Shown: positions 1 through 64,000 of the stretch, in pieces
Numbering within the stretch: the stretch's first letter is position 1
Layout of the letters: every line of letters starts with the position of its first letter
Assembly (NCBI GenBank): GCA_964019165.1
Contig: OZ025281.1
Span: forward strand, 149,501-213,500
DNA from: Mastigias papua
Taxonomy: Eukaryota > Cnidaria > Scyphozoa > Rhizostomeae > Mastigiidae
Direction of reading: 5' to 3'
Length of the DNA stretch: 64,000 bases
Made by a program: the position numbers and the translations under genes
The notes under the pieces: generated by a model
Databases searched by the model: none
The model's input: the letters and a program-made list of their open reading frames with translations, nothing else
Told to the model about the DNA's origin: nothing

Positions 1-647
1 TGCAGGACTAAACATAATAACTGAAAAAGGGCGGATGAGCTCTAATAAGCCAACGACCATCCACAAATTATTCTGCTACCTTGCAGAACGATGTTGGATC
101 ATCAAAGGTTATCAGAGAAAACTGGGAGACAAATCCGGCAGAAGGCAACGGGAAACCACAGCTGTAGCTTCCCAAGCACAATCATGGAGTAAAGTCTTAA
201 CCGAATTGAAGTGAACAACGTTAATGGGGGCTCAAATCGAGAACCCTCATCCGGCAGAGGTGCTCATGATCAGCAGGTGAACCTCGACCTTTATCAAGCG
301 ACTGCTGGTAAACATAAAATAGAAGTATAGCAAAATCTGTCAAAATTGGTACATGGAATATCAGAACGTTATATCAATCTGGAAAGTTTCCCCAAGGTAA
401 ATCCACTGTCATTTTATTCAAGAGGGCAAAAGCATAAAAATGGGGTTGGATCAATATTGGAAGAAGAGCAGGCCATATCTCTAAAGGGCTTCTGGACATT
501 GTCAGATAGAGTTTGTATGATAAAGCTAGATGCGAAGCCACTTGATATAAACATCATTCAAGTATATGCCCCAACCTCTGACAGTAATGATGAGGAGCTG
601 GACAAGTTCTATAGTGAACTGGAAACAGCTATGAAGCTACTATATAG
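1..647 (+). pseudogene. RTE-type LINE copy A, 5' part (leader and endonuclease start)
   Basis: This is the 5' region and broken start of an apurinic-type endonuclease from a non-LTR retrotransposon, which would nick target DNA to prime reverse transcription. Bases 1-335 hold no reading frame and read as leader. The endonuclease opening IGTWNIRTLYQSGKFPQ is seen at 345-395. The chain then jumps to another frame at about 423, resuming GQKHKNGVG and later KPLDINIIQVYAPTSDSNDE up to 650. About 50 family residues between the two pieces are missing, so there is an internal deletion plus a frameshift. The copy stops where minus-strand copy B begins, and its C-terminal tail reappears at 2459. It cannot encode an active protein. 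Assignment to the RTE group rests on motif recognition, not a search. Confidence 0.75.
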
Positions 648-654
648 CTAATAT
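648..654. repeat. Putative target-site duplication CTAATAT (left)
   Basis: The 7-base string CTAATAT lies here and again at 2452-2458, exactly bracketing minus-strand LINE copy B. LINE insertions make short target duplications, so this supports B having landed inside A. A 7-base match in AT-rich DNA could be chance. Confidence 0.5.
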
Positions 655-2451
655 AACTACTGCTACTACTACTCAGTTGCCATATACAGCTGGACGTGGG
701 CAACCATGGAACGCCAGAGGCTTCTTTCCCTCATCATTTTTCTCAATTCGACGATGGAATGATTTCTTCCAGTGATCTCAATTAAACTATCTGTATAGCT
801 TTTCCTAGGGCGGCCTCTTCCTCTTCTCCCATTCATCGTACCAACATGAATAGACTTTCCAATCCATCTTTTCTTTCCATGCGACTCACAAAATGTAATT
901 GCCTTGTGTATACTGTTGTCAGTAATTCTCTCTGTGTTCCCATTCTTCTCAAAATTTCTTCGTCGGTGATTCTCTGCGTCCATGATACCTTCAGCACATA
1001 CCTCCATATTTTCATCTCAAGTGCCTCCAATCTCATTCTTGTTTGATTGCTGATGTTCCATGTTTCACATCCATATAACAAAGTGAACCATATATAGCAT
1101 TTTACGAACCTTTTTCTTGAAGTCATAGATATTTTTCTGTTTGTAATTAATTTCCTAAGTTTTCTCATGTTGTTATATGCTTTAGCTATTCTTCTTGTTT
1201 CCTTTTCATGTCTACCATCCCAGTTAACAAGGCTACCAAAATACACAAAGTTATCTACTTCCTTAATTTCATCGTTGTTAATTCTCAAAGGTATTGTGGG
1301 GCTTTTATCTTTTTTTGTAATCACCATTGTTTTTGTTTTCTTTCCGTTTATCTTTATTCCCATAGCTTCGCTATGTTCACTAACTTTCTGCACCAACATT
1401 TTTAATTTTTCCTCTGAATCATTTATTAGAACTGCATCATCTGCGTATCTGATGTAGTTGATATTCTTGCCCCCAACTCTAATTTCCTCTTCCTCAATGT
1501 TCCTCATTATAAATTCAGCATATATGTTAAATTGATCTGGTGACATTCCACACCCCTGTCTTACTCCTCTTTTTATATCTATCCAATACGTCAGTACTCC
1601 GCCTAATTGTAAAGCTACTCTTTGCATCACATAGATGTTCTTAATAAGTCTTAGATCTTTTCCATCTAAACCTATCTTCTTCAAGATGTTCATTAATTCA
1701 TTATGCTTGACCTTGTCAAAAGCCTTTTCATAGTCAACAAAGCAGAGGTAGGCCTATACATTTTTTGAGTCGCGCTATTTTCGTAAATTCTGTTTGCAAT
1801 TTCTGTAAAAATATCACACCCCCTATTCTCCTAAAGCTTCAATCATCTCTTTTGCTATTCCGTCTGTTCCTATCCCTCTACCATTTTTCATATTTTCCAT
1901 AGCTTTTCTAATTTCTTCTTTTAGTATTTCTGGACCTTCATTATCTGTTTCACATACTATTTGTTCTCTAGTGTCGTCATTTAGTTCCTTTATATATTCC
2001 TCCCAACTTGCTTTTACTTCGTCAGATTCCATCAACATTTTCCCATGTTTGTTCATTATGGTGTTATTCTGGTTTCTCCTTTTTTTCCTGTAAAATGTTT
2101 TATTAACATCTACATACATCTCCTCTGCGTTACATTCTGCCATTTGCTCAACTTTTGTACAATTTTCATCCATACATTCCTCTTTTGCCAACAAGCATTC
2201 TTTATGTATTCTTTTATTAATTTCTTGATATCGGTGTTCATTTATGTTCTTAACCTTCCTTTTGTCATCCATTAGGTTCAAGATATTTTCAGTCATCCAT
2301 GGTTTCTTTTTCCTTCTTTTCGTCTTAGGTAGTTCTTCACAAGCTTCTTCAACTGCTGTCTGTAACTTAGCCCATTGTTGATGTACATCTTCTCCTTCCA
2401 TCTCCATTAGTACTTCGTATCTATTCATAGTCTTTATGGCAAAACAAATCA
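655..2451 (-). pseudogene. RTE-type LINE copy B: 5'-truncated reverse transcriptase
   Basis: Reading leftwards, 2451-1823 encodes the linker between endonuclease and RT (KPWMTENILNLMDDKRK, SWEEYIKELNDDTRE, GRGIGTDGIAKEMIEALGE). After a stop and an internal deletion at about 1823-1740, the RT resumes as VDYEKAFDKVKHNELM. The frame at 1693-833 carries GVRQGCGMSP, the catalytic YADD (residues 83-86 of that frame), YFGSLVNWDG and LLYGCETWNIS. The C-terminal tail follows in another frame at 1007-669 (GRRGRGRPRKSY, LWRSMVAHVQ). The element ends in a short TAG-type repeat at about 655-670, typical of RTE tails. The RT fingers are deleted and two frames are shifted, so the copy is dead. It is 5' truncated, as LINE insertions often are. 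Confidence 0.85.
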
Positions 2452-2458
2452 CTAATAT
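2452..2458. repeat. Putative target-site duplication CTAATAT (right)
   Basis: Second copy of the 7-base direct repeat flanking LINE copy B; the partner is at 648-654. Confidence 0.5.
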
Positions 2459-2785
2459 GTGGACAAAATTAGCAATGAAGAAGTACTTGAAAGGGCAGGG
2501 ACAAGGAGGTCATTAGTTAAAGAAGCAAGGAAGAGACAAGCAGTGTTCTTTGGACACGTGGTGAGAAGAAAAGAATTGGAACATTTAGTGACGACAGGAA
2601 AAACTGATAGAAAAAGAAGCAGGGGCAGACAGGGAGAGAAGATACTTGACAGTGTGACAGTATGGTTGCAAAAAGACAAGCCAACAAAAACGATTTCGTG
2701 CACTTGGAACCGCGACAGATGGAGATCCATGGTAGCCAACGCTATGAAGCATGGCACAGAATGATAATGATGATACTTGTTTCGG
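2459..2785 (+). pseudogene. RTE-type LINE copy A, C-terminal tail
   Basis: This open frame encodes only the extreme C-terminus of an RTE-type ORF: DKISNEEVLERAGTRRSL, RKRQAVFFGHVVRRKELEHL, GKTDRKRSRGRQGEK and DRWRSMVANAMKHGTE, followed by a TGATAATGATGATA-type terminal repeat. It has the same strand and style as the 1-647 fragment. With copy B removed, the two pieces form one element lacking most of the endonuclease and all of the RT, so A was internally deleted. The tail differs from that of copy B, so A and B are different subfamilies. Confidence 0.75.
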
Positions 2786-3656
2786 CTGTGTTGGCGGTGG
2801 TTTTCCCAATGTTTTGCCAGGGTGGTCTGTAGATGCTTATCCTCCGGGGGTGGTTTACTGGAAGACAGTGAATTTATATAGGACATCCCAGTTTATCGGA
2901 AATTTCAGATCACTCAATACTTTGTGACAATAGTCGGGCCGCATTGACAATGATTGGAATTTCCTATCAATATTCACTGTAAGGCTAGAACACAGGGTGT
3001 TTTTTCTACCCAAAAGGCTGGAAAAAGATCAATTTTTTTCTGAAATTTTGGCTGGAATTTCAACTTTAACTCAGTGGACACCCTGTGGAATAATATGCAA
3101 AATGCACTAGTAGGTTCAGCGGACAAAGTATAATCAGACAAGAGAGTTCTCAGGACTTTTTCAAAAACACTATCTGACTTGTCCATATTTTATAGACCAA
3201 ATTCTAAAAATTCCCTGGCATTTTTCACTATTTCCCAGTAGTTCTCGATGGACCAAGGAAACAGTCTGGCATACCAACAAAGAAGGAGTAAAATAATGAG
3301 AACGTGAAAAATCACTGCAGAATTTTTTACCACAATTAGATCTACAGAAATCTATCTGCATAATGAAAAACAAAACTACATTAGAAAGGGAAAGACAACA
3401 AGAATGGATTATGTTCTGATATTTTACTCAGGCAATCAGAAATGCCCTGTAGTAGGGTTAATCAGGAGTAGTAACTCTGTCAACCTATTACTCATTAACG
3501 GTCAATGAGTCAAAGGGCACGACAGCAAGGTGTGCGATAGACCACGAGCACTGTCTTGACAGAAGAAGATATGCCGCCATTCATTGTGGAAGGGATTAAG
3601 CCATCACCGTGTACATACCATTGCAATCAATCCAGATACAAGCTATAGGCAATAAA
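2786..3656. other. Non-coding stretch, no recognised feature
   Basis: I see no convincing reading frame, RNA gene or tandem repeat here. The short open frames on both strands lack any motif I recognise. Confidence 0.6.
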
Positions 3657-3834
3657 CATAGCCGCCAAATGTTTTCCAGACCAGTTAGGCCTATTTTCTC
3701 CACATCTAATTGACCAATCATTATGCAGAATGGGCCTAGTCTTAGCATGTGTGGTCAGAATCCTGCATGATGATTGGTCAATTAGGTTGGGAGAAAATAG
3801 AACTGACGGGGTTCGACAACATTTAGCGGCTATG
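3657..3834. repeat. Imperfect inverted repeat (about 75-bp arms, 27-base loop)
   Basis: The reverse complement of 3657-3731 aligns with 3759-3834 at roughly 80 percent identity, including shared ATGATTGGTCAATTAG, GGAGAAAATAG and GCGGCTATG. The loop is 3732-3758. It could be a foldback mobile element or a local inverted duplication. I see no target duplication or terminal motif that would name a family. Confidence 0.7.
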
Positions 3835-3939
3835 CTTAGGCAAGAGGCTCATGCTTCGTTGACAGTTGATGATGGAAGTGATTCAAATCCCAAAGGGAGT
3901 TTACTTCTTGATGGTGCTACTTTGAAAATCAGAGACAGG

Positions 3940-5968
3940 AGCGCCAACTTAGGCTTTAATATGAACTGCAAGAACAATATATCCAGCAGGAAAAACAAAT
4001 AAGTTGATACAGGAAATGGAATATATGAAACCAGGCATATTAGGGCTCGAAGAAACAAGCTGGGCTGATGATGGGAAGAACATATGCACCAACTCAGGAA
4101 CACAATCGAAGAAGTTAAACAATTTTATCAGCGAATACATAATGGAATCAAACAAGCAAAATCAGATGAAATAATATGTATCATAGGATGCATTAGTGTT
4201 TAGCTTCCCATTGTGATTAGATTAGGTTCCAACCCTTTTGTGGGATCATGACCGGTTTCACTAGTCATGATATTGAGCAAAGTATGTAATTAAGTTCAGT
4301 AAATCGCAAGTATCTTTGACCATTATGCTACAATTAATGCTCAAGTGCGAGGTGACGAATACAAAATGGAAACAGGCAGAAATGAACTAGGGCAACTCTA
4401 TGATTAATGGATTAATGTGAGCGTTTAATCAAAGCCCGTGAGGAGCAAAATAAATCAATTTCTTCTAATATTTGGGTCCAAAGTCCACTAAGAAAATTAT
4501 GCACGAGGAAAAAGCCCATGCTCAAAGCTTGGAATGAAATACCTATTGACCAAAGGCAAAGCCCTCGCTCTATCAATTGAAAAGAACACTAGAAGCGCAT
4601 TTGAAGAGCTCAGTAAATCCTAAAGCACAACTCCCAGGAAGAACAGAGCTGAATCCACTCCTAGCTAGCATTACATTTTTTAATTTGACATCCATTTCAA
4701 TTTGCTGACTAGATATCATATATAAATAATGAATATAAATAAATAAATTAAACAAATAAGGAGCAAGGCTAATCTTAAAAGTAATATAGCAGAAATTCAC
4801 AGATGGTATTGCTAAGCAAAAAACCATCTACAGAGTGGATTTAGATCAGTAGTAGGAACAAGAGAAAGTTTATTCAATCTACCAACAAAATGCGAGAGGT
4901 GGACTGAAGTACATAAAGCTGCATACATTTACTTTATTGACAAAGCAATAGCATTTGATCAAGTCAAACACACCAAGATGAAAGCACGTCGGTCTGAAAT
5001 AAATGGCGAAGATCCTCACATAATAGCTAAATGTTGCTGGGAGCAGACATCAGCCGTACGCAAAGACGATGGTATAACAGCAGAATTCATAACCAAGAAG
5101 GAAGCTAGGAAATGTTGTATTCTGTCAGCTAGTCTATTCAATCTGTACACCCAGATGATATTCACAAGGGTTTAAGAGATGATGGTGTTAACTCAAGGAG
5201 GAAGTAATAAAAATATTGTGAGATATGCTGATGATACAACTTTAGTAGCAGAAAACAATTCATACCTATAATGAATAGTAGCAGCGGTAATGGATAAGGT
5301 AAGCCATATGCAATGGAAATGAACACAAAGAAACAAAAGGGACGGTGCACCGTGAATTGGAGAAATAGTGGTGAGAAAAGCCGTGATGGTGAGTAGGAAA
5401 AACCCAGTACTGACTGTTAATATCAGAAAAGCCAAGCGAACAAGTCAACAGAATGATCTACTTGAGTTAGACGGCGCCAGAAACTAAAAGAAAGATAGCA
5501 ACTGCAAGATCATAAATCTTTACATCAAGAGACAGTAACATCAGATTAACAATAATTAATGCTAAAGATCACATCTGGTAATTGTATGGTGCAGAGATAG
5601 GGACACCTGTAAAAGCGAAAATAAAAATGCTGGAAGCATTTAAGATGTGGACATACAGGCGAATGCTGAGAATATCAAGGAATGAACAAGCAAAATGTGA
5701 AAAGGCATTGATTAACATCGTCAAGACAAGGAAATTAGTATACATTGCCATATCTTTAGGAGAAACAATCTACAGAGATAGTTAATCAAAGAAAAACCAC
5801 ATTTGAAACGTAGGAGAGACAGATCAAGAACAATGTAGATCGACAAAACCAAAGAATGGACAAAGCCAAGATACAATGAAAGCATAAGAATGGCTCAAGA
5901 ACAAGAGAAATGACAACCCATGAGAGTCGACCTGTTCAGAGCAAGTTGTATTTAATGATGATGAATCA
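3940..5968 (+). pseudogene. RTE/BovB-like LINE copy C, badly decayed
   Basis: Fragments in three frames occur in the order of an RTE/BovB ORF. The endonuclease gives AGKTNKLIQEMEYMKPGILG and EETSWADDGK near 3985-4080, then EEVKQFYQRIHNGIKQAKSD near 4105-4170. The RT gives IDKAIAFDQVKHTK at about 4935-4980, ILSASLFNLYTQ near 5125-5155 and NIVRYADDTTLVAE near 5210-5255. The C-terminal domain gives YGAEIGTPVKAKIKMLEAFK at 5585-5645. The tail near 5815-5950 reads WIDKTKEWTKPRYNES then MRVDLFRASC, followed by a TGATGA repeat. The wording resembles BovB more than copies A, B and D do. Stops and shifts are many, and 4190-4830 keeps little recognisable coding sequence. Confidence 0.75.
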
Positions 5969-6079
5969 TAGGACAGTCCCTGACTTTTCCAGGTTTTCCA
6001 GTTTTTTAGAGTCCTGAGAACCCTGGAGAGAACAAGAATAATATGACAGGGATGGATGACAAAGGAATTACTCAATCTG

Positions 6080-7650
6080 GTGGATGAGAGACAAAAATGA
6101 AAATGAAATAGTGCAAAATATAAAGAGTTCGACTATGAAATTAAAAGAAAGTGCTGGGAAAGAAAGGAGGAATGGATTATGCCAACCTGTGATGAAATTG
6201 AAGATCTAGATAAAGCTCATTTGCCAAGATTATACGATAAGATGAAGGAGTTAGGAGGCACAAAGAAAATGTCCAGGAACAACACGATTAAAGACAAGGA
6301 CGGTGTCATTCTGGTTCAAACAGAAAATACAAATGATAGATGGGAGGAGTATGCAGGCATGCTATAAAATGATACAAGAGAAGAAATTCCGAAAAATGAT
6401 AATAATTTGTCAGGACCCCTGGTTTTGCAAGATGAAGTAAGAGCGGCCATAAATGCTACGAAGGAAGGAAGACCAACAGTAGAAGACAAGCGTATGATAG
6501 AGATGATGGAAGCTATAGGAGAATTAGGAATAAATAGGATAACCGGTCTAGCAAACAAGATTTGTGACAGTTGATTTGTTCCAGGCGTAATGAGAATGCC
6601 AGTTCTATCGCGATTCCAAAGAGTTTAGTTGCTCTAGAATGCTGTAAACACAGAACTAGTAGCATTGTAAATCAATCTGGCAAGGTATTCAGTGAGAGAG
6701 GTTAGGAGGAACAGTATGGATTTAGGGAGGGGAAAGGAACAACTAATGCAACATTTGATGTAATAATGATAATAGGAAGTTCAATTAAAATGCAGAAGAA
6801 TGTTTCTATGTCTTTTGTGGATTTTGAGAAAGCATTCGACACAGTGAAACAAGAAGAAATAATTAAGACCCTGAAAGACATAGGACCTGATGAGAAAGGC
6901 ACTTCAACGATATTGATAAGTAACTTATATTGGAATCAGAAAGTAGCAGTAAGAGTAGATGATGAAAAAACAGATTGGGTTGAATAAAGAGAGGAGTAAT
7001 ACAAGGATGTATGTCATCACCAGATTTGTTCACAATGTATAGTCAGGATGGGTTATAGGGGTTAGAAGCCATTACAGATGGTGGAAGGAACATGAGCAAT
7101 ACCAGACTTACAGATGATACAGTATTGATAGCAGACTCAGAGGAGAAATAAAAAGCATTAGTGAGGAAGCAGAATGATGAATGCTAAAATTAAAGGATCG
7201 AAAATAACTGTAAATAAGATAAACTCAATGACAGTAACCAAAAATAAAAAGAATGTGACAGTGAAGATAAGAGTTGGAGATAATGAAGTAAACCAAGCTA
7301 ATAGCGTCATTTTTCTGTGGAGTACCATCGATGATAAAGAAAACAGCAACATCTTTTCTTCAATACCATTCTAACGTTAACAATAATAATCACTAAACCA
7401 CTTTGCTCAAATAGATAATACAAACTAAAGGAGCCAGTGAGTTATGTACAAGGGAGCTTACACTATATTGAAGGAATTGATGATAAGTACCATCGATGAT
7501 ACAGGAAATAGCAAGCAAGACATTGTACAAAGGAATGGTGTGGCAAAGAATGCATTTGGTAGTATGGCCCAGAAAAAGTTGAGTATGAGTATGAAGGCTA
7601 GAATAAGGATTTTGAAGTGTTTTGTGTAGTCAAAGTTGTCATACAGGTGT
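6080..7650 (+). pseudogene. RTE-type LINE copy D: linker and RT remnants
   Basis: The linker region appears at 6179-6367 (PRLYDKMKELGGTKKMSRNN, DRWEEYAGML) and continues past a stop with EVRAAINATKEGRP and MIEMMEAIGELGINRITGLA to about 6570. After a damaged stretch the RT resumes at about 6715 (YGFREGKGTTNATFDVI, SFVDFEKAFDTVKQEEIIKT, SNLYWNQKVAVRVD). A shifted IQGCMSSPDLFTMYS follows near 7000. The catalytic box is degraded to LTDDTVLIADSEEK near 7110-7150, where the usual YADD reads TDD. The thumb region survives as RNGVAKNAFGSMAQKKLS and MKARIRILKCFV to about 7630. The endonuclease is absent. Many stops make this a dead copy. Confidence 0.8.
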
Positions 7651-8189
7651 GTAACATGAACAATAGAGAGTTTAAGCAGCACATACGTTAACGTTAACGT
7701 TACCCTTAGAGACATGAGATGACAGTATACATCCGGAGGGAAGGTACCCTGATTTGTACTAGATTGTTTCATTGATATGGAAGGTAATTCTGTGAAGCGT
7801 TACAAGAGAGGGAGGGCCTCACAATTAATCAGTAAAATTGGTAATAGACTGTAGGGGAGGCGGAATTGACAAGTGACATGGATTTGGGGAGCCGCCCCCC
7901 TCCCCCCTCAGCTACGTGGCTGGAGACTGTTCCACAAAATTCGGCTCCGTTGCCAAGGGCAACATTGTCGGGGACAACAAACATTGGGAGATCGGCCCAG
8001 GAGACTTCATTCCTGCAAGATTTTGGGAACATGACCTCTACAATGGCTTATCGCCAGTTCTACATCATGTCTGCTATAAGGAATTTTGACAGAACATTGC
8101 ATCTACGGGAGATAGTCACTGGTTTCTGAACAAAGACTGAATCCAGCGGCTAGCGTTATAATGTGAAGTCTATCACTTGAAGTCCCAAC
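7651..8189. other. Non-coding stretch
   Basis: No gene is recognised. Near 7686-7704 the hexamer GTTAAC is repeated three times with one-base spacing. A C/G-rich patch lies near 7890-7910. Open frames on both strands at 7829-8129 overlap each other and show no domain. Confidence 0.55.
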
Positions 8190-8268
8190 CCTTGGACCTC
8201 AAACACCTTAACCACCTTAAACACCTTAAGTTCCTGAAACACCTTCTGCACATTAAACACCTTAATTT
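8190..8268. repeat. Degenerate 9-base tandem repeat, CACCTTAAA type (first cluster)
   Basis: About eight imperfect copies of CACCTTAAA occur with variants such as CACCTTAAG and CACATTAAA. A second cluster of the same motif lies at 8695-8776, about 430 bases away. Confidence 0.75.
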
Positions 8269-8413
8269 TTAAGGGTCCATACACGAGCGAAGTAAGGACA
8301 TTCTGTAAGGATTAAGACAATTAGCGCTTTTACTCCTTGTATATATGGTCCATTTTGCGCAGTCCACCTTATCCCTTTCAAACGTAGAGACGAAAAGGGC
8401 CGGCCAATAAAAG

Positions 8414-8438
8414 AAGGGCAGCTCTGGGGGCTGCCCTT
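8414..8438. other. Perfect 9-bp hairpin
   Basis: AAGGGCAGC at 8414-8422 pairs perfectly with GCTGCCCTT at 8430-8438 around a 7-base loop. No T-run follows closely enough to suggest a pol III terminator. Function unknown. Confidence 0.5.
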
Positions 8439-8694
8439 ATTTTAAGGCAGCATTGTTTTCTCGTCAATCCCTGCTGTCATCAGGACTTAGCATCAGCAGA
8501 CAACGACCTTGTACAACAATATGTATAAGGAACTGCCGCCGAGAATCTTTAAAACGCTATGTTATCATCAGTCATCATGTATTGGAATAATTGACAATTG
8601 CTACTCATTTTGATGAGTAAAATAGGGACAGCCCGTCAGGAAATCACTCGCGCAGCACCGTACTGTTTACAAGTTAAAGCTCTCGTGTGTATGC

Positions 8695-8776
8695 GCCCTA
8701 AGCGCCTTAAACACACTAATGACCTGAAGCACCTTAACACCTTAAGCACCCTTAAACACTTTAAGCACCTTAAACC
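8695..8776. repeat. Degenerate 9-base tandem repeat, CACCTTAAA type (second cluster)
   Basis: This matches the motif of the 8190-8268 cluster, here with units CGCCTTAAA, CACCTTAAG and CACTTTAAG. The DNA between the clusters (8269-8694) holds only the 8414-8438 hairpin and no recognised gene. Confidence 0.75.
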
Positions 8777-9101
8777 AGATGCCTACTCTCAAGAGCCAAA
8801 TATCGGGAGTCCTGACAAACAGGGGGGTCAGAAAAAACTCTGAATTTTAGTAAACAGGGGTCAGAATAAACGGGGGGTCGGAATTTGAAAAAGAGCTTAA
8901 CTTAAAATGACTAGGGTAGTCCAGGGTAATATGGGTCACATTTTAGGGTTTTTCAAGTTCTACCTTCAATATCTTAGCGCAGGGGTAATCTTTCTTTTAA
9001 CCAATCCCCTTATCAGAGCATTTGCCATCTTCGCAGTTTATTTGGAAGATGTTGACTCGGTGGAGTGGACAGACTTCCCTGGGAAGACTCTTCAAGACCT
9101 A

Positions 9102-9206
9102 TGCCAAGACGCCATTTGCCAAGACGCCATTTGCCAAGACGCCATTTGCCAAGACGCCATTTGCCAAGACGCCATTTGCCAAGACGCCATTTGCCAAGAC
9201 GCCATT
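9102..9206. repeat. 15-base minisatellite, seven perfect copies
   Basis: The unit TGCCAAGACGCCATT is repeated seven times without a mismatch. Because 15 is divisible by three the repeat stays open in several frames (reading CQDAI or AKTPF), which makes short coding-like frames at 8907-9278. I see no other sign of a gene. The flanks 8777-9101 and 9207-9489 hold nothing recognisable. Confidence 0.9.
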
Positions 9207-9489
9207 TTCAAAAACTGTTACCGGTGTAATTTGGGTCACTTCTTAACAATAAATAGAGAAGCTTTTGTATGTGTGTAAAAACAGTTCATTAACTTCTCTT
9301 TTTCAAAAGAAACTTATATAAATATATAGTAAAACATTGTAAAACACAGTGCATAATATATAACTAACTAAATAATATTAACCAATAAAGTCCTTTGGTT
9401 TGATTTGTTTATACACTTTGTCCGACCTATTTGACTATCTAGTCAGTCCTCTTTTCCGGCCACTGTACGGTCTCGAAATTTTTCCAGAG

Positions 9490-10285
9490 GGTAGTTTTTC
9501 CTACCAGTTCCCATACATTAACTCTGGAAATGGACTGCTTTGCCGCAATTCCAGCAAACAACACCAGCCTTCACTTTCTGCTTTGGAATTGAGGGTTTGA
9601 GGGTGTTGTAGGGAGATCAAAGCTTGTTGATTCTCTGGCACTAACCTCGTGCTACTTAACAACTCTTTCATGTCACTATTCTCTCCATGCACAGTGGAAC
9701 CCTTATCTTGTGCCTCAAGCGGTTTTTCCAAGTCAACGGATCTGACTTCATATTTTCCCTTTTTTGATATCAAATACAATTCTCGGGTGCGAGCCTTCTG
9801 ACACGCATTATCTAGGGTTTCTGGCTCCTCTTCCGAGAATATTTTCTTGATTGTCGGTTTTAGCCCTTTAATAAAATGCTCAAGGGACTTTTCCCTTTGG
9901 AATTCAATTGATGTTGCCCCCAGGCTCTTTGAACCAATGTACAAATGGCTTCATAATACTCGGCCACAGTTTCATTCGGTGTCTGGGATCTTTCCTCAAT
10001 TAATTTTTTGGCGTGAATTCTCTAAGACGGATCACAATTAAAATGCTGTTTAAACTCTTGTTGTATTTCTTCGATATTACTTACTATCTCTATTGGCAAT
10101 GTTCGAAAATACTGCAATGCTCTTCCAACAATATATAAAGGGAACATTACCGTATCGTTCTCTGGGCTCCAACCATTTGTTGTACCCCCTCGATTCCAAT
10201 GTTCCATCCACTCTAATATATTTTCGCTGTCTTGACCAGAAAACTTTCGAATTTCCACTATACATCTCGCTGGTATAACATCCCG
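9490..10285 (-). pseudogene. Gag fragment of a third Ty3/gypsy element
   Basis: Read on the minus strand, the piece begins at the edge of the outer LTR. It encodes a typical retrotransposon gag capsid region: IVEIRKFSGQDSENILEWME, then GWSPENDTVMFPLYIVGRAL and VSNIEEIQQEFKQHF up to about 10022. After a frameshift, LIEERSQTPNETVAEYYEAI follows near 9935-9995 and HFIKGLKPTIKKIF in a further frame. A CCHC zinc knuckle survives near 9530 as CWNCGKAVHFQS followed by a stop where the last Cys region should be. This gag is unlike those of the inner and outer elements, so it is a separate family. Its upstream part may lie at 24302-24480, which would mean the outer element inserted into it. Confidence 0.75.
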
Positions 10286-10579
10286 TGGTAGGCACAACGG
10301 CAATCTTGTTGCGAAACACTGGCCACCATTCTATAACATCCCTGCACTTGCAACTCTTTTACTTTAAGGAGCAGGTTCGACATTGACAAGATGAGACGCT
10401 TTTCGAACACAACACAACAATAATTTTATCTCATCAACACAACATTACATTTTCTCATTCGCTATATCTATATGTATGTTCCAAAACACAATCAGATACC
10501 TTTATATCTTCGTATCACGGGGTTATGACATTTACAACACGGGGGTTGCCTAGTGGATTTTAAGTGATACATTGTCACA
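10286..10579 (-). repeat. 3' LTR of the outer gypsy element
   Basis: On the minus strand it begins TGTGACAATG and ends CCTACCA. It is 294 bp and matches 24008-24301 except at six positions. A purine-rich tract sits immediately inside, which marks this copy as the 3' LTR. Confidence 0.9.
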
Positions 10580-10603
10580 GCCCTACATTCTCCCCCTCTA
10601 AAG
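10580..10603 (-). other. Polypurine tract of the outer element
   Basis: The minus strand reads CTTTAGAGGGGGAGAATGTA then GGGC up to the LTR edge. Such a tract primes plus-strand DNA synthesis and abuts the 3' LTR, as here. Confidence 0.8.
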
Positions 10604-10975
10604 AAAAGTTGTCTCTAATTCTAAACGATAGATAAAAATAAAATTTCAAACTTCTACTTGAGTGTTCTCTAGTTCTTCAACAACAAGATGAGAAATTATC
10701 TCAGAGTTACTGGCGCGATTCTTGAATTCTCCAATAAACAAAATAACAGCAACAAAGTTAGTGAATGATATCTCGAGCTATCAATGCACTATGCATTATC
10801 AATCGATCAGTACATTACCGGCGACAGTTGTTTCGAATGACGAGGCGACTTCGATTAGGTACATTAGCACCGCGATGTTCAAATAGTCGAATGGAATATA
10901 GTTCAATCTCTTTTGACTTAAACAAATTAAAACGTAAAGATAAGACAGCATCATTATGTACAAAATTGATTTCCT
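10604..10975 (-). other. 3' untranslated region of the outer element
   Basis: This stretch lies between the end of the pol tail and the polypurine tract. No reading frame of note is present. Confidence 0.6.
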
Positions 10976-12472
10976 TTATTGTCCCATGACGAAAATAGGT
11001 CTATTGAACCTGAGTGATGGTGGATATATTACGGTCTGTGGTATCGGCCAGCGATACTTTGGTATTCCACAGACAGGTATTCCAAACTGCATGTTCTCCG
11101 CTACAGTTTGCATCACACTGGGTTGTCCTGGGGCAAAGTAAGTCAATCTAGATGGTTGTTGACAAATACGTGTCGATCGGTTATCTCATCTACTTTGATT
11201 ATTACTCTGTGAAGTAATACGACGCGATTCTTCTTCGTCAAGACGCAAATCTGATTCTAGTGAATCGTTTTGATTTTGATCTACAGTTGTTTGCAGTGGT
11301 ACAGATGTTAGTTCATCATGTTCACTTTGCATTTCGTTTCGCTGGTTGCTGGAATCTGAGTGGTCTGCTGGATTATCTTGAGTTGTTTCTTGTGAATCTT
11401 TAGATGGATTCTCACTCTGCATTATCACTATAACTTCTTCATCCGAACTTGAACTACTATCTTCTTCTACTATAGATCTTTCCGCTGGACTGGTGCGATT
11501 TTGCAACCGAGGTGACACACATGATCTACGATTTCCATGTTGACGAGCATTTTTGTGTGACTTTTGTGCAGGTGCAGGATCTTCTATCGGTAGATCATTG
11601 CATGGCAAAAGGAAATTTCTATGAAGTACTCGCGAAGGAGCATTACCAGTTTCTCGTTTGACTTCATATACCGGAGATAAAGGATCATTACGGCGAACAA
11701 CTACATATACTTCCTTTTCCCAAAAAGCACATAGTTTTCTAGGGCCTCCCCTCTCCGACAGATTTCTTACCAGCACACGATCATGTGGTTGTAAGTCAAC
11801 AAACCTGACTTTCTTGTCGTAATAGAGCTTGTTCCGTACAGCTGATGCTGAAGATCGCTTCTGTGCAAGGGCATAGGCCTCCTCCATCGCACCCTTCCAT
11901 TTATTCGTATATGCTGTATGACCTTTACTATCAACCGATTGATCCAAATTGAAAATGAGATCAATAGGTAAACGTGGATGTCTACCATAAAGGAGACAGA
12001 AAGGAGAATAGCCAGTTGAGTCATTTCTCGTGCAATTATACGCATTAACTACTTTTGTTAGGTGCTCATGCAAACAACTCTTATAAGATTCAGGTAATGT
12101 TCGGAGCATGGAAAGTAAAGTTCGATTGAAGCGCTCCATTTGTCCATTTCTTTGAGGGTGGTATGGTTTTGTACGAGAATGTCTAATACCACAAAGTTCT
12201 TGGATTCTATCGAAAAGTCGATTTTCGAATTCCGCACCTTGATCATGATGTATCGCTTTTGGAAATCCAACATGCAGGATGAAATCGTTGTAAAGTTTCT
12301 CAGCTGCGGTTTTAGCGGACTTATTTCGTGTAGGATAGGCTCGTACAAACCTCTTAAAGTGGCCCATAACAACCAAAATATACTCATATCCACCTTTGCA
12401 ACGTTCAAGGTGTAGAAAATCTATCGAAACTAATTCAAATGGAGATGTTGTCATAATTGGATAATTTACATG
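10976..12472 (-). pseudogene. Outer element integrase core, GPY/F-like module and C-terminal tail
   Basis: This is the catalytic half of the integrase, which joins element DNA to the host chromosome. It starts at the CATG insertion point of the inner element. The DDE residues are visible: LVSIDFLHLE, HHDQGAEFEN and YHPQRNGQMERFN. A later module reads DRVLVRNLSERGGPRKL and YEVKRETGNAPSRVLHRNFL. A long acidic, Ser- and Gln-rich tail follows. An in-frame TGA at 11186-11188 cuts the frame; beyond it the same frame continues to a TAA at 10976-10978 and includes YFAPGQPSVMQTV. The inner element has a similar terminal motif, so the tail is probably genuine. With the inner element removed, the frame is continuous with 19363-20205. 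Confidence 0.85.
12469..12472. repeat. Target-site duplication CATG (left)
   Basis: CATG directly precedes the inner 5' LTR. The matching CATG is at 19359-19362. Four-base duplications are usual for this superfamily. Confidence 0.85.
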
Positions 12473-12669
12473 TGTGAGGACACCCGGATTTACCCCCAGG
12501 TTAATTTCGAACTTTGGAACTTTAGATGACGTGTACTTGGTAAGACGGAGAAAAAGTAAGAGCGAAAGAAGATTTTAACATTGTTTTGTTTTGTAAAGTT
12601 TATTTTCATTGACGAACGAGATATATTTTGTCTGAATAACAAGTTATATCTGCCTTCGTACCTGTTACA
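12473..12669 (+). repeat. 5' LTR of the inner element
   Basis: The LTR starts TGTGAGGACACC and ends CTGTTACA, 197 bp. It differs from the 3' LTR by one base (GACGAACG here, GATGAACG there). Confidence 0.95.
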
Positions 12670-12673
12670 AAAT

Positions 12674-12690
12674 TGGTGACCGAGACGTGA
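12674..12690 (+). other. Primer binding site of the inner element
   Basis: TGGTGACCGAGACGTGA starts four bases after the LTR. A TGG just inside the 5' LTR is the complement of a tRNA CCA end. I cannot name the tRNA with confidence. The leader 12691-13024 has no conserved frame. Confidence 0.75.
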
Positions 12691-13024
12691 CAGCCTAAAA
12701 AGACATTCGAGGGTTCAAGGTGTTGTTTTGTTTGCTTAAAAAGTACTTGGCGCTCGCGAGCTGAAGAGGTTCATGTCGAGCTGACTGTGAGTAAGACCTT
12801 GTTTTTATTGTGCCTAAGATTTGGCGAAGAAACAAGAAGAACTGTCATTATTTTCGTAAATTTGTCGAGCTTTAAATGTTGATTCAGCAAGCAACCAGAA
12901 GAACCGATGCTGATATCGCAACAGTAATGATTCGCATCCACGAATATTATTGATATTTTTCTTGATGTTTTGTGTACTTTTCTCGGTTGTTTTCTCGATT
13001 TGTTGTGTAAATAAAAACATAGCC

Positions 13025-14416
13025 ATGTCTCTAAGTGCAGAGGAGGAGATTGAAGAACTAGAGTTAGAACTGCATAGTCGGTTGCTTATGCTTTGTAAAG
13101 AACACTTGATTGAGCTGTTTGATAAATTTGAAATTTCCAAAGAGACTCTTCAGAATAACACGAGACTTCAATTAGCAAAACTATTGTTCAGTGCAGTTGA
13201 AAAAGAACTTGGAAAATTAAAAACCGAAGAAATTATTCCTTACCTGAAAGATTTTATTCAAACGGTGCCAGGCAGCGATCCCGTTGTGAAAAGTGCCAAG
13301 CTTGATGAAACGAATAGTGACGCGCCCAAAATTAAACAGTTAGAAAAGGAAGTCGAGGCGTTGAAAATTAAACAAAAGAATGAACTTGAATTGGCGTTAT
13401 CTAAGTTAGAAGCCGCGAGGGGCGAGACGGGGGTCGATGAGCAAACAGAAAGTGGGAAGATAGACAATCTGCAAACACTGCTTCGGCGGGATTTTAGGAT
13501 TACAGGGATGGTATGCCCCCAAGGACAAAAAGACCAGCTTTCGTTTATGAGCTTGAATCGCCAGGTGGAGGATGGTTTAAAACGAGGTTATTCCGAAAGA
13601 GAAGTTATTGATGCAATTATTAAATGTATTTCCCCAAGTTTACCTCTCAGAGATTACATTGAAGCTATGCGAGAAATAGGGATTGAATCCATCTTGAAAA
13701 TTCTTCGGGCGCATTTCCAGGAAAAAAACGCAAGCGAATTGTATTCTGCTCTTTCCAATCTAGTCCAGTCTCCCACTGAAGAACCACAAAATTTTCTAAT
13801 GCGAGCATTAAACCTTCGAGAAAAGATAATTTTTGCTTCAAAACAGAGTGGCGCGAGACTTAAATATGGTACAGAACAATGTCAATCGATGTTATTACAT
13901 GCACTGGAGACTGGCCTTATCAGTAATACTTTAAGGTCCAGGATGAGGGTGCTTTTGCAAAAACCGGGGGTGACAGATGCAGAATTGATTTACGAATTGA
14001 ATATTGCTATTACGGAAGAATCAGAGAGGAGTGCAAAATTGGGATTTGGGAAAGCAAAACCTAAAGTCAGTGAAGTGCAAGTGACAACCCAAATCAAAGA
14101 AAAGAAGGAAATGAAGGGTGGTGAGGAAATGTTAGTAACAGAGAAATTGTTAGCTGAAATCCAGTCCTTAAAATCAGATGTGACGGCGTTGAAAGAAAAC
14201 TGGAATAAGCAGCCACCACCAGATGTCCTACAAAGAAACTCCCAAAGACACCGAGGTTTGAGACAATCCCGCCGAGGGTGTGAAAATTGTCGTAAAGCAA
14301 GCAGGGGGAACGAGTGCACCCATTGCTGGAGATGTGGGGGCAGCGGACATTTTGCTAATCAGTGTGTTGGCAACCAGGGAAACTACCCACGGCTGCTGTC
14401 AAGGGACAGCCAGTAG
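13025..14416 (+). CDS. Inner element gag
   Basis: This is the structural polyprotein of the retrotransposon particle, 463 residues from the ATG at 13025. I prefer this start over an upstream in-frame TTG because the outer gag begins at the equivalent place. The N-terminus is acidic and helical with Leu/Glu/Lys-rich, coiled-coil-like stretches around residues 100-130. The middle holds a conserved block (LRRDFRITG, GLKRGYSEREVIDAIIKCIS, LRAHFQEKNASELY) also present in the outer gag. The C-terminus is basic and carries a CCHC knuckle, CWRCGGSGHFANQC, preceded by two more Cys pairs. The frame is intact and ends inside the downstream hairpin, overlapping the MYND-protease frame in the -1 register. 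Confidence 0.9.
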   Translation: MSLSAEEEIEELELELHSRLLMLCKEHLIELFDKFEISKETLQNNTRLQLAKLLFSAVEKELGKLKTEEIIPYLKDFIQTVPGSDPVVKSAKLDETNSDAPKIKQLEKEVEALKIKQKNELELALSKLEAARGETGVDEQTESGKIDNLQTLLRRDFRITGMVCPQGQKDQLSFMSLNRQVEDGLKRGYSEREVIDAIIKCISPSLPLRDYIEAMREIGIESILKILRAHFQEKNASELYSALSNLVQSPTEEPQNFLMRALNLREKIIFASKQSGARLKYGTEQCQSMLLHALETGLISNTLRSRMRVLLQKPGVTDAELIYELNIAITEESERSAKLGFGKAKPKVSEVQVTTQIKEKKEMKGGEEMLVTEKLLAEIQSLKSDVTALKENWNKQPPPDVLQRNSQRHRGLRQSRRGCENCRKASRGNECTHCWRCGGSGHFANQCVGNQGNYPRLLSRDSQ

Positions 14417-14418
14417 CC
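14377..14418 (+). promoter_or_regulatory. Programmed -1 frameshift signal of the inner element
   Basis: The heptamer GGGAAAC (14377-14383) sits in register G GGA AAC relative to gag, the canonical X XXY YYZ form. After a 7-base spacer, GGCTGCTGTC (14391-14400) can pair with GACAG and the following CC/AGCC bases (14405-14418) around an AAGG loop. The next frame, MYND-protease, is in the -1 register. Slippery site, spacer and stem all match known retroviral signals. Function is inferred. Confidence 0.85.
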
Positions 14419-15425
14419 GAACATCAGGTTGATTTGTCCCATTGCTGTAAAATTTTTAGGAAAAGCATGGAAGAGAAAGTGCTCCTTCACTGCGGTAGTT
14501 GTAGAGCTGTGAGTTATTGTTCGAAATCTTGTCAGAAGAAGGAGTGGGGTGAACACAAAATAATTAGCCTTGCAATCCAAGAACTTTCTGAAAGAAATTA
14601 TGCTTACAATGACCTTGATAGTGAAGCTATGCCTGTTTACCCTACAAAACTTACCCCAAAGGAACAAACTAAAATAGCGAAATTGATTGGTCACAAATGC
14701 ACAATGTTGTGTAGAATCAATGGTGTCGAAATCAAGGTTCTTTTAGATACGGGTGCTCAAGTGTCAATCATTAGTTATCAAGATGTAAAAAGCAATTTTC
14801 CAGATGTAAAAATTCGTCAAATTGAAGAGTTGCTGGAATCAGGAGTGAATTTAGAGTTGACTACAGCAAATGGAACGAAGTTGCCATATCTTGGATGGGT
14901 AGAAATGACCATTGAACTCAAAGGACCCTCAAAGAAGTCAAATAGAGTTATTGTACCAATGTTGATCACAGGTGCTACTTTGGATTTGCCTATAATCGGG
15001 TATAATGTATTGGAAGAGCTATTGAGCATCGGTGGTCTTCAAAACCCAGAATATAACATACTTGGCAAATTATCTGCAAGTTTTCCAATGATGCATGAAA
15101 CGACGTTGAGTGGCCTTTTGGATACTGTACTCACGGAGAGGGAAGCATACCTATCAACTGTAAAAACATCTAAAAGAGACACAGTAATTAAGGCGGGAGA
15201 CATTGCTAAGCTATCATGTCGTGTTAATACAGGCTTCGTTGAGAGAGACACTCCAGTAGTTTTTGAAAATGATGTAATGTGCCCCCTCCCCCAAGGAATT
15301 GTCATTAACGAGTCACTGCTGAATTTAAAACGTGGTAAGTGCTCCAAAGTGGACTTATTTTGCAAAAATATAAGTACCCACAACATTGTACTCAGGGGCA
15401 GAACAATAATTGGATCAATTCAGGG
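14384..15425 (+). CDS. Inner element MYND-like zinc finger plus aspartic protease
   Basis: The frame is entered by -1 shift from gag. Counting from the in-frame ATG at 14362, residues 28-69 form a MYND-like finger: [20 protein letters not shown]. Two expected zinc ligands are changed, with Phe at residue 32 in the first pair and Ser at 69 for the last Cys. Residues 113-230 are a retropepsin-type protease with the active-site LLDTGAQVS (Asp 129), a second conserved patch [15 protein letters not shown], and [12 protein letters not shown]. Such proteases cut the gag-pol polyprotein as dimers. The frame ends at 15471, but the true continuation into RT shifts to another frame near 15420, which I take for an inactivating indel. 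Confidence 0.85.
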
Positions 15426-16158
15426 TCAGGGCAGTTATGCCAGCTGTAGTGAAACCCGTGAAAGACTATAAGGATACTGGGCCTCAGTTGCAGTCAAGAG
15501 TAATAGATGATGCTGAAGAAAGTTATGATCCTGATCTTGTGCCTAAAGTCCCTTTGAGTGATAATTTAACCGTTAGACAGAAAGAATGTGTTCAGAAAAT
15601 GTTATATCAAGAAAGAGACGCTTTCTGTAGAGATGATGATGATGTGGGTTGTGCAACAGACTTTGAGATGAAGATACATTTGTCAGATAATAACCCTGTA
15701 CAGAAAAACTATGTTGGAGTACCACGCCCTCTTCTTCGAGAATTGAAGGAATATGTAGAAGACCTTCTGAACCGTGGGTTTATACAGAATTCAAGATCAT
15801 TTTATAGCAGCCCGTGTGTAGTTGTGCGAAAGAAAGATGGCTCAATGCGCCTTTGCATTGATTATCGGGAACTTAACAACAAAACAGTGGCAGACAGGCA
15901 TCCGATACCTAGAATCCAGGAAACTTTAGAAAGTTTTTTTGGTCAAAAGTGGTTTTCGACATTAGATCAGGGAAAAGCGTACCATCAAGGATTTATCCAC
16001 CCTAGTAGCCGCCCTTTGACTGCTTTTGTTACGCCATGGGGGCTATATGAGTGGGTCCGGGTACCCATGGGACTGAAGAACGCCCCGGCAGAATTTCAGC
16101 GATTTATGGAGGACTGTTTGTCAGATTATAGGGATGAATTCTGCCTTCCATACTGCCA
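15416..16158 (+). pseudogene. Inner element reverse transcriptase, catalytic box deleted
   Basis: The RT fingers and early palm are well preserved: [72 protein letters not shown] (first catalytic Asp), [20 protein letters not shown] and [15 protein letters not shown]. After CLPY the sequence jumps to MKTDI-type bases that correspond, in the outer element, to KPIYDL about 100 residues further on. The YLDD box, thumb and connection start are therefore missing. Removal of YxDD abolishes polymerase activity in known RTs. Compared with the outer copy, the deletion is roughly 300 bp and also shifts the frame. Confidence 0.9.
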
Positions 16159-16159
16159 T

Positions 16160-17283
16160 GAAAACCGATATATGATTTAACAAAAGTCGATAAGGTGCAG
16201 TCAGAAGAGACTACGCAGGCACGGAAGAGAGATAGGAAACATGGACAAGCCCCTTCAAGTCTACCTGTGAAATGGGAGGGCATTCATAGTAGGGCGTTGG
16301 ATTCTCTCGTAGATTGTCTAATAAGTCCACCCGTCATGGCATACCCTGATTTTTCCAAACCATTTGTACTACATACGGATGCCTCACAAGAGGGATTGGG
16401 AGCGGTATTATACCAGAAACAAGAACAGCGCATGCGAGTTATAGGGTATGCTTCCAGAACTTTATCGCCAGCAGAACGTAACTATCATCTCCATTCAGGA
16501 AACCTGGAGTTTTTAGCACTGAAATGGGCAATAACTGAGCAGTTCAGAGACTATTTATCTTACGCGCCTCCGTTCACTGTCTACACAGACAACAACCCTC
16601 TGACTTTTGTCATGTCCACAGCGAAGTTAAATGCTACTGGGCACAGGTGGGTCACAGCTTTAGCCGATTTCAATTTTACAATCAAATATCGGCCAGGTTC
16701 GAGCAATAAGGATGCCGACTTTTTATCAAGAAGCCCGGTACACATAGATTCGGTAATGAATGACTGCACAACAGACATTTCACAGGACGAAATTCAATGT
16801 ATGCTAAGTGCCATTTCTGCACAAGGAAACAAACAATCCTGTTGGGTGAAGGCCATTTTAATCGACGAGAAGGCATTCGATGAGTTTGTGGATCCTCCCA
16901 TAGGGAAAGCATGCTGGCCAATGAAATTAAACTTCATTCGCCAAGCACAACATGAAGACCCTGTAATTGGTCGCCTAATAGACTTTAAGTTGTCTGGAAG
17001 GCCTTCAAATGAGAAACTCAAATGTGAGTCTGCTTTGGTGAAATCTGCAATGCATGAGTGGAATAGGTTTTCCTTGGAAAATGATGACATTCTATACCGG
17101 AAATCGAATGATAAAATGCAGCTATTTCTTCCAAAAAGTTACCGTCGGCTTGCCATAAAACATTTACATGATGACCTAGGACATCTCGGGGCTGACAGGG
17201 TGATAGAGCTAGCTCGTGAGCGGTTTTATTGGCCTCACATGGCAAGGGACATTAACCATTTTGTTACAAACGTATGCCAGTGA
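16160..17283 (+). pseudogene. Inner element RNase H and integrase zinc finger
   Basis: After the deletion the frame resumes with [11 protein letters not shown]. RNase H follows: [68 protein letters not shown] and DADFLSR. It degrades the RNA strand of the hybrid. The integrase HHCC finger follows: HLHDDLGHLGADRVIE, FYWPHMARDINHFVTNVCQ. A TGA at 17281-17283 stands where the outer element has the last Cys of this finger, so it is a simple TGC-to-TGA type nonsense change. The frame stays open downstream. Confidence 0.9.
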
Positions 17284-18831
17284 ATTAAAAATAAGAAACC
17301 AGTGGTAAATGCCCGTGCTCCAGCCCAGAGTATCATTACAAGTGCACCTTTTGAGCTGGTCTCAATAGATTTTGTCCACCTGGAGAAGTGCGCTGGAGGA
17401 TATGAGTATATTTTGGTCGTTATTGACCATTTTACTCGCTTTGCCCAAGCGTATGCTACAACCAACAAATCTGCCAAAACAGCTGCAGAAAAGCTCTTTA
17501 ATGACTACATCCATCGGTTTGGGGTACCACGTAGAATACATCATGACCAAGGCACTGAGTTTGAAAATGAATTATTTCATAATTTAGAGCAACTCACAGG
17601 AATCAAGAGATCCAGGACTACTCCTTACCATCCCATGGGAAATGCCCAGTGTGAGCGGTTTAATAAGACACTTTTAGGGATGTTACGGACAATGGCAGAC
17701 AATGAAAAGTCGCGGTGGAAGAATCATATAAACAAGATGGTTTTTGCGTACAACTGTACGAGAAATGATGCCACATGTTATTCTCCATATGAACTTCTGT
17801 TTGGTCGCAAGCCTCGCCTTCCCATTGACATAATTTTCGGAATGACTAAAACAGCTGTCTGCAAAAGATACCCAGCCTATCTTAAGGATTGGAAAAATGC
17901 GATGGAGCAGGCATACAAAATTGCAGCAGAAAAGTCGGGACAATGTATGAAACGAGGCCGTGAAGCTTATAATCGGAAAGCAACAAGCTCAAGTCTTGAG
18001 CAAGGCGATCGAGTTTTAGTTAAGCGGTTGTTAGAGCGAGGAGGTCCCGGAAAGCTCAGGTCATTTTGGGAAGACAGTGTATATGTTGTTGTGCGCCGCA
18101 ATGAACCAACAGGAGCAGTCTATGAAGTAGAACGTGAAGATGGGAGTGGTCGGAGACGTACACTACATCGTAATCTGTTACTTCCTTGTCCTTATTTACC
18201 CAGTGAATCCAACCAAAACCTACAGCCTAAGTCACAAAGAAATAAAAAGGCTCCAGTGGCTGCAGTAAAAGACACATCCAGTTTGGATAATGAGGCAGAT
18301 ACTTCAGTGATAACAGATGATGATCACCGTCGGTTCAGCCCACATCAGGTGGACAGAATACTCAAACACCTTGATTCATCTTCATTGGTCTCTGACGTCC
18401 GTTAGTCAGACACATCTGATAATACACAGTGTATACCGAGAGAACAAGCTGAATTTGTGGCACCAGTTCCGTCTAATGAACCTGCTAGGGAAATAACACC
18501 ACCGCAAAGTGAACAAACCATGCCTCAAAGTCGACCACAACGAACACGACAGCCACCTGACATACTATCATACTATTCACTCGGACAGCCAATCAGTTCC
18601 CATGCTAGGATCTCTAGCGTCAATGTACCGGAATATCCAAGGCACGCGTTTCCGTAAGAGATGACAAATATCCAGTCTCAAAACAGTCAAAATTTATATT
18701 TTGCACATGGACCATCTGTTTACAATGAGCCTTCTCAGGTATTTTTTGTGGCACAGGGACCATTCGGACAGTACGTGCCCTTAGGCTCGTTTGGATCGTA
18801 TATTCATAGACCAATGCCAACTTTGTTTTAG
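17284..18831 (+). pseudogene. Inner element integrase core and C-terminal tail
   Basis: This is in the same frame as 16160-17283. The DDE core is complete: LVSIDFVHLEKC, HHDQGTEFEN and YHPMGNAQCERFNKTLLGML. Next come DRVLVKRLLERGGPGKLRSF and RRRTLHRNLLLPCPYL, a GPY/F-like module thought to help target choice. The tail is Pro-, Ser- and Gln-rich. In-frame stops lie at 18403-18405 (TAG) and 18655-18657 (TAA). The same frame continues through PQRTRQPPDILSYYSL and LYFAHGPSVYNEPSQV to a TAG at 18829-18831. The terminal FAxG-PSV motif has a counterpart in the outer element, so the original protein probably ended here. Confidence 0.85.
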
Positions 18832-19161
18832 TATCAACTTTGAAACAGATGCAATTCGTTCAGATATACTTTTGTTATCCATATTGGCATATCTTGTTGC
18901 TGTTGTATATTGTCTCGTTCAGTAATTTCACGTTGAGCAACGTATGTTTTGCGACAATAGTCGGTTAACTGTCCAGAATCTAAAGATTTTATTGCTGCGC
19001 AGCCGAAAGAATATCTAGGGAGAAATTTTCAAGGACTTTGGATTTGAGAAAATGTCCAAGTACAGAGGATATGATGGCACAGTTCAAGAAACTATATATT
19101 TTTGAAGAATTTTACACATTCTTTTTCAATGTCAGGAGACATTTAATTTTGAGGGGGCGAG
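18832..19161 (+). other. Inner element 3' UTR and polypurine tract
   Basis: No frame of note. It ends in GAGGGGGCGAG (19151-19161) directly against the 3' LTR, which is the polypurine tract. Confidence 0.8.
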
Positions 19162-19358
19162 TGTGAGGACACCCGGATTTACCCCCAGGTTAATTTCGAA
19201 CTTTGGAACTTTAGATGACGTGTACTTGGTAAGACGGAGAAAAAGTAAGAGCGAAAGAAGATTTTAACATTGTTTTGTTTTGTAAAGTTTATTTTCATTG
19301 ATGAACGAGATATATTTTGTCTGAATAACAAGTTATATCTGCCTTCGTACCTGTTACA
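19162..19358 (+). repeat. 3' LTR of the inner element
   Basis: 197 bp, 196 of 197 identical to the 5' LTR, with the same TGTGAGG start and TTACA end. Confidence 0.95.
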
Positions 19359-19362
19359 CATG
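19359..19362. repeat. Target-site duplication CATG (right)
   Basis: Matches 12469-12472. Removing one copy and the inner element restores one continuous frame register of the outer pol. Confidence 0.85.
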
Positions 19363-20205
19363 TAAAGGTGCTCTTATTGGAAGAACAGGGCGCTTTTGTT
19401 TTATGCAACTACAGACATTTGTAATAAAATTTTCTATATCCGTTTGCATACGAGGCCAAAAGAAACGTTGGCGAACGAGATCGAGGACCCTGTCAGTACC
19501 TAAATGATCCATCTCTTCGTGGAGTTCTTTCATAACAAATCTATGATATTTCGAAGGTAATACGATTTGTTTACGCGATCCATTGTTTCGAATAACAAGA
19601 CCGTTATTAGTTAGTTCCAACTTATTCCATTCATGTAGTAAACGCTTTACGTTCTGCGACTCACGTGATATTTCACGTGGAGAAGGTTTAATTTTTCTAC
19701 TTACAAAATTCAATACGCGACTGATTGTTTGGTCTTGGGCTTGAGATTGACATAAATCGACAGCATTAATCTTTTCAAAACTATTTTCCTTTCCTGAATC
19801 TCCTATTGCAAGTACATTATAATCAGTAGTTAACGACGAAATCCATGTGGACTCTCCTTGTTCGCTTATTTTGGCTGCATATGCTACAGCTTGTCTCGTA
19901 TCTGTCGTTGTTTCCTCCGTACAAGTTTCCATATACGATTCGAAATTCTGAGATAAACGAGATAAAGTGTCTGCATCACGATTAATTTTTCCCGGATGAT
20001 ATTTAATTTTGAAATTAAAGTCGGCTAATTCACTTATCCATCGAAGACCGGATGCGTTCAATTTTGCAGACGATAAAACGTAAGTCAAAGGATTATTATC
20101 GGTATAAACGGTAAACGAAGGAACGTAATAAAGGTAATCGCGAAACTGCTCACACACAGACCATTTTAAAGCCAAAAATTCAAGCTCTCCCGAGTGAAGA
20201 TGATA
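19363..20205 (-). pseudogene. Outer element RNase H (second half) and integrase zinc finger
   Basis: On the minus strand the frame at 20175 starts within RNase H ([51 protein letters not shown]). It continues through a connector to the integrase HHCC finger (ELHEEMDHLGTDRVLDLVR, FFWPRMQTDIENFITNVCSC), where both Cys residues are present. It then reaches the CATG point at which the inner element entered. A frameshift near 20205 separates it from the first half of RNase H. The order matches the inner element throughout. Confidence 0.9.
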
Positions 20206-21628
20206 GTTCTCTCGGCTGGGGACAAAGTGCGTGAGCCGTACGCTATAACTCTAAGTACTCCATTCTGACGTTGGTATAGAACAGCTCCAAGTCCAGTCTC
20301 AGATGCATCGGTGTGCAAAATAAATGGATCTGTAAAATTCGGATAAGCCATGATCGGTGGGTTTACTAACTTTTCGATGAGTTTGTCTAGTACTTTCTGA
20401 TGTTCTTCGGTCCATAAAATACGACAGCTTGATGGTATTTGATGAGTAGCTGACTTATTCAGACGACTTTTGATTGTTTTATCCTTTACTGTGTTATCAG
20501 GATCAGAGGTTAGGAGATCATAAATTGGTTTAGCAAACCTGGAGAAATTTTCAATATATCTCCTATGATATCCTAGAAGTCCCACGAGTCTCCTTACATC
20601 ACCAACTGTTTTCGGAGTAAAATTTTGTAGGTTCAAAATCGGTTTAATACTTTCAGAAACAAGTTTGTATCCTTCCTCTGAAACGATTCCTCCCAAGAAA
20701 TTGACTTCTTTATGGAAAAGCTTGCATTTTCTAGGTTTTAATTTCACTCCATACTCTCGAAGACGTCTTAGGGCCTTGCGAAGATTAGTAAGATGTTCCT
20801 CAAAAGTACTGCTGAAAACAATTACGTCGTCTAAGTATGGAATACATACATTATCGCGTAAATCACCAAGACAGTTTTCCATATCCATAAAATGCTGAAA
20901 GGCCCCTGGGGCATTACGCAAACCAAATGGAATACGAACCCATTCGTAGAGACCCCAAGGGGTTATGAAAGCGGTCAGATGTTGATCTGTATCACTTATA
21001 TACCCCAGATGGTATGCCTTTCCTTGATCTAGGACAGAAAATTAAGCATTTCCTCATAAATTGTCTAAGCTTTCCTGTATTCGTGGGATTGGATGACGGT
21101 CAGGTACAGTTTTCTGGTTTAATGCTCGATAATCGACGCACAAACGTAAACTTTCGTCTTTTTTTCTAACACAAACCACTGGTGAACTATATGAAGAATT
21201 TGATTTTCGTATAAAGTTTCGATTTAGTAAGTCCTCTATGTAAGCCTTCACTTCCGGGTAGAGAGGTCTAGGAACTGCAACATAATTTTTTTGCACTGGG
21301 GTTTTATCCGTTAAATTTATTCCTAGTTTCAATTCTGGGACTGATCCAATATCATCGTCATTTTTGGAAAAGGATTCACTTTCTTCACTTAAAAGTCGAA
21401 ACGCAGATTGTTTTTGTGAAGCTGAAAAGTTAGATAGATCAATCTGGCGTATGTTTTCTGGTATAATTCCGTCAAAAGAGCTGCTATTCGTGTTCTTGGC
21501 GGCGACATCGACGCTTTCCATGTTTTCCTTCAAGCGCACATCAATTTCAGTTACTGACTGAACTAGTTCTACTCGTCCAAGAACAGAATGACGAGGTAAC
21601 ACGATATCGTGTTTTGAGTTATTTACTA
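20206..21628 (-). pseudogene. Outer element reverse transcriptase and RNase H (first half)
   Basis: One minus-strand frame carries the [94 protein letters not shown]. The catalytic YLDD is near 20826-20837, followed by [20 protein letters not shown] and [16 protein letters not shown]. RNase H begins [19 protein letters not shown]. Two in-frame stops, TGA at 21054-21056 and TAA at 21042-21044, break the palm just before LDQGKAYH. They stand where the inner copy has Phe and Trp. The catalytic box itself is intact. A frameshift near 20205 ends this frame. Confidence 0.9.
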
Positions 21629-22528
21629 CTTTACTAGTTCATCTGGTTCAAATAGGACTGGTGTAGCTATCTCTACCGGACCATGATTGAGATGACAAGA
21701 AACTTGAAATGACTGTCCTTTTTTAATTAATTGATCTTTTCTTCCAGTTCTCAAACAACAAAATTCTGCTTCGTTGTTTCTCTTAAGTAGGTCTGTTAGT
21801 ACAGATATATTGTCAGAAGGAACATGAGAAAATACTCTTTTCAAATCAGATTCAAACATATCTGTCTTAATAAATTCTTCAATGACATTGAATCCTACAA
21901 GCGGCAAATCAATTATTTCTTTTGTAACAAGGAAAGGAACAATTATTGACTTCTGATTGCTTGCTAACGTGAATTCAAGTTCTGTCCACCCTTTGTAAGG
22001 AATCGAGGTTCCATTTGCAGCAGTGACATTCAACTCACATTCGATCAATTCAAAAATATTTCGCAAATTTGTTCCTGGAAATTTCTGCTTTAGGAAATGT
22101 TCTGACACAATTGAAACTTGGCCCCCTGTGTCCCACAAAACTTCAGTTTGCTGCCCATTCAGATAGCAGTTAATAATGCAACGTTTCCCAACTAAGTTTG
22201 CGATTTTTGATGCTTGTTCTGGCGCCAAGTGGCTTACAAAACGATTTGATTGTGTATTTGGCGAATTTTGTGCGAGTGTACGAAGAGCATTACATAGTAC
22301 TTTATGTTCCCCCCAATGTGTTCTCTGACAGACTTTGTCACAATAGTGAACCACATTGCATCCACCGAATCGCCAAAAATCTGAATGTGATTGTAAATGT
22401 TCTTTGCTACAAAAACTACAATGTTTGGGCCTAGCTGCTGACTCGGTTATTCCTCGCCCCCCTGGAATAACCGTTGGGGGTTTTCCTGCAGTGGACATTG
22501 TGCGTGAAAATGGTTTATGTCTCCACAC
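21626..22528 (-). CDS. Outer element MYND-like zinc finger plus aspartic protease
   Basis: The frame is 300 residues and overlaps the end of gag by 82 bases in the -1 register. Residues 37-79 form a MYND-like finger: CSFC, then GGC, YCDKVCQRTHWGEHKVLC. The first Cys of the second pair is Phe (residue 54); all other expected ligands are present. The protease follows with active site LWDTGGQVS, then VTAANGTSIPYKGW and LPLVGFNVIEEF. Compared with the inner copy, about 30 residues are missing before the RT junction and the frame shifts there, near 21630. MYND fingers normally bind proline-rich peptides in host regulators; the role inside a gypsy polyprotein is not known to me. Confidence 0.85.
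   Translation of the reverse strand: MWRHKPFSRTMSTAGKPPTVIPGGRGITESAARPKHCSFCSKEHLQSHSDFWRFGGCNVVHYCDKVCQRTHWGEHKVLCNALRTLAQNSPNTQSNRFVSHLAPEQASKIANLVGKRCIINCYLNGQQTEVLWDTGGQVSIVSEHFLKQKFPGTNLRNIFELIECELNVTAANGTSIPYKGWTELEFTLASNQKSIIVPFLVTKEIIDLPLVGFNVIEEFIKTDMFESDLKRVFSHVPSDNISVLTDLLKRNNEAEFCCLRTGRKDQLIKKGQSFQVSCHLNHGPVEIATPVLFEPDELVK
22444..22486 (-). promoter_or_regulatory. Probable -1 frameshift signal of the outer element
   Basis: On the minus strand GGAAAAC (22486-22480) lies in gag register G GAA AAC, one base from the inner element's GGGAAAC. After a 6-base spacer there is a perfect 10-bp stem, CGGTTATTCC with GGAATAACCG, around a 10-base loop. The loop contains GGGGGGC, itself a possible slippery run in register. 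The stem sequence differs from the inner element's stem while the layout is the same. Confidence 0.7.
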
Positions 22529-23907
22529 TTAAAGCAATGTTGGCAGGTATTTCCCATTCCCGTGGATATACATTGTCGGCAGCCTATTTGTCTACGGTTA
22601 TAACGTTGGCCGTGATTTTGACCTCTCCCCTGCCTCCGGTGTTTTTGAAAACGAGGAGCTTGCTGCACACGGTTTCCAACAAAAATACGCTTTAATGCTG
22701 CCAATTCTGATTTTAATTCTCTTACTTCCGCTGAAAGTGCTTTTGTATCAGTTTCGTTTTCGCGGTACTTTAGGTGCTTTTTCGTAAGGAGTGTAACTGA
22801 GTCAGAATCGACGCAAACCGCGTTTGCCGCTACAGCTCGTGGACGCGCTGTCGCAGAAAATGATTTAGCTTTTCTCTCCGCCTGAATGGTAGCGAGGTCA
22901 TTAAGGTGTTTCATGAGATCCTCGTCAGTAACGCCACCCTGACGCAGAAAAGGGCGAAGGTTTGTCACAAGTGATTCATCTCGTAACCCCGTCTCCACGG
23001 TTTTTAGAAAAGTATTTTGGACCAACTGAGTAGGATATTCATTGCTACACTTTTCCTCCTTGGTGCCAAAGGAAACCTTGTTGCGGGCATCTAGAGCTCT
23101 AAGTAGAAACTGCTGCGCGGTCTCTTTTTGCGTTTGAGTGGTTGTCACTAAAGCTTGGTAAAAATCAGCGGCTGTCTTCTCTTGGAAGAAAACACATAAA
23201 ATAGAGCGCAGCTTCGTAAGAGAACGATCAGGGGACGTTAAGACATAGTTTCTAAGGCTACTATGAGGTGAAATAGATTTTATAACTGCATCAGCTATAT
23301 CTTTCTCAGAATAACCTTTTGCCAATCCAGATTCAATCTGATGAATAAGGGACACATAAGTCAATTTATCATACTGCCCAGGCTCCCCAATTTGGCCTGA
23401 AATTTTGAATTCACGCTGTAAAATCGAAGGGACAGTGACCGTGGACAGTGGTGCTGCCGCAGGTGATTTGGGAACGTCTCCATTAGGAGGGTTCGGAATA
23501 TCACCATTATCCAGAGAACTGGGCGGATTACCCCCATTGAGGCGATGTTTCTCGTCTTCTAATTTCTTCAAAACAACGGCAAGCTCTTTTTGTTGTTCGA
23601 GTTTCAAGGCGAGAAGTCTCATTTCGAGTTTATTGAGGTTGGTCTCCTCTGTAGTTTTTTCTAGCGGAGGGGCACTGGACGTAAGGAAAACAAGAGCATC
23701 CCTCAGATAAATATCTAAATCGATGTTACCAGAATCTACAACAACATCGTCAATAGCAGTGCCAATAAGTTTAACAAGTTCAAGTCTGCTTTTTCCTTTA
23801 ACATTAACGTTAAATTGCAAATGCGCTATTAAGTCGATAAGTTTCGAAACAGTTTGTTGGCAAATCAAAGAATCGAGTTCTAATTGGAGACTTTCTCATT
23901 CAGACAT
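22447..23907 (-). pseudogene. Outer element gag, with nonsense codon 4
   Basis: This is gag from the ATG at 23907, equivalent to the inner start. Codon 4 is TGA; the rest is open for about 480 codons to the stop at 22447-22449. It shares the central block with the inner gag: LQREFKISGQIGEPGQYDKL, GLAKGYSEKDIADAVIKSIS, LCVFFQEKTAADFYQAL. The C-terminus has a basic stretch and a CCHC knuckle, CFKCGDINHFHAQC, preceded by CRQC. A Pro- and Gly-rich linker lies around residues 110-150. Without an alternative start the protein would not be made; a near-cognate TTG start is possible but unsupported. Confidence 0.85.
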
Positions 23908-24007
23908 CTTCCCGAACAGATGAGACCTAAAATAACACTAGCAAAAGGAACAACAAAATAAATACGTTCCACTTAGCTGCTATTGCCTCCGGACAATGTG
24001 AAAAGCG
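23908..24007 (-). other. Leader of the outer element
   Basis: The stretch between the 5' LTR and gag is only about 100 bases, much shorter than in the inner element (355 bases). No TGG-type primer site is visible just inside the LTR. Confidence 0.6.
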
Positions 24008-24301
24008 TGGTAGGCACAACGGCAATCTTGTTGCGAAACACTGGCCACCATTCTATAACATCCCTGCACTTGCAACTCTTTTACTTTAAGGAGCAGGTTC
24101 GACATTGACAAGATGAGACGCTTTTCGAACACAACACAACAATAATTTTATCTCATCAACACAACATTACAATTTCTCATTCGCTTTATCTATATGTATG
24201 TTCCAAAACAAAATCAGATACCTTTTTATCTTCGTATCCCGGGGTTATGATATTTACAACACGGGGGTTGCCTAGTGGATTTTAAGTGATACATTGTCAC
24301 A
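24008..24301 (-). repeat. 5' LTR of the outer gypsy element
   Basis: 294 bp, the same ends as 10286-10579, six differences. It lies upstream of gag on the minus strand. Confidence 0.9.
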
Positions 24302-24480
24302 GCCCAACACTGGCGGTTCCGCTCTCCTGAGTCCACCCAACTCTCCGATCTTAAATGGTCTAAACAACGGCATATGACGTGGTACATGGCCTTCTTCAAT
24401 GTCCAAAACATATTCTTCTGCCATTCCTGTCTCTTTTTCGACCACACTGGCCACCAGAAATGTCACGAACTCGACATTTA
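24302..24480 (-). pseudogene. Possible N-terminal part of the third gypsy gag
   Basis: A minus-strand frame reads TFLVASVVEKETGMAEEYVL, DIEEGHVPRHMPLFRPF and GGLRRAEPPVLGC up to the LTR edge. It stands where the missing N-terminal part of the gag at 9490-10285 would be if the outer element had inserted into it. I recognise no diagnostic motif, and the two frames do not join in register, so this is inference from position. It may instead be unrelated DNA. Confidence 0.35.
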
Positions 24481-24662
24481 AAAGAAAGGATTCCGAGAAA
24501 CAATATTTCGGCAGCCATAAACAGACCTTTTATGAATATCAACTGCGAGTGTAATTAGTCCTCAACTCACTTAGTAACAACTAGCTCATGTCACAACGAG
24601 GCTGTTGCTTCTCAACAACACGCTCCATACTGTTTCCGTTCACGTGACTAATATAAAAAAAT

Positions 24663-24857
24663 TCAGTAAAATATGTAAAAAAAGGTTAGGTCTATTATGT
24701 ACATTACAATCGCTCCTTCATCGCGAAATGTAAAAGATCTATTAATCACGCCAGGTATCTTATTTGCTATATTTACTTGTATCTCATGATACTTATTAAA
24801 TTTGAGTTTACAGTCAATATACATTCCAAGGTCTTTTTCCATGTTTGATGGTGTCAA
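24663..24857 (-). pseudogene. CR1/jockey-like LINE RT C-terminal fragment
   Basis: The frame reads EKDLGMYIDCKLKFNKYHEI, QVNIANKIPGVINRSFTFRD. This is the thumb region of CR1- or jockey-type LINE reverse transcriptases, which normally read EKDLGV-ID-KL-F with a following LIRRSFTYLD-like stretch. Only about 60 codons remain, with no catalytic motif, so it is a small relic. DNA on either side (24481-24662 and 24858-25353) shows no other recognisable element. Confidence 0.7.
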
Positions 24858-25349
24858 TTTTGAGCGTGAATGGTACTAACAAACTAGGAAATAAAATGAG
24901 GAGTTTGTGAAGAATTTCATTTTCTTTAAAATTAATACACGGGGGGTACTAATAAGGTCCAGGGAATTGGAAAAATTGAAAAAATAATAAAAGGGGGACG
25001 TCGTTTATTTGGCACCTGAGAGTAGAGAAGTGGCAAAGATCAAAAATCAATCAAAAATTGATGATGGAGAGACCTATAGTGTTTCATCACTTTCAAAAGA
25101 CCTTCACCGCCATAATAGTAAAGCTTTGAACATATTATTGACTCTATGAATCTTCATCACTATTGCTTTAATTGCTACCTTTGCTGTAGTGACAATATGA
25201 TATATTTCAACACAAGGGGACTTCTCTCCATTATATAAGTTTAGCTACTGAGAGGCCTCCTCATTAACAACTTCTCGTACTTACAAATTAGTGACTTTTT
25301 TCTTTCCTTTGATTCTATCTTGCTATATATTTTCTCTAACTCCTAATTT

Positions 25350-25353
<4 letters not shown>

Positions 25354-25441
<88 letters not shown>

Positions 25442-25449
25442 ATATATAT

Positions 25450-25519
<70 letters not shown>

Positions 25520-25541
25520 GTATGTATGTATGTATATATAC
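25354..25541. repeat. TA dinucleotide microsatellite with TATG tail
   Basis: About 160 bases of nearly pure TA with single-base interruptions near 25427 and 25451. A TATG-type tract follows to about 25541. Open frames through it on both strands are artefacts. Confidence 0.95.
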
Positions 25542-25620
25542 ATTTATACATGTTTGATTTCAATTGATGCCTTTCATCAAGTAACTGTCTTGAACTGCTT
25601 TCAATATGCATTGTTTTCAA

Positions 25621-25682
25621 ATCCTTTGAATCCTTAGTAAATCCCTTGAAACCTTAGTAAATCCGTTGAAACCTTAGTAAAT
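25621..25682. repeat. Three-copy 20-21-base tandem repeat
   Basis: Three successive units share TTGAAACCTTAGTAAAT with small changes. Confidence 0.8.
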
Positions 25683-26906
25683 ATGTTCATTCCGTAATAA
25701 ATCTGATAGATTGACATATATGTTGAATTAAGTAGATGTTTTTGCATTGACCAATTAAATTTATTCGTTGGGAAACGTAGCTGTATGACAAACTTTAGAG
25801 TTGGAACAAGGAGAAAAAAGTCATGATGATTTAATGACCTTCATAAGGAAAAATGTGCGACACATCCAATCATAGAATAATGAGTAACTTATTCATATTT
25901 CTGACGTAGACGTTTCGAACCCATTCCAGGACCCATCATCATCAGTAAAAATAGTTCAAAGGAACATACTAACTTAACTGTGCAAAGGGAAAACAGAGCA
26001 AATGAAAAACAAATAAGGGACAAACACAAACATCCATTCACAACAGTGTAAGGGAGAATGATGACATCTGTGAATTGAGAAAAGGGCAGCTTCCACAGAT
26101 AAGTAGACACATACTCCATGTTGTAATTTGCTCGACTTACAAAACACATTTTGTCATAGGAAAAAGCTTACAAGAAAATGAGGCTCAAAGGCAAAAATCT
26201 TAAGACAATGTTAAGAATATCACAAGTCTCAAGTTCCAATGTGAAACTATTTTACGTCTCAGAAATCGATGTTAGCTCATTCTTTGCATTCTCCTTTACA
26301 AAGATCGAAACTTTTCTTTGATAGTCTTGGATAGCAAAGATCATAGCTTTTTATGACAAAGGAATGGAAACTTCACTTTGCCAGTTTATTGTAGGAAGAG
26401 ATAAGACAAAAAAATCTCAGCCTCAATTTTTTAGGAAAAGTTAAGACAATTGAGAATCAGGCAAAACATTGGTTTTGTTATAAACAAAACGTGTATCAAA
26501 ATTGTCAAGAGAAGAGAAGAGGGTGGAGAAATATTCATCAGTTTACATCCAGGATAACATTTAGTTATAAGTCAACTGATCTTGGATTTCAGATCCATAC
26601 TATCCTTATAAGTAAGGATATAGTACATGCAATGCAGCATCCATATACTGTTTCATCAACACAACGCCGCTGAGGAAATTTTGCTCAAGGCCACACGAAG
26701 TACTCATGTTGAATATGGTTCCTGGAATGGCTCTGAAACGTCAAAGTCGACAACATCAATAAGAAACTAATTAGCCTATAAGAAGCCGTGGCAACATGTG
26801 CTTCTAATGAAGTTCACTAAAATATCTTGACTCTGTTTATCGTCATTCTGGTTCTAAAGTATAACTTAAGTAGTAGTAAAACTTAAGAAGTATAAGTTAA
26901 ACTTAC
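25683..26906. other. Non-coding stretch with an inverted motif pair
   Basis: No gene is recognised. A 45-base motif at 25901-25945 recurs imperfectly in inverted orientation at 26708-26750; both contain TCCTGGAATGG and GAAACGTC. The frames at 25889-26149 and 26491-26673 show no domain. Confidence 0.55.
25901..25945 (-). ncRNA. Hammerhead-like motif, Penelope-tail style
   Basis: The minus strand reads CTGATGA, then a segment able to form six pairs (three wobble) around a 6-base loop, then CGAAACGTC. CUGAUGA and GAAAC are the hammerhead ribozyme core strings, which Penelope-like elements carry in their terminal repeats. The full three-stem fold is not demonstrated here. Confidence 0.3.
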
Positions 26907-27039
26907 GTGAAAACAGCGATCAGCAGATTCATGAGAAATACTGCACCAAACAGCATAAACACGCACATCCAACCAATAAATAAGACTTCATAGCCAACTG
27001 AAATCTTCGGTGTGTTGAAAATGGTTGATTTATTGGAAA
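26907..27039 (-). CDS. Candidate exon of a TRP-family cation channel (pore helix S6)
   Basis: A 133-bp minus-strand exon is bounded by a good acceptor (TTTCCTGCTTCATTTGTAG) and an ideal donor (GTAAGT at 26906-26901). It encodes a short polar lead, then SVGYEVLFIGWMCVFMLFGA and VFLMNLLIAVF. A hydrophobic helix ending NLLIAVF or NLLIAMF is the hallmark of the last membrane helix (S6) of TRP channels, and the wording is closest to TRPM-like members in my judgement. The exon starts one base and ends two bases into a codon, so it needs neighbours; I found none in the flanks. It could be an isolated exon of a large-intron gene or a relic. It is the only candidate host gene segment in the window. 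Confidence 0.5.
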
Positions 27040-27369
27040 CTACAAATGAAGCAGGAAACATACAATAATACATTGTTGTGTTGTTCTGCATTTTATTTTG
27101 AGTAGGCTGTTATATCTAGCTTTTTGTAAGCCAATTTAGGCCTACTGCGCATGCGGTTCAAGTCATCGCATCCCTAGTTTAATATTCGGATTTTCTGCCA
27201 CCAATCAATGAGTGTTCTTAAACTGCCCGCTGCACACATTGTCAGCCAACATAACAGAAATAAGCACTATCACTCAATTTAAGAGAAATTTAAGATCATT
27301 CTTGATTAGAGACAGAGAAAACCCCTAGTCTCTAATCAAATACAAAGGACAATACTACATAGTATTTGG
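27040..27369. other. Non-coding stretch
   Basis: This would be intron if the exon at 26907-27039 is real. I see no repeat or gene. Confidence 0.5.
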
Positions 27370-29296
27370 ATCCAGTTTATGCAACAACAACAACAACAAC
27401 AACAAATTGTGAAGAATCTGAGCTTGACACATTGTATGAAGAGATGAAAAAAGCAATGAAAAAATGCAAATCTGACGACCAATAAATAATAATGTGAGAC
27501 CTTAATGTAAAAGTTAGAGATGAAAGAATCGATGATGTCGTTGGTTCACGTGATTTGGGAGAAAGGAATGAGAGAGGTGAGAGATGAATAGAATAGTGTA
27601 GTGCACATGGTCTAATCATAGCAAACACGTGATTTCAACAACCAGCAAGAAGAATATATACATGGAGAAGCCCAGGTGATAGAATACGAAATCAAATGGG
27701 TTATATTGCTATCAAGAAGAGATATAGAAATTTGGTAAAACAAGCTGAAAATTATCCTGTGGCAGATATCAACAGTGACCATGTTCCTGTCGTATCAACC
27801 ATAAAGATGCAGTTGACAAATGTAGAAAGGCAGAAACAACATAAGAATCTCGATTATGCTGCACTGGTGGATGATAAGAAAATGAAGTTAGGACACAGAA
27901 TAGGGAATATAATGTAATGGATATACAGGGTATGTAATGAAAGTAAGCAATCGATTTGAGAACCTTGAAGAACAAAATGAAAAATCTAGCTGGGAAACAG
28001 GTAAGGAAGCAATTGTGGGAGCTGCAAAAAAAGAGTTGACTCCACCATTAAAATCAAAGAAACACCAAAAATGGATGACAGATGAAACTCTTAAATTGAA
28101 AGATGAAAGGCGATTGTACAAAGGCAAAGACACAAAGAAATTCAATGAAATAAACATAGAAATTAAGACATGCAAAATAAGGAATCCAAAGGAAATGTTT
28201 AGAAGTATCAATGATATTGCAAAGAAGCAGTATTGTAAAACAGGATGATGTTTCAAGGCAAAGGATGGAAGTATCATCATGGAACAAAGGAGCAATGATA
28301 GAAAGGTGGACAGAGTACATTTCCGACTTGTTTGATGGTGTGTGAGGAGACATACCAAATAAAAGGAACAACATGACAGGTCTGAAGTTCACGTAGCAGT
28401 TAAAATATGAAAACTAACAAAGCAGTCTGTACGTATGACTTAGCTGTAGAATTAATCAAAAGCAAAAGTGATTTTGGCATTGATAAACTAATGAAAATGC
28501 CTAGCGAGAGTTACGAAACTAGAAATATCCCTGCAGACCTAAGTCAACCCATCTTTATTGCATTGCCGATAAAGCCAGCCGCGTCAGGGCTGCCCATGAC
28601 AATTAGCATCATGTACGTCATGTAGTGAAAATATTATTAAGGCTACTGATAACAGTATTTAGGGTACTGATAATATTATTAAGGGTACTGATGAGACGAA
28701 GAAGAAACAAACCTATATCTGAAATATCGAAACTCCAGTGTGGATTTGTAGAATGCAGCGGCAAGCAAAAAATATTTATGACCAAAATGTTATCATAGAG
28801 AGTTATTGAGTTGCAAAGAAATAATTCCTATTTTTTATAGATTATAGACAAGCTTTCCATCATCTCAAACACGAGAAACTCTTGGAAGTGTTAGGGGATA
28901 TCCAGACGGATCGCAAAGATTTAAGAATCATAAGGAAACTGTACTGGAAACAAAGAGCGACTATAAGAATCGGTAATCAGGTTGGCGAATATGTCGAAAT
29001 AAAAGAAAGGAGAAAGACAATTATCAGTGCTGTCACATGACCTATAGTGAACTGGCTTAGATACCTAGGAAACTTGATCACATCAAACCATAGATGTGAA
29101 AAGCAGACCAACCACAGAAATGCAATGTCTAAAGAGATCTTTCCCAAAATAAAGACAATCCCATGCAGTCCAAATATACCCATATCAACAGACCTAAAGG
29201 TTACGGACGTTAGACTGGAATGTTACATGTCGCCAGTCGAAACAGATGGAAGTGAGACATGGGCTGTGTCTAACGAACTCCTTAGACCAATAAAAG
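27370..29296 (+). pseudogene. RTE-type LINE copy E, internally deleted
   Basis: The endonuclease is interrupted by a CAA expansion just after its VYA start. It then reads ESELDTLYEEMKKAMKKCKS, RDLGERNERGER and, in shifted frames, ADINSDHVPVVSTIK near 27763-27810. The linker reads ELTPPLKSKKHQKWMTDETL and NPKEMFRSINDIAKKQ to about 28248. RT pieces include IDYRQAFHHLKHEKLLEVLG and LRIIRKLYWKQRATIRIGNQ near 28845-28980. After GEYVEIKER the catalytic YADD segment is missing, and the chain resumes as WLRYLGNLITSNHRCEKQ and GSETWAVSNELLRP up to the start of the satellite. A short duplicated ACTGATAATATTATTAAGG-type segment lies near 28630-28697. Dead copy. Confidence 0.85.
27382..27405. repeat. CAA trinucleotide repeat (about 8 copies)
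   Basis: A pure CAA run lies inside the endonuclease of RTE copy E. Confidence 0.95.
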
Positions 29297-32200
29297 TCAT
29301 ACAACTAATATAAGATGTAACAAATAATTCCCACTATCTCTCGAAGACCCCTTAGACTACTACGAAGTACTACATATACTTTAAGATGTCAAAAATAATT
29401 TCAAATGTCTATCAAAAATTCCACAGACTAATACGCAGTAATACAAATAATACAAGATGTCACAAATAATTCCTACTGTCAGACAAACAATTACAAAAAT
29501 TAATACGAGGTCCTACAAATACTATAAGATGACACAAATAATTCTCAATGTCTGTAAAATTCCTAAGACTAATATCAAGTCCCACAAATAATTTACGATG
29601 TCACAAATAACTCCCAATGTCAGTAACAATTTCCTAAGACTACTACAACGTCATACATATAATGAAAGACGTCAAATATAATTCCGAATGTACGTAAAAC
29701 ATTGCTAAGACAACTACGAAGTCCTGTAAATATTGTAAGATGTCACAAATAACTCCCAATATCTGTAAAAAATTTCTAAGTCAAATACGAAGTTCTGTAC
29801 ATATTGTAAGATGTCACAAATAACTACCATACTCTGTAAAAACTTCCTAAGTCAAATACGAAGACATACCAATAATGTAAGATGTTACAAATAATCCCCA
29901 ATGTCCGTAAATACCTCATAAGTCTAATACAAAGTCATACACATAATGTAAGATGTCACAAATGATTCCCAATGTCTGTAAAATCTTCCTAAGTCTACTA
30001 CGAAGTCATACAGATAATGTAAGATGTAACAACATAATTCCCAATGTCTGTGAGAACTTCTTAATAAGTAAATACGAAGTCATACAACTAATGTAAAATG
30101 TCAGAAATAATTCCCAATGTCTGTAAACACCTTCTAAGACTAAAACGAAGTGTTACACATAATGTAGGATGTCACAAATAACCTCCAATGACTGTACAAA
30201 CATCCTAAGTCTAATACGGAGTCATACACATAAAGTAAGATGTCACACAAAATCCCCAAAATCTGTACAAAGATCCTAAGTCTAACACGGAGTCATACAA
30301 ATAATTTAAGATGCTACAAATAATACTCAATGTCTGTAAAACCTTTCTAAGTCTAATACGAAGTCATACAAATAATGTAAGATGTTACAAATAATTCCCA
30401 ATGTCTGTAACAACTTCCTAAGTCTAATACGAAGTCATACAAATAATGTAAGATGTTACAAATAATTCCCAATGTCTGTAAAAACTTCCTAACTCTAATA
30501 GGCAGTAATACAAATAATGTAAGATGTTACAAATAATCCACAATGTCTGTAAAAACCTCCTAAGACTAAGGTTAAGTCCTACAACTAATGTAGGATGTCA
30601 CAAATAATCCCCAATGTCTGTACAAACATCCTAAGTCTATAACGGAGTCATACACATAATTTAAGATGTTACAAATAATTGCCAATGTCTGTAAAAACAC
30701 CTAACTCTAATACGGAGTCATACAACACATGTAAGATGTCACAAGTAACTCCCAATGTCTGTAAACACCTTCTAAGACTAAAACAAAGTCCTACAAATAA
30801 TGTAGAATGTCACAAATAATCTAGAATGACTGTACAAACTTCCTATATCTAACACGAAGTCATACAAATAATGTAAGATGTTACAAATAATTCCCAATGT
30901 CTGTAAAAACTTCCTAAGTCTAGTACGAAGTCATACAAATATTGAAAGATGTTACAAATAATTCCCCATGTCCGTAAAAACCTCCTAAGTCAAATAGGAA
31001 GTCATACAAATAATGTAAGATGTTACAAATAATTCACAATTTCTGTACACAATTCTTAAGTCTAATACGAGGTCATACAAATAATGTAAGATGTCACAAA
31101 TAATTCCCAATGTCTGTAACAACCTCCAAAGACCAAGACGAAGTCATACAAATACTGTAGGATGTCACACAAAATCCCCAATGTCTCTAGAAACATCCTA
31201 AGTCTACTAAGAAGTCAGACAGATAATGTAAGATGTTACAAATAATCCCCAATATCTGTAAAAGCCTCCTAAGTCTAATACGAAGTCATACAAAAAATGT
31301 AAGATGTTAAAAAATAATTCCCAATGTCCGTAAACACCTCCTAAGTCTAATACGAATTCATACACATAATATAAGATGTCACAACTTATTGCAAATGTCT
31401 GTACAAAATTCCTAAGTCTATTACGAAGTCAAACAAATAATGTAGGATTTCACAAGTAATTCCCAATATCTGTAACAAGTTCTTAAGTCTAATCCGAAGT
31501 CATACAAATAATGTAGGATGTCACAAATAATCCCCAATGTCTGTACAAACATCCTAAGTCTATTAGGGAGTCATACACATAATGTAAGATGTTATAAATA
31601 ATTCCCAATGTCTATACAAACTTCCTTAGTCTAATACGGAGTCATACAAACATTGTAAGATGTCACAAATAATTACCAATGTCTGTACACACCTCCTAAG
31701 ACTAAAACGAAGTCATACAAATAATGTAAGATGTTACAGATAAGTCCCAATTTCTGTAAAAACTTCCTACGTCTAATACAAAGTCACACAAATAATGTAA
31801 GATGTTACAAATACTTCCCAATGTCTGTAAAAACTTCCTACGTTTAATACAAAGCCATACACATAATGTAAGATGTTACAAATACTTCCCAATGTCCGTA
31901 AAAACTTTTTAAGTCTAATACGACGCCACACACATAATGTAGGATGTCACAAATGATTCCAAATGTCTGTAAAACATTCTTAAGTCTAATACGACGTCAT
32001 ACAAATAATGTAAGACGTTAAAAATAATCCCCAATGTCCGTAAAAGCCTCCTAAGTCTACTACGAAGTCATACAAATAATGTAAGATGTTACAAATAATC
32101 CCCAATGTCTGTCAAAACTTCCTAAGTCTAATACGAAGTCATACAAATAATGTAAGATGTTAGAAATAATCCCCAATGTCCGTAACAACCTTCCAAGTCT

Positions 32201-35200
32201 AATACGAAGACATACAAATAATGTAAGATGTTACAAATAATTCTCATTTTCTATAAATGCTTCCTAAGTCTAATACGACGTCATACAAATAATGCAAGAT
32301 GTTACAAATAATTCTCAATGTTCGTACGAACTTCCTAAGTCTAATACGAAGTCATACAAATAATGTAAGATGTCACAAATAATTCCCAATGTCTGTAACA
32401 ACCTCCAATGACTAACCTGAAGTCATACAAATACTGTAGGATGTCACACAAAATCCCCAATGTCTCTAGAAACATCCTAAGTCTACTAGGAGGTCAGACA
32501 AATAATGTAAGATGTTACAAATAATTCGCAATGTCCGTAAAAACCTCCTAAGTCTAATACGAATTCATACACATAATATAAGATGTCACAACTTATTGCA
32601 AATGTCTGTACAAAATTCCTAAGTCTATTACGAAGTCAAACAAATAATGTAGGATTTCACAAGTAATTCCCAATGTCTGTAACAAATTCTTAAGTCTATT
32701 AACGAGTCACATACATAATGTAAGATGTTATAAATAATTCCCAATGTCTGTAAAAACTTCCTTAGTCTAATACGGAGTCATACAAATATAGTAAGATGTC
32801 ACAAATAATTACCAATGTCTGTAAAAACTTCCTACCTTTAATACAAAGCCATACACATAATGTACGATGTTACAAATAATTCCCAATGTCCGTAAAACCT
32901 TTTTAAGTCTAATACGACGTCACACACATAATTTAGGATGTCACAAATGATTCCAAATGTCTGTAAAACATTCTTAAGTCTAATACGAAGTCATACAAAT
33001 AATGTAAGACGTTAAAACTAATTCCCAATGTCCGTAACAGCCTCCTAAGTCTACTACGAAGTCATACAAATAATGTAGGATGTTACACATAATCCCCAAT
33101 GTCTGTAAAACCTTCCTAAGTCTAATACGAAGTCATACAAATAATGTAAGATGTTACAAATAATTCCCAATGTCTGTAAAAACTTCCTAAGTCTAATACG
33201 AAGTCATACAAATAATATAAGATGTTACACTTAATTCCCAATGTCTGTAAACACTTCCTAAGTCTAATACGAAGTCATACAAATAATGTAAGATGTTAGA
33301 CATAATCCCCAATGTCCGTAACAACCTTCCAAGTCTAATACGAAGACATACAAATAATGTAGGATGTCACAAATAATCCCCAATGTCTGTACAACCATCC
33401 TAAGCCTAATACAGAGTCATACAAATAATGTAAGATGTTACACATAATTTCCAATGTCTGTAAAAACTTCCTTAGTCTAATACGGAGTCATACAAATAAT
33501 ATAAGATGACACAAATGCTTCCAAATGTCTGTAACAACTTCTTAAGTCTAATACCAAGTCATACAAATAATGTAAGATATCACAAATAATTCCAAATGTC
33601 TGTAAAAACTTCCTAAGTCTAATACGGAGTCATACAAATAATGTAAGATTTTACACATAATTCCCACTGTCCGTAAACAAATCCGAAGTCTAATACCAAG
33701 TCATACAAATAATGTAAGATGTTACAAATAATTCCCAATGTCTGTAAAAACTTCCTAAGTCTAATACGAAGTCATACAAATAATGTAAGATGTTACAAAT
33801 AATTCCCAATGTCTGTAACAACTTCCCAAGTCTAATCCGGAGTCCTACATATAATGTAAGATGCTACAAACAATTCCCAATGCCTGTACAAACTTTCCAA
33901 GTCTAATACGAAGTCATACAAATAATCTAAGATGTTACAAATAATTCCCAATGTCTGTAAAAACCTCCTAAGACTAAAACAAAGTCATACAAATAATGTA
34001 GGATGTCACAAATAATCCCCAATGTCTCTACAAACATCCTAAGCCTAATACGGAGTCCTACAAATAATATAAGATGCTACAACTAATTCCCAATCTCTGT
34101 AAAAACTTCCTAAGTCTAATACGACGTCGTACAAATAATGTAAGATGTTACAAATAATTGCCAATATCCGTACAAAACCTCCTAAGTCTAATACGAAGTC
34201 ATACACATAATGTAAGATGTCACAAATGATTCCACATGTCTGTAAAAAATTCTTAAGTTTAATACGAAATCATACAAATAATGTAGGATGTCACAAATAC
34301 TTCTCACTGTCTGTAAAAACTTCTTAAGTCTAATACAAAGTCATACAAATAATGTAGGATGTCACAAATAATTCTCAATGTCTGTAAAAAATTCTTAAGT
34401 CTAATACAAAGTCATACAAATATTGTAAGATGTCACAAATAATTACCAATGTCTGTAAAAACCTCCTAGAACTAACACGAGGTCCTACAAATACTGTAGG
34501 ATGTCACAAAACCCCACATGTCTGTACAAACATACAAAGTCTAATACTAAGTCATACAAATAATGTAAGATGTTACAAATAATTTCCAACGTCTGTAAAA
34601 GCTTCCTAAGTCTAATACGAAGTCATACAAATAATGTAAGATGTTACAAATAATTCCCAATGTCTGTAAAAACTTCCTAAGTCTAATACGAAGTCATACA
34701 AATAATGTAAGATGTTATAACTAATTACCAATGTCTGTAAAAACTTCCCAAGTCTACTACGGAGTCCTAAAAATAATGTAAGACGCTACAAATAATTCCC
34801 AATGTCTGTAAAAACCTCCTAAGACTAAAACGAAGTCATACAAATAATGTAGGATGTCACAAATAATCCCCAATGTCTGTACAAACATCCTAAGTCTAAT
34901 ATGGAGTCTTACAAATAATGTAAGATGTTATAAATAATTACCAATGTCTGTACAACCATACTAAGTCAATTACGGAGTCATACACATTATGTAAGATGTC
35001 ACAAATGATTCCACATGTCTGTAAAACATTCCTAAGTCTAATACGAAGTAATACAAATAATGTAATATGTTACATTTAATTCCCAATGTCTGTAAAAACT
35101 TCCTAAGTCTAATAGGCAGTAATACAAATACTGTAAGATATTACAAATAATCCACAATGTCTGTAAAAACCTCCTAAGACTAACATGACGTCCTACAACT

Positions 35201-38200
35201 AATGTAGGATGTCACAAATAATCCCCAATGTCTGTACAAACATCCAAAGTCTATAACGGAGTCATACACATAATGTAAGATGTTACAACTAATTGCCAAT
35301 GTCTGTAAAAACACCTAACTCTAATACGGAGTCATACAACAAATGTAAGATGTCACAAGTAATTCCCAATGTCTGTAAACACCTTCTAAGACTAAAACAC
35401 AGTCCTACAAATAATGTAGAATGTCACAAATAATCTCCAATGACTGTACAAACATCCTAAGTCTAATACGGAGTCATACACATAAAGTAAGATATCACAA
35501 ATAATTCCCAATGTCTGTAAAACCTTCCTACGTCTACTACGAAGTCATACAGATAATGTAAGATGTAACAACATAATTCCCAATGTCTGTGAGAACTTCT
35601 TAATAAGTCTAATACGGAGTCATACATATAAAGTAAGATGTTACAAATAATTCCCAATGTCTGTAAAAACTTCCTAGGTCTACTACGAAGTCATACAAAT
35701 ATTGAAAGATGTTACAAATAATTCCCCATGTCCGTAAACACCTCCTAAGTCTAATACGAAGTCATACAAATAATGTAAGATGTTACACATAATTCACAAT
35801 TTCTGTACAAAATTCTTAAGTCTAATACGAGGTCATACAAATAATGTAAGATGTCACAAATACTTCCCAATGTCTGTAACAACCTCCAAAGACTAAAACG
35901 AAGTCTTACAAATACTGTAGGATGTCACACAAAATCCCCAATGTCTCTAGAAACATCCTAAGTCTACTACGAAGTCAGACAAATAATGTAAGATGTTACA
36001 AATAATCCCCAATACCCGTAAAAGCCTCCTAAGTCTAATACGAAGTCATACAACAACTGTAAGATGTAACAAATAATTCGCAATGTAAGTAAAAACCTCC
36101 TAAGTCTAATACGAATTCATACACATAATGTAAGATGTCACAACTTATTGCACATGTCTGTACAAAATTCCTAAGTCTATTACGAAGTCAAACAACTAAT
36201 GTAAGATTTCACAAGTAATTCCCAATGTCTGTAACAAATTCTTAAGTCTAATCCGAAGTCATACAAATAATGTAGGATGTCACAAATAATCCCCAATGTC
36301 TGTACAAACATCCTAAGTCTATTAAGGAGTCATACACATAATGTAAGATATTTTAAATAATTCCCAATGTCTGTAAAAACTTCCTTAGTCTAATACGGAG
36401 TCATACAAATATTGTAAGATGTCACAAATAATTACCAATGTCTGTACACAACTCCTAAGATTAAAACGAAGTCCTACAAATAATGTAAGATGTTACAGAT
36501 AAGTCCCAATTTCTGTAAAAACTTCCTACGTCTAATACAACGTCACACAAATAATGTAGGATGTTACAAATACTTCCCAATGTCTGTAAAAACTTCCTAC
36601 GTTTAATACAAAGCCATACATATAATGTAAACTTTTTAAGTCTAATACGACGTCACACAAATAATGTAAGATGTCACAAATGATTCCAAATGTCTGTACA
36701 ACATTCTTAAGTCTAATACGAAGTCATACACATAATGTAAGACGTTAAAAATAATCCCCAATGTCCGTAAACGCCTAAAAAGCCTACTACGAAGTCATAC
36801 AAATAATGTAAGATGTTACAAATAATCCCCAATGTCTGTAAAAACTTCCTAAGTCTAATACGAAGTCATACAAATAATGTAAGATGTTACAAATAATTCC
36901 CACTGTCTGTAAACACTTCCTAAGTCTAATACGAAGTCATACAAATAATGTAAGATATTACACTTAATTCCCAATGTCTGTAAACACCTCCAAAGACTAA
37001 ACCTAAGTCATACAAATACTGTAGGATGTCACAATAAATCCCCTATGTCTGTAGAAACATCCTAAGTCTAATACGAAATCATACACATACTGTAAGATGT
37101 TAGAAATAATCCCCAATGTCCGTAACAACCTTCCAAGTCTAATACGAAGACATACAAATAATGTAATATGCTACAAATAATTCTCAATTTCTACAAAAAC
37201 CTCCTAAGTCTAATACGACGTCATACAAATAATGTAAGATGTTACAAATAATTCTCAATGTTCGTAAAAACTTCCTAAGTCTACTACGAAGTCATACAGA
37301 TAACCTAAGACGTTACAAATAATTCCCAATGTCTGTAAAACCTTTTTAAGTCTAATACGACGTCACACACATAATGTAAGATGTTACAAGTACTTCCCAA
37401 TGTCTGTAAACACTTCCTAAGTCAAAAACGAAGTCATACAACTAATGTAAGATGCCACAACTGATTCCACATGTCTGTTACAAATTCTTAAGTCTAATAC
37501 GAAGTCCTACAAATAATGAAGGATGTTACAAATAATTCTCAATGTCTGTAACAACTTCCTAAGTCTAATACGAAGTCATAAAAATAATCTAAGATGTTAA
37601 AAATAATTTCCAATGTCCGTAAAAACTTTCTAACTCTACTACGAAGTCACACAAATAATTTAAAATGTCACAAATGATTCCAAATGTCTGTAAAACATTC
37701 TAAAGTCTAATACGAAGTCATACAAATAATGTACGATGTTACAAATAATCCCTAATATCCGTAAAAGCCTCCTAAGTCTAATACGAAGTCATACACATAA
37801 TGTAAGATGTTACAAATAATCCCCAATATCCGTAAAAGCCTCCTAAGTCTAATACGAAGTCATACAAAAAATGTAAGATTTTACACATAATTCCCAATGT
37901 CTGTAAAAACTTCCTAAGTCTAACACGGAGTCATACAAATAATGAACTATCTTACAAATAATTCCCAATATCCGTAAACTCCTCCTAAGTGTAATACGAA
38001 GTTATACAAATAATGTACTATGTCACAAATGATTCCAAATATCTATAACAAATTCTTAAGTCTAATACGAAGTTTTACAACTAATGTAAGATGTCACAAA
38101 TAATCTCCAATGTCTGTACAAACATCCTAAGTCTATTACTGAGTCATACACATAATGTAAGGTGTTACAAATAATTCCCAATGTCCGTAAAAACTTCCTA

Positions 38201-39399
38201 AGTCTAATACAGAGTCATACAAATAATGTAAGATGTTACAAATAATTCCCAATGTCCGTGAAAACCTCCTAAGTCTAATACGAATTCATACACATAATGT
38301 AAGATGTCACAACTTATTGCAAATGTCTGTACAAAATATTTAAGTCTATTACGAAGTCAAACAAATAATGTAGGATTTCACAAGTAATTCCCAATGTCTA
38401 TAACAAATTCTTAAGTCTAATCCGAAGTCATACAAATAATGTAGGATGTCACAAATAATCCCCAATGTCTGTACAAACATCCTAAGTCTATTAAGGAGTC
38501 ATACACATAATGTAAGATGTTATAAATAATTCCCAATGTCTGTAAAAACTTCCTTAGTCTAATACGGAGTCATACAAATAATCTAAGATGTTACAAGTAA
38601 TTTCCAATGTCCGTAAAAACTTTCTAACTCTACTACGAAGTCACACAAATAATGTAAAATGTCACAAATGATTCTAAATGTCTGTAAAACATTCTTAAGT
38701 CTAATACGAAGTCATACAAATAATGTACGATGTCACAAATAATTCCCACTGTCTGTAAAACACCTCCACAGACTACACCGATGTCATACAAATACTGTAG
38801 GATATCACACACCATCCCCAATGTCTGTAGAAACATCCTAAGTCTAATACGGAGTCATACAAATAATGAAAGATGTTACAAATAATTCTCAATGTCTGTA
38901 ACACCTTCCTAAGTCTAGTACGAAGTCATACAAATAATGTAAGATGTTACAAATAATTCCCAATGTCTGTAAAAACTTCCTAAGTCTAATACGAAGTCAT
39001 ACAACTAATGTAAGGTGTCACAAATGATTCCACATGTCTGTAACAAATTCTTAAGTCTACTACGAAGTCCTACACATAATGTAGGATGTCACAAATCATA
39101 CCCAATGTCCGTAAAAGCCTCCTAAGTCTAATACGAAGTCATACAAATAATGTAAGATGTTACACATAATCCCAAATGTCTGTAAACACCTCCTAAGTCT
39201 AATCCGAAGTCATACAACTAATGTAACGCGTCACAACTGATTCCAAATGTCTGTAAAACATTCTTAAATCTCATACCAAGTCATACAAATAATGTAACAT
39301 GTCACAAATAATTCCCAATGTCTGTAAAAACCTCCAAAGACTCCCACGAAGTCATACAAATACTATGGAATGTCACACAAACTCCCTAATGTCTGTAGA

Positions 39400-42300
39400 A
39401 ACATCCTAAGTCTAATACGGAGTCATACAAATAACGTAAGATGTTACAAATAATTCAAAATGTCTGTAAAAACCTCCTAAGTCTAATACGAAGTCATACA
39501 AATAATGTAATATGTTACAAATAATTCACAATGTCTGTAAAACCTTCCTAAGTCTATTACGAAGTCATACAAATAATGTAAGATGTTACACTCAATTCCC
39601 AATGTCTGTAAAAACTTCCTAGGTCTAATACGAAGTCATACAAATAATATAAGATGTTACAACTAATTCCCAATGTCTGTAAAAACTTCCGAAGTCTAAT
39701 ACGATGTCACACAAATAATGTAAGATGTTACAAATAATTCCCAAAGTCTGTAAACACTTTCTAAGTCTAATACGAAGTCATACAAATAATGTAAGATGTC
39801 ACAACTGATTCCACATGTCTGTAACAAATTCTTAAGTCTAATACGAAGTCCTACAAATAATGACAGATGTTACAAATAAATCCCAATGTCTGTAAAATCT
39901 TCCCACGTCTAAAACAGAGTCCTACAACTAATGTAAGATGTTACAAATAATTCCCAATGTCTGTAAAAACTTCTTAAGTCTAATGCGACATCATACCACT
40001 AATGTAAGCTGTCACAACTAATTCCCAATGTCTGTAAAAACCTCCTAACACTAAAACAAAGTCATACAAATAATGTAGGATGTCACAAATAATCCCCAAT
40101 GTCTGTACAAACATCCTAAGCCTAATACGGAGTCATACAAATAATGTAAGATGTTACAAATAATTTCAAATGTCTGTAAAAATATCCTAAGTCCAATACG
40201 GAGTAATACAATTAATCTAAGATGTTACAAATAATTCCCAATGTCATTAAAACTCCTTACGTTTAATACGACGTCATACAAATAATGTAAGATGTTACAA
40301 ATAATTCCCAATGTCTGTAAAAACTTCTTAAGTCTAATGCGAAGTCATACCACTAATGTAAGCTGTCACAAATAATTCCCAATGTCTGTAAAAACCTCCT
40401 AAGACTAAAACAAAGTCATACAAATAATGTAGGATGTCACAAATAATCCCCAATGTCTGTACAAACATCCTAAGCCTAATACGGAGTCATACAAATAATG
40501 TAAGATGTTACAAATAATTTCAAATGTCTGCACAAATATCCTAAGTCCAATACGGAGTAATACAATTAATCTAAGATGTTACAAATAATTCCCAATGTCA
40601 TTAAAACTCCTTACGTTTAATACGACGTCATACAAATAATGTAAGATGTTACAAACAATTTCCAATGTCTGTAAAAACTTCCTAAGTCTAATACGGAGTC
40701 ATACAAATAATATAAGATGTCACAAATGCTTCCAAATGTCTGTAACAACTTCTTAAGTCTAATACCAAGTCATACAAATAATGTAAGATGTCACAAATAA
40801 TTCCCAATGTCTGTAAAAACTTCCTAAGTCTAATACGGAGTCATACAAATAATGTAAGATGTTACAAATAATTCCCACTGTCTGTAAACAAATCCTAAGC
40901 CTAATACGAAGTCATACAAATAATGTAAGATGTTACAAATAATTCCCAATGTCTGTAAAAACTTCCTAAGTCTAATACGAAGTCATGCAAATAATGTAAG
41001 ATGTTACAAATAATCAACAATGTCTGTAAACACCTCCTAAGTCTAATCCGAAGTCATACAACTAATCTAAAGCGTCACAAATGATTCCAAATGTCTGTAC
41101 AACATTCTTAAATCTACTACCAAGTCATACAAATAATGTAACATGTCACACATAATTCCCAATGTCTGTAAAAACCTCCAAAGTCTAACACGAAGTCATA
41201 CAAATACTACGGAATGTCACACAAAATCCCCAATGTCTGTAGAAACATCCTAAGTCTAATACGGAGTCATACAAATAACGTAAGATGTTACAAATAATTC
41301 AAAATGTCTGTAAAAACCTCCTAATTCTAATACGAAGTCATACAAATAATGTAAGATGTTACAAATAATTCACAATGTCTGTAAAACCTTCCTAAGTCTA
41401 ATACGAAGTCATACAAATAATGTAAGATGTTACACTCAATTCCCAATGTCTGTAAAAACTTCCTAGGTCTAATACGAAGTCATACAAATAATATAAGATG
41501 TTACAACTAATTCCCAATGTCTGTAAAAACTTCCGAAGTCTAATACGACGTCACACAAATAATGTAAGATGTTACAAATAATTCCCAAAGTCTGTAAACA
41601 CTTTCTAAGTCTAATACGAAGTCATACAAATAATGTAAGATGTCACAACTGATTCCACATGTCTGTAACAAATTCTTAAGTCTAATACGAAGTCCTACAA
41701 ATAATGACAGATGTTACAAATAAATCCCAATGTCTGTAAAAATTTCCCACGTCTAAAACAGAGTCCTACAACTAATGTAAGATGTTACAAATAATTCCCA
41801 ATGTCTGTAAAAACTTCTTAAGTCTAATGCGAAGTCATACCACTAATGTAAGCTGTCACAAATAATTCCCAATGTCTGTAAAAACCTCCTAAGACTAAAA
41901 CAAAGTCATACAAATAATGTAGGATGTCACAAATAATCCCCAATGTCTGTACAAACATCCTAAGCCTAATACGGAGTCATACAAATAATGTAAGACGTTA
42001 CAAATAATTTCAAATGTCTGTACAAATATCCTAAGTCCAATACGGAGTAATACACTTAATCTAAGATGTTACAAATCAGTCCCAATGTCATTAAAACTCC
42101 TTACGTTTAATACGACGTCATACAAATAATATAAGATGTTACAAATAATTTCCAATGTCTGTAAAAACCTCCTAAGACTAAAACCAAGTCATACAAATAA
42201 TGTAGGATGTCACAAACGATCCCCAATGTCTGTACAAACATCCTAAGCCTAATACGGAGTCATACAAATAATGTAAGATGTTACAAATAATTTCAAATGT

Positions 42301-45300
42301 CTGTACAAATATCCTAAGTCCAATACGGAGTAATACAATTAATCTAAGATGTTACAAATAATTCTCAATGTCATTAAAACTCCTTACGTTTAATACGACG
42401 TCATACAAATAATGTAAGATGTTACAAATAATTCCCAATGTCTGTAAAAACTTCTTAAGTCTAATACGAAGTCATACCACTAATGTAAGCTGTCACAAAT
42501 AATTCCCAATGTCTGTAAAAACCTCCTAACACTAAAACAAAGTCATACAAATAATGTAGGATGTCACAAATAATCCCCAATATCTGTACAAACATCCTAA
42601 GCCTAATACGGAGTCATACAAATAATGTAAGATGTTACAAATAATTTCAGATGTCTGTACAAATATCCTAAGTCCAATACGGAGTAATACAATTAATCTA
42701 CGATGTTACAAATAATTCCCAATGTCATTAAAACTCCTTACGTTTAATACGACGTCATACAAATAATGTAAGATGTTACAAATAATTTCCAATGTCTGTA
42801 AAAACTTCCTAAGTCTAATACGGAGTCATACAAATAATATAAGATGTCACAAATGCTTCCAAATGTCTGTAACAACTTCTTAAGTCTAATACCAAGTCAT
42901 ACAAATAATGTAAGATGTCACAAATAATTCCCAATGTCTGTAAAAACTTCCTAAGTCTAATACGGAGTCATACAAATAATGTAAGATGTTACAAATAATC
43001 AACAATGTCTGTAAACACCTCCTAAGTCTAATCCGAAGTCATACAACTAATCTAAAGCGTCACAAATGATTCCAAATGTCTGTAAAACATTCTTAAATCT
43101 ACTACCAAGTCATACAAATAATGTAACATGTCACAAATAATTCCCAATGTCTGTAAAAACCTCCAAAGACTAACACGAAGTCATACAAATACTATGGAAT
43201 GTCACACAAAATCCCCAATGTCTGTAGAAACATCCTAAGTCTAATACGGAGTCATACAAATAACGTAAGATGTTACAAATAATTCAAAATGTCTGTAAAC
43301 ACCTCCTAAGTCTAATACGAAGTCATACAAATAATGTAAGATGTTACAAATAATTCACAATGTCTGTAAAACCTTCCTAAGTCTAATACGAAGTCATACA
43401 AATAATGTAAGATGTTACACTCAATTCCCAATGTCTGTAAAAACTTCCTAGGTCTAATACGAAGTCATACAAATAATATAAGATGTTACAACTAATTCCC
43501 AATGTCTGTAAAAACTTCCGAAGTCTAATACGACGTCACACCAATAATGTAAGATGTTAAAAATAATTCCCAAAGTCTGTAAACACTTTCTAAGTCTAAT
43601 ACGAAGCCATACAAATAATGTAAGATGTCACAACTGATTCCACATGTCTGTAACAAATTCTTAAGTCTAATACGAAGTCCTACAAATAATGACAGATGTT
43701 ACAAATAAATCCCAATGTCTGTAACAACTTCCCACGTCTACAACAGAGTCCTACAACTAATGTAAGATGTTACAAATAATTCCCAATGTCTGTAAAAACC
43801 TCCTAAGACTAAAACAAAGTCATACAAATAATGTAGGATGTCACAAATAATCCCCAATGTCTGTACAAACATCCTAAGCCTAATACGGAGTCATACAAAT
43901 AATGTAAGACGTTAAAAATAATTTCAAATGTCTGTACAAATATCCTAAGTCCAATACGGAGTAATACACTTAATCTAAGATGTTACAAATCAGTCCCAAT
44001 GTCATTAAAACTCCTTACGTTTAATACGACGTCATACAAATAATATAAGATGTTACAAATAATTTCCAATGTCTGTAAAAACCTCCTAAGACTAAAACAA
44101 AGTCATACAAATAATGTAGGATGTCACAATTGATCCCCAATGTCTGTACAAACATCCTAAGCCTAATACGGAGTCATACAAATAATGTAAGATGTTACAA
44201 ATAATTTCAAATGTCTGTACAAATATCCTAAGTCCAATACGGAGTAATACAATTAATCTAAGATGTTACAAATAATTCCCAATGTCATTAAAACTCCTTA
44301 CGTTTAATACGACGTCATACAAATAATGTAAGATGTTACAAATAATTCCCAATGTCTGTAAAAACCTCCTAAGACTAAAACAAAGTCATACAAATAATGT
44401 AGGATGTCACAAATAATCCCCAATGTCTGTACAAACATCCTAAGCCTAATACGGAGTCATACAAATAATGTAAGATGTTACAAATAATTTCAGATGTCTG
44501 TACAAATATCCTAAGTCCAATACGGAGTAATACAATTAATCTACGATGTTACAAATAATTCCCAATGTCATTAAAACTCCTTACGTTTAATACGACGTCA
44601 TACAAATAATGTAAGATGTTACAAATAATTTCCAATGTCTGTAAAAACTTCTTAAGTCTAATGCGAAGTCATACCACTAATGTAAGCTGTCACAAATAAT
44701 TCCCAATGTCTGTAAAAACCTCCTAAGACTAAAACAAAGTCATACAAATAATGTAGGATGTCACAAATAATCCCCAATGTCTGTACAAACATCCTAAGCC
44801 TAATACGGAGTCATACAAATAATGTAAGATGTTACAAATAATTTCAAATGTCTGCACAAATATCCTAAGTCCAATACGGAGTAATACAATTAATCTAAGA
44901 TGTTACAAATAATTCCCAATGTCATTAAAACTCCTTACGTTTAATACGACGTCATACAAATAATGTAAGATGTTACAAACAATTTCCAATGTCTGTAAAA
45001 ACTTCCTAAGTCTAATACGGAGTCATACAAATAATATAAGATGTCACAAATGCTTCCAAATGTCTGTAACAACTTCTTAAGTCTAATACCAAGTCATACA
45101 AATAATGTAAGATGTCACAAATAATTCCCAATGTCTGTAAAAACTTCCTAAGTCTAATACGGAGTCATACAAATAATGTAAGATGTTACAAATAATTCCC
45201 ACTGTCTGTAAACAAATCCTAAGCCTAATACGAAGTCATACAAATAATGTAAGATGTTACAAATAATTCCCAATGTCTGTAAAAACTTCCTAAGTCTAAT

Positions 45301-45700
45301 ACGAAGTCATGCAAATAATGTAAGATGTTACAAATAATCAACAATGTCTGTAAACACCTCCTAAGTCTAATCCGAAGTCATACAACTAATCTAAAGCGTC
45401 ACAAATGATTCCAAATGTCTGTACAACATTCTTAAATCTACTACCAAGTCATACAAATAATGTAACATGTCACACATAATTCCCAATGTCTGTAAAAACC
45501 TCCAAAGTCTAACACGAAGTCATACAAATACTACGGAATGTCACACAAAATCCCCAATGTCTGTAGAAACATCCTAAGTCTAATACGGAGTCATACAAAT
45601 AACGTAAGATGTTACAAATAATTCAAAATGTCTGTAAAAACCTCCTAATTCTAATACGAAGTCATACAAATAATGTAAGATGTTACAAATAATTCCCAAT
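39400..45700. repeat. Higher-order repeat block within the 71-bp array
   Basis: Variant monomers recur at long intervals. GTCATTAAAACTCC occurs at about 40245, 40599, 42089, 42372, 42726, 44003, 44286, 44569 and 44923, giving spacings of 283, 354 and 1914. TACACTCAATT occurs at 39587, 41431 and 43416. A segment of about 1.35 kb at 40020-41370 is nearly identical to 44344-45694, offset 4324. Confidence 0.85.
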
Positions 45701-47699
45701 GTCTGTAAAAACTTCCCACGTCTAATACGGAGTCCTACAAATAATTTAAGATGCTTTAAATAATTCCTAATCTCTGTAAAAACTTCCTAAGTCTAATATG
45801 ACGTCGTACAAATAATGTAAGATGTTACAAATTATCCCCAATATCCGTAAAAACCTCCTAAGTCTAATACGAAGTCATACACATAATGTAAGATGTCACA
45901 AATGATTCCACAGGTCTGTAAAAAATTCTTAAGTCTAATACGAAATCATACAAATAATGTAGGATGTCACAAATAATTCTCAATGTCTGTAAAAAATTCT
46001 TAAGTCTAATACAAAGTCATACACATAATGTAAGATGTCACAAATAATTACCAATGTCTGTAAAAACCTCCTAGAACTAACACGAAGTCCTACAAATACT
46101 GTAGGATGTCACAAAACCCCAAATGTCTGTACAAACATCCAAAGTCTAATACTAAGTCATACAAATAATGTAAGATGTTACAAATAATTTCCATCGTCTG
46201 TAAAACCTTCCTGAATCTAATACCACGTCATACAAATAATGTAAGATGTTACAAATAATTCGCAATGTCTGTAAACACTTCTTAAGTCTAATACGAAGTC
46301 ATACACATAATGAAAGATGTCACAAATACTTCCCAATGTCTGTAAAAACCTCCTAAGACTAAAACGACGTCCTACAAATAATGTAGGATGTCACAAATAA
46401 TCCCCAATGTCCGAACAAACATCCTAAATCTAATACGAAGTCAAATAATGTAAGATGTTACAAATAATTCGCAATGTCCGTAAAAGCTTCCTAAGTCTAA
46501 CACGAAGTCCTACAAATACTGTAGGATGTCACAAAAACCCCCAATGCCAGTACAACTATCCTAAGTCTACTACGAAGTCATACAAATAATATAAGATGTT
46601 CGAAGTAATTCCCAATGTCTGTACAAACTTCCTAAGTCTAATACGAAGTCATTCAAATAATGTAAGATGTTACAAATAATTCCCAATGTCTGTAAAATCC
46701 TCTCAAGTCTAATACGAAGCGATATAAATAATGTAAGATATCACAAATAATTCCCAATGTCTGTAAAAACCTCCTAAGTCTACTACGAAGCCATATAAAT
46801 AATGTAGGATATCACAAATAATTCCCAATGTCTGTAACAACTTCTTAATAAGTCTTATACGAAGTCTAACAAATACTGAAAGATGTCACAAATAATTCCC
46901 AATGTCTTCACAAAATTCCTACGTCTACTACGAAGTCATACAGATAATGTAAGATGTCAGAAATAATTCCCAATGTCTGTGAGAAGTTCTTAATACGTCT
47001 AATACGAAGTCATACAAATAATGTAAGATGTCACAAATAATTGCCAATGTCCGTACAAATTTGCTAAGTCTAATACGGAGTCATACAAATAATGTAAGAT
47101 GTCACAAATAATTACCAATGTCTGTAAACTTCTCCTAAGACTACCACGAAGTCCTACAAATACTGTAGGATGTCACAAAAACCCCAAATGTCTGCACAAA
47201 CATCATAAGTCTAATACGAAGTCATACAAATAATGTAAGATGTTACAAATAATTCTCAATGTCTGTGAAAACTTCCTAAGTCTAATACGAAGTCATACAA
47301 ATAATGTAAGATGTTACACATAATTCCCATTGTCTATAAAAACCTTCTAAGTCTAATACGAAGTCATACAAATAATGTAAGATGTCACAAATGATTCCAA
47401 ATGTCTGTAAAATATTCTTAAGTCTAATACGAAGTCATACAAATAATGTAAGATGTTACAAATAATTCCCAATACCTGTAAAAACTTCCTAAGTCTAATA
47501 CGAAGTCATACAAATAATGTAAGATGTTACAAATAATTCCCAATGTCTGTAAAAACTTCCTAAGTCTAATGCGAAGTCATACAAATAATGTAAGATGTTA
47601 CAAATAATTACCAATGTCTGTAAAAACCTCCTAACACTAAAACGAAGTCATACAGATAATGTAAGATGTCACAAATGATTCCAAATGTCTGTACAAACC

Positions 47700-48540
47700 T
47701 CCTAAGTCTAATACGAAGCCATACAAATAATGTAAGATGTCATTAATAATTCCCAATGTCTGTAAAAACCTCCTAAGTCTAATACGAAGCCATATAAATA
47801 ATGTAGGATGTCACAAATAATTCCCAATGTCTGTAACAACTTCTTAAGAAGTCTAATACGAAGTCATACAAATAATGTAAGATGTCACAAATAATTCCCA
47901 ATGTCTGTGAGAACTTCTTAATAAGTCTAATACGAAGCCATACAAATAATGTAAGATGTCATAAATAATTCCCAATGTCTGTAAAAACCTTCTAAGTCTA
48001 ATACGAAGCCATATAAATAATGTAGGATGTCACAAATAATTTCCAATGTCTGTAACAACTTCTTAAGAAGTCTAATACGAAGTCATACAAATAATGTAAG
48101 ATGTCACAAATAATTCCCAATGTCTTTACAAAATTCCTACGTCTACTACGAAGTCATACAGATAATGTAAGATGTCACAAATAATTCCCAATGTCTGTGA
48201 GAACTTCTTAATAAGTCTAATACGAAGCCATGCAAATAATGTAAGATGTCATAAATAATTCCCAATGTCTGTAAAAACCTCCTAAGTCTAATACGAAGCC
48301 ATATAAATAATGTAGGATGTCACAAATAATTCCCAATGTCTGTAACAACTTCTTAAGAAGTCTAATACGAAGTCATACAAATAATGTAAGATGTCACAAA
48401 TAATTCCCAATGTCTTTACAAAATTCCTACGTCTACTACGAAGTCATACAGATAATGTAAGATGTCACAAATAATTCCCAATGTCTGTGAGAACTTCTTA
48501 ATAAGTCTAATACGAAGTCATGCAAATAATGTAAGATGTC
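47700..48540. repeat. 290-bp four-monomer higher-order repeat at the array edge
   Basis: Four-monomer units of 290 bp repeat near-identically; TGTCTTTACAAAATTCCTAC recurs at 48121 and 48411. The unit carries two length-variant monomers. Confidence 0.8.
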
Positions 48541-48700
48541 ACAAATAATTGCCAATGTCCGTACAAAATTGCTAAGACTAATACGAAGTCATAAAATTAA
48601 TGTAAGATGTCAAAAGTAATTCCCAATGTCTGTAAAAAGTTCCTAATATTAATATGATGTCCCAAAATAATGCAAGATGTCACAAATAATTCCTAAAGGC

Positions 48701-50099
48701 CGAGTTACAGGAAGCCGGTTTCAGCTGGATATTGAGGGAATTATCAATTATCAGATTATCATTTTGCTTATTTCATCCTGTAATAAGCCAAAAAAAATAT
48801 TGCTAAATGGATTGTAGACAATCTAAGCGTTGTGGCAATAAAATCAAATTGGTTTGATTTTACTCAGAATATCGTGTGGAAGTTAAAAGCTACCAACAGT
48901 GGCTTTACACAAAGTAGCATGTTGCTTTCATAATAATGGCGACAAGTGAAAAGGAAGACCGCAACATGTTGCAGAGGTATGTTTACAGAGTTTGCAGAGG
49001 TGACCAAAGCGCACTACTTGACAACAATTTCTTTCAATATCTTGCCCTTCTAGTAACTATACTGTAAAAATATTTGTAAACACTATCCAGACCTTTTTTA
49101 AAATATAGCCCTTGATTCATATCAGTATAAACAACATGCACCTGACCAACAATCATTGAAAGCATGCATGTTATATTGCTGTATTTGGAAATAAATCAAT
49201 GTATAGACGACACTCTACTTTATCTAGATTCTCTCTTAATAGATATACAATGTAATTTGCATAGCCTCTCTCTAGAACAGTACACAGAGTTATGGAAGTG
49301 AGTATTTCGTGTAGAACTGCATGTCAGTCTCGTAGCCAAGGAGGTCTGGTGGGCACATCCCCCCCCCCCTATAGTTTTGTAATCGATTTCAGTGTCCCTA
49401 GAAACTACACTACTGTATTGCACTCCAATATTGTTGCTTCGTTTCAGCATTTGTCAGATTAGGCTCGCTTGCGAAAAAGACCCCCGTCATCAAATGTTTC
49501 CTAGCAGTGAGTAGATAGTTCGTACTCATATAGTGGCTCATTTAATCCTGTCTTTCTTCTATTCTTCCATGCTCACTGATACCTACTGCTCATATAATTC
49601 CCGCATTGGGCAGAGTTGATTCTCATTGAAAGTAAGTAGAGAAAGTGGCCTTACTCACCTCTCACATGAAATTGCTTTGCCTTTTATCCATAAAGTATAG
49701 TGCCACCGGGGATGGGAACTTTAGCTAGAACTTTCTTTCAAGACATTTTCTCCACTGAGAAGCTTTTTCTCCTATAGATATAAGAAATTACATTAGCAAG
49801 TTACCACTTGACAAGCTACTTTACAATACTACATGGATGATACCAGGGGGTGCAAAGTATCATGACTACCACCTGGCCTTTAAGGTACCCCTCTGGTCGA
49901 AAAGTAAATTAAATTCATAGTTTGTGCACAATTTGTGGCACAGTGATCACTTGGGTGTTCGACCAGAAGAGAACCATCCAAGTGATAACTAAAGCGCCTA
50001 TGATCTTAAATGACAGCTATTACTATCCATTAGAAACTTTAAATCCACATGATGAAATAAACTAAAATTTACATCAACCTAAGATTATCCTTTAATTTT
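48701..50099. other. Non-coding stretch between arrays
   Basis: No gene is recognised. There is a run of C at about 49361-49373, and a 9-bp inverted repeat ATCACTTGG/CCAAGTGAT near 49945-49985. The minus-strand frame at 49220-49450 has no motif. Confidence 0.6.
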
Positions 50100-50800
50100 G
50101 TTAGTCAATAACTAAAGTGTTACTAAAAGTCTTTCATGTTTCCGGTAAGCAAGTAGTTCCAACCTATTGCTGACCTATGCCTGAATGCTGTCATGCCAAG
50201 TTCTGTATTAGGTTTATTATCTCTCATTTTTGTATTGTCTCTCATACTACGAGTACAAATATCGCATTTTTCTATTATTTTTTCAATCCGTTCAGGACAG
50301 TTTTTATAGTAGGCTGTGTGTGATAAACATAGCAACCATTTCTTGTATACATAACAAATAGATTTCCATTTTACCGGTCTTGCCAGTTGTTCACTTTGTC
50401 CTTTGGATGCTTTCATGATAATGTCATAAGCTCTTTGGTGGATTCTGTCAATTCTCTCTAGCTGTCTTTTAGAACAACTCCCCCATACTCCTATTCCATA
50501 AGTCACACTGGGTAATATTCTATTGAAGTGTATTTTCTTTAAAATCTGAGAGGGGAGGCTTTTAAACCTTCTTAAGTTCTTAAGCTCAATGCTCATGTTT
50601 GTTGCTAAGTCAGTGATATGTTTGTTTCTAAGTCAGTGATATGTTTGTTTCTAAGTCAGTGATATGTTTGTTTCTAAGTCAGTGATATGTTTGTCCCAGG
50701 TGAGCTTGTGGTCAATTTTGAACCCAAGACATTTTGCAGTGGTTACATAACTGAGGACCTGATCATCTAATTTTATTGATTTCACAGGACCCATGAACTC
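50100..50800 (-). pseudogene. CR1/jockey-like LINE RT C-terminus
   Basis: Reading leftwards from 50800, the frame gives GPVKSIKLDDQVLSYVTTAK and CLGFKIDHKLTWDKHI, then a tandem 23-base expansion that breaks the frame. It continues as IELKNLRRFKSLPSQILKKI, ILPSVTYGIGVWGSCSKRQL, IHQRAYDIIMKA and NTELGMTAFRHRSAIGWNYL to 50123. This is the thumb and C-terminal region of a CR1/jockey-type LINE reverse transcriptase. It has the same strand as the PHD-endonuclease fragment at 57931-58427, so both could be ends of one element now separated by satellite and a Penelope fragment. That link is not proven. Confidence 0.75.
50605..50696. repeat. 23-base tandem repeat, four copies
   Basis: The units are CTAAGTCAGTGATATGTTTG plus three bases, repeated at 50605, 50628, 50651 and 50674. 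It lies inside the LINE frame and shifts it, because 23 is not a multiple of three. Confidence 0.95.
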
Positions 50801-51230
50801 TTTACTTCATTATAGCACGAAAAAGCGGGAACATTGCTTTAGCATACTGAAAGCTTTTTTCGTCCGACACTCGTCAGAGTATGAAACGTCGGATAGCGAC
50901 CGAAAGGTGAAACGAAATATATAGCCAGATGCGGGTACACGTGATATGATGAATAATGCGTCTATTTGGCTCTATGATTGGCCAATTAGCACCTATTCAC
51001 CATTGTTTACTTGAAAAGTCCAAGTGAAAAACGAACTCTTTTTGTTTACATGAGACTGGGTTTTGAGTCTTGATGTAAACCGATTCCAAAACACCTAAAT
51101 GAAAGGACAATCTTGCTTGCCCAATGATCCGAAAATTATCGTCTGTATATGTTTTGGCGCATTCTGGATTTGTAATAAGATGTTGTCCTATGGCCGAATC
51201 ACTTTTCATTTTAGACATAGAGTTAGCAAT
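50801..51230 (-). pseudogene. Penelope-like element 3' end (GIY-YIG domain C-terminus and tail)
   Basis: The minus-strand frame at 51218-50997 reads KSDSAIGQHLITNPECAKTY, DDNFRIIGQARLSFHLGVLE and SVYIKTQNPVSCKQKEFVFH. This matches my knowledge of the C-terminus of the GIY-YIG endonuclease of Penelope-like elements, including the LE--YIK--P-LC-Q-EF block. The N-terminal GIY-YIG motif and the RT are absent: the fragment starts abruptly at the 54-bp satellite. Downstream, 50996-50801 would be the tail with a hammerhead-like core at 50878-50859. Family call from motif recognition only. Confidence 0.65.
50859..50878 (-). ncRNA. Hammerhead ribozyme-like core
   Basis: The minus strand reads CTGACGAGTGTCGGACGAAA. 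CUGANGA and CGAAA are the conserved hammerhead strands, with a short stem between. Its place after a Penelope GIY-YIG frame fits the known ribozymes of these elements. The outer stems are not clear, so activity is doubtful. Confidence 0.4.
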
Positions 51231-54200
51231 CCTCTTGTAGAAAATTAGGTAACAACACCAGCTGTTACTACCCTTCCTATCCCACGTCTTCTAGCATATT
51301 AGGCAAACACACCAGATGTTACTAGCCTTCCTATCCCTCCTCTTGTAGTATATTAGGTAACCACACCAGATGATACTAGCCCTCCTATCCCACGTCTTCT
51401 AGCATATTAGGCAACAACACGAGATGTTATTAGCCTTCCTATCACTCCTCTTTGTAGTATTTTAGGCGGCCACACCAGATGTTACCAACCTCCCTATCCC
51501 TCCTCTTGTAGTATATTAGGTAACCACACCAGGTGTTACTAGCCTTCCTATCCCACGTCTTCTAGTATATTAGGCAATCACACCAGATGTTACTAGCCTT
51601 CCTATCCCTCCTCTTGTAGTATATTAGGCAACCACACCAGATGTTACTAGCCTTCATATCCCTCCTCTTGTAGTATATTACACAACAACACCAGGTGTTA
51701 CTAGCCTTCCTATCCCTCCTCTTGTAGTATATTACGCAACACCACCGGATGTTACTAGCCTTCCTATCCCTCCTCTTGTAGTATATTAGGCAACCACACC
51801 AGATGTTAATAGCCTCCCTTTCCCTCGTTTTGTAGTATATTAGACAACCACACCAAATGTTACTAGCCTTCCTATCCCTCCTCTTGTAGTATATTACGCA
51901 ACACCACCGGATGTTACTAGCCTTCCTATCCCTCCTCTTGTAGTATATTAGGCAACCACACCAGATGTTAATAGCCTCCCTTTCCCTCGTCTTGTAGTAT
52001 ATTAGACAACCACACCAAATGTTACTAGCCTTCCTATCCCTCCTCTTGTAGTATATTATGCAAAAACACCAGACGTTACTAGCCTTCCTATCCCTCCTCT
52101 TGTAGTATATTAGGCAACCACACCAGATGTTACCACCATTCCTATCCCTCGTCTTGTAGTATATTAGACAACCACACCGGATGTTACTAGCCTTCCTATC
52201 CCTCGTCTTGTAGTATATTAGACAACAAAACCAGATGTTACTAGCCTTCCTATCCCTCCTCTTGTAGTATATTAGGCAACCACACCAGGTGTTACTAGCC
52301 TTCCTATCCCTCCACTTGTAGTATATTAGGCAACAACACCAGATGTTACTAGCCTTCCTATCCCTCCTCTTGTAGTATATTAGGCAACCACACCAGATGT
52401 TACTAGCCTCCCTTTCCCTCGTCTTCTAGTATATTAGACAACAACACCATATGTTACTAGCCTTCCTATCCCTCCTCTTGTAGTCTATTATGCAAAACCA
52501 CCAGACGTTACTAGCCTTCCTATCCCTCCTCATGTAGTGTATTAGGCAACCACACCAGGTGTTACCAACCTTCCTATCCCTCGTCTTGTAGTATATTAGA
52601 CAACCGCACCAGATGTTACTAGCCTTCCTATCCCTCCTCTTAACGTATATTAGACAACAACACCAGATGTTACTAGCCTTCGATATCCCTCCTCTTGTAG
52701 TATATTAGGCAACCACACCAGGTGTTACTAGCCTTCCTATCCCTCGTCTTGTAGTATATTAGGCAACCACATCAGGTGTTTCTAACCTTCCTATCACTCG
52801 TCTTGTAGTATATTAGGCAACCACACCAGGTGTTACTAGCCTTCCTATCCCTCCTCTTGTAGTATATTAGGCAACCACACCAGGTGTTACTAAGCTTCCT
52901 ATCCCTCCTCTTGTAGTATATTAGGCAACAACACCAGGTGTTACTAGCCTCCCTATCCATCCTCTTGTAGTATATTAGGCAACCACACCAGATGTTACTA
53001 GCCTTCCTATCCCTCCTCTTGTAGTATATTAGGCAACCACACCGGATGTTACTAGCCTTCCTATCCCTCCTCTTGTAGTATATTAGGCAACCACACCAGA
53101 TGTTACTAGCCTCCCTATCCCTCGTCTTGTAGCATATAAGACAATACCAGGAGATGTTACTAGCCTTCCTATCACTCCTCTTGTAGTATTTTAGGCAACC
53201 ACACCAGATGTTACTAGCCTCCATCTCCCTCCTCTTGTAGTATATTAGGTAACTACACCAAGTGTTACTAGCCTTCCTATCCCTCCTGTTGTAGTATATT
53301 AGGTAACACCACAAGGTGTTACTAGCCATCCTATCCCACGTCTTCTAGCATATTAGGCAACCACACCAGATGTTACTAGCCTCCCTATCCCTCCTCTTGT
53401 AGTATATTAGGCAACCACACTGGATGTTACTAACCTTCCTATCCCTCCTCTTGTAGTATATTATGCACCAACACCAGATGTTACTAGCCTCCCTATCCAT
53501 CCTCTTTTAGTATATTAGCCAACCACACCAGATGTTACTAGCCTTCCTATCCCTCCTCTTGTAGTATATTAGGCAACAACACCAGATGTTACTAGCCGTC
53601 CTATCCCTCCTCTTCTAGAAGATTAGGCAACCACACCGGATGTTACTAGCCTTCCTATCCCTCCTCTTGTAGTATATTACACAACAACACTGGATGTTAC
53701 TAGCCTTCCTATCCCTCCTCTTATAGTATATTAGGCAACAACACCAGATGTTACTAGCCTTCATATCCCTCCTCTTGTAGTATATTAGGCAACCACACCA
53801 GGTGTTACCAGCCTTCCTATCCCTAGTCTTGTAGTATATTAGGCAACCACACCAGATGTTACTAGCCTCCCTTTCCCTCGTATTGTAGTATATTAGACAA
53901 CCACACCGGATGTTACTAGTCTTCCTATCCCTCGTCTTGTAGTATATTAGACAACAACACCAGATGTTACTAGCCTTCATATCCCTCCTCTTGTAGTATA
54001 TTAGGCAACCACACCAGGTGTTACCAGCCTTCCTATCCCAAGTCTTGTAGTATATTAGACAACAACACCAGATGTTACTAGCCTTCATATCCCTCCTTTG
54101 GCAGTATATTAGACAATCAAACCAGATGTTACTAGCCGTCCTATCCCTCCTCTTAAAGTATATTAGGCAACAACACCAGATGTTACTAGCCTTCCATATC

Positions 54201-57200
54201 CCTCCTCTTGTAGATTATTAGGTAACCACACCAGATGTTACTAGCCTTCCTATCCAACGCCTTTTAGCATATTATGCACCCACACCAGATGTTACTAGCC
54301 TTCCTATCCCTCCTCTTGTAGTATATTAGGTGACCACACCAGATGTTACTAGCCTTCCTATCCCTCCTCTTGTAGTATATTAAGTAGCCACATAAGGTGT
54401 AACTAGCCTTCCATATCCCTCCTCTTGTAGTTCATTAGGTAACCACACCAGATGTTACTAGCCTTCCTATCCCTCCTCTTGTAGAATATTAGGTAACCAC
54501 ACCAGGTGTTACTAGCCTTCCTATCCCACGTCTTCTAGCATATTAGGCAACCACACCAGATGTTACTAGCTTTCCTATCCCTCCTCTTGTAGTACATTAG
54601 GCAACAACACCAGATGTTACTAGCCGTCCTATCCCTCCTCTTTTAGTATATTAGGCAACCACACCAGGTGTTAATAGCCTTCCTATCCCTCCTCTTGTAG
54701 TATATTAGGCAACCACACCAGGTGTTACTAGCCTTCCTATCCCTCCTCTTGTAGTATATTAGGCAACAACACCAGGTGTTACTAGCCTTCCTATCCCTCC
54801 TCTTGTAGTATATTAGGCAACCACACCAGATGTTACTAGCCTTCCTATCCCTCCTCTTGTAGTATATTAGGCAACCACACCGGATGTTACTAGCCTTCCT
54901 ATCCCTCCTCTTGTAGTATATTAGGCAACCACACCAGATGTTACTAGCCTTCCTATCCCTCCTCTTGTAGTATATTAGGCAACAACACAAGATGTTACTA
55001 GCCTCCCTATCCCTCCTCTTGTAGTATATTAGCCAAACCACACCAGATGTTACTAGCCTTCCTATTCCTCCTCTTGTAGTATATTAGGCAACCACATCAG
55101 GTGTAACTAGCCTTCCTATTCCTCCTCTTGTAGTATATTAGGCAACAACACCAGATGTTATTAGCCTTCCTATCCCTCGTCTTGTAGTATATTAGACAAC
55201 AACACAAGGTGTTACTAGCCTTCATAACACTCCTCTTGTACTATATTAGGCAACCACACCAGATGTTACTAGCCTCCCTATCCCTCCTCTTGTAGTATAT
55301 TACACAACAACACCTGGTGTTACTAGCCTTCCTATCCCTCCTCTTGTAGTATATTAGGCAACAACACCAAATGTTACTAGCCTTCCTATCCCTCGTCTTG
55401 TAGTATATTAGACAGCAACACCAGATGTTGCTAGCCTTCCTATCACTCCTCTTGTAGTATGTTAGGCAACCACACCAGGTGTTACTAGCCTCCCTATCCA
55501 TCCTCTTGTAGCATATTAGGAAACCACACCAGGTGTTACTAGCCTTCCTATCCCTCCTCTTGTAGTATATTAGGTAACCACATAAGGTGTAACTAGCCTT
55601 CCATATCCCTCCTCTTGTAGTATATTAGGTAACTACACCACATGTTACTAGCCTTCCTATCCCTCGCCTTGTAGCATAGTAGACAATAACACGAGATGTT
55701 ATTAGCCTTACTATCACTCCTCTTGTAGTATTTTAGGCGACCACACCAGATGTTACTAGCCTCCCTATCCCTCCTCTTGTAGAATATTAGGTAACCACAC
55801 CAGGTGTTACTAGCCTTCCTATCCCACGTCTTCTAGCATATTAGGCAACCACACCAGATGTTACTAGCTTTCCTATCCCTCCTCTTGTAGTATATTAGGC
55901 AACAACACCAGATGTTACTAGCCGTCCTATCCCTCCTCTTGTAGTAAATTAGGCAACCACACCAGATGTTACTAGCCTTCCTATCCCTCCTCCTGTAGTA
56001 TATTAGGCAACCACACCAAGTGCTACTAGCCTCCCTATCCCTCCTCTTGTAGTATATTAGGCAACAACACCAGATGTTACTAGCCTCCCTATCCCTCCTC
56101 TTGTAGTATATTAGCCAACCACACCAGATGTTACTAGCCTTCCTATCCCTCCTCTTGTAGTATATTAGATAACCACACCAGGTGTTACTAGCCTTCCTAT
56201 CCCTCCTCTTGTAGTATATTAGGCAACCACACCAGATGTTACTAGCCTTCCTATCCCTCCTCTTGTAGTATATTAGGCAACAACACCAGATGTTACTAGC
56301 CTCCTTATCCCTCCTCTTGTAGTATATTAGGCAACCACACCAGATGTTACTAGCCTTCCTATCCCTCCTCCTGTAGTATATTGGGCAACCACAACAAGTG
56401 TTACTAGCCTCCCTATCCCTCCTCTTGTAGTATATTAGGCAACCACACCAGATGTTACTAGCCTTCCTATCCCTCCTCCTGTAGTTTATTAGGCAACCAC
56501 ACCAAGTGCTACTAGCCTCCCTATCCCTCCTCTTGTAGTATATTAGGCAACAACACCAGATGTTACTAGCTTCCCTATCCCTCCTCTTGTAGTATATTAG
56601 CCAACCACACCAGATGTTACTAGCCTTCCTATCCCTCCTCTAATAGTATATTAGGCAACCACACCAGGTGTTACTAGCCTTCCTATCCCTCCTCTTGTAG
56701 TATATTAGGCAACCACACCAGATGTTACTAGCCTTCCTATCCCTCCTCTTGTAGTATATTAGGCAACCACACCAGATGTTACTAGCCTTCCTATCCCTCC
56801 TCTTGTAGTATATTAGGCAACCACACCAGATGTTACTAGCCTTCCTATCCCTCCTCTTGTAGTATATTAGGCAACCACACCAGATGTTACTAGCCTTCCT
56901 ATCCCTCCTCTTGTAGTATATTAGGCAACCACACCAGATGTTACTAGCCTTCCTATCACTCCTCTTGTAGTATTTTAGGCAACCACACCAGATGTTACTA
57001 GCCTCCATCTCCCTCCTCCTGTAGTATATTAGGCAACCACACCAAGTGCTACTAGCCTCCCTATCCCTCCTCTTGTAGTATATTAGGCAACAACACCAGA
57101 TGTTACTAGCCTCCCTATCCCTCCTCTTGTAGTATATTAGCCAACCACACCAGATGTTACTAGCCTTCCTATCCCTCCTCTTGTAGTATATTAGATAACC

Positions 57201-57930
57201 ACACCAGGTGTTACTAGCCTTCCTATCCCTCCTCTTGTAGTATATTAGGCAACCACACCAGATGTTACTAGCCTTCCTATCCCTCCTCTTGTAGTATATT
57301 AGGCAACAACACCAGATGTTACTAGCCTCCTTATCCCTCCTCTTGTAGTATATTAGGCAACCACACCAGATGTTACTAGCCTTCCTATCCCTCCTCCTGT
57401 AGTATATTGGGCAACCACAACAAGTGTTACTAGCCTCCCTATCCCTCCTCTTGTAGTATATTAGGCAACCACACCAGATGTTACTAGCCTTCCTATCCCT
57501 CCTCCTGTAGTTTATTAGGCAACCACACCAAGTGCTACTAGCCTCCCTATCCCTCCTCTTGTAGTATATTAGGCAACCACACCAGATGTTACTAGCTTCC
57601 CTATCCCTCCTCTTGTAGTATATTAGCCAACCACACCAGATGTTACTAGCCTTCCTATCCCTCCTCTAATAGTATATTAGGCAACCACACCAGGTGTTAC
57701 TAGCCTTCCTATCCCTCCTCTTGTAGTATATTAGGCAACCACACCAGATGTTACTAGCCTTCCTATCCCTCCTCTTGTAGTATATTAGGCAACCACACCA
57801 GATGTTACTAGCCTTCCTATCCCTCCTCTTGTAGTATATTAGGCAACCACACCAGATGTTACTAGCCTTCCTATCCCTCCTCTTGTAGTATATTAGGCAA
57901 CCACACCAGATGTTACTAGCCTTCCTATCT
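51231..57930. repeat. 54-bp satellite array, about 124 copies, open on the minus strand
   Basis: The period is 54 bp. On the minus strand each unit translates to RRDRKASNIWCGCLIYYK or a close variant. As 54 is a multiple of three the frame stays open across many units, giving minus-strand frames of 122-185 residues (for example 52772-53329, 53615-54088 and 54643-55041). These are by-products of the repeat, and I see no separate gene. At its right end the array passes in frame into LINE endonuclease sequence at 57931. Left-end units are more diverged than right-end units, consistent with expansion or homogenisation near the LINE side. Confidence 0.95.
55990..57930. repeat. Duplicated 19-unit block (1026 bp) in the 54-bp array
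   Basis: Marker variants recur exactly 1026 bp apart: TTGGGCAACCACAACAAGTG at 56381 and 57407, and the TAATAG variant at 56641 and 57667. The two blocks span about 55990-56904 and 57016-57930. Confidence 0.85.
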
Positions 57931-58427
57931 CTCCTGGTAAGTATGTATCCTTCTACATTCATCAGTTCATCCTTTATATCACCATTCATGTGTGTTTTAC
58001 TTATACCCAAGATTTCAAGCCTTGTTTCGTGTAACAGGAAGCTTATCTGTGCCATTCTATTGAATAGACCATTGACATTAATCTGCGATACTTTGAGTCC
58101 TGATCTTTTAATCTTATTCCTCAGTCCATCATAAATATCGCAATCCCGAGTACTATCTTCAACCCGAGGTCCTAATCTATTTACTATGCCAATATATTTT
58201 GCACAGTACCACTGCTCATCCGTGGTAACAAGCATCTCATAAGTTTCTGGAGCCATGCTTATACACTTAATATGATACCACGAGTCGCACCTATCGCAGC
58301 ATATCCCAATACTTTTTACTGAGCCTTGGCATTTCCCACATGGGTCTTTTAATTGTCCACGGTTTAAACTTACATCCCCGGCTAACAATACCTGTAATTT
58401 GCTCACCTTACAGCAATTCGTTGACAC
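57931..58427 (-). pseudogene. CR1-like LINE ORF start: 2A-like relic, PHD finger, endonuclease N-terminus
   Basis: From the ATG at 58427, residues 16-25 read AGDVSLNRGQ, which resembles a decayed 2A-type skipping motif (DVExNPGP) known at the start of some LINE proteins. Residues 30-78 form a PHD finger: CGKC, CCDRCDSWYHIKC, WYCAKY, with the final Cys replaced by Tyr. The endonuclease begins at about residue 110 (LKVSQINVNGLFNRMAQISF, LEILGISKTHM). Its usual ETH reads KTH, so a metal-binding Glu is lost. After DELMNVEGYILTRRDR the frame runs straight into the 54-bp satellite. The element was defective or became so. Confidence 0.85.
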
Positions 58428-58675
58428 AATTTTCCGGTTTAGGCTATTCCTCGTGACTAAAGCTAGCCCCCCCCCCCTTGAGCTCGAATCCCATTTAAAT
58501 TCATTTCCATTGCGATTTGTAAAGCTATTTTTTCGCTCCTTTCCCTTTCTAACTATTTCCAGTGATGTTCAACTTTCCGTTTTTAAATGTATTTGCAATT
58601 AGAAAGAGTGTAACTACCAGCATCGAGAACATGAATTTACAGCGTTTGAAACGTGCAACCGCCATAAGTTAGTTT
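58428..58675. other. 5' flank of the PHD-LINE
   Basis: No frame of note; a run of C at about 58467-58478. It may be the LINE leader. Confidence 0.45.
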
Positions 58676-58987
58676 TTGTGTAAGTTAGTTACCATTAACG
58701 GAGTTGCTAAGAACGTCTTAAGAACCAAATTTGAAGATTGGTATGGAAAGGAAATAGCGAGACAGGTTAATGCAGGAGTTGAATTTTATTCAGTTGAAAT
58801 AAGAACAACATTGTCTTTCTTGAAACCGCTTCATGCAAGGTGGTTGATTGGTTTATATGATCATTTAAGAAACCAGCAAGATCTGATAAAGAAAGGATTT
58901 CATTTGTCTGGAATTACTGAGGCTATTTCTTTAAATATTGAACCAGAGGATCCATTCCTCGATCTGGACTTAGATCACAAAGAATAA
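58676..58987 (+). pseudogene. DNA-transposon transposase C-terminus (DDE, pogo/jerky-like)
   Basis: The frame reads TKFEDWYGKEIARQVNAGVE, LSFLKPLHARWLIGLYDHLR, IKKGFHLSGITEAISL and EDPFLDLDLDHKE before the stop. The pattern TxFxxWY followed by LKPLHARW, an I-xGF-xAGI stretch and a DPF-acidic end is what I associate with the C-terminus of DDE-type transposases of the pogo/Tigger/jerky kind. The catalytic region is absent. The frame begins abruptly at about 58676, so the rest is deleted or lies elsewhere. Family call is from memory of the motif. Confidence 0.5.
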
Positions 58988-59269
58988 AACGCAGCAGTAA
59001 CTGTATAAGTTCATTTAAGCCTTTTTTTCGAAATGTATTGTTGGAGATTTTGTTGTTATGTTGCTTTGAAAACTATCAAATCGAGTTTAGGACATTGTCC
59101 GAAATTTCCTGTAGTCTAATAGATTTTGTTCGAAAGTCTTCAACGAAACTGTCAGAACGAAACTTAAATGAAACTGTCCGATATCCTCAAAAAATTCAAT
59201 CCAAACTTTCTAACCGAAAATTAAACGTCCGAAATTAAACCGTCAAACATTTTTCGCGATTACTCTATT
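58988..59269. other. Non-coding stretch
   Basis: No gene; loosely repetitive AT-rich DNA with GAAACTGTC-type and CCGAAATT-type words. Confidence 0.5.
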
Positions 59270-59649
59270 ACTATACATTTAGTTTCCAAAGCAACTAATA
59301 GATCTATTAATAAAAATTTATTTCTTAAACTCATTAATGCATCTATCATTAGAGATATATTTTTTAAAGTCATTAATAGATCTGTAGTGAAACATAAACA
59401 TTGTAACTTAGGCCATTTCTCTGTCAATGCCGATTTTCTTTCTTTCATTCATTCACATTCCCAACATCGAACACCTTGGACATCACCATACGTTACTCCT
59501 GTCATCACACACTTGGTCATTCCTATTCTGTTGTTCTCCACACAATCATCGCCACACGAATCTATTCATTATTCCTCTAACAACAGCCAAACCCTTCCTT
59601 TACGTAAATCATGTTTATTTTGGGTTGCTATCTCTTTATATATATATAC

Positions 59650-59680
<31 letters not shown>

Positions 59681-59751
59681 TGTATATATTTATACACATA
59701 TATATATATATATAAATATATATATATATTTATATATATATATATATATAC

Positions 59752-59840
<89 letters not shown>

Positions 59841-62160
59841 TATTGTTTTTAATGTAAAGTCAATCAGAGTAGAGTCAGAGTACCGTAAACATCAATGTCT
59901 CCCCTTCTCTGCCTCCATGTTCTCTGCATGTTAGATAGTGATAACTACTAACAACTGATAAACGACGGATATCACTAAACAAATACAGCACCCTACATGA
60001 AGCAACAATCTCACTTCCCTATAGATCTATTATTAACGAAATATTTTCGGAGATATTTTTCTTTCAAGTATTAGAGATTTGTTTTTCACAGCCATTATTA
60101 GATCCATTATTAGAGATTGAATTTTTAAAGTCATTACTAGATCTACTATTAGAGACTTATCTTTAACGTCATAAATAGACCTATCATTAGAGATTTATTC
60201 CTTAAAGTCAATAGATTTATTATTAAAGATTTATTTTTAACGTCCCTAATAGATCTATCATTAGAAATATATCTTTTAATGCTAATAGTAGATCTACTAT
60301 TAGAGATTGACCTTTACGTCATAAATACACCTATCATTAGAGAAATATTCTAAAGGCATTAATAGATTTATTCTTACAGGTTCATTTTTTAATGTCACTA
60401 ATAGATATTATATTCCTATTATTAGAGATATATTTTTTAAGGTCATTAACAGACCTATTGTTCAGGAATTATTTCTTAAAATCATTAAGAATTATTTATT
60501 AAATCAATAATTAATTAGAATAGTTAATTGAATAATACTAATAATTTATAATTTATAATTGATTTGTTTAGTTTTATTGGATTATTTAATTAAATTAAAT
60601 AATTAGATTTATCTATTTCTTAATTTTGGAAGATATTTTTCTTTCTATTATTAGAGATTAATTTTTCAAAGTCATAAATGGATCTATTATTAGAGATTTC
60701 CTTTTAGGAGATATCTTACTTTTTAGTAACATAGATTTATTTTGTACAACCATTAATAGATCTGTTATTAGAGATTTCCTTTTTAGAGCAATTAATAGAT
60801 CTATTATTAGAGATTTATTTTTAAAGCCATAAATAGACCTTTTATTAGAGATTAATTTTTAACGGCATCGATAGCTCTATTATTTGACATTTATTTTTAG
60901 GAGATACTTTTCTTTCTATTATTAGAGATCTATTTTCTAAAGCCTTTAATGCATCTATTATTAGACTTTTTCACAGCTATTAATAGATCTTTTATTAGAG
61001 ATATATTTCTAAGGTCACTGATAGATCTAATTGGGGTTTTATTTTTCACAATCATTATTATATATATTATTAGAGATTTTGTTCTAGGAAACAGTTTTCT
61101 TTCTATTAATAGAGATTTATTCTTAAAGCCGCTCTTATATCAAATGTTAAAGATTTATTTTTATAGCTATTACTAGGTCTATTAATAGCGATTTATTTTT
61201 AAAGCTATTAATAGGACCCTATATCATAGATTTACTTTTTAACTTCATTAATAGGTTTATTATAAGTGATTTATTTTTAAAGCTATTAATAGGACCCTAT
61301 ATTATAGATTTACTTTTTAACTTCATTAAGCTATTAAAAGATCTATTATAAGAGATTTACACTTAGGATATATTGTTCTTTCTATTATTAAAGAATTATT
61401 TTTAAAAGCCATTAATAGGTCTATTACTATACAATTACTTTTTAACGCCACAAATAGATCTATTATTACAAATTAATTTTTTAAGCCCATTAATAGACCT
61501 ATTATTAAAGATTTAGTTTTAAAGCCACCAATAAACCCATTATTAGAGATTTATTTTTAAAGCCATTAATTGATCTATTAAATGAGATTTATTTTTACAA
61601 AATATTTTCTTTCTATTCTCAGATATTTATTTTTTGAAGTCATTAATAGATCAATAAATAAAGATTTAATTTTTACAGGCAATAATAGATCGATTATTAC
61701 AGAATTACTTTTAAGAGATACATTTCCTTCTAATAATATAGATCCTTTTTCAAAAACCATTAATAGATCGACTATCAGAGATTTATTTTTTAAAGACTTT
61801 AAAGCCATTAATAGATCAATTACTGGGAATTAATTTTGTAAAGCAATTGATAGATCTGTTATTAGAGATTTATTGCTTAAAGTCACTAATAGATTTATTA
61901 CTAGAGATTTACTTGTAGGATATATTTTTCCTTTAAATTAATAGATCTATTAATAGAGATTTATTTCTAGAGTAATTAATAGATCTACTATTAAAGATTT
62001 ATGTTTCTAAAACCATAAATAGATCTATTATTAGAGATTTATTTTTAAAGCCATTAGTAGATCTATCATTAGAAATTTATTGTTTAAAAGAATTAATACA
62101 TCTACTATTAGAGATTTATTTTTAGGAGATATTTTTCTTTCTATTATTAGAGCTTTTTTC
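59270..62160. repeat. Degenerate AT-rich array, about 39-bp unit
   Basis: A repeat of roughly 38-40 bp recurs with heavy decay. Typical words are AATAGATCTATTATTAGAGA and TTTATTTTTAAAGCCATT. The core AATAGATCTATT is a perfect 12-base palindrome. Copies are clear at 59290-59390 and 60020-62150, with breaks at 59400-60010 (unique DNA and a TA tract) and near 60490-60620. Some units carry an inserted GGAGATATTTTTCTTTCTAT segment, suggesting two alternating unit types. Open frames here are artefacts. Confidence 0.85.
59637..59837. repeat. TA dinucleotide microsatellite with interruptions
   Basis: TA-rich tract with TATG and TTTATA interruptions, then a pure run of about 80 bases. Confidence 0.95.
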
Positions 62161-62214
62161 AAAGCTATTAATTGATCTATTATATATTTCATATATATTT
62201 CATATTTCATATTT

Positions 62215-62505
62215 GATTTGTTTAGGGAGGGTTGTCCTTCAACGGAAGTTGTTTTTCAAGGGGCTCTCCAAAATAATAAGGAAATAGTCAACCCTTTATT
62301 GATTTTTTGAAACCACCCAGGGAGGATGCCAACTTAGACTCAGCAGAGGCTATTCCATAGTTTAGCTCCCGGAAAGAAAAACACTTTTGTCCATGTGCTG
62401 AACTTTTCTTTGGCAACCTTAAATCAGTCTCAGTGTTCCGGAGGCTGCGGGAGGAGCATGCTGAGTTTTTGGTGAAGAGGTTACACAAGTATTGAGGAGC
62501 TAAAT
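62215..62505 (-). pseudogene. CR1-like LINE C-terminal fragment
   Basis: The minus strand reads CNLFTKNSACSSRSLRNTET, LRLPKKSSAHGQKCFSFREL and ESKLASSLGGFKKSIKG. This is the end of a CR1/L2-type LINE ORF, where a (F)SFRGAKLWNSLP-like motif and a final FKK-K stretch are usual; here a small shift damages the LWNSLP part. It is inserted within, or at the edge of, the AT-rich array, as repeat units resume after 62505. Confidence 0.7.
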
Positions 62506-62589
62506 CATTATTAGAGATTTATTTCTTAAAGTCTATTTTCTAAAGTCATTAATATTTCTATTATTAGAGATTTAAATTCCTAGGCCAAA

Positions 62590-62735
62590 TACTGAACATA
62601 TGAAAAAGAGCTATCAATATTCTACTGTTAAAATTTGGAATATCATTCCAACTACTATTAGGTAGCTCCCAACTATAGATCGCTTCAAAAGAAACTAAAG
62701 GAGTTCTTAACGAGCTGATTATAAATATATTTGTT
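62590..62735 (+). pseudogene. Second CR1-like LINE C-terminal scrap
   Basis: The plus strand reads KKSYQYSTVKIWNIIPTTIR, a stop, then LPTIDRFKR before decay. The K-WN-IP--IR and FKR--KE pattern is the common C-terminus of CR1-type LINEs. It has the opposite strand to the fragment at 62215-62505 and different wording, so it is a separate insertion. Confidence 0.55.
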
Positions 62736-62912
62736 AATTCGAAAACACGATGCCCTGGAAGAACATTATCTATAGATCTATATCTATGTATCTACTCTAT
62801 TTCTTTTTGTATTTTTAGATCATTGTAAATGTCGTTTATTTAGGAACTGTATGTACTACTCATATAAGAAGCTTAAGGGTAGAATCGTATATAGATAATA
62901 TTTTATCATATA

Positions 62913-62941
62913 ATCATATCATATCATATCATATCATATCA
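62913..62941. repeat. ATATC pentanucleotide repeat
   Basis: About six copies of ATATC in a row. Confidence 0.9.
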
Positions 62942-63312
62942 AGTATCCAGCAAACCGAAAACTTTACACAGAAAGATTGACAAACACCGTCTGATGCAAA
63001 AAAAGGGCAGAAGCACGTGTCGGCCGATGTTAAGAATCCATTTTTTCACAATTCCGGCTTTAGACATTGCAGAGCAGCCGTAAGAGGTATGTAATCAAAC
63101 CGCAAAGTGTTTTGTGTTGTAATTTCTGCCCGATTCGCAGTGTCGCAGCTTTACTGCATATTCTTGACTTTCATGATGAGAGGTTTCCAATGACATATAG
63201 CTTATTGGCAAATTCTGTGCAGCGTATTTTTACCAGTCGCCGAAAACTCTATACCATCCAAATATTGACTTGGATTGGCCCCTTCATTTTCACAGAAATA
63301 ATCCACCAATCA
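62942..63312. other. Non-coding stretch
   Basis: A plus-strand frame at 63067-63318 is open for 83 codons but shows no motif I recognise. Confidence 0.5.
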
Positions 63313-63926
63313 AAATGAATCCCTACCCCCACATCGGGATGCAGTTGGGGATTGGTAATGCAATGTGAACAAAACCTGACAAATACCCCCACTATATAGG
63401 GCATATTTTTGTGGAGAACAGATAACAATCCTCCACTCTCTGAGGATAGTTCGACCCCAAATTAAGAAGTTGTGTATAGCAACAGGTCAATCAAAAACAG
63501 ACAAGCTTTTCATTTTGAATTCGATTACCTTTAATTTGCAGTTCATAAAATTTCAAAGGATGCCCTAATCGGTTATCATTCTAGCGGATATCACAATAAG
63601 CCATGAAGCAAACCAGTCGGTGGTCTCATTTAAATAAGAAGGGAAAGGACTAAAAATGATACATGAAAGTGATTGAGGTAGCAGCTATTTTTGAATGAAG
63701 CATATTTGCATAATGGATTACCTAGAAGTCATTTCAGCCACAATGGTCTCCATCTTGGATTTCAAACTACGAATCCCCACCTAAAACCCCACACTGCTCA
63801 GTGGAAATACCAAAATGTGCCGATCCCCCATATAATGAGGGCACAAAAGGCAGCTAAAAGGCCTAACAACCCCTATCAATTCCCACATGTCCCGAGGTAG
63901 GGGTGAGTGTTCATTTTGACTGGTGC
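63313..63926. repeat. Possible inverted-repeat (MITE-like) element
   Basis: The plus strand from 63313 (CAAAATGAATCCCTACCCCC) resembles the minus strand from 63926 (CAAAATGAACACTCACCCCT) at roughly 70 percent over the first 45 bases. It stays similar in patches over about 120 bases, with ACCCCCACTATATAGGGCAT facing GCCCTCATTATATGGGGGAT. No clear target duplication is seen. Confidence 0.4.
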
Positions 63927-64000
63927 ATAACATATATCCAAATAAAGAACGAGAACAAAACAACTTACTTGTAAAACAATGGTGTCACTAGTGAGAACTA

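Follow-up and report, generated by a model that had tools for sequence, protein, structure and literature searches.

A 54-bp tandem array in Mastigias papua that very probably arose from LINE endonuclease coding sequence

Can the birth of a satellite from coding sequence be read from a single locus? Where a satellite came from must usually be guessed, the parent having vanished and only faint similarity being left. A 54-bp tandem array near a chromosome end of Mastigias papua raises this question, since a first-pass annotation of the DNA had proposed that a satellite was born there from the endonuclease coding sequence of a LINE. The window, i.e. the whole stretch of 64,000 nucleotides that was analyzed, corresponds to C19:149501-213500 in a 346.8-Mb assembly of 172 contigs.

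The array and its junction with a LINE head

TRF revealed a 54-bp tandem on the minus strand at 51230-57935 with 124.1 copies and 89% matches, and a wraparound alignment of this array resolved it into 124 full units plus four bases, with the consensus RRDRKASNIWCGCLIYYK. A 24-base unit pattern (up to three mismatches) gave 122 matches in the window, from 51255 to 57926, against a mean of 0.00 matches in 100 dinucleotide shuffles of the window. This count bears out the more than 100-fold tandem amplification of one 54-bp stretch that had been claimed, while the extent then given (51231..58427) is correct for the array part only, as 51230-57935, the remainder from 57936 to about 58418 being the head of the LINE. 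The consensus unit amounts to 18 codons without a stop, and open frames in the array reach 341 aa. However, a stop codon is present in 16 of the 124 units and a one-base insertion, which shifts the frame, in six, so that of the frame-keeping attributed to the array the stop-free consensus stands and the constant frame does not.

The LINE head, the 5' part of a PHD-endonuclease LINE (57936..58418, minus strand), is open, lies in frame with the array and was located by tblastn with two related proteins, P0002 and P0012. Residues 7-150 of P0002 aligned to window positions 58310-57879 with 55.6% identity (E 4.6e-49), the alignment stopping at the end of unit 1, and the P0012 match starts at 58418. 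The head encodes a PHD finger (58200..58340, minus strand; residues 77-123 of the ORF at 57666-58568, Pfam PHD E 6.2e-07) followed by an APE-type endonuclease, the start of which was placed by alignment to P0002. P0002 itself matches PF03372 (E 1.7e-11), and a search of solved structures retrieved 48 sequences, mostly PHD fingers, with 2v0s (listed as LR1, E 3.1e-06), which we take to be a LINE endonuclease, matching over the endonuclease part. Within ORF 57666-58568, the LINE frame passes through EGYILTRRDRKAS into unit 1 with no break, just as the first-pass annotation had read it, and this junction unit (57882..57935, minus strand), identical to the consensus in 53 of 54 bases, sits in place as endonuclease coding sequence. 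Its motifs mark the copy as degenerate: in ETH, Lys takes the place of Glu, presumably the catalytic residue, which nine of ten aligned relatives have, and NRGQ is found where the four relatives that cover the site in the ten-relative alignment have NPGP, a motif that we take to belong to a 2A-like peptide.

The origin of the unit was assessed with protein relatives. The LINE part (residues 60-235) used as a protein query yielded three matches among 76 candidates, namely the window itself (P0001) and two relatives, and P0002 used as a query yielded 54 proteins including P0002. Ungapped comparison of the unit covered 55 proteins (P0002-P0056), six of which (P0002-P0006 and P0008) were also compared with shuffled units. 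The unit RRDRKASNIWCGCLIYYK agrees with RKDRKACSTWGGCLIYYK of P0002 in 13 of 18 residues and with P0008 in 11 of 18, in both cases with no gaps; it scores 76 on P0002, where the best of 1000 shuffles scored 48, and 69 on P0008 (best shuffle 43). In none of the six proteins did any of 1000 shuffles score as high as the real unit, the margin being a single point in P0003 (32 vs 31) and P0006 (41 vs 40), and most of the other 49 proteins, which are more distant, gave no good ungapped match to the unit. Downstream of the stretch P0002 continues as endonuclease, whereas the window starts its next unit there, and in an alignment of the window with 10 of the 55 relatives the stretch sits between endonuclease blocks. 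The unit is thus a stretch of LINE endonuclease, as had been suggested, present in a single copy at the homologous place in relatives. With no relative found above 55.6% identity to the head, a base-by-base comparison with the founder DNA was out of reach.

LINE copies of the same genome gave a similar picture. Eight of the 85 places scored with P0002 (out of 2332 candidates) were fetched (L033-L040, 14.6 kb), and in five of them (L033-L036 and L038) the homologous stretch is recognisable once, with a length of 17 to 19 residues. A point against an endonuclease origin of the unit is that the length of the stretch varies in the family, being exactly 18 residues in P0002, P0008, L035 and L036, 19 in P0004 and L033, 17 in P0005, L034 and L038, and 25 in P0003. 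Likewise, L037 has stops within the stretch and L039 carries a divergent form of it. L040, which shows the highest identity to P0002 (71%) among the 85 scored places, lacks the endonuclease. No tandem repeat was present at the endonuclease place in the eight fetched copies of the 85 scored, L040 being without that domain, so that LINE intermediates with a few internal repeats, which the first-pass annotation had proposed to look for, did not turn up among them. Intact copies with an endonuclease devoid of the unit, which would speak against such an origin, were not encountered either, the stretch being single in P0002, L033-L036 and L038.

An older satellite, into which the LINE was inserted or which it captured, is extremely improbable as the source of the array. 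Arrays can attract insertions of transposable elements, and minisatellite capture is the alternative named in the available part of an earlier description of a transposon-derived satellite (PMC7320549); however, the stretch belongs to the endonuclease in relatives that have no array, the junction between LINE and array is in frame, and no unit lies outside the array of the window.

The far side of the array and the remains of the LINE

At its other edge, the array ends at 51230 and is followed, after five bases, by a piece of a dispersed element (50811..51224, minus strand), a truncated insert recognised by DNA matches genome-wide and by its copies in L009-L011. Positions 51000-51224 were matched over their full length at at least 45 other places with 96-98% identity (40 of 2098 candidates scored), and the copies in L009-L011 extend beyond 51224, where the piece in the window stops. 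The coding part of the element in L010 gave matches to GIY-YIG (E 0.0043) and reverse transcriptase (RVT_1, E 0.00068), both weak and under the Pfam cut-offs, on account of which the insert is probably a Penelope-like element. Its copies in the three fetched loci (L009-L011) form inverted pairs that are 95-99.5% identical, many of its genomic places are likewise inverted pairs about 0.3-3.5 kb apart, and more diverged copies lie nearby on C19.

Beyond the insert, the C-terminal part of a reverse transcriptase of the same LINE group was found at 50126..50803 (minus strand), in the orientation of the array and in LINE order. It matches L040 (55%, E 8.6e-54), L034 (31%, E 3e-33) and L035 (30%, E 1.9e-30), while Pfam returned no family at E up to 1 for it or for the 83-aa piece of the insert. 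Both L034 (open frame of 1158 aa) and L035 (1115 aa, with one TGA and one TAG in the matched part) align to the head, the endonuclease stretch and the reverse-transcriptase end of the window. Between the stretch and the reverse-transcriptase end, L034 has 1923 bp and L035 1947 bp; about 1.93 kb is missing in the window, where the rest of P0002 found no match at E below 0.5 outside head and array. Only the end of the reverse transcriptase remains downstream of the array, and it would stem from the same insertion as the head. At the DNA level, the reverse-transcriptase end occurs at four places genome-wide including itself and the head at one place in the 346.8 Mb, which makes a chance meeting of two unrelated fragments 7 kb apart unlikely. 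The array is thus flanked on either side by LINE pieces that share one orientation and lack about 1.93 kb between them, an arrangement suggesting that it probably sits inside one LINE copy. Searches with the insert peptide, the reverse-transcriptase part and the unit pattern in viral_contigs, and with the LINE alignment in genome_contigs and viral_contigs (viral and prokaryote collections), gave no relatives.

The reverse-transcriptase part contains a small 23-bp tandem array of 4.3 copies (50595..50694, minus strand), bounded by the direct repeat ACAAACAT; L040 has a single copy at this site. The octamer ACAAACAT at both ends can serve as a picture of the possible start of such a duplication, and at the LINE edge of the 54-bp array no long direct repeat is left to show the first one. 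L040 has two tandems of its own in coding sequence, at 1382-1424 (21 bp x 2.0) and 2592-2658 (23 bp x 2.9), and the latter is absent from the copy in the window.

These small tandems in the coding sequence of the LINE group (23 bp x 4.3 in the window; 23 bp x 2.9 and 21 bp x 2.0 in L040) lend some weight to template slippage by the reverse transcriptase during retrotransposition as the maker of the first copies, the element having been inserted with few repeats that expanded later. We consider this course of events rather unlikely, since the 23-bp duplications are private to the window's copy and to L040, and since the LINEs are not enriched in tandems: two were detected in the eight fetched copies (14.6 kb), both in L040, whereas the neighbouring 195 kb hold 64 merged loci, a count that is biased by the array-rich neighbours and that leaves out the window's own two LINE tandems. 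A broader form of the same idea, in which retrotransposition would seed satellites, slippage on LINE RNA placing in-frame tandems in an exchange-prone subtelomere, and in which this locus would be a satellite at birth, flanked on either side by remains of its parent and without a daughter array elsewhere, seems slightly more doubtful still. A LINE-specific tendency to tandem duplication, considered separately, was unsupported by the comparison of 2 in 14.6 kb with 64 in the array-rich 195 kb. The array probably owes its growth to its location and not to the element, given that the fetched LINEs are not enriched in tandems, albeit against array-rich neighbours. The 54-bp duplication would have arisen in genomic DNA and not during retrotransposition.

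Copy number, growth and sequence change of the units

Genome-wide, the 24-base unit pattern (up to three mismatches) matched 122 times, always on the same strand, and a reversed control did not match at all; because the window alone holds 122, all genomic matches lie in its array. Two DNA searches with array sequence against the same genome found no other place, the first among the matches listed and the second with its sole candidate scored, and the LINE head, the unit and the reverse-transcriptase part were absent at E 1e-4 from 195 kb of non-N neighbouring DNA. The genome-wide mapping that the first-pass annotation had called for therefore uncovered no array unrelated to the LINE, with 122 of 122 matches in the array of the window. 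Its word satellite fits only loosely. The array is long, runs head to tail and shows block exchange (124 units, with a 19-unit step duplicated), its monomer is homologous to part of a transposable element, and the junction with the parent is retained in frame, but the abundance at many loci that characterises a satellite in the strict sense is lacking, as there is one array of 6.7 kb. For a single locus, newborn array or single-locus array is the better name.

The block exchange is visible at the LINE edge, where a recent 19-unit (1026-bp) step of higher-order duplication spans 55992..57935 (minus strand; 57018-57935 vs 55992-56909), units 1-17 and 20-36 being identical in 916 of 918 bases. 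When units were taken in groups of 18, the mean identity to the consensus was 0.962 and 0.965 in the first two groups, at the LINE edge, and 0.923-0.941 further on. Unit 1 differs at unit position 6, where it carries an A that is absent from all other of the 124 units, as expected for the junction copy, which would be the one least reached by exchange, and one T is inserted at the identical place in units 44, 66, 70 and 98, which points to its spread by exchange. That misassembly produced the length of the array or its 19-unit duplication is very unlikely: near-identical blocks, each about 1 kb long, do pose a problem for assemblers and the array was read from the assembly alone, yet the 15-Mb contig resolves both edges of the array and 124 units, most of them variable.

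The changes among the units look neutral, with no trace of selection on a protein. There are 92 kinds of change, of which 15 are silent, 71 alter an amino acid and six create a stop, and at the observed transition share 17.6, 69.0 and 5.5, respectively, are expected. Selection on the open frames of the array was rejected on this spectrum, which marks them as a by-product. Accordingly, an array kept as a coding repeat protein has next to no probability in spite of open frames of up to 341 aa, given that silent, amino-acid and stop changes occur as expected without selection and that 16 of the 124 units carry stops and six are frameshifted. The translation of the array at 55833-56639 matches Pfam Fibrinogen_BP with 61.5 bits (curated cut-off 50), and this match is an artefact. 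The window's own database protein, P0001, carries the Fibrinogen_BP label, and the 93-aa repeat end of the frame found, in the protein database, this same protein of the window as its sole match (one match among 3074 candidates).

C19 (15.07 Mb) starts with CCCTAA repeats, which places the array about 201-207 kb from the chromosome end. Other repeats were noted in this region. The window also holds a 19.4-kb array with a 71-bp unit and a 213-bp higher-order form at 29294-48693, of which a 507-bp query detected no further trace in the 195 kb of neighbouring non-N sequence, a degenerate AT-rich array with a unit of about 39 bp at 60069-62183, and, at 11189-23895, long frames that resemble Gypsy-type LTR retrotransposons (gag, protease, reverse transcriptase and integrase by eye). 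Satellite arrays of 90-92 bp lie at about 22-70 kb from the telomere (L015-L019, C19:20001-70000), and paired small tandems of 25 and 20 bp recur every ~2.55 kb in L021-L023, suggesting a longer repeated block.

Proposed history of the array and related systems

The array very probably represents a 54-bp endonuclease stretch amplified inside a decayed LINE copy, with subsequent expansion, loss of about 1.93 kb and an insertion at the far edge. A low-copy PHD-endonuclease LINE would have been inserted near the chromosome end and then decayed, and within the copy 54 bp of endonuclease coding sequence, or 18 codons, would have been tandemly duplicated. Unequal exchange may have expanded the duplicated stretch to about 124 units, the LINE-side edge being the last to expand in blocks and one 19-unit step having doubled recently. 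Approximately 1.93 kb of LINE between the array and the reverse-transcriptase end would have been lost, and a truncated, probably Penelope-like element would have been inserted at the far edge of the array. The single insertion behind both LINE pieces and the order of these events are reconstructed from the present arrangement. The array would do nothing as a protein, and its long open frames would survive for no other reason than that the unit length of 54 is divisible by three and that the founder frame was free of stops. The overall origin story of the first-pass annotation, a satellite derived from LINE endonuclease, is hence supported both by the in-frame junction and by the single-copy homologous stretch in relatives.

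PHD fingers have been met in LINEs before: CR1-like LINEs with PHD domains were reportedly described by Kapitonov and Jurka in 2003, and the LINE of the window shares with them a PHD finger and an APE-type endonuclease. What differs is that PHD finger and endonuclease lie in one frame in the window. The LINE of the window is putatively CR1/L2-like, CR1 being the label used in the first-pass annotation.

Transposon-derived satellites are a known kind, as CficCl-61-40 (PMC7320549) and the ORF2-derived PROsat, Pvc 20 and HinfI (PMC9659126) demonstrate. The closest precedent in that material is CficCl-61-40 of Chenopodium, in which about 40 bp of CACTA tnp2 coding sequence form the start monomer of arrays of 8 to ~125 units (PMC7320549). 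There, too, the start monomer is at the same time part of an incomplete transposon domain and has the same direction. However, the available description (PMC7320549) concerns a DNA transposon and not a LINE, several arrays with pan-chromosomal abundance in contrast to one locus here, and a transposon part at one end of the array, whereas here the parent remains on both. Among satellites related to LINE ORF2, the portion of the literature at hand lists PROsat of Phodopus, Pvc 20 of seal and chicken HinfI from CR1, in all of which a tandem repeat is akin to ORF2 coding sequence, in HinfI with the 3' UTR as well (PMC9659126). As described there, the relation is one of similarity between repeat and ORF2, whereas here an in-frame junction lies within one LINE copy, 54 bp of endonuclease make up the unit and the array is confined to one locus. 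In Lathyrus, satellites derive from tandem subrepeats in the 3' UTR of Ogre elements, so that a short tandem inside a retrotransposon likewise became a satellite, but the source in the part of the account available is a non-coding, hypervariable region of an LTR element (PMC7004042). A LINE endonuclease as the source, parent remains on both sides and a single locus set the present array apart from what the accessible parts of PMC7320549 and PMC9659126 describe. A satellite from LINE endonuclease was not found in the literature searched, which says little, as titles and abstract openings of open-licence papers were covered, and those partially.

For annotation, the locus carries a warning, since such an array yields long open frames and an above-cut-off Pfam match (Fibrinogen_BP, 61.5 bits), both of them meaningless. 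For the biology of satellites, one 8-kb stretch displays the parent, the junction, the unit, the block duplication and the single locus together, so that sister species could be used to date and follow how a satellite is born from coding sequence and grows.
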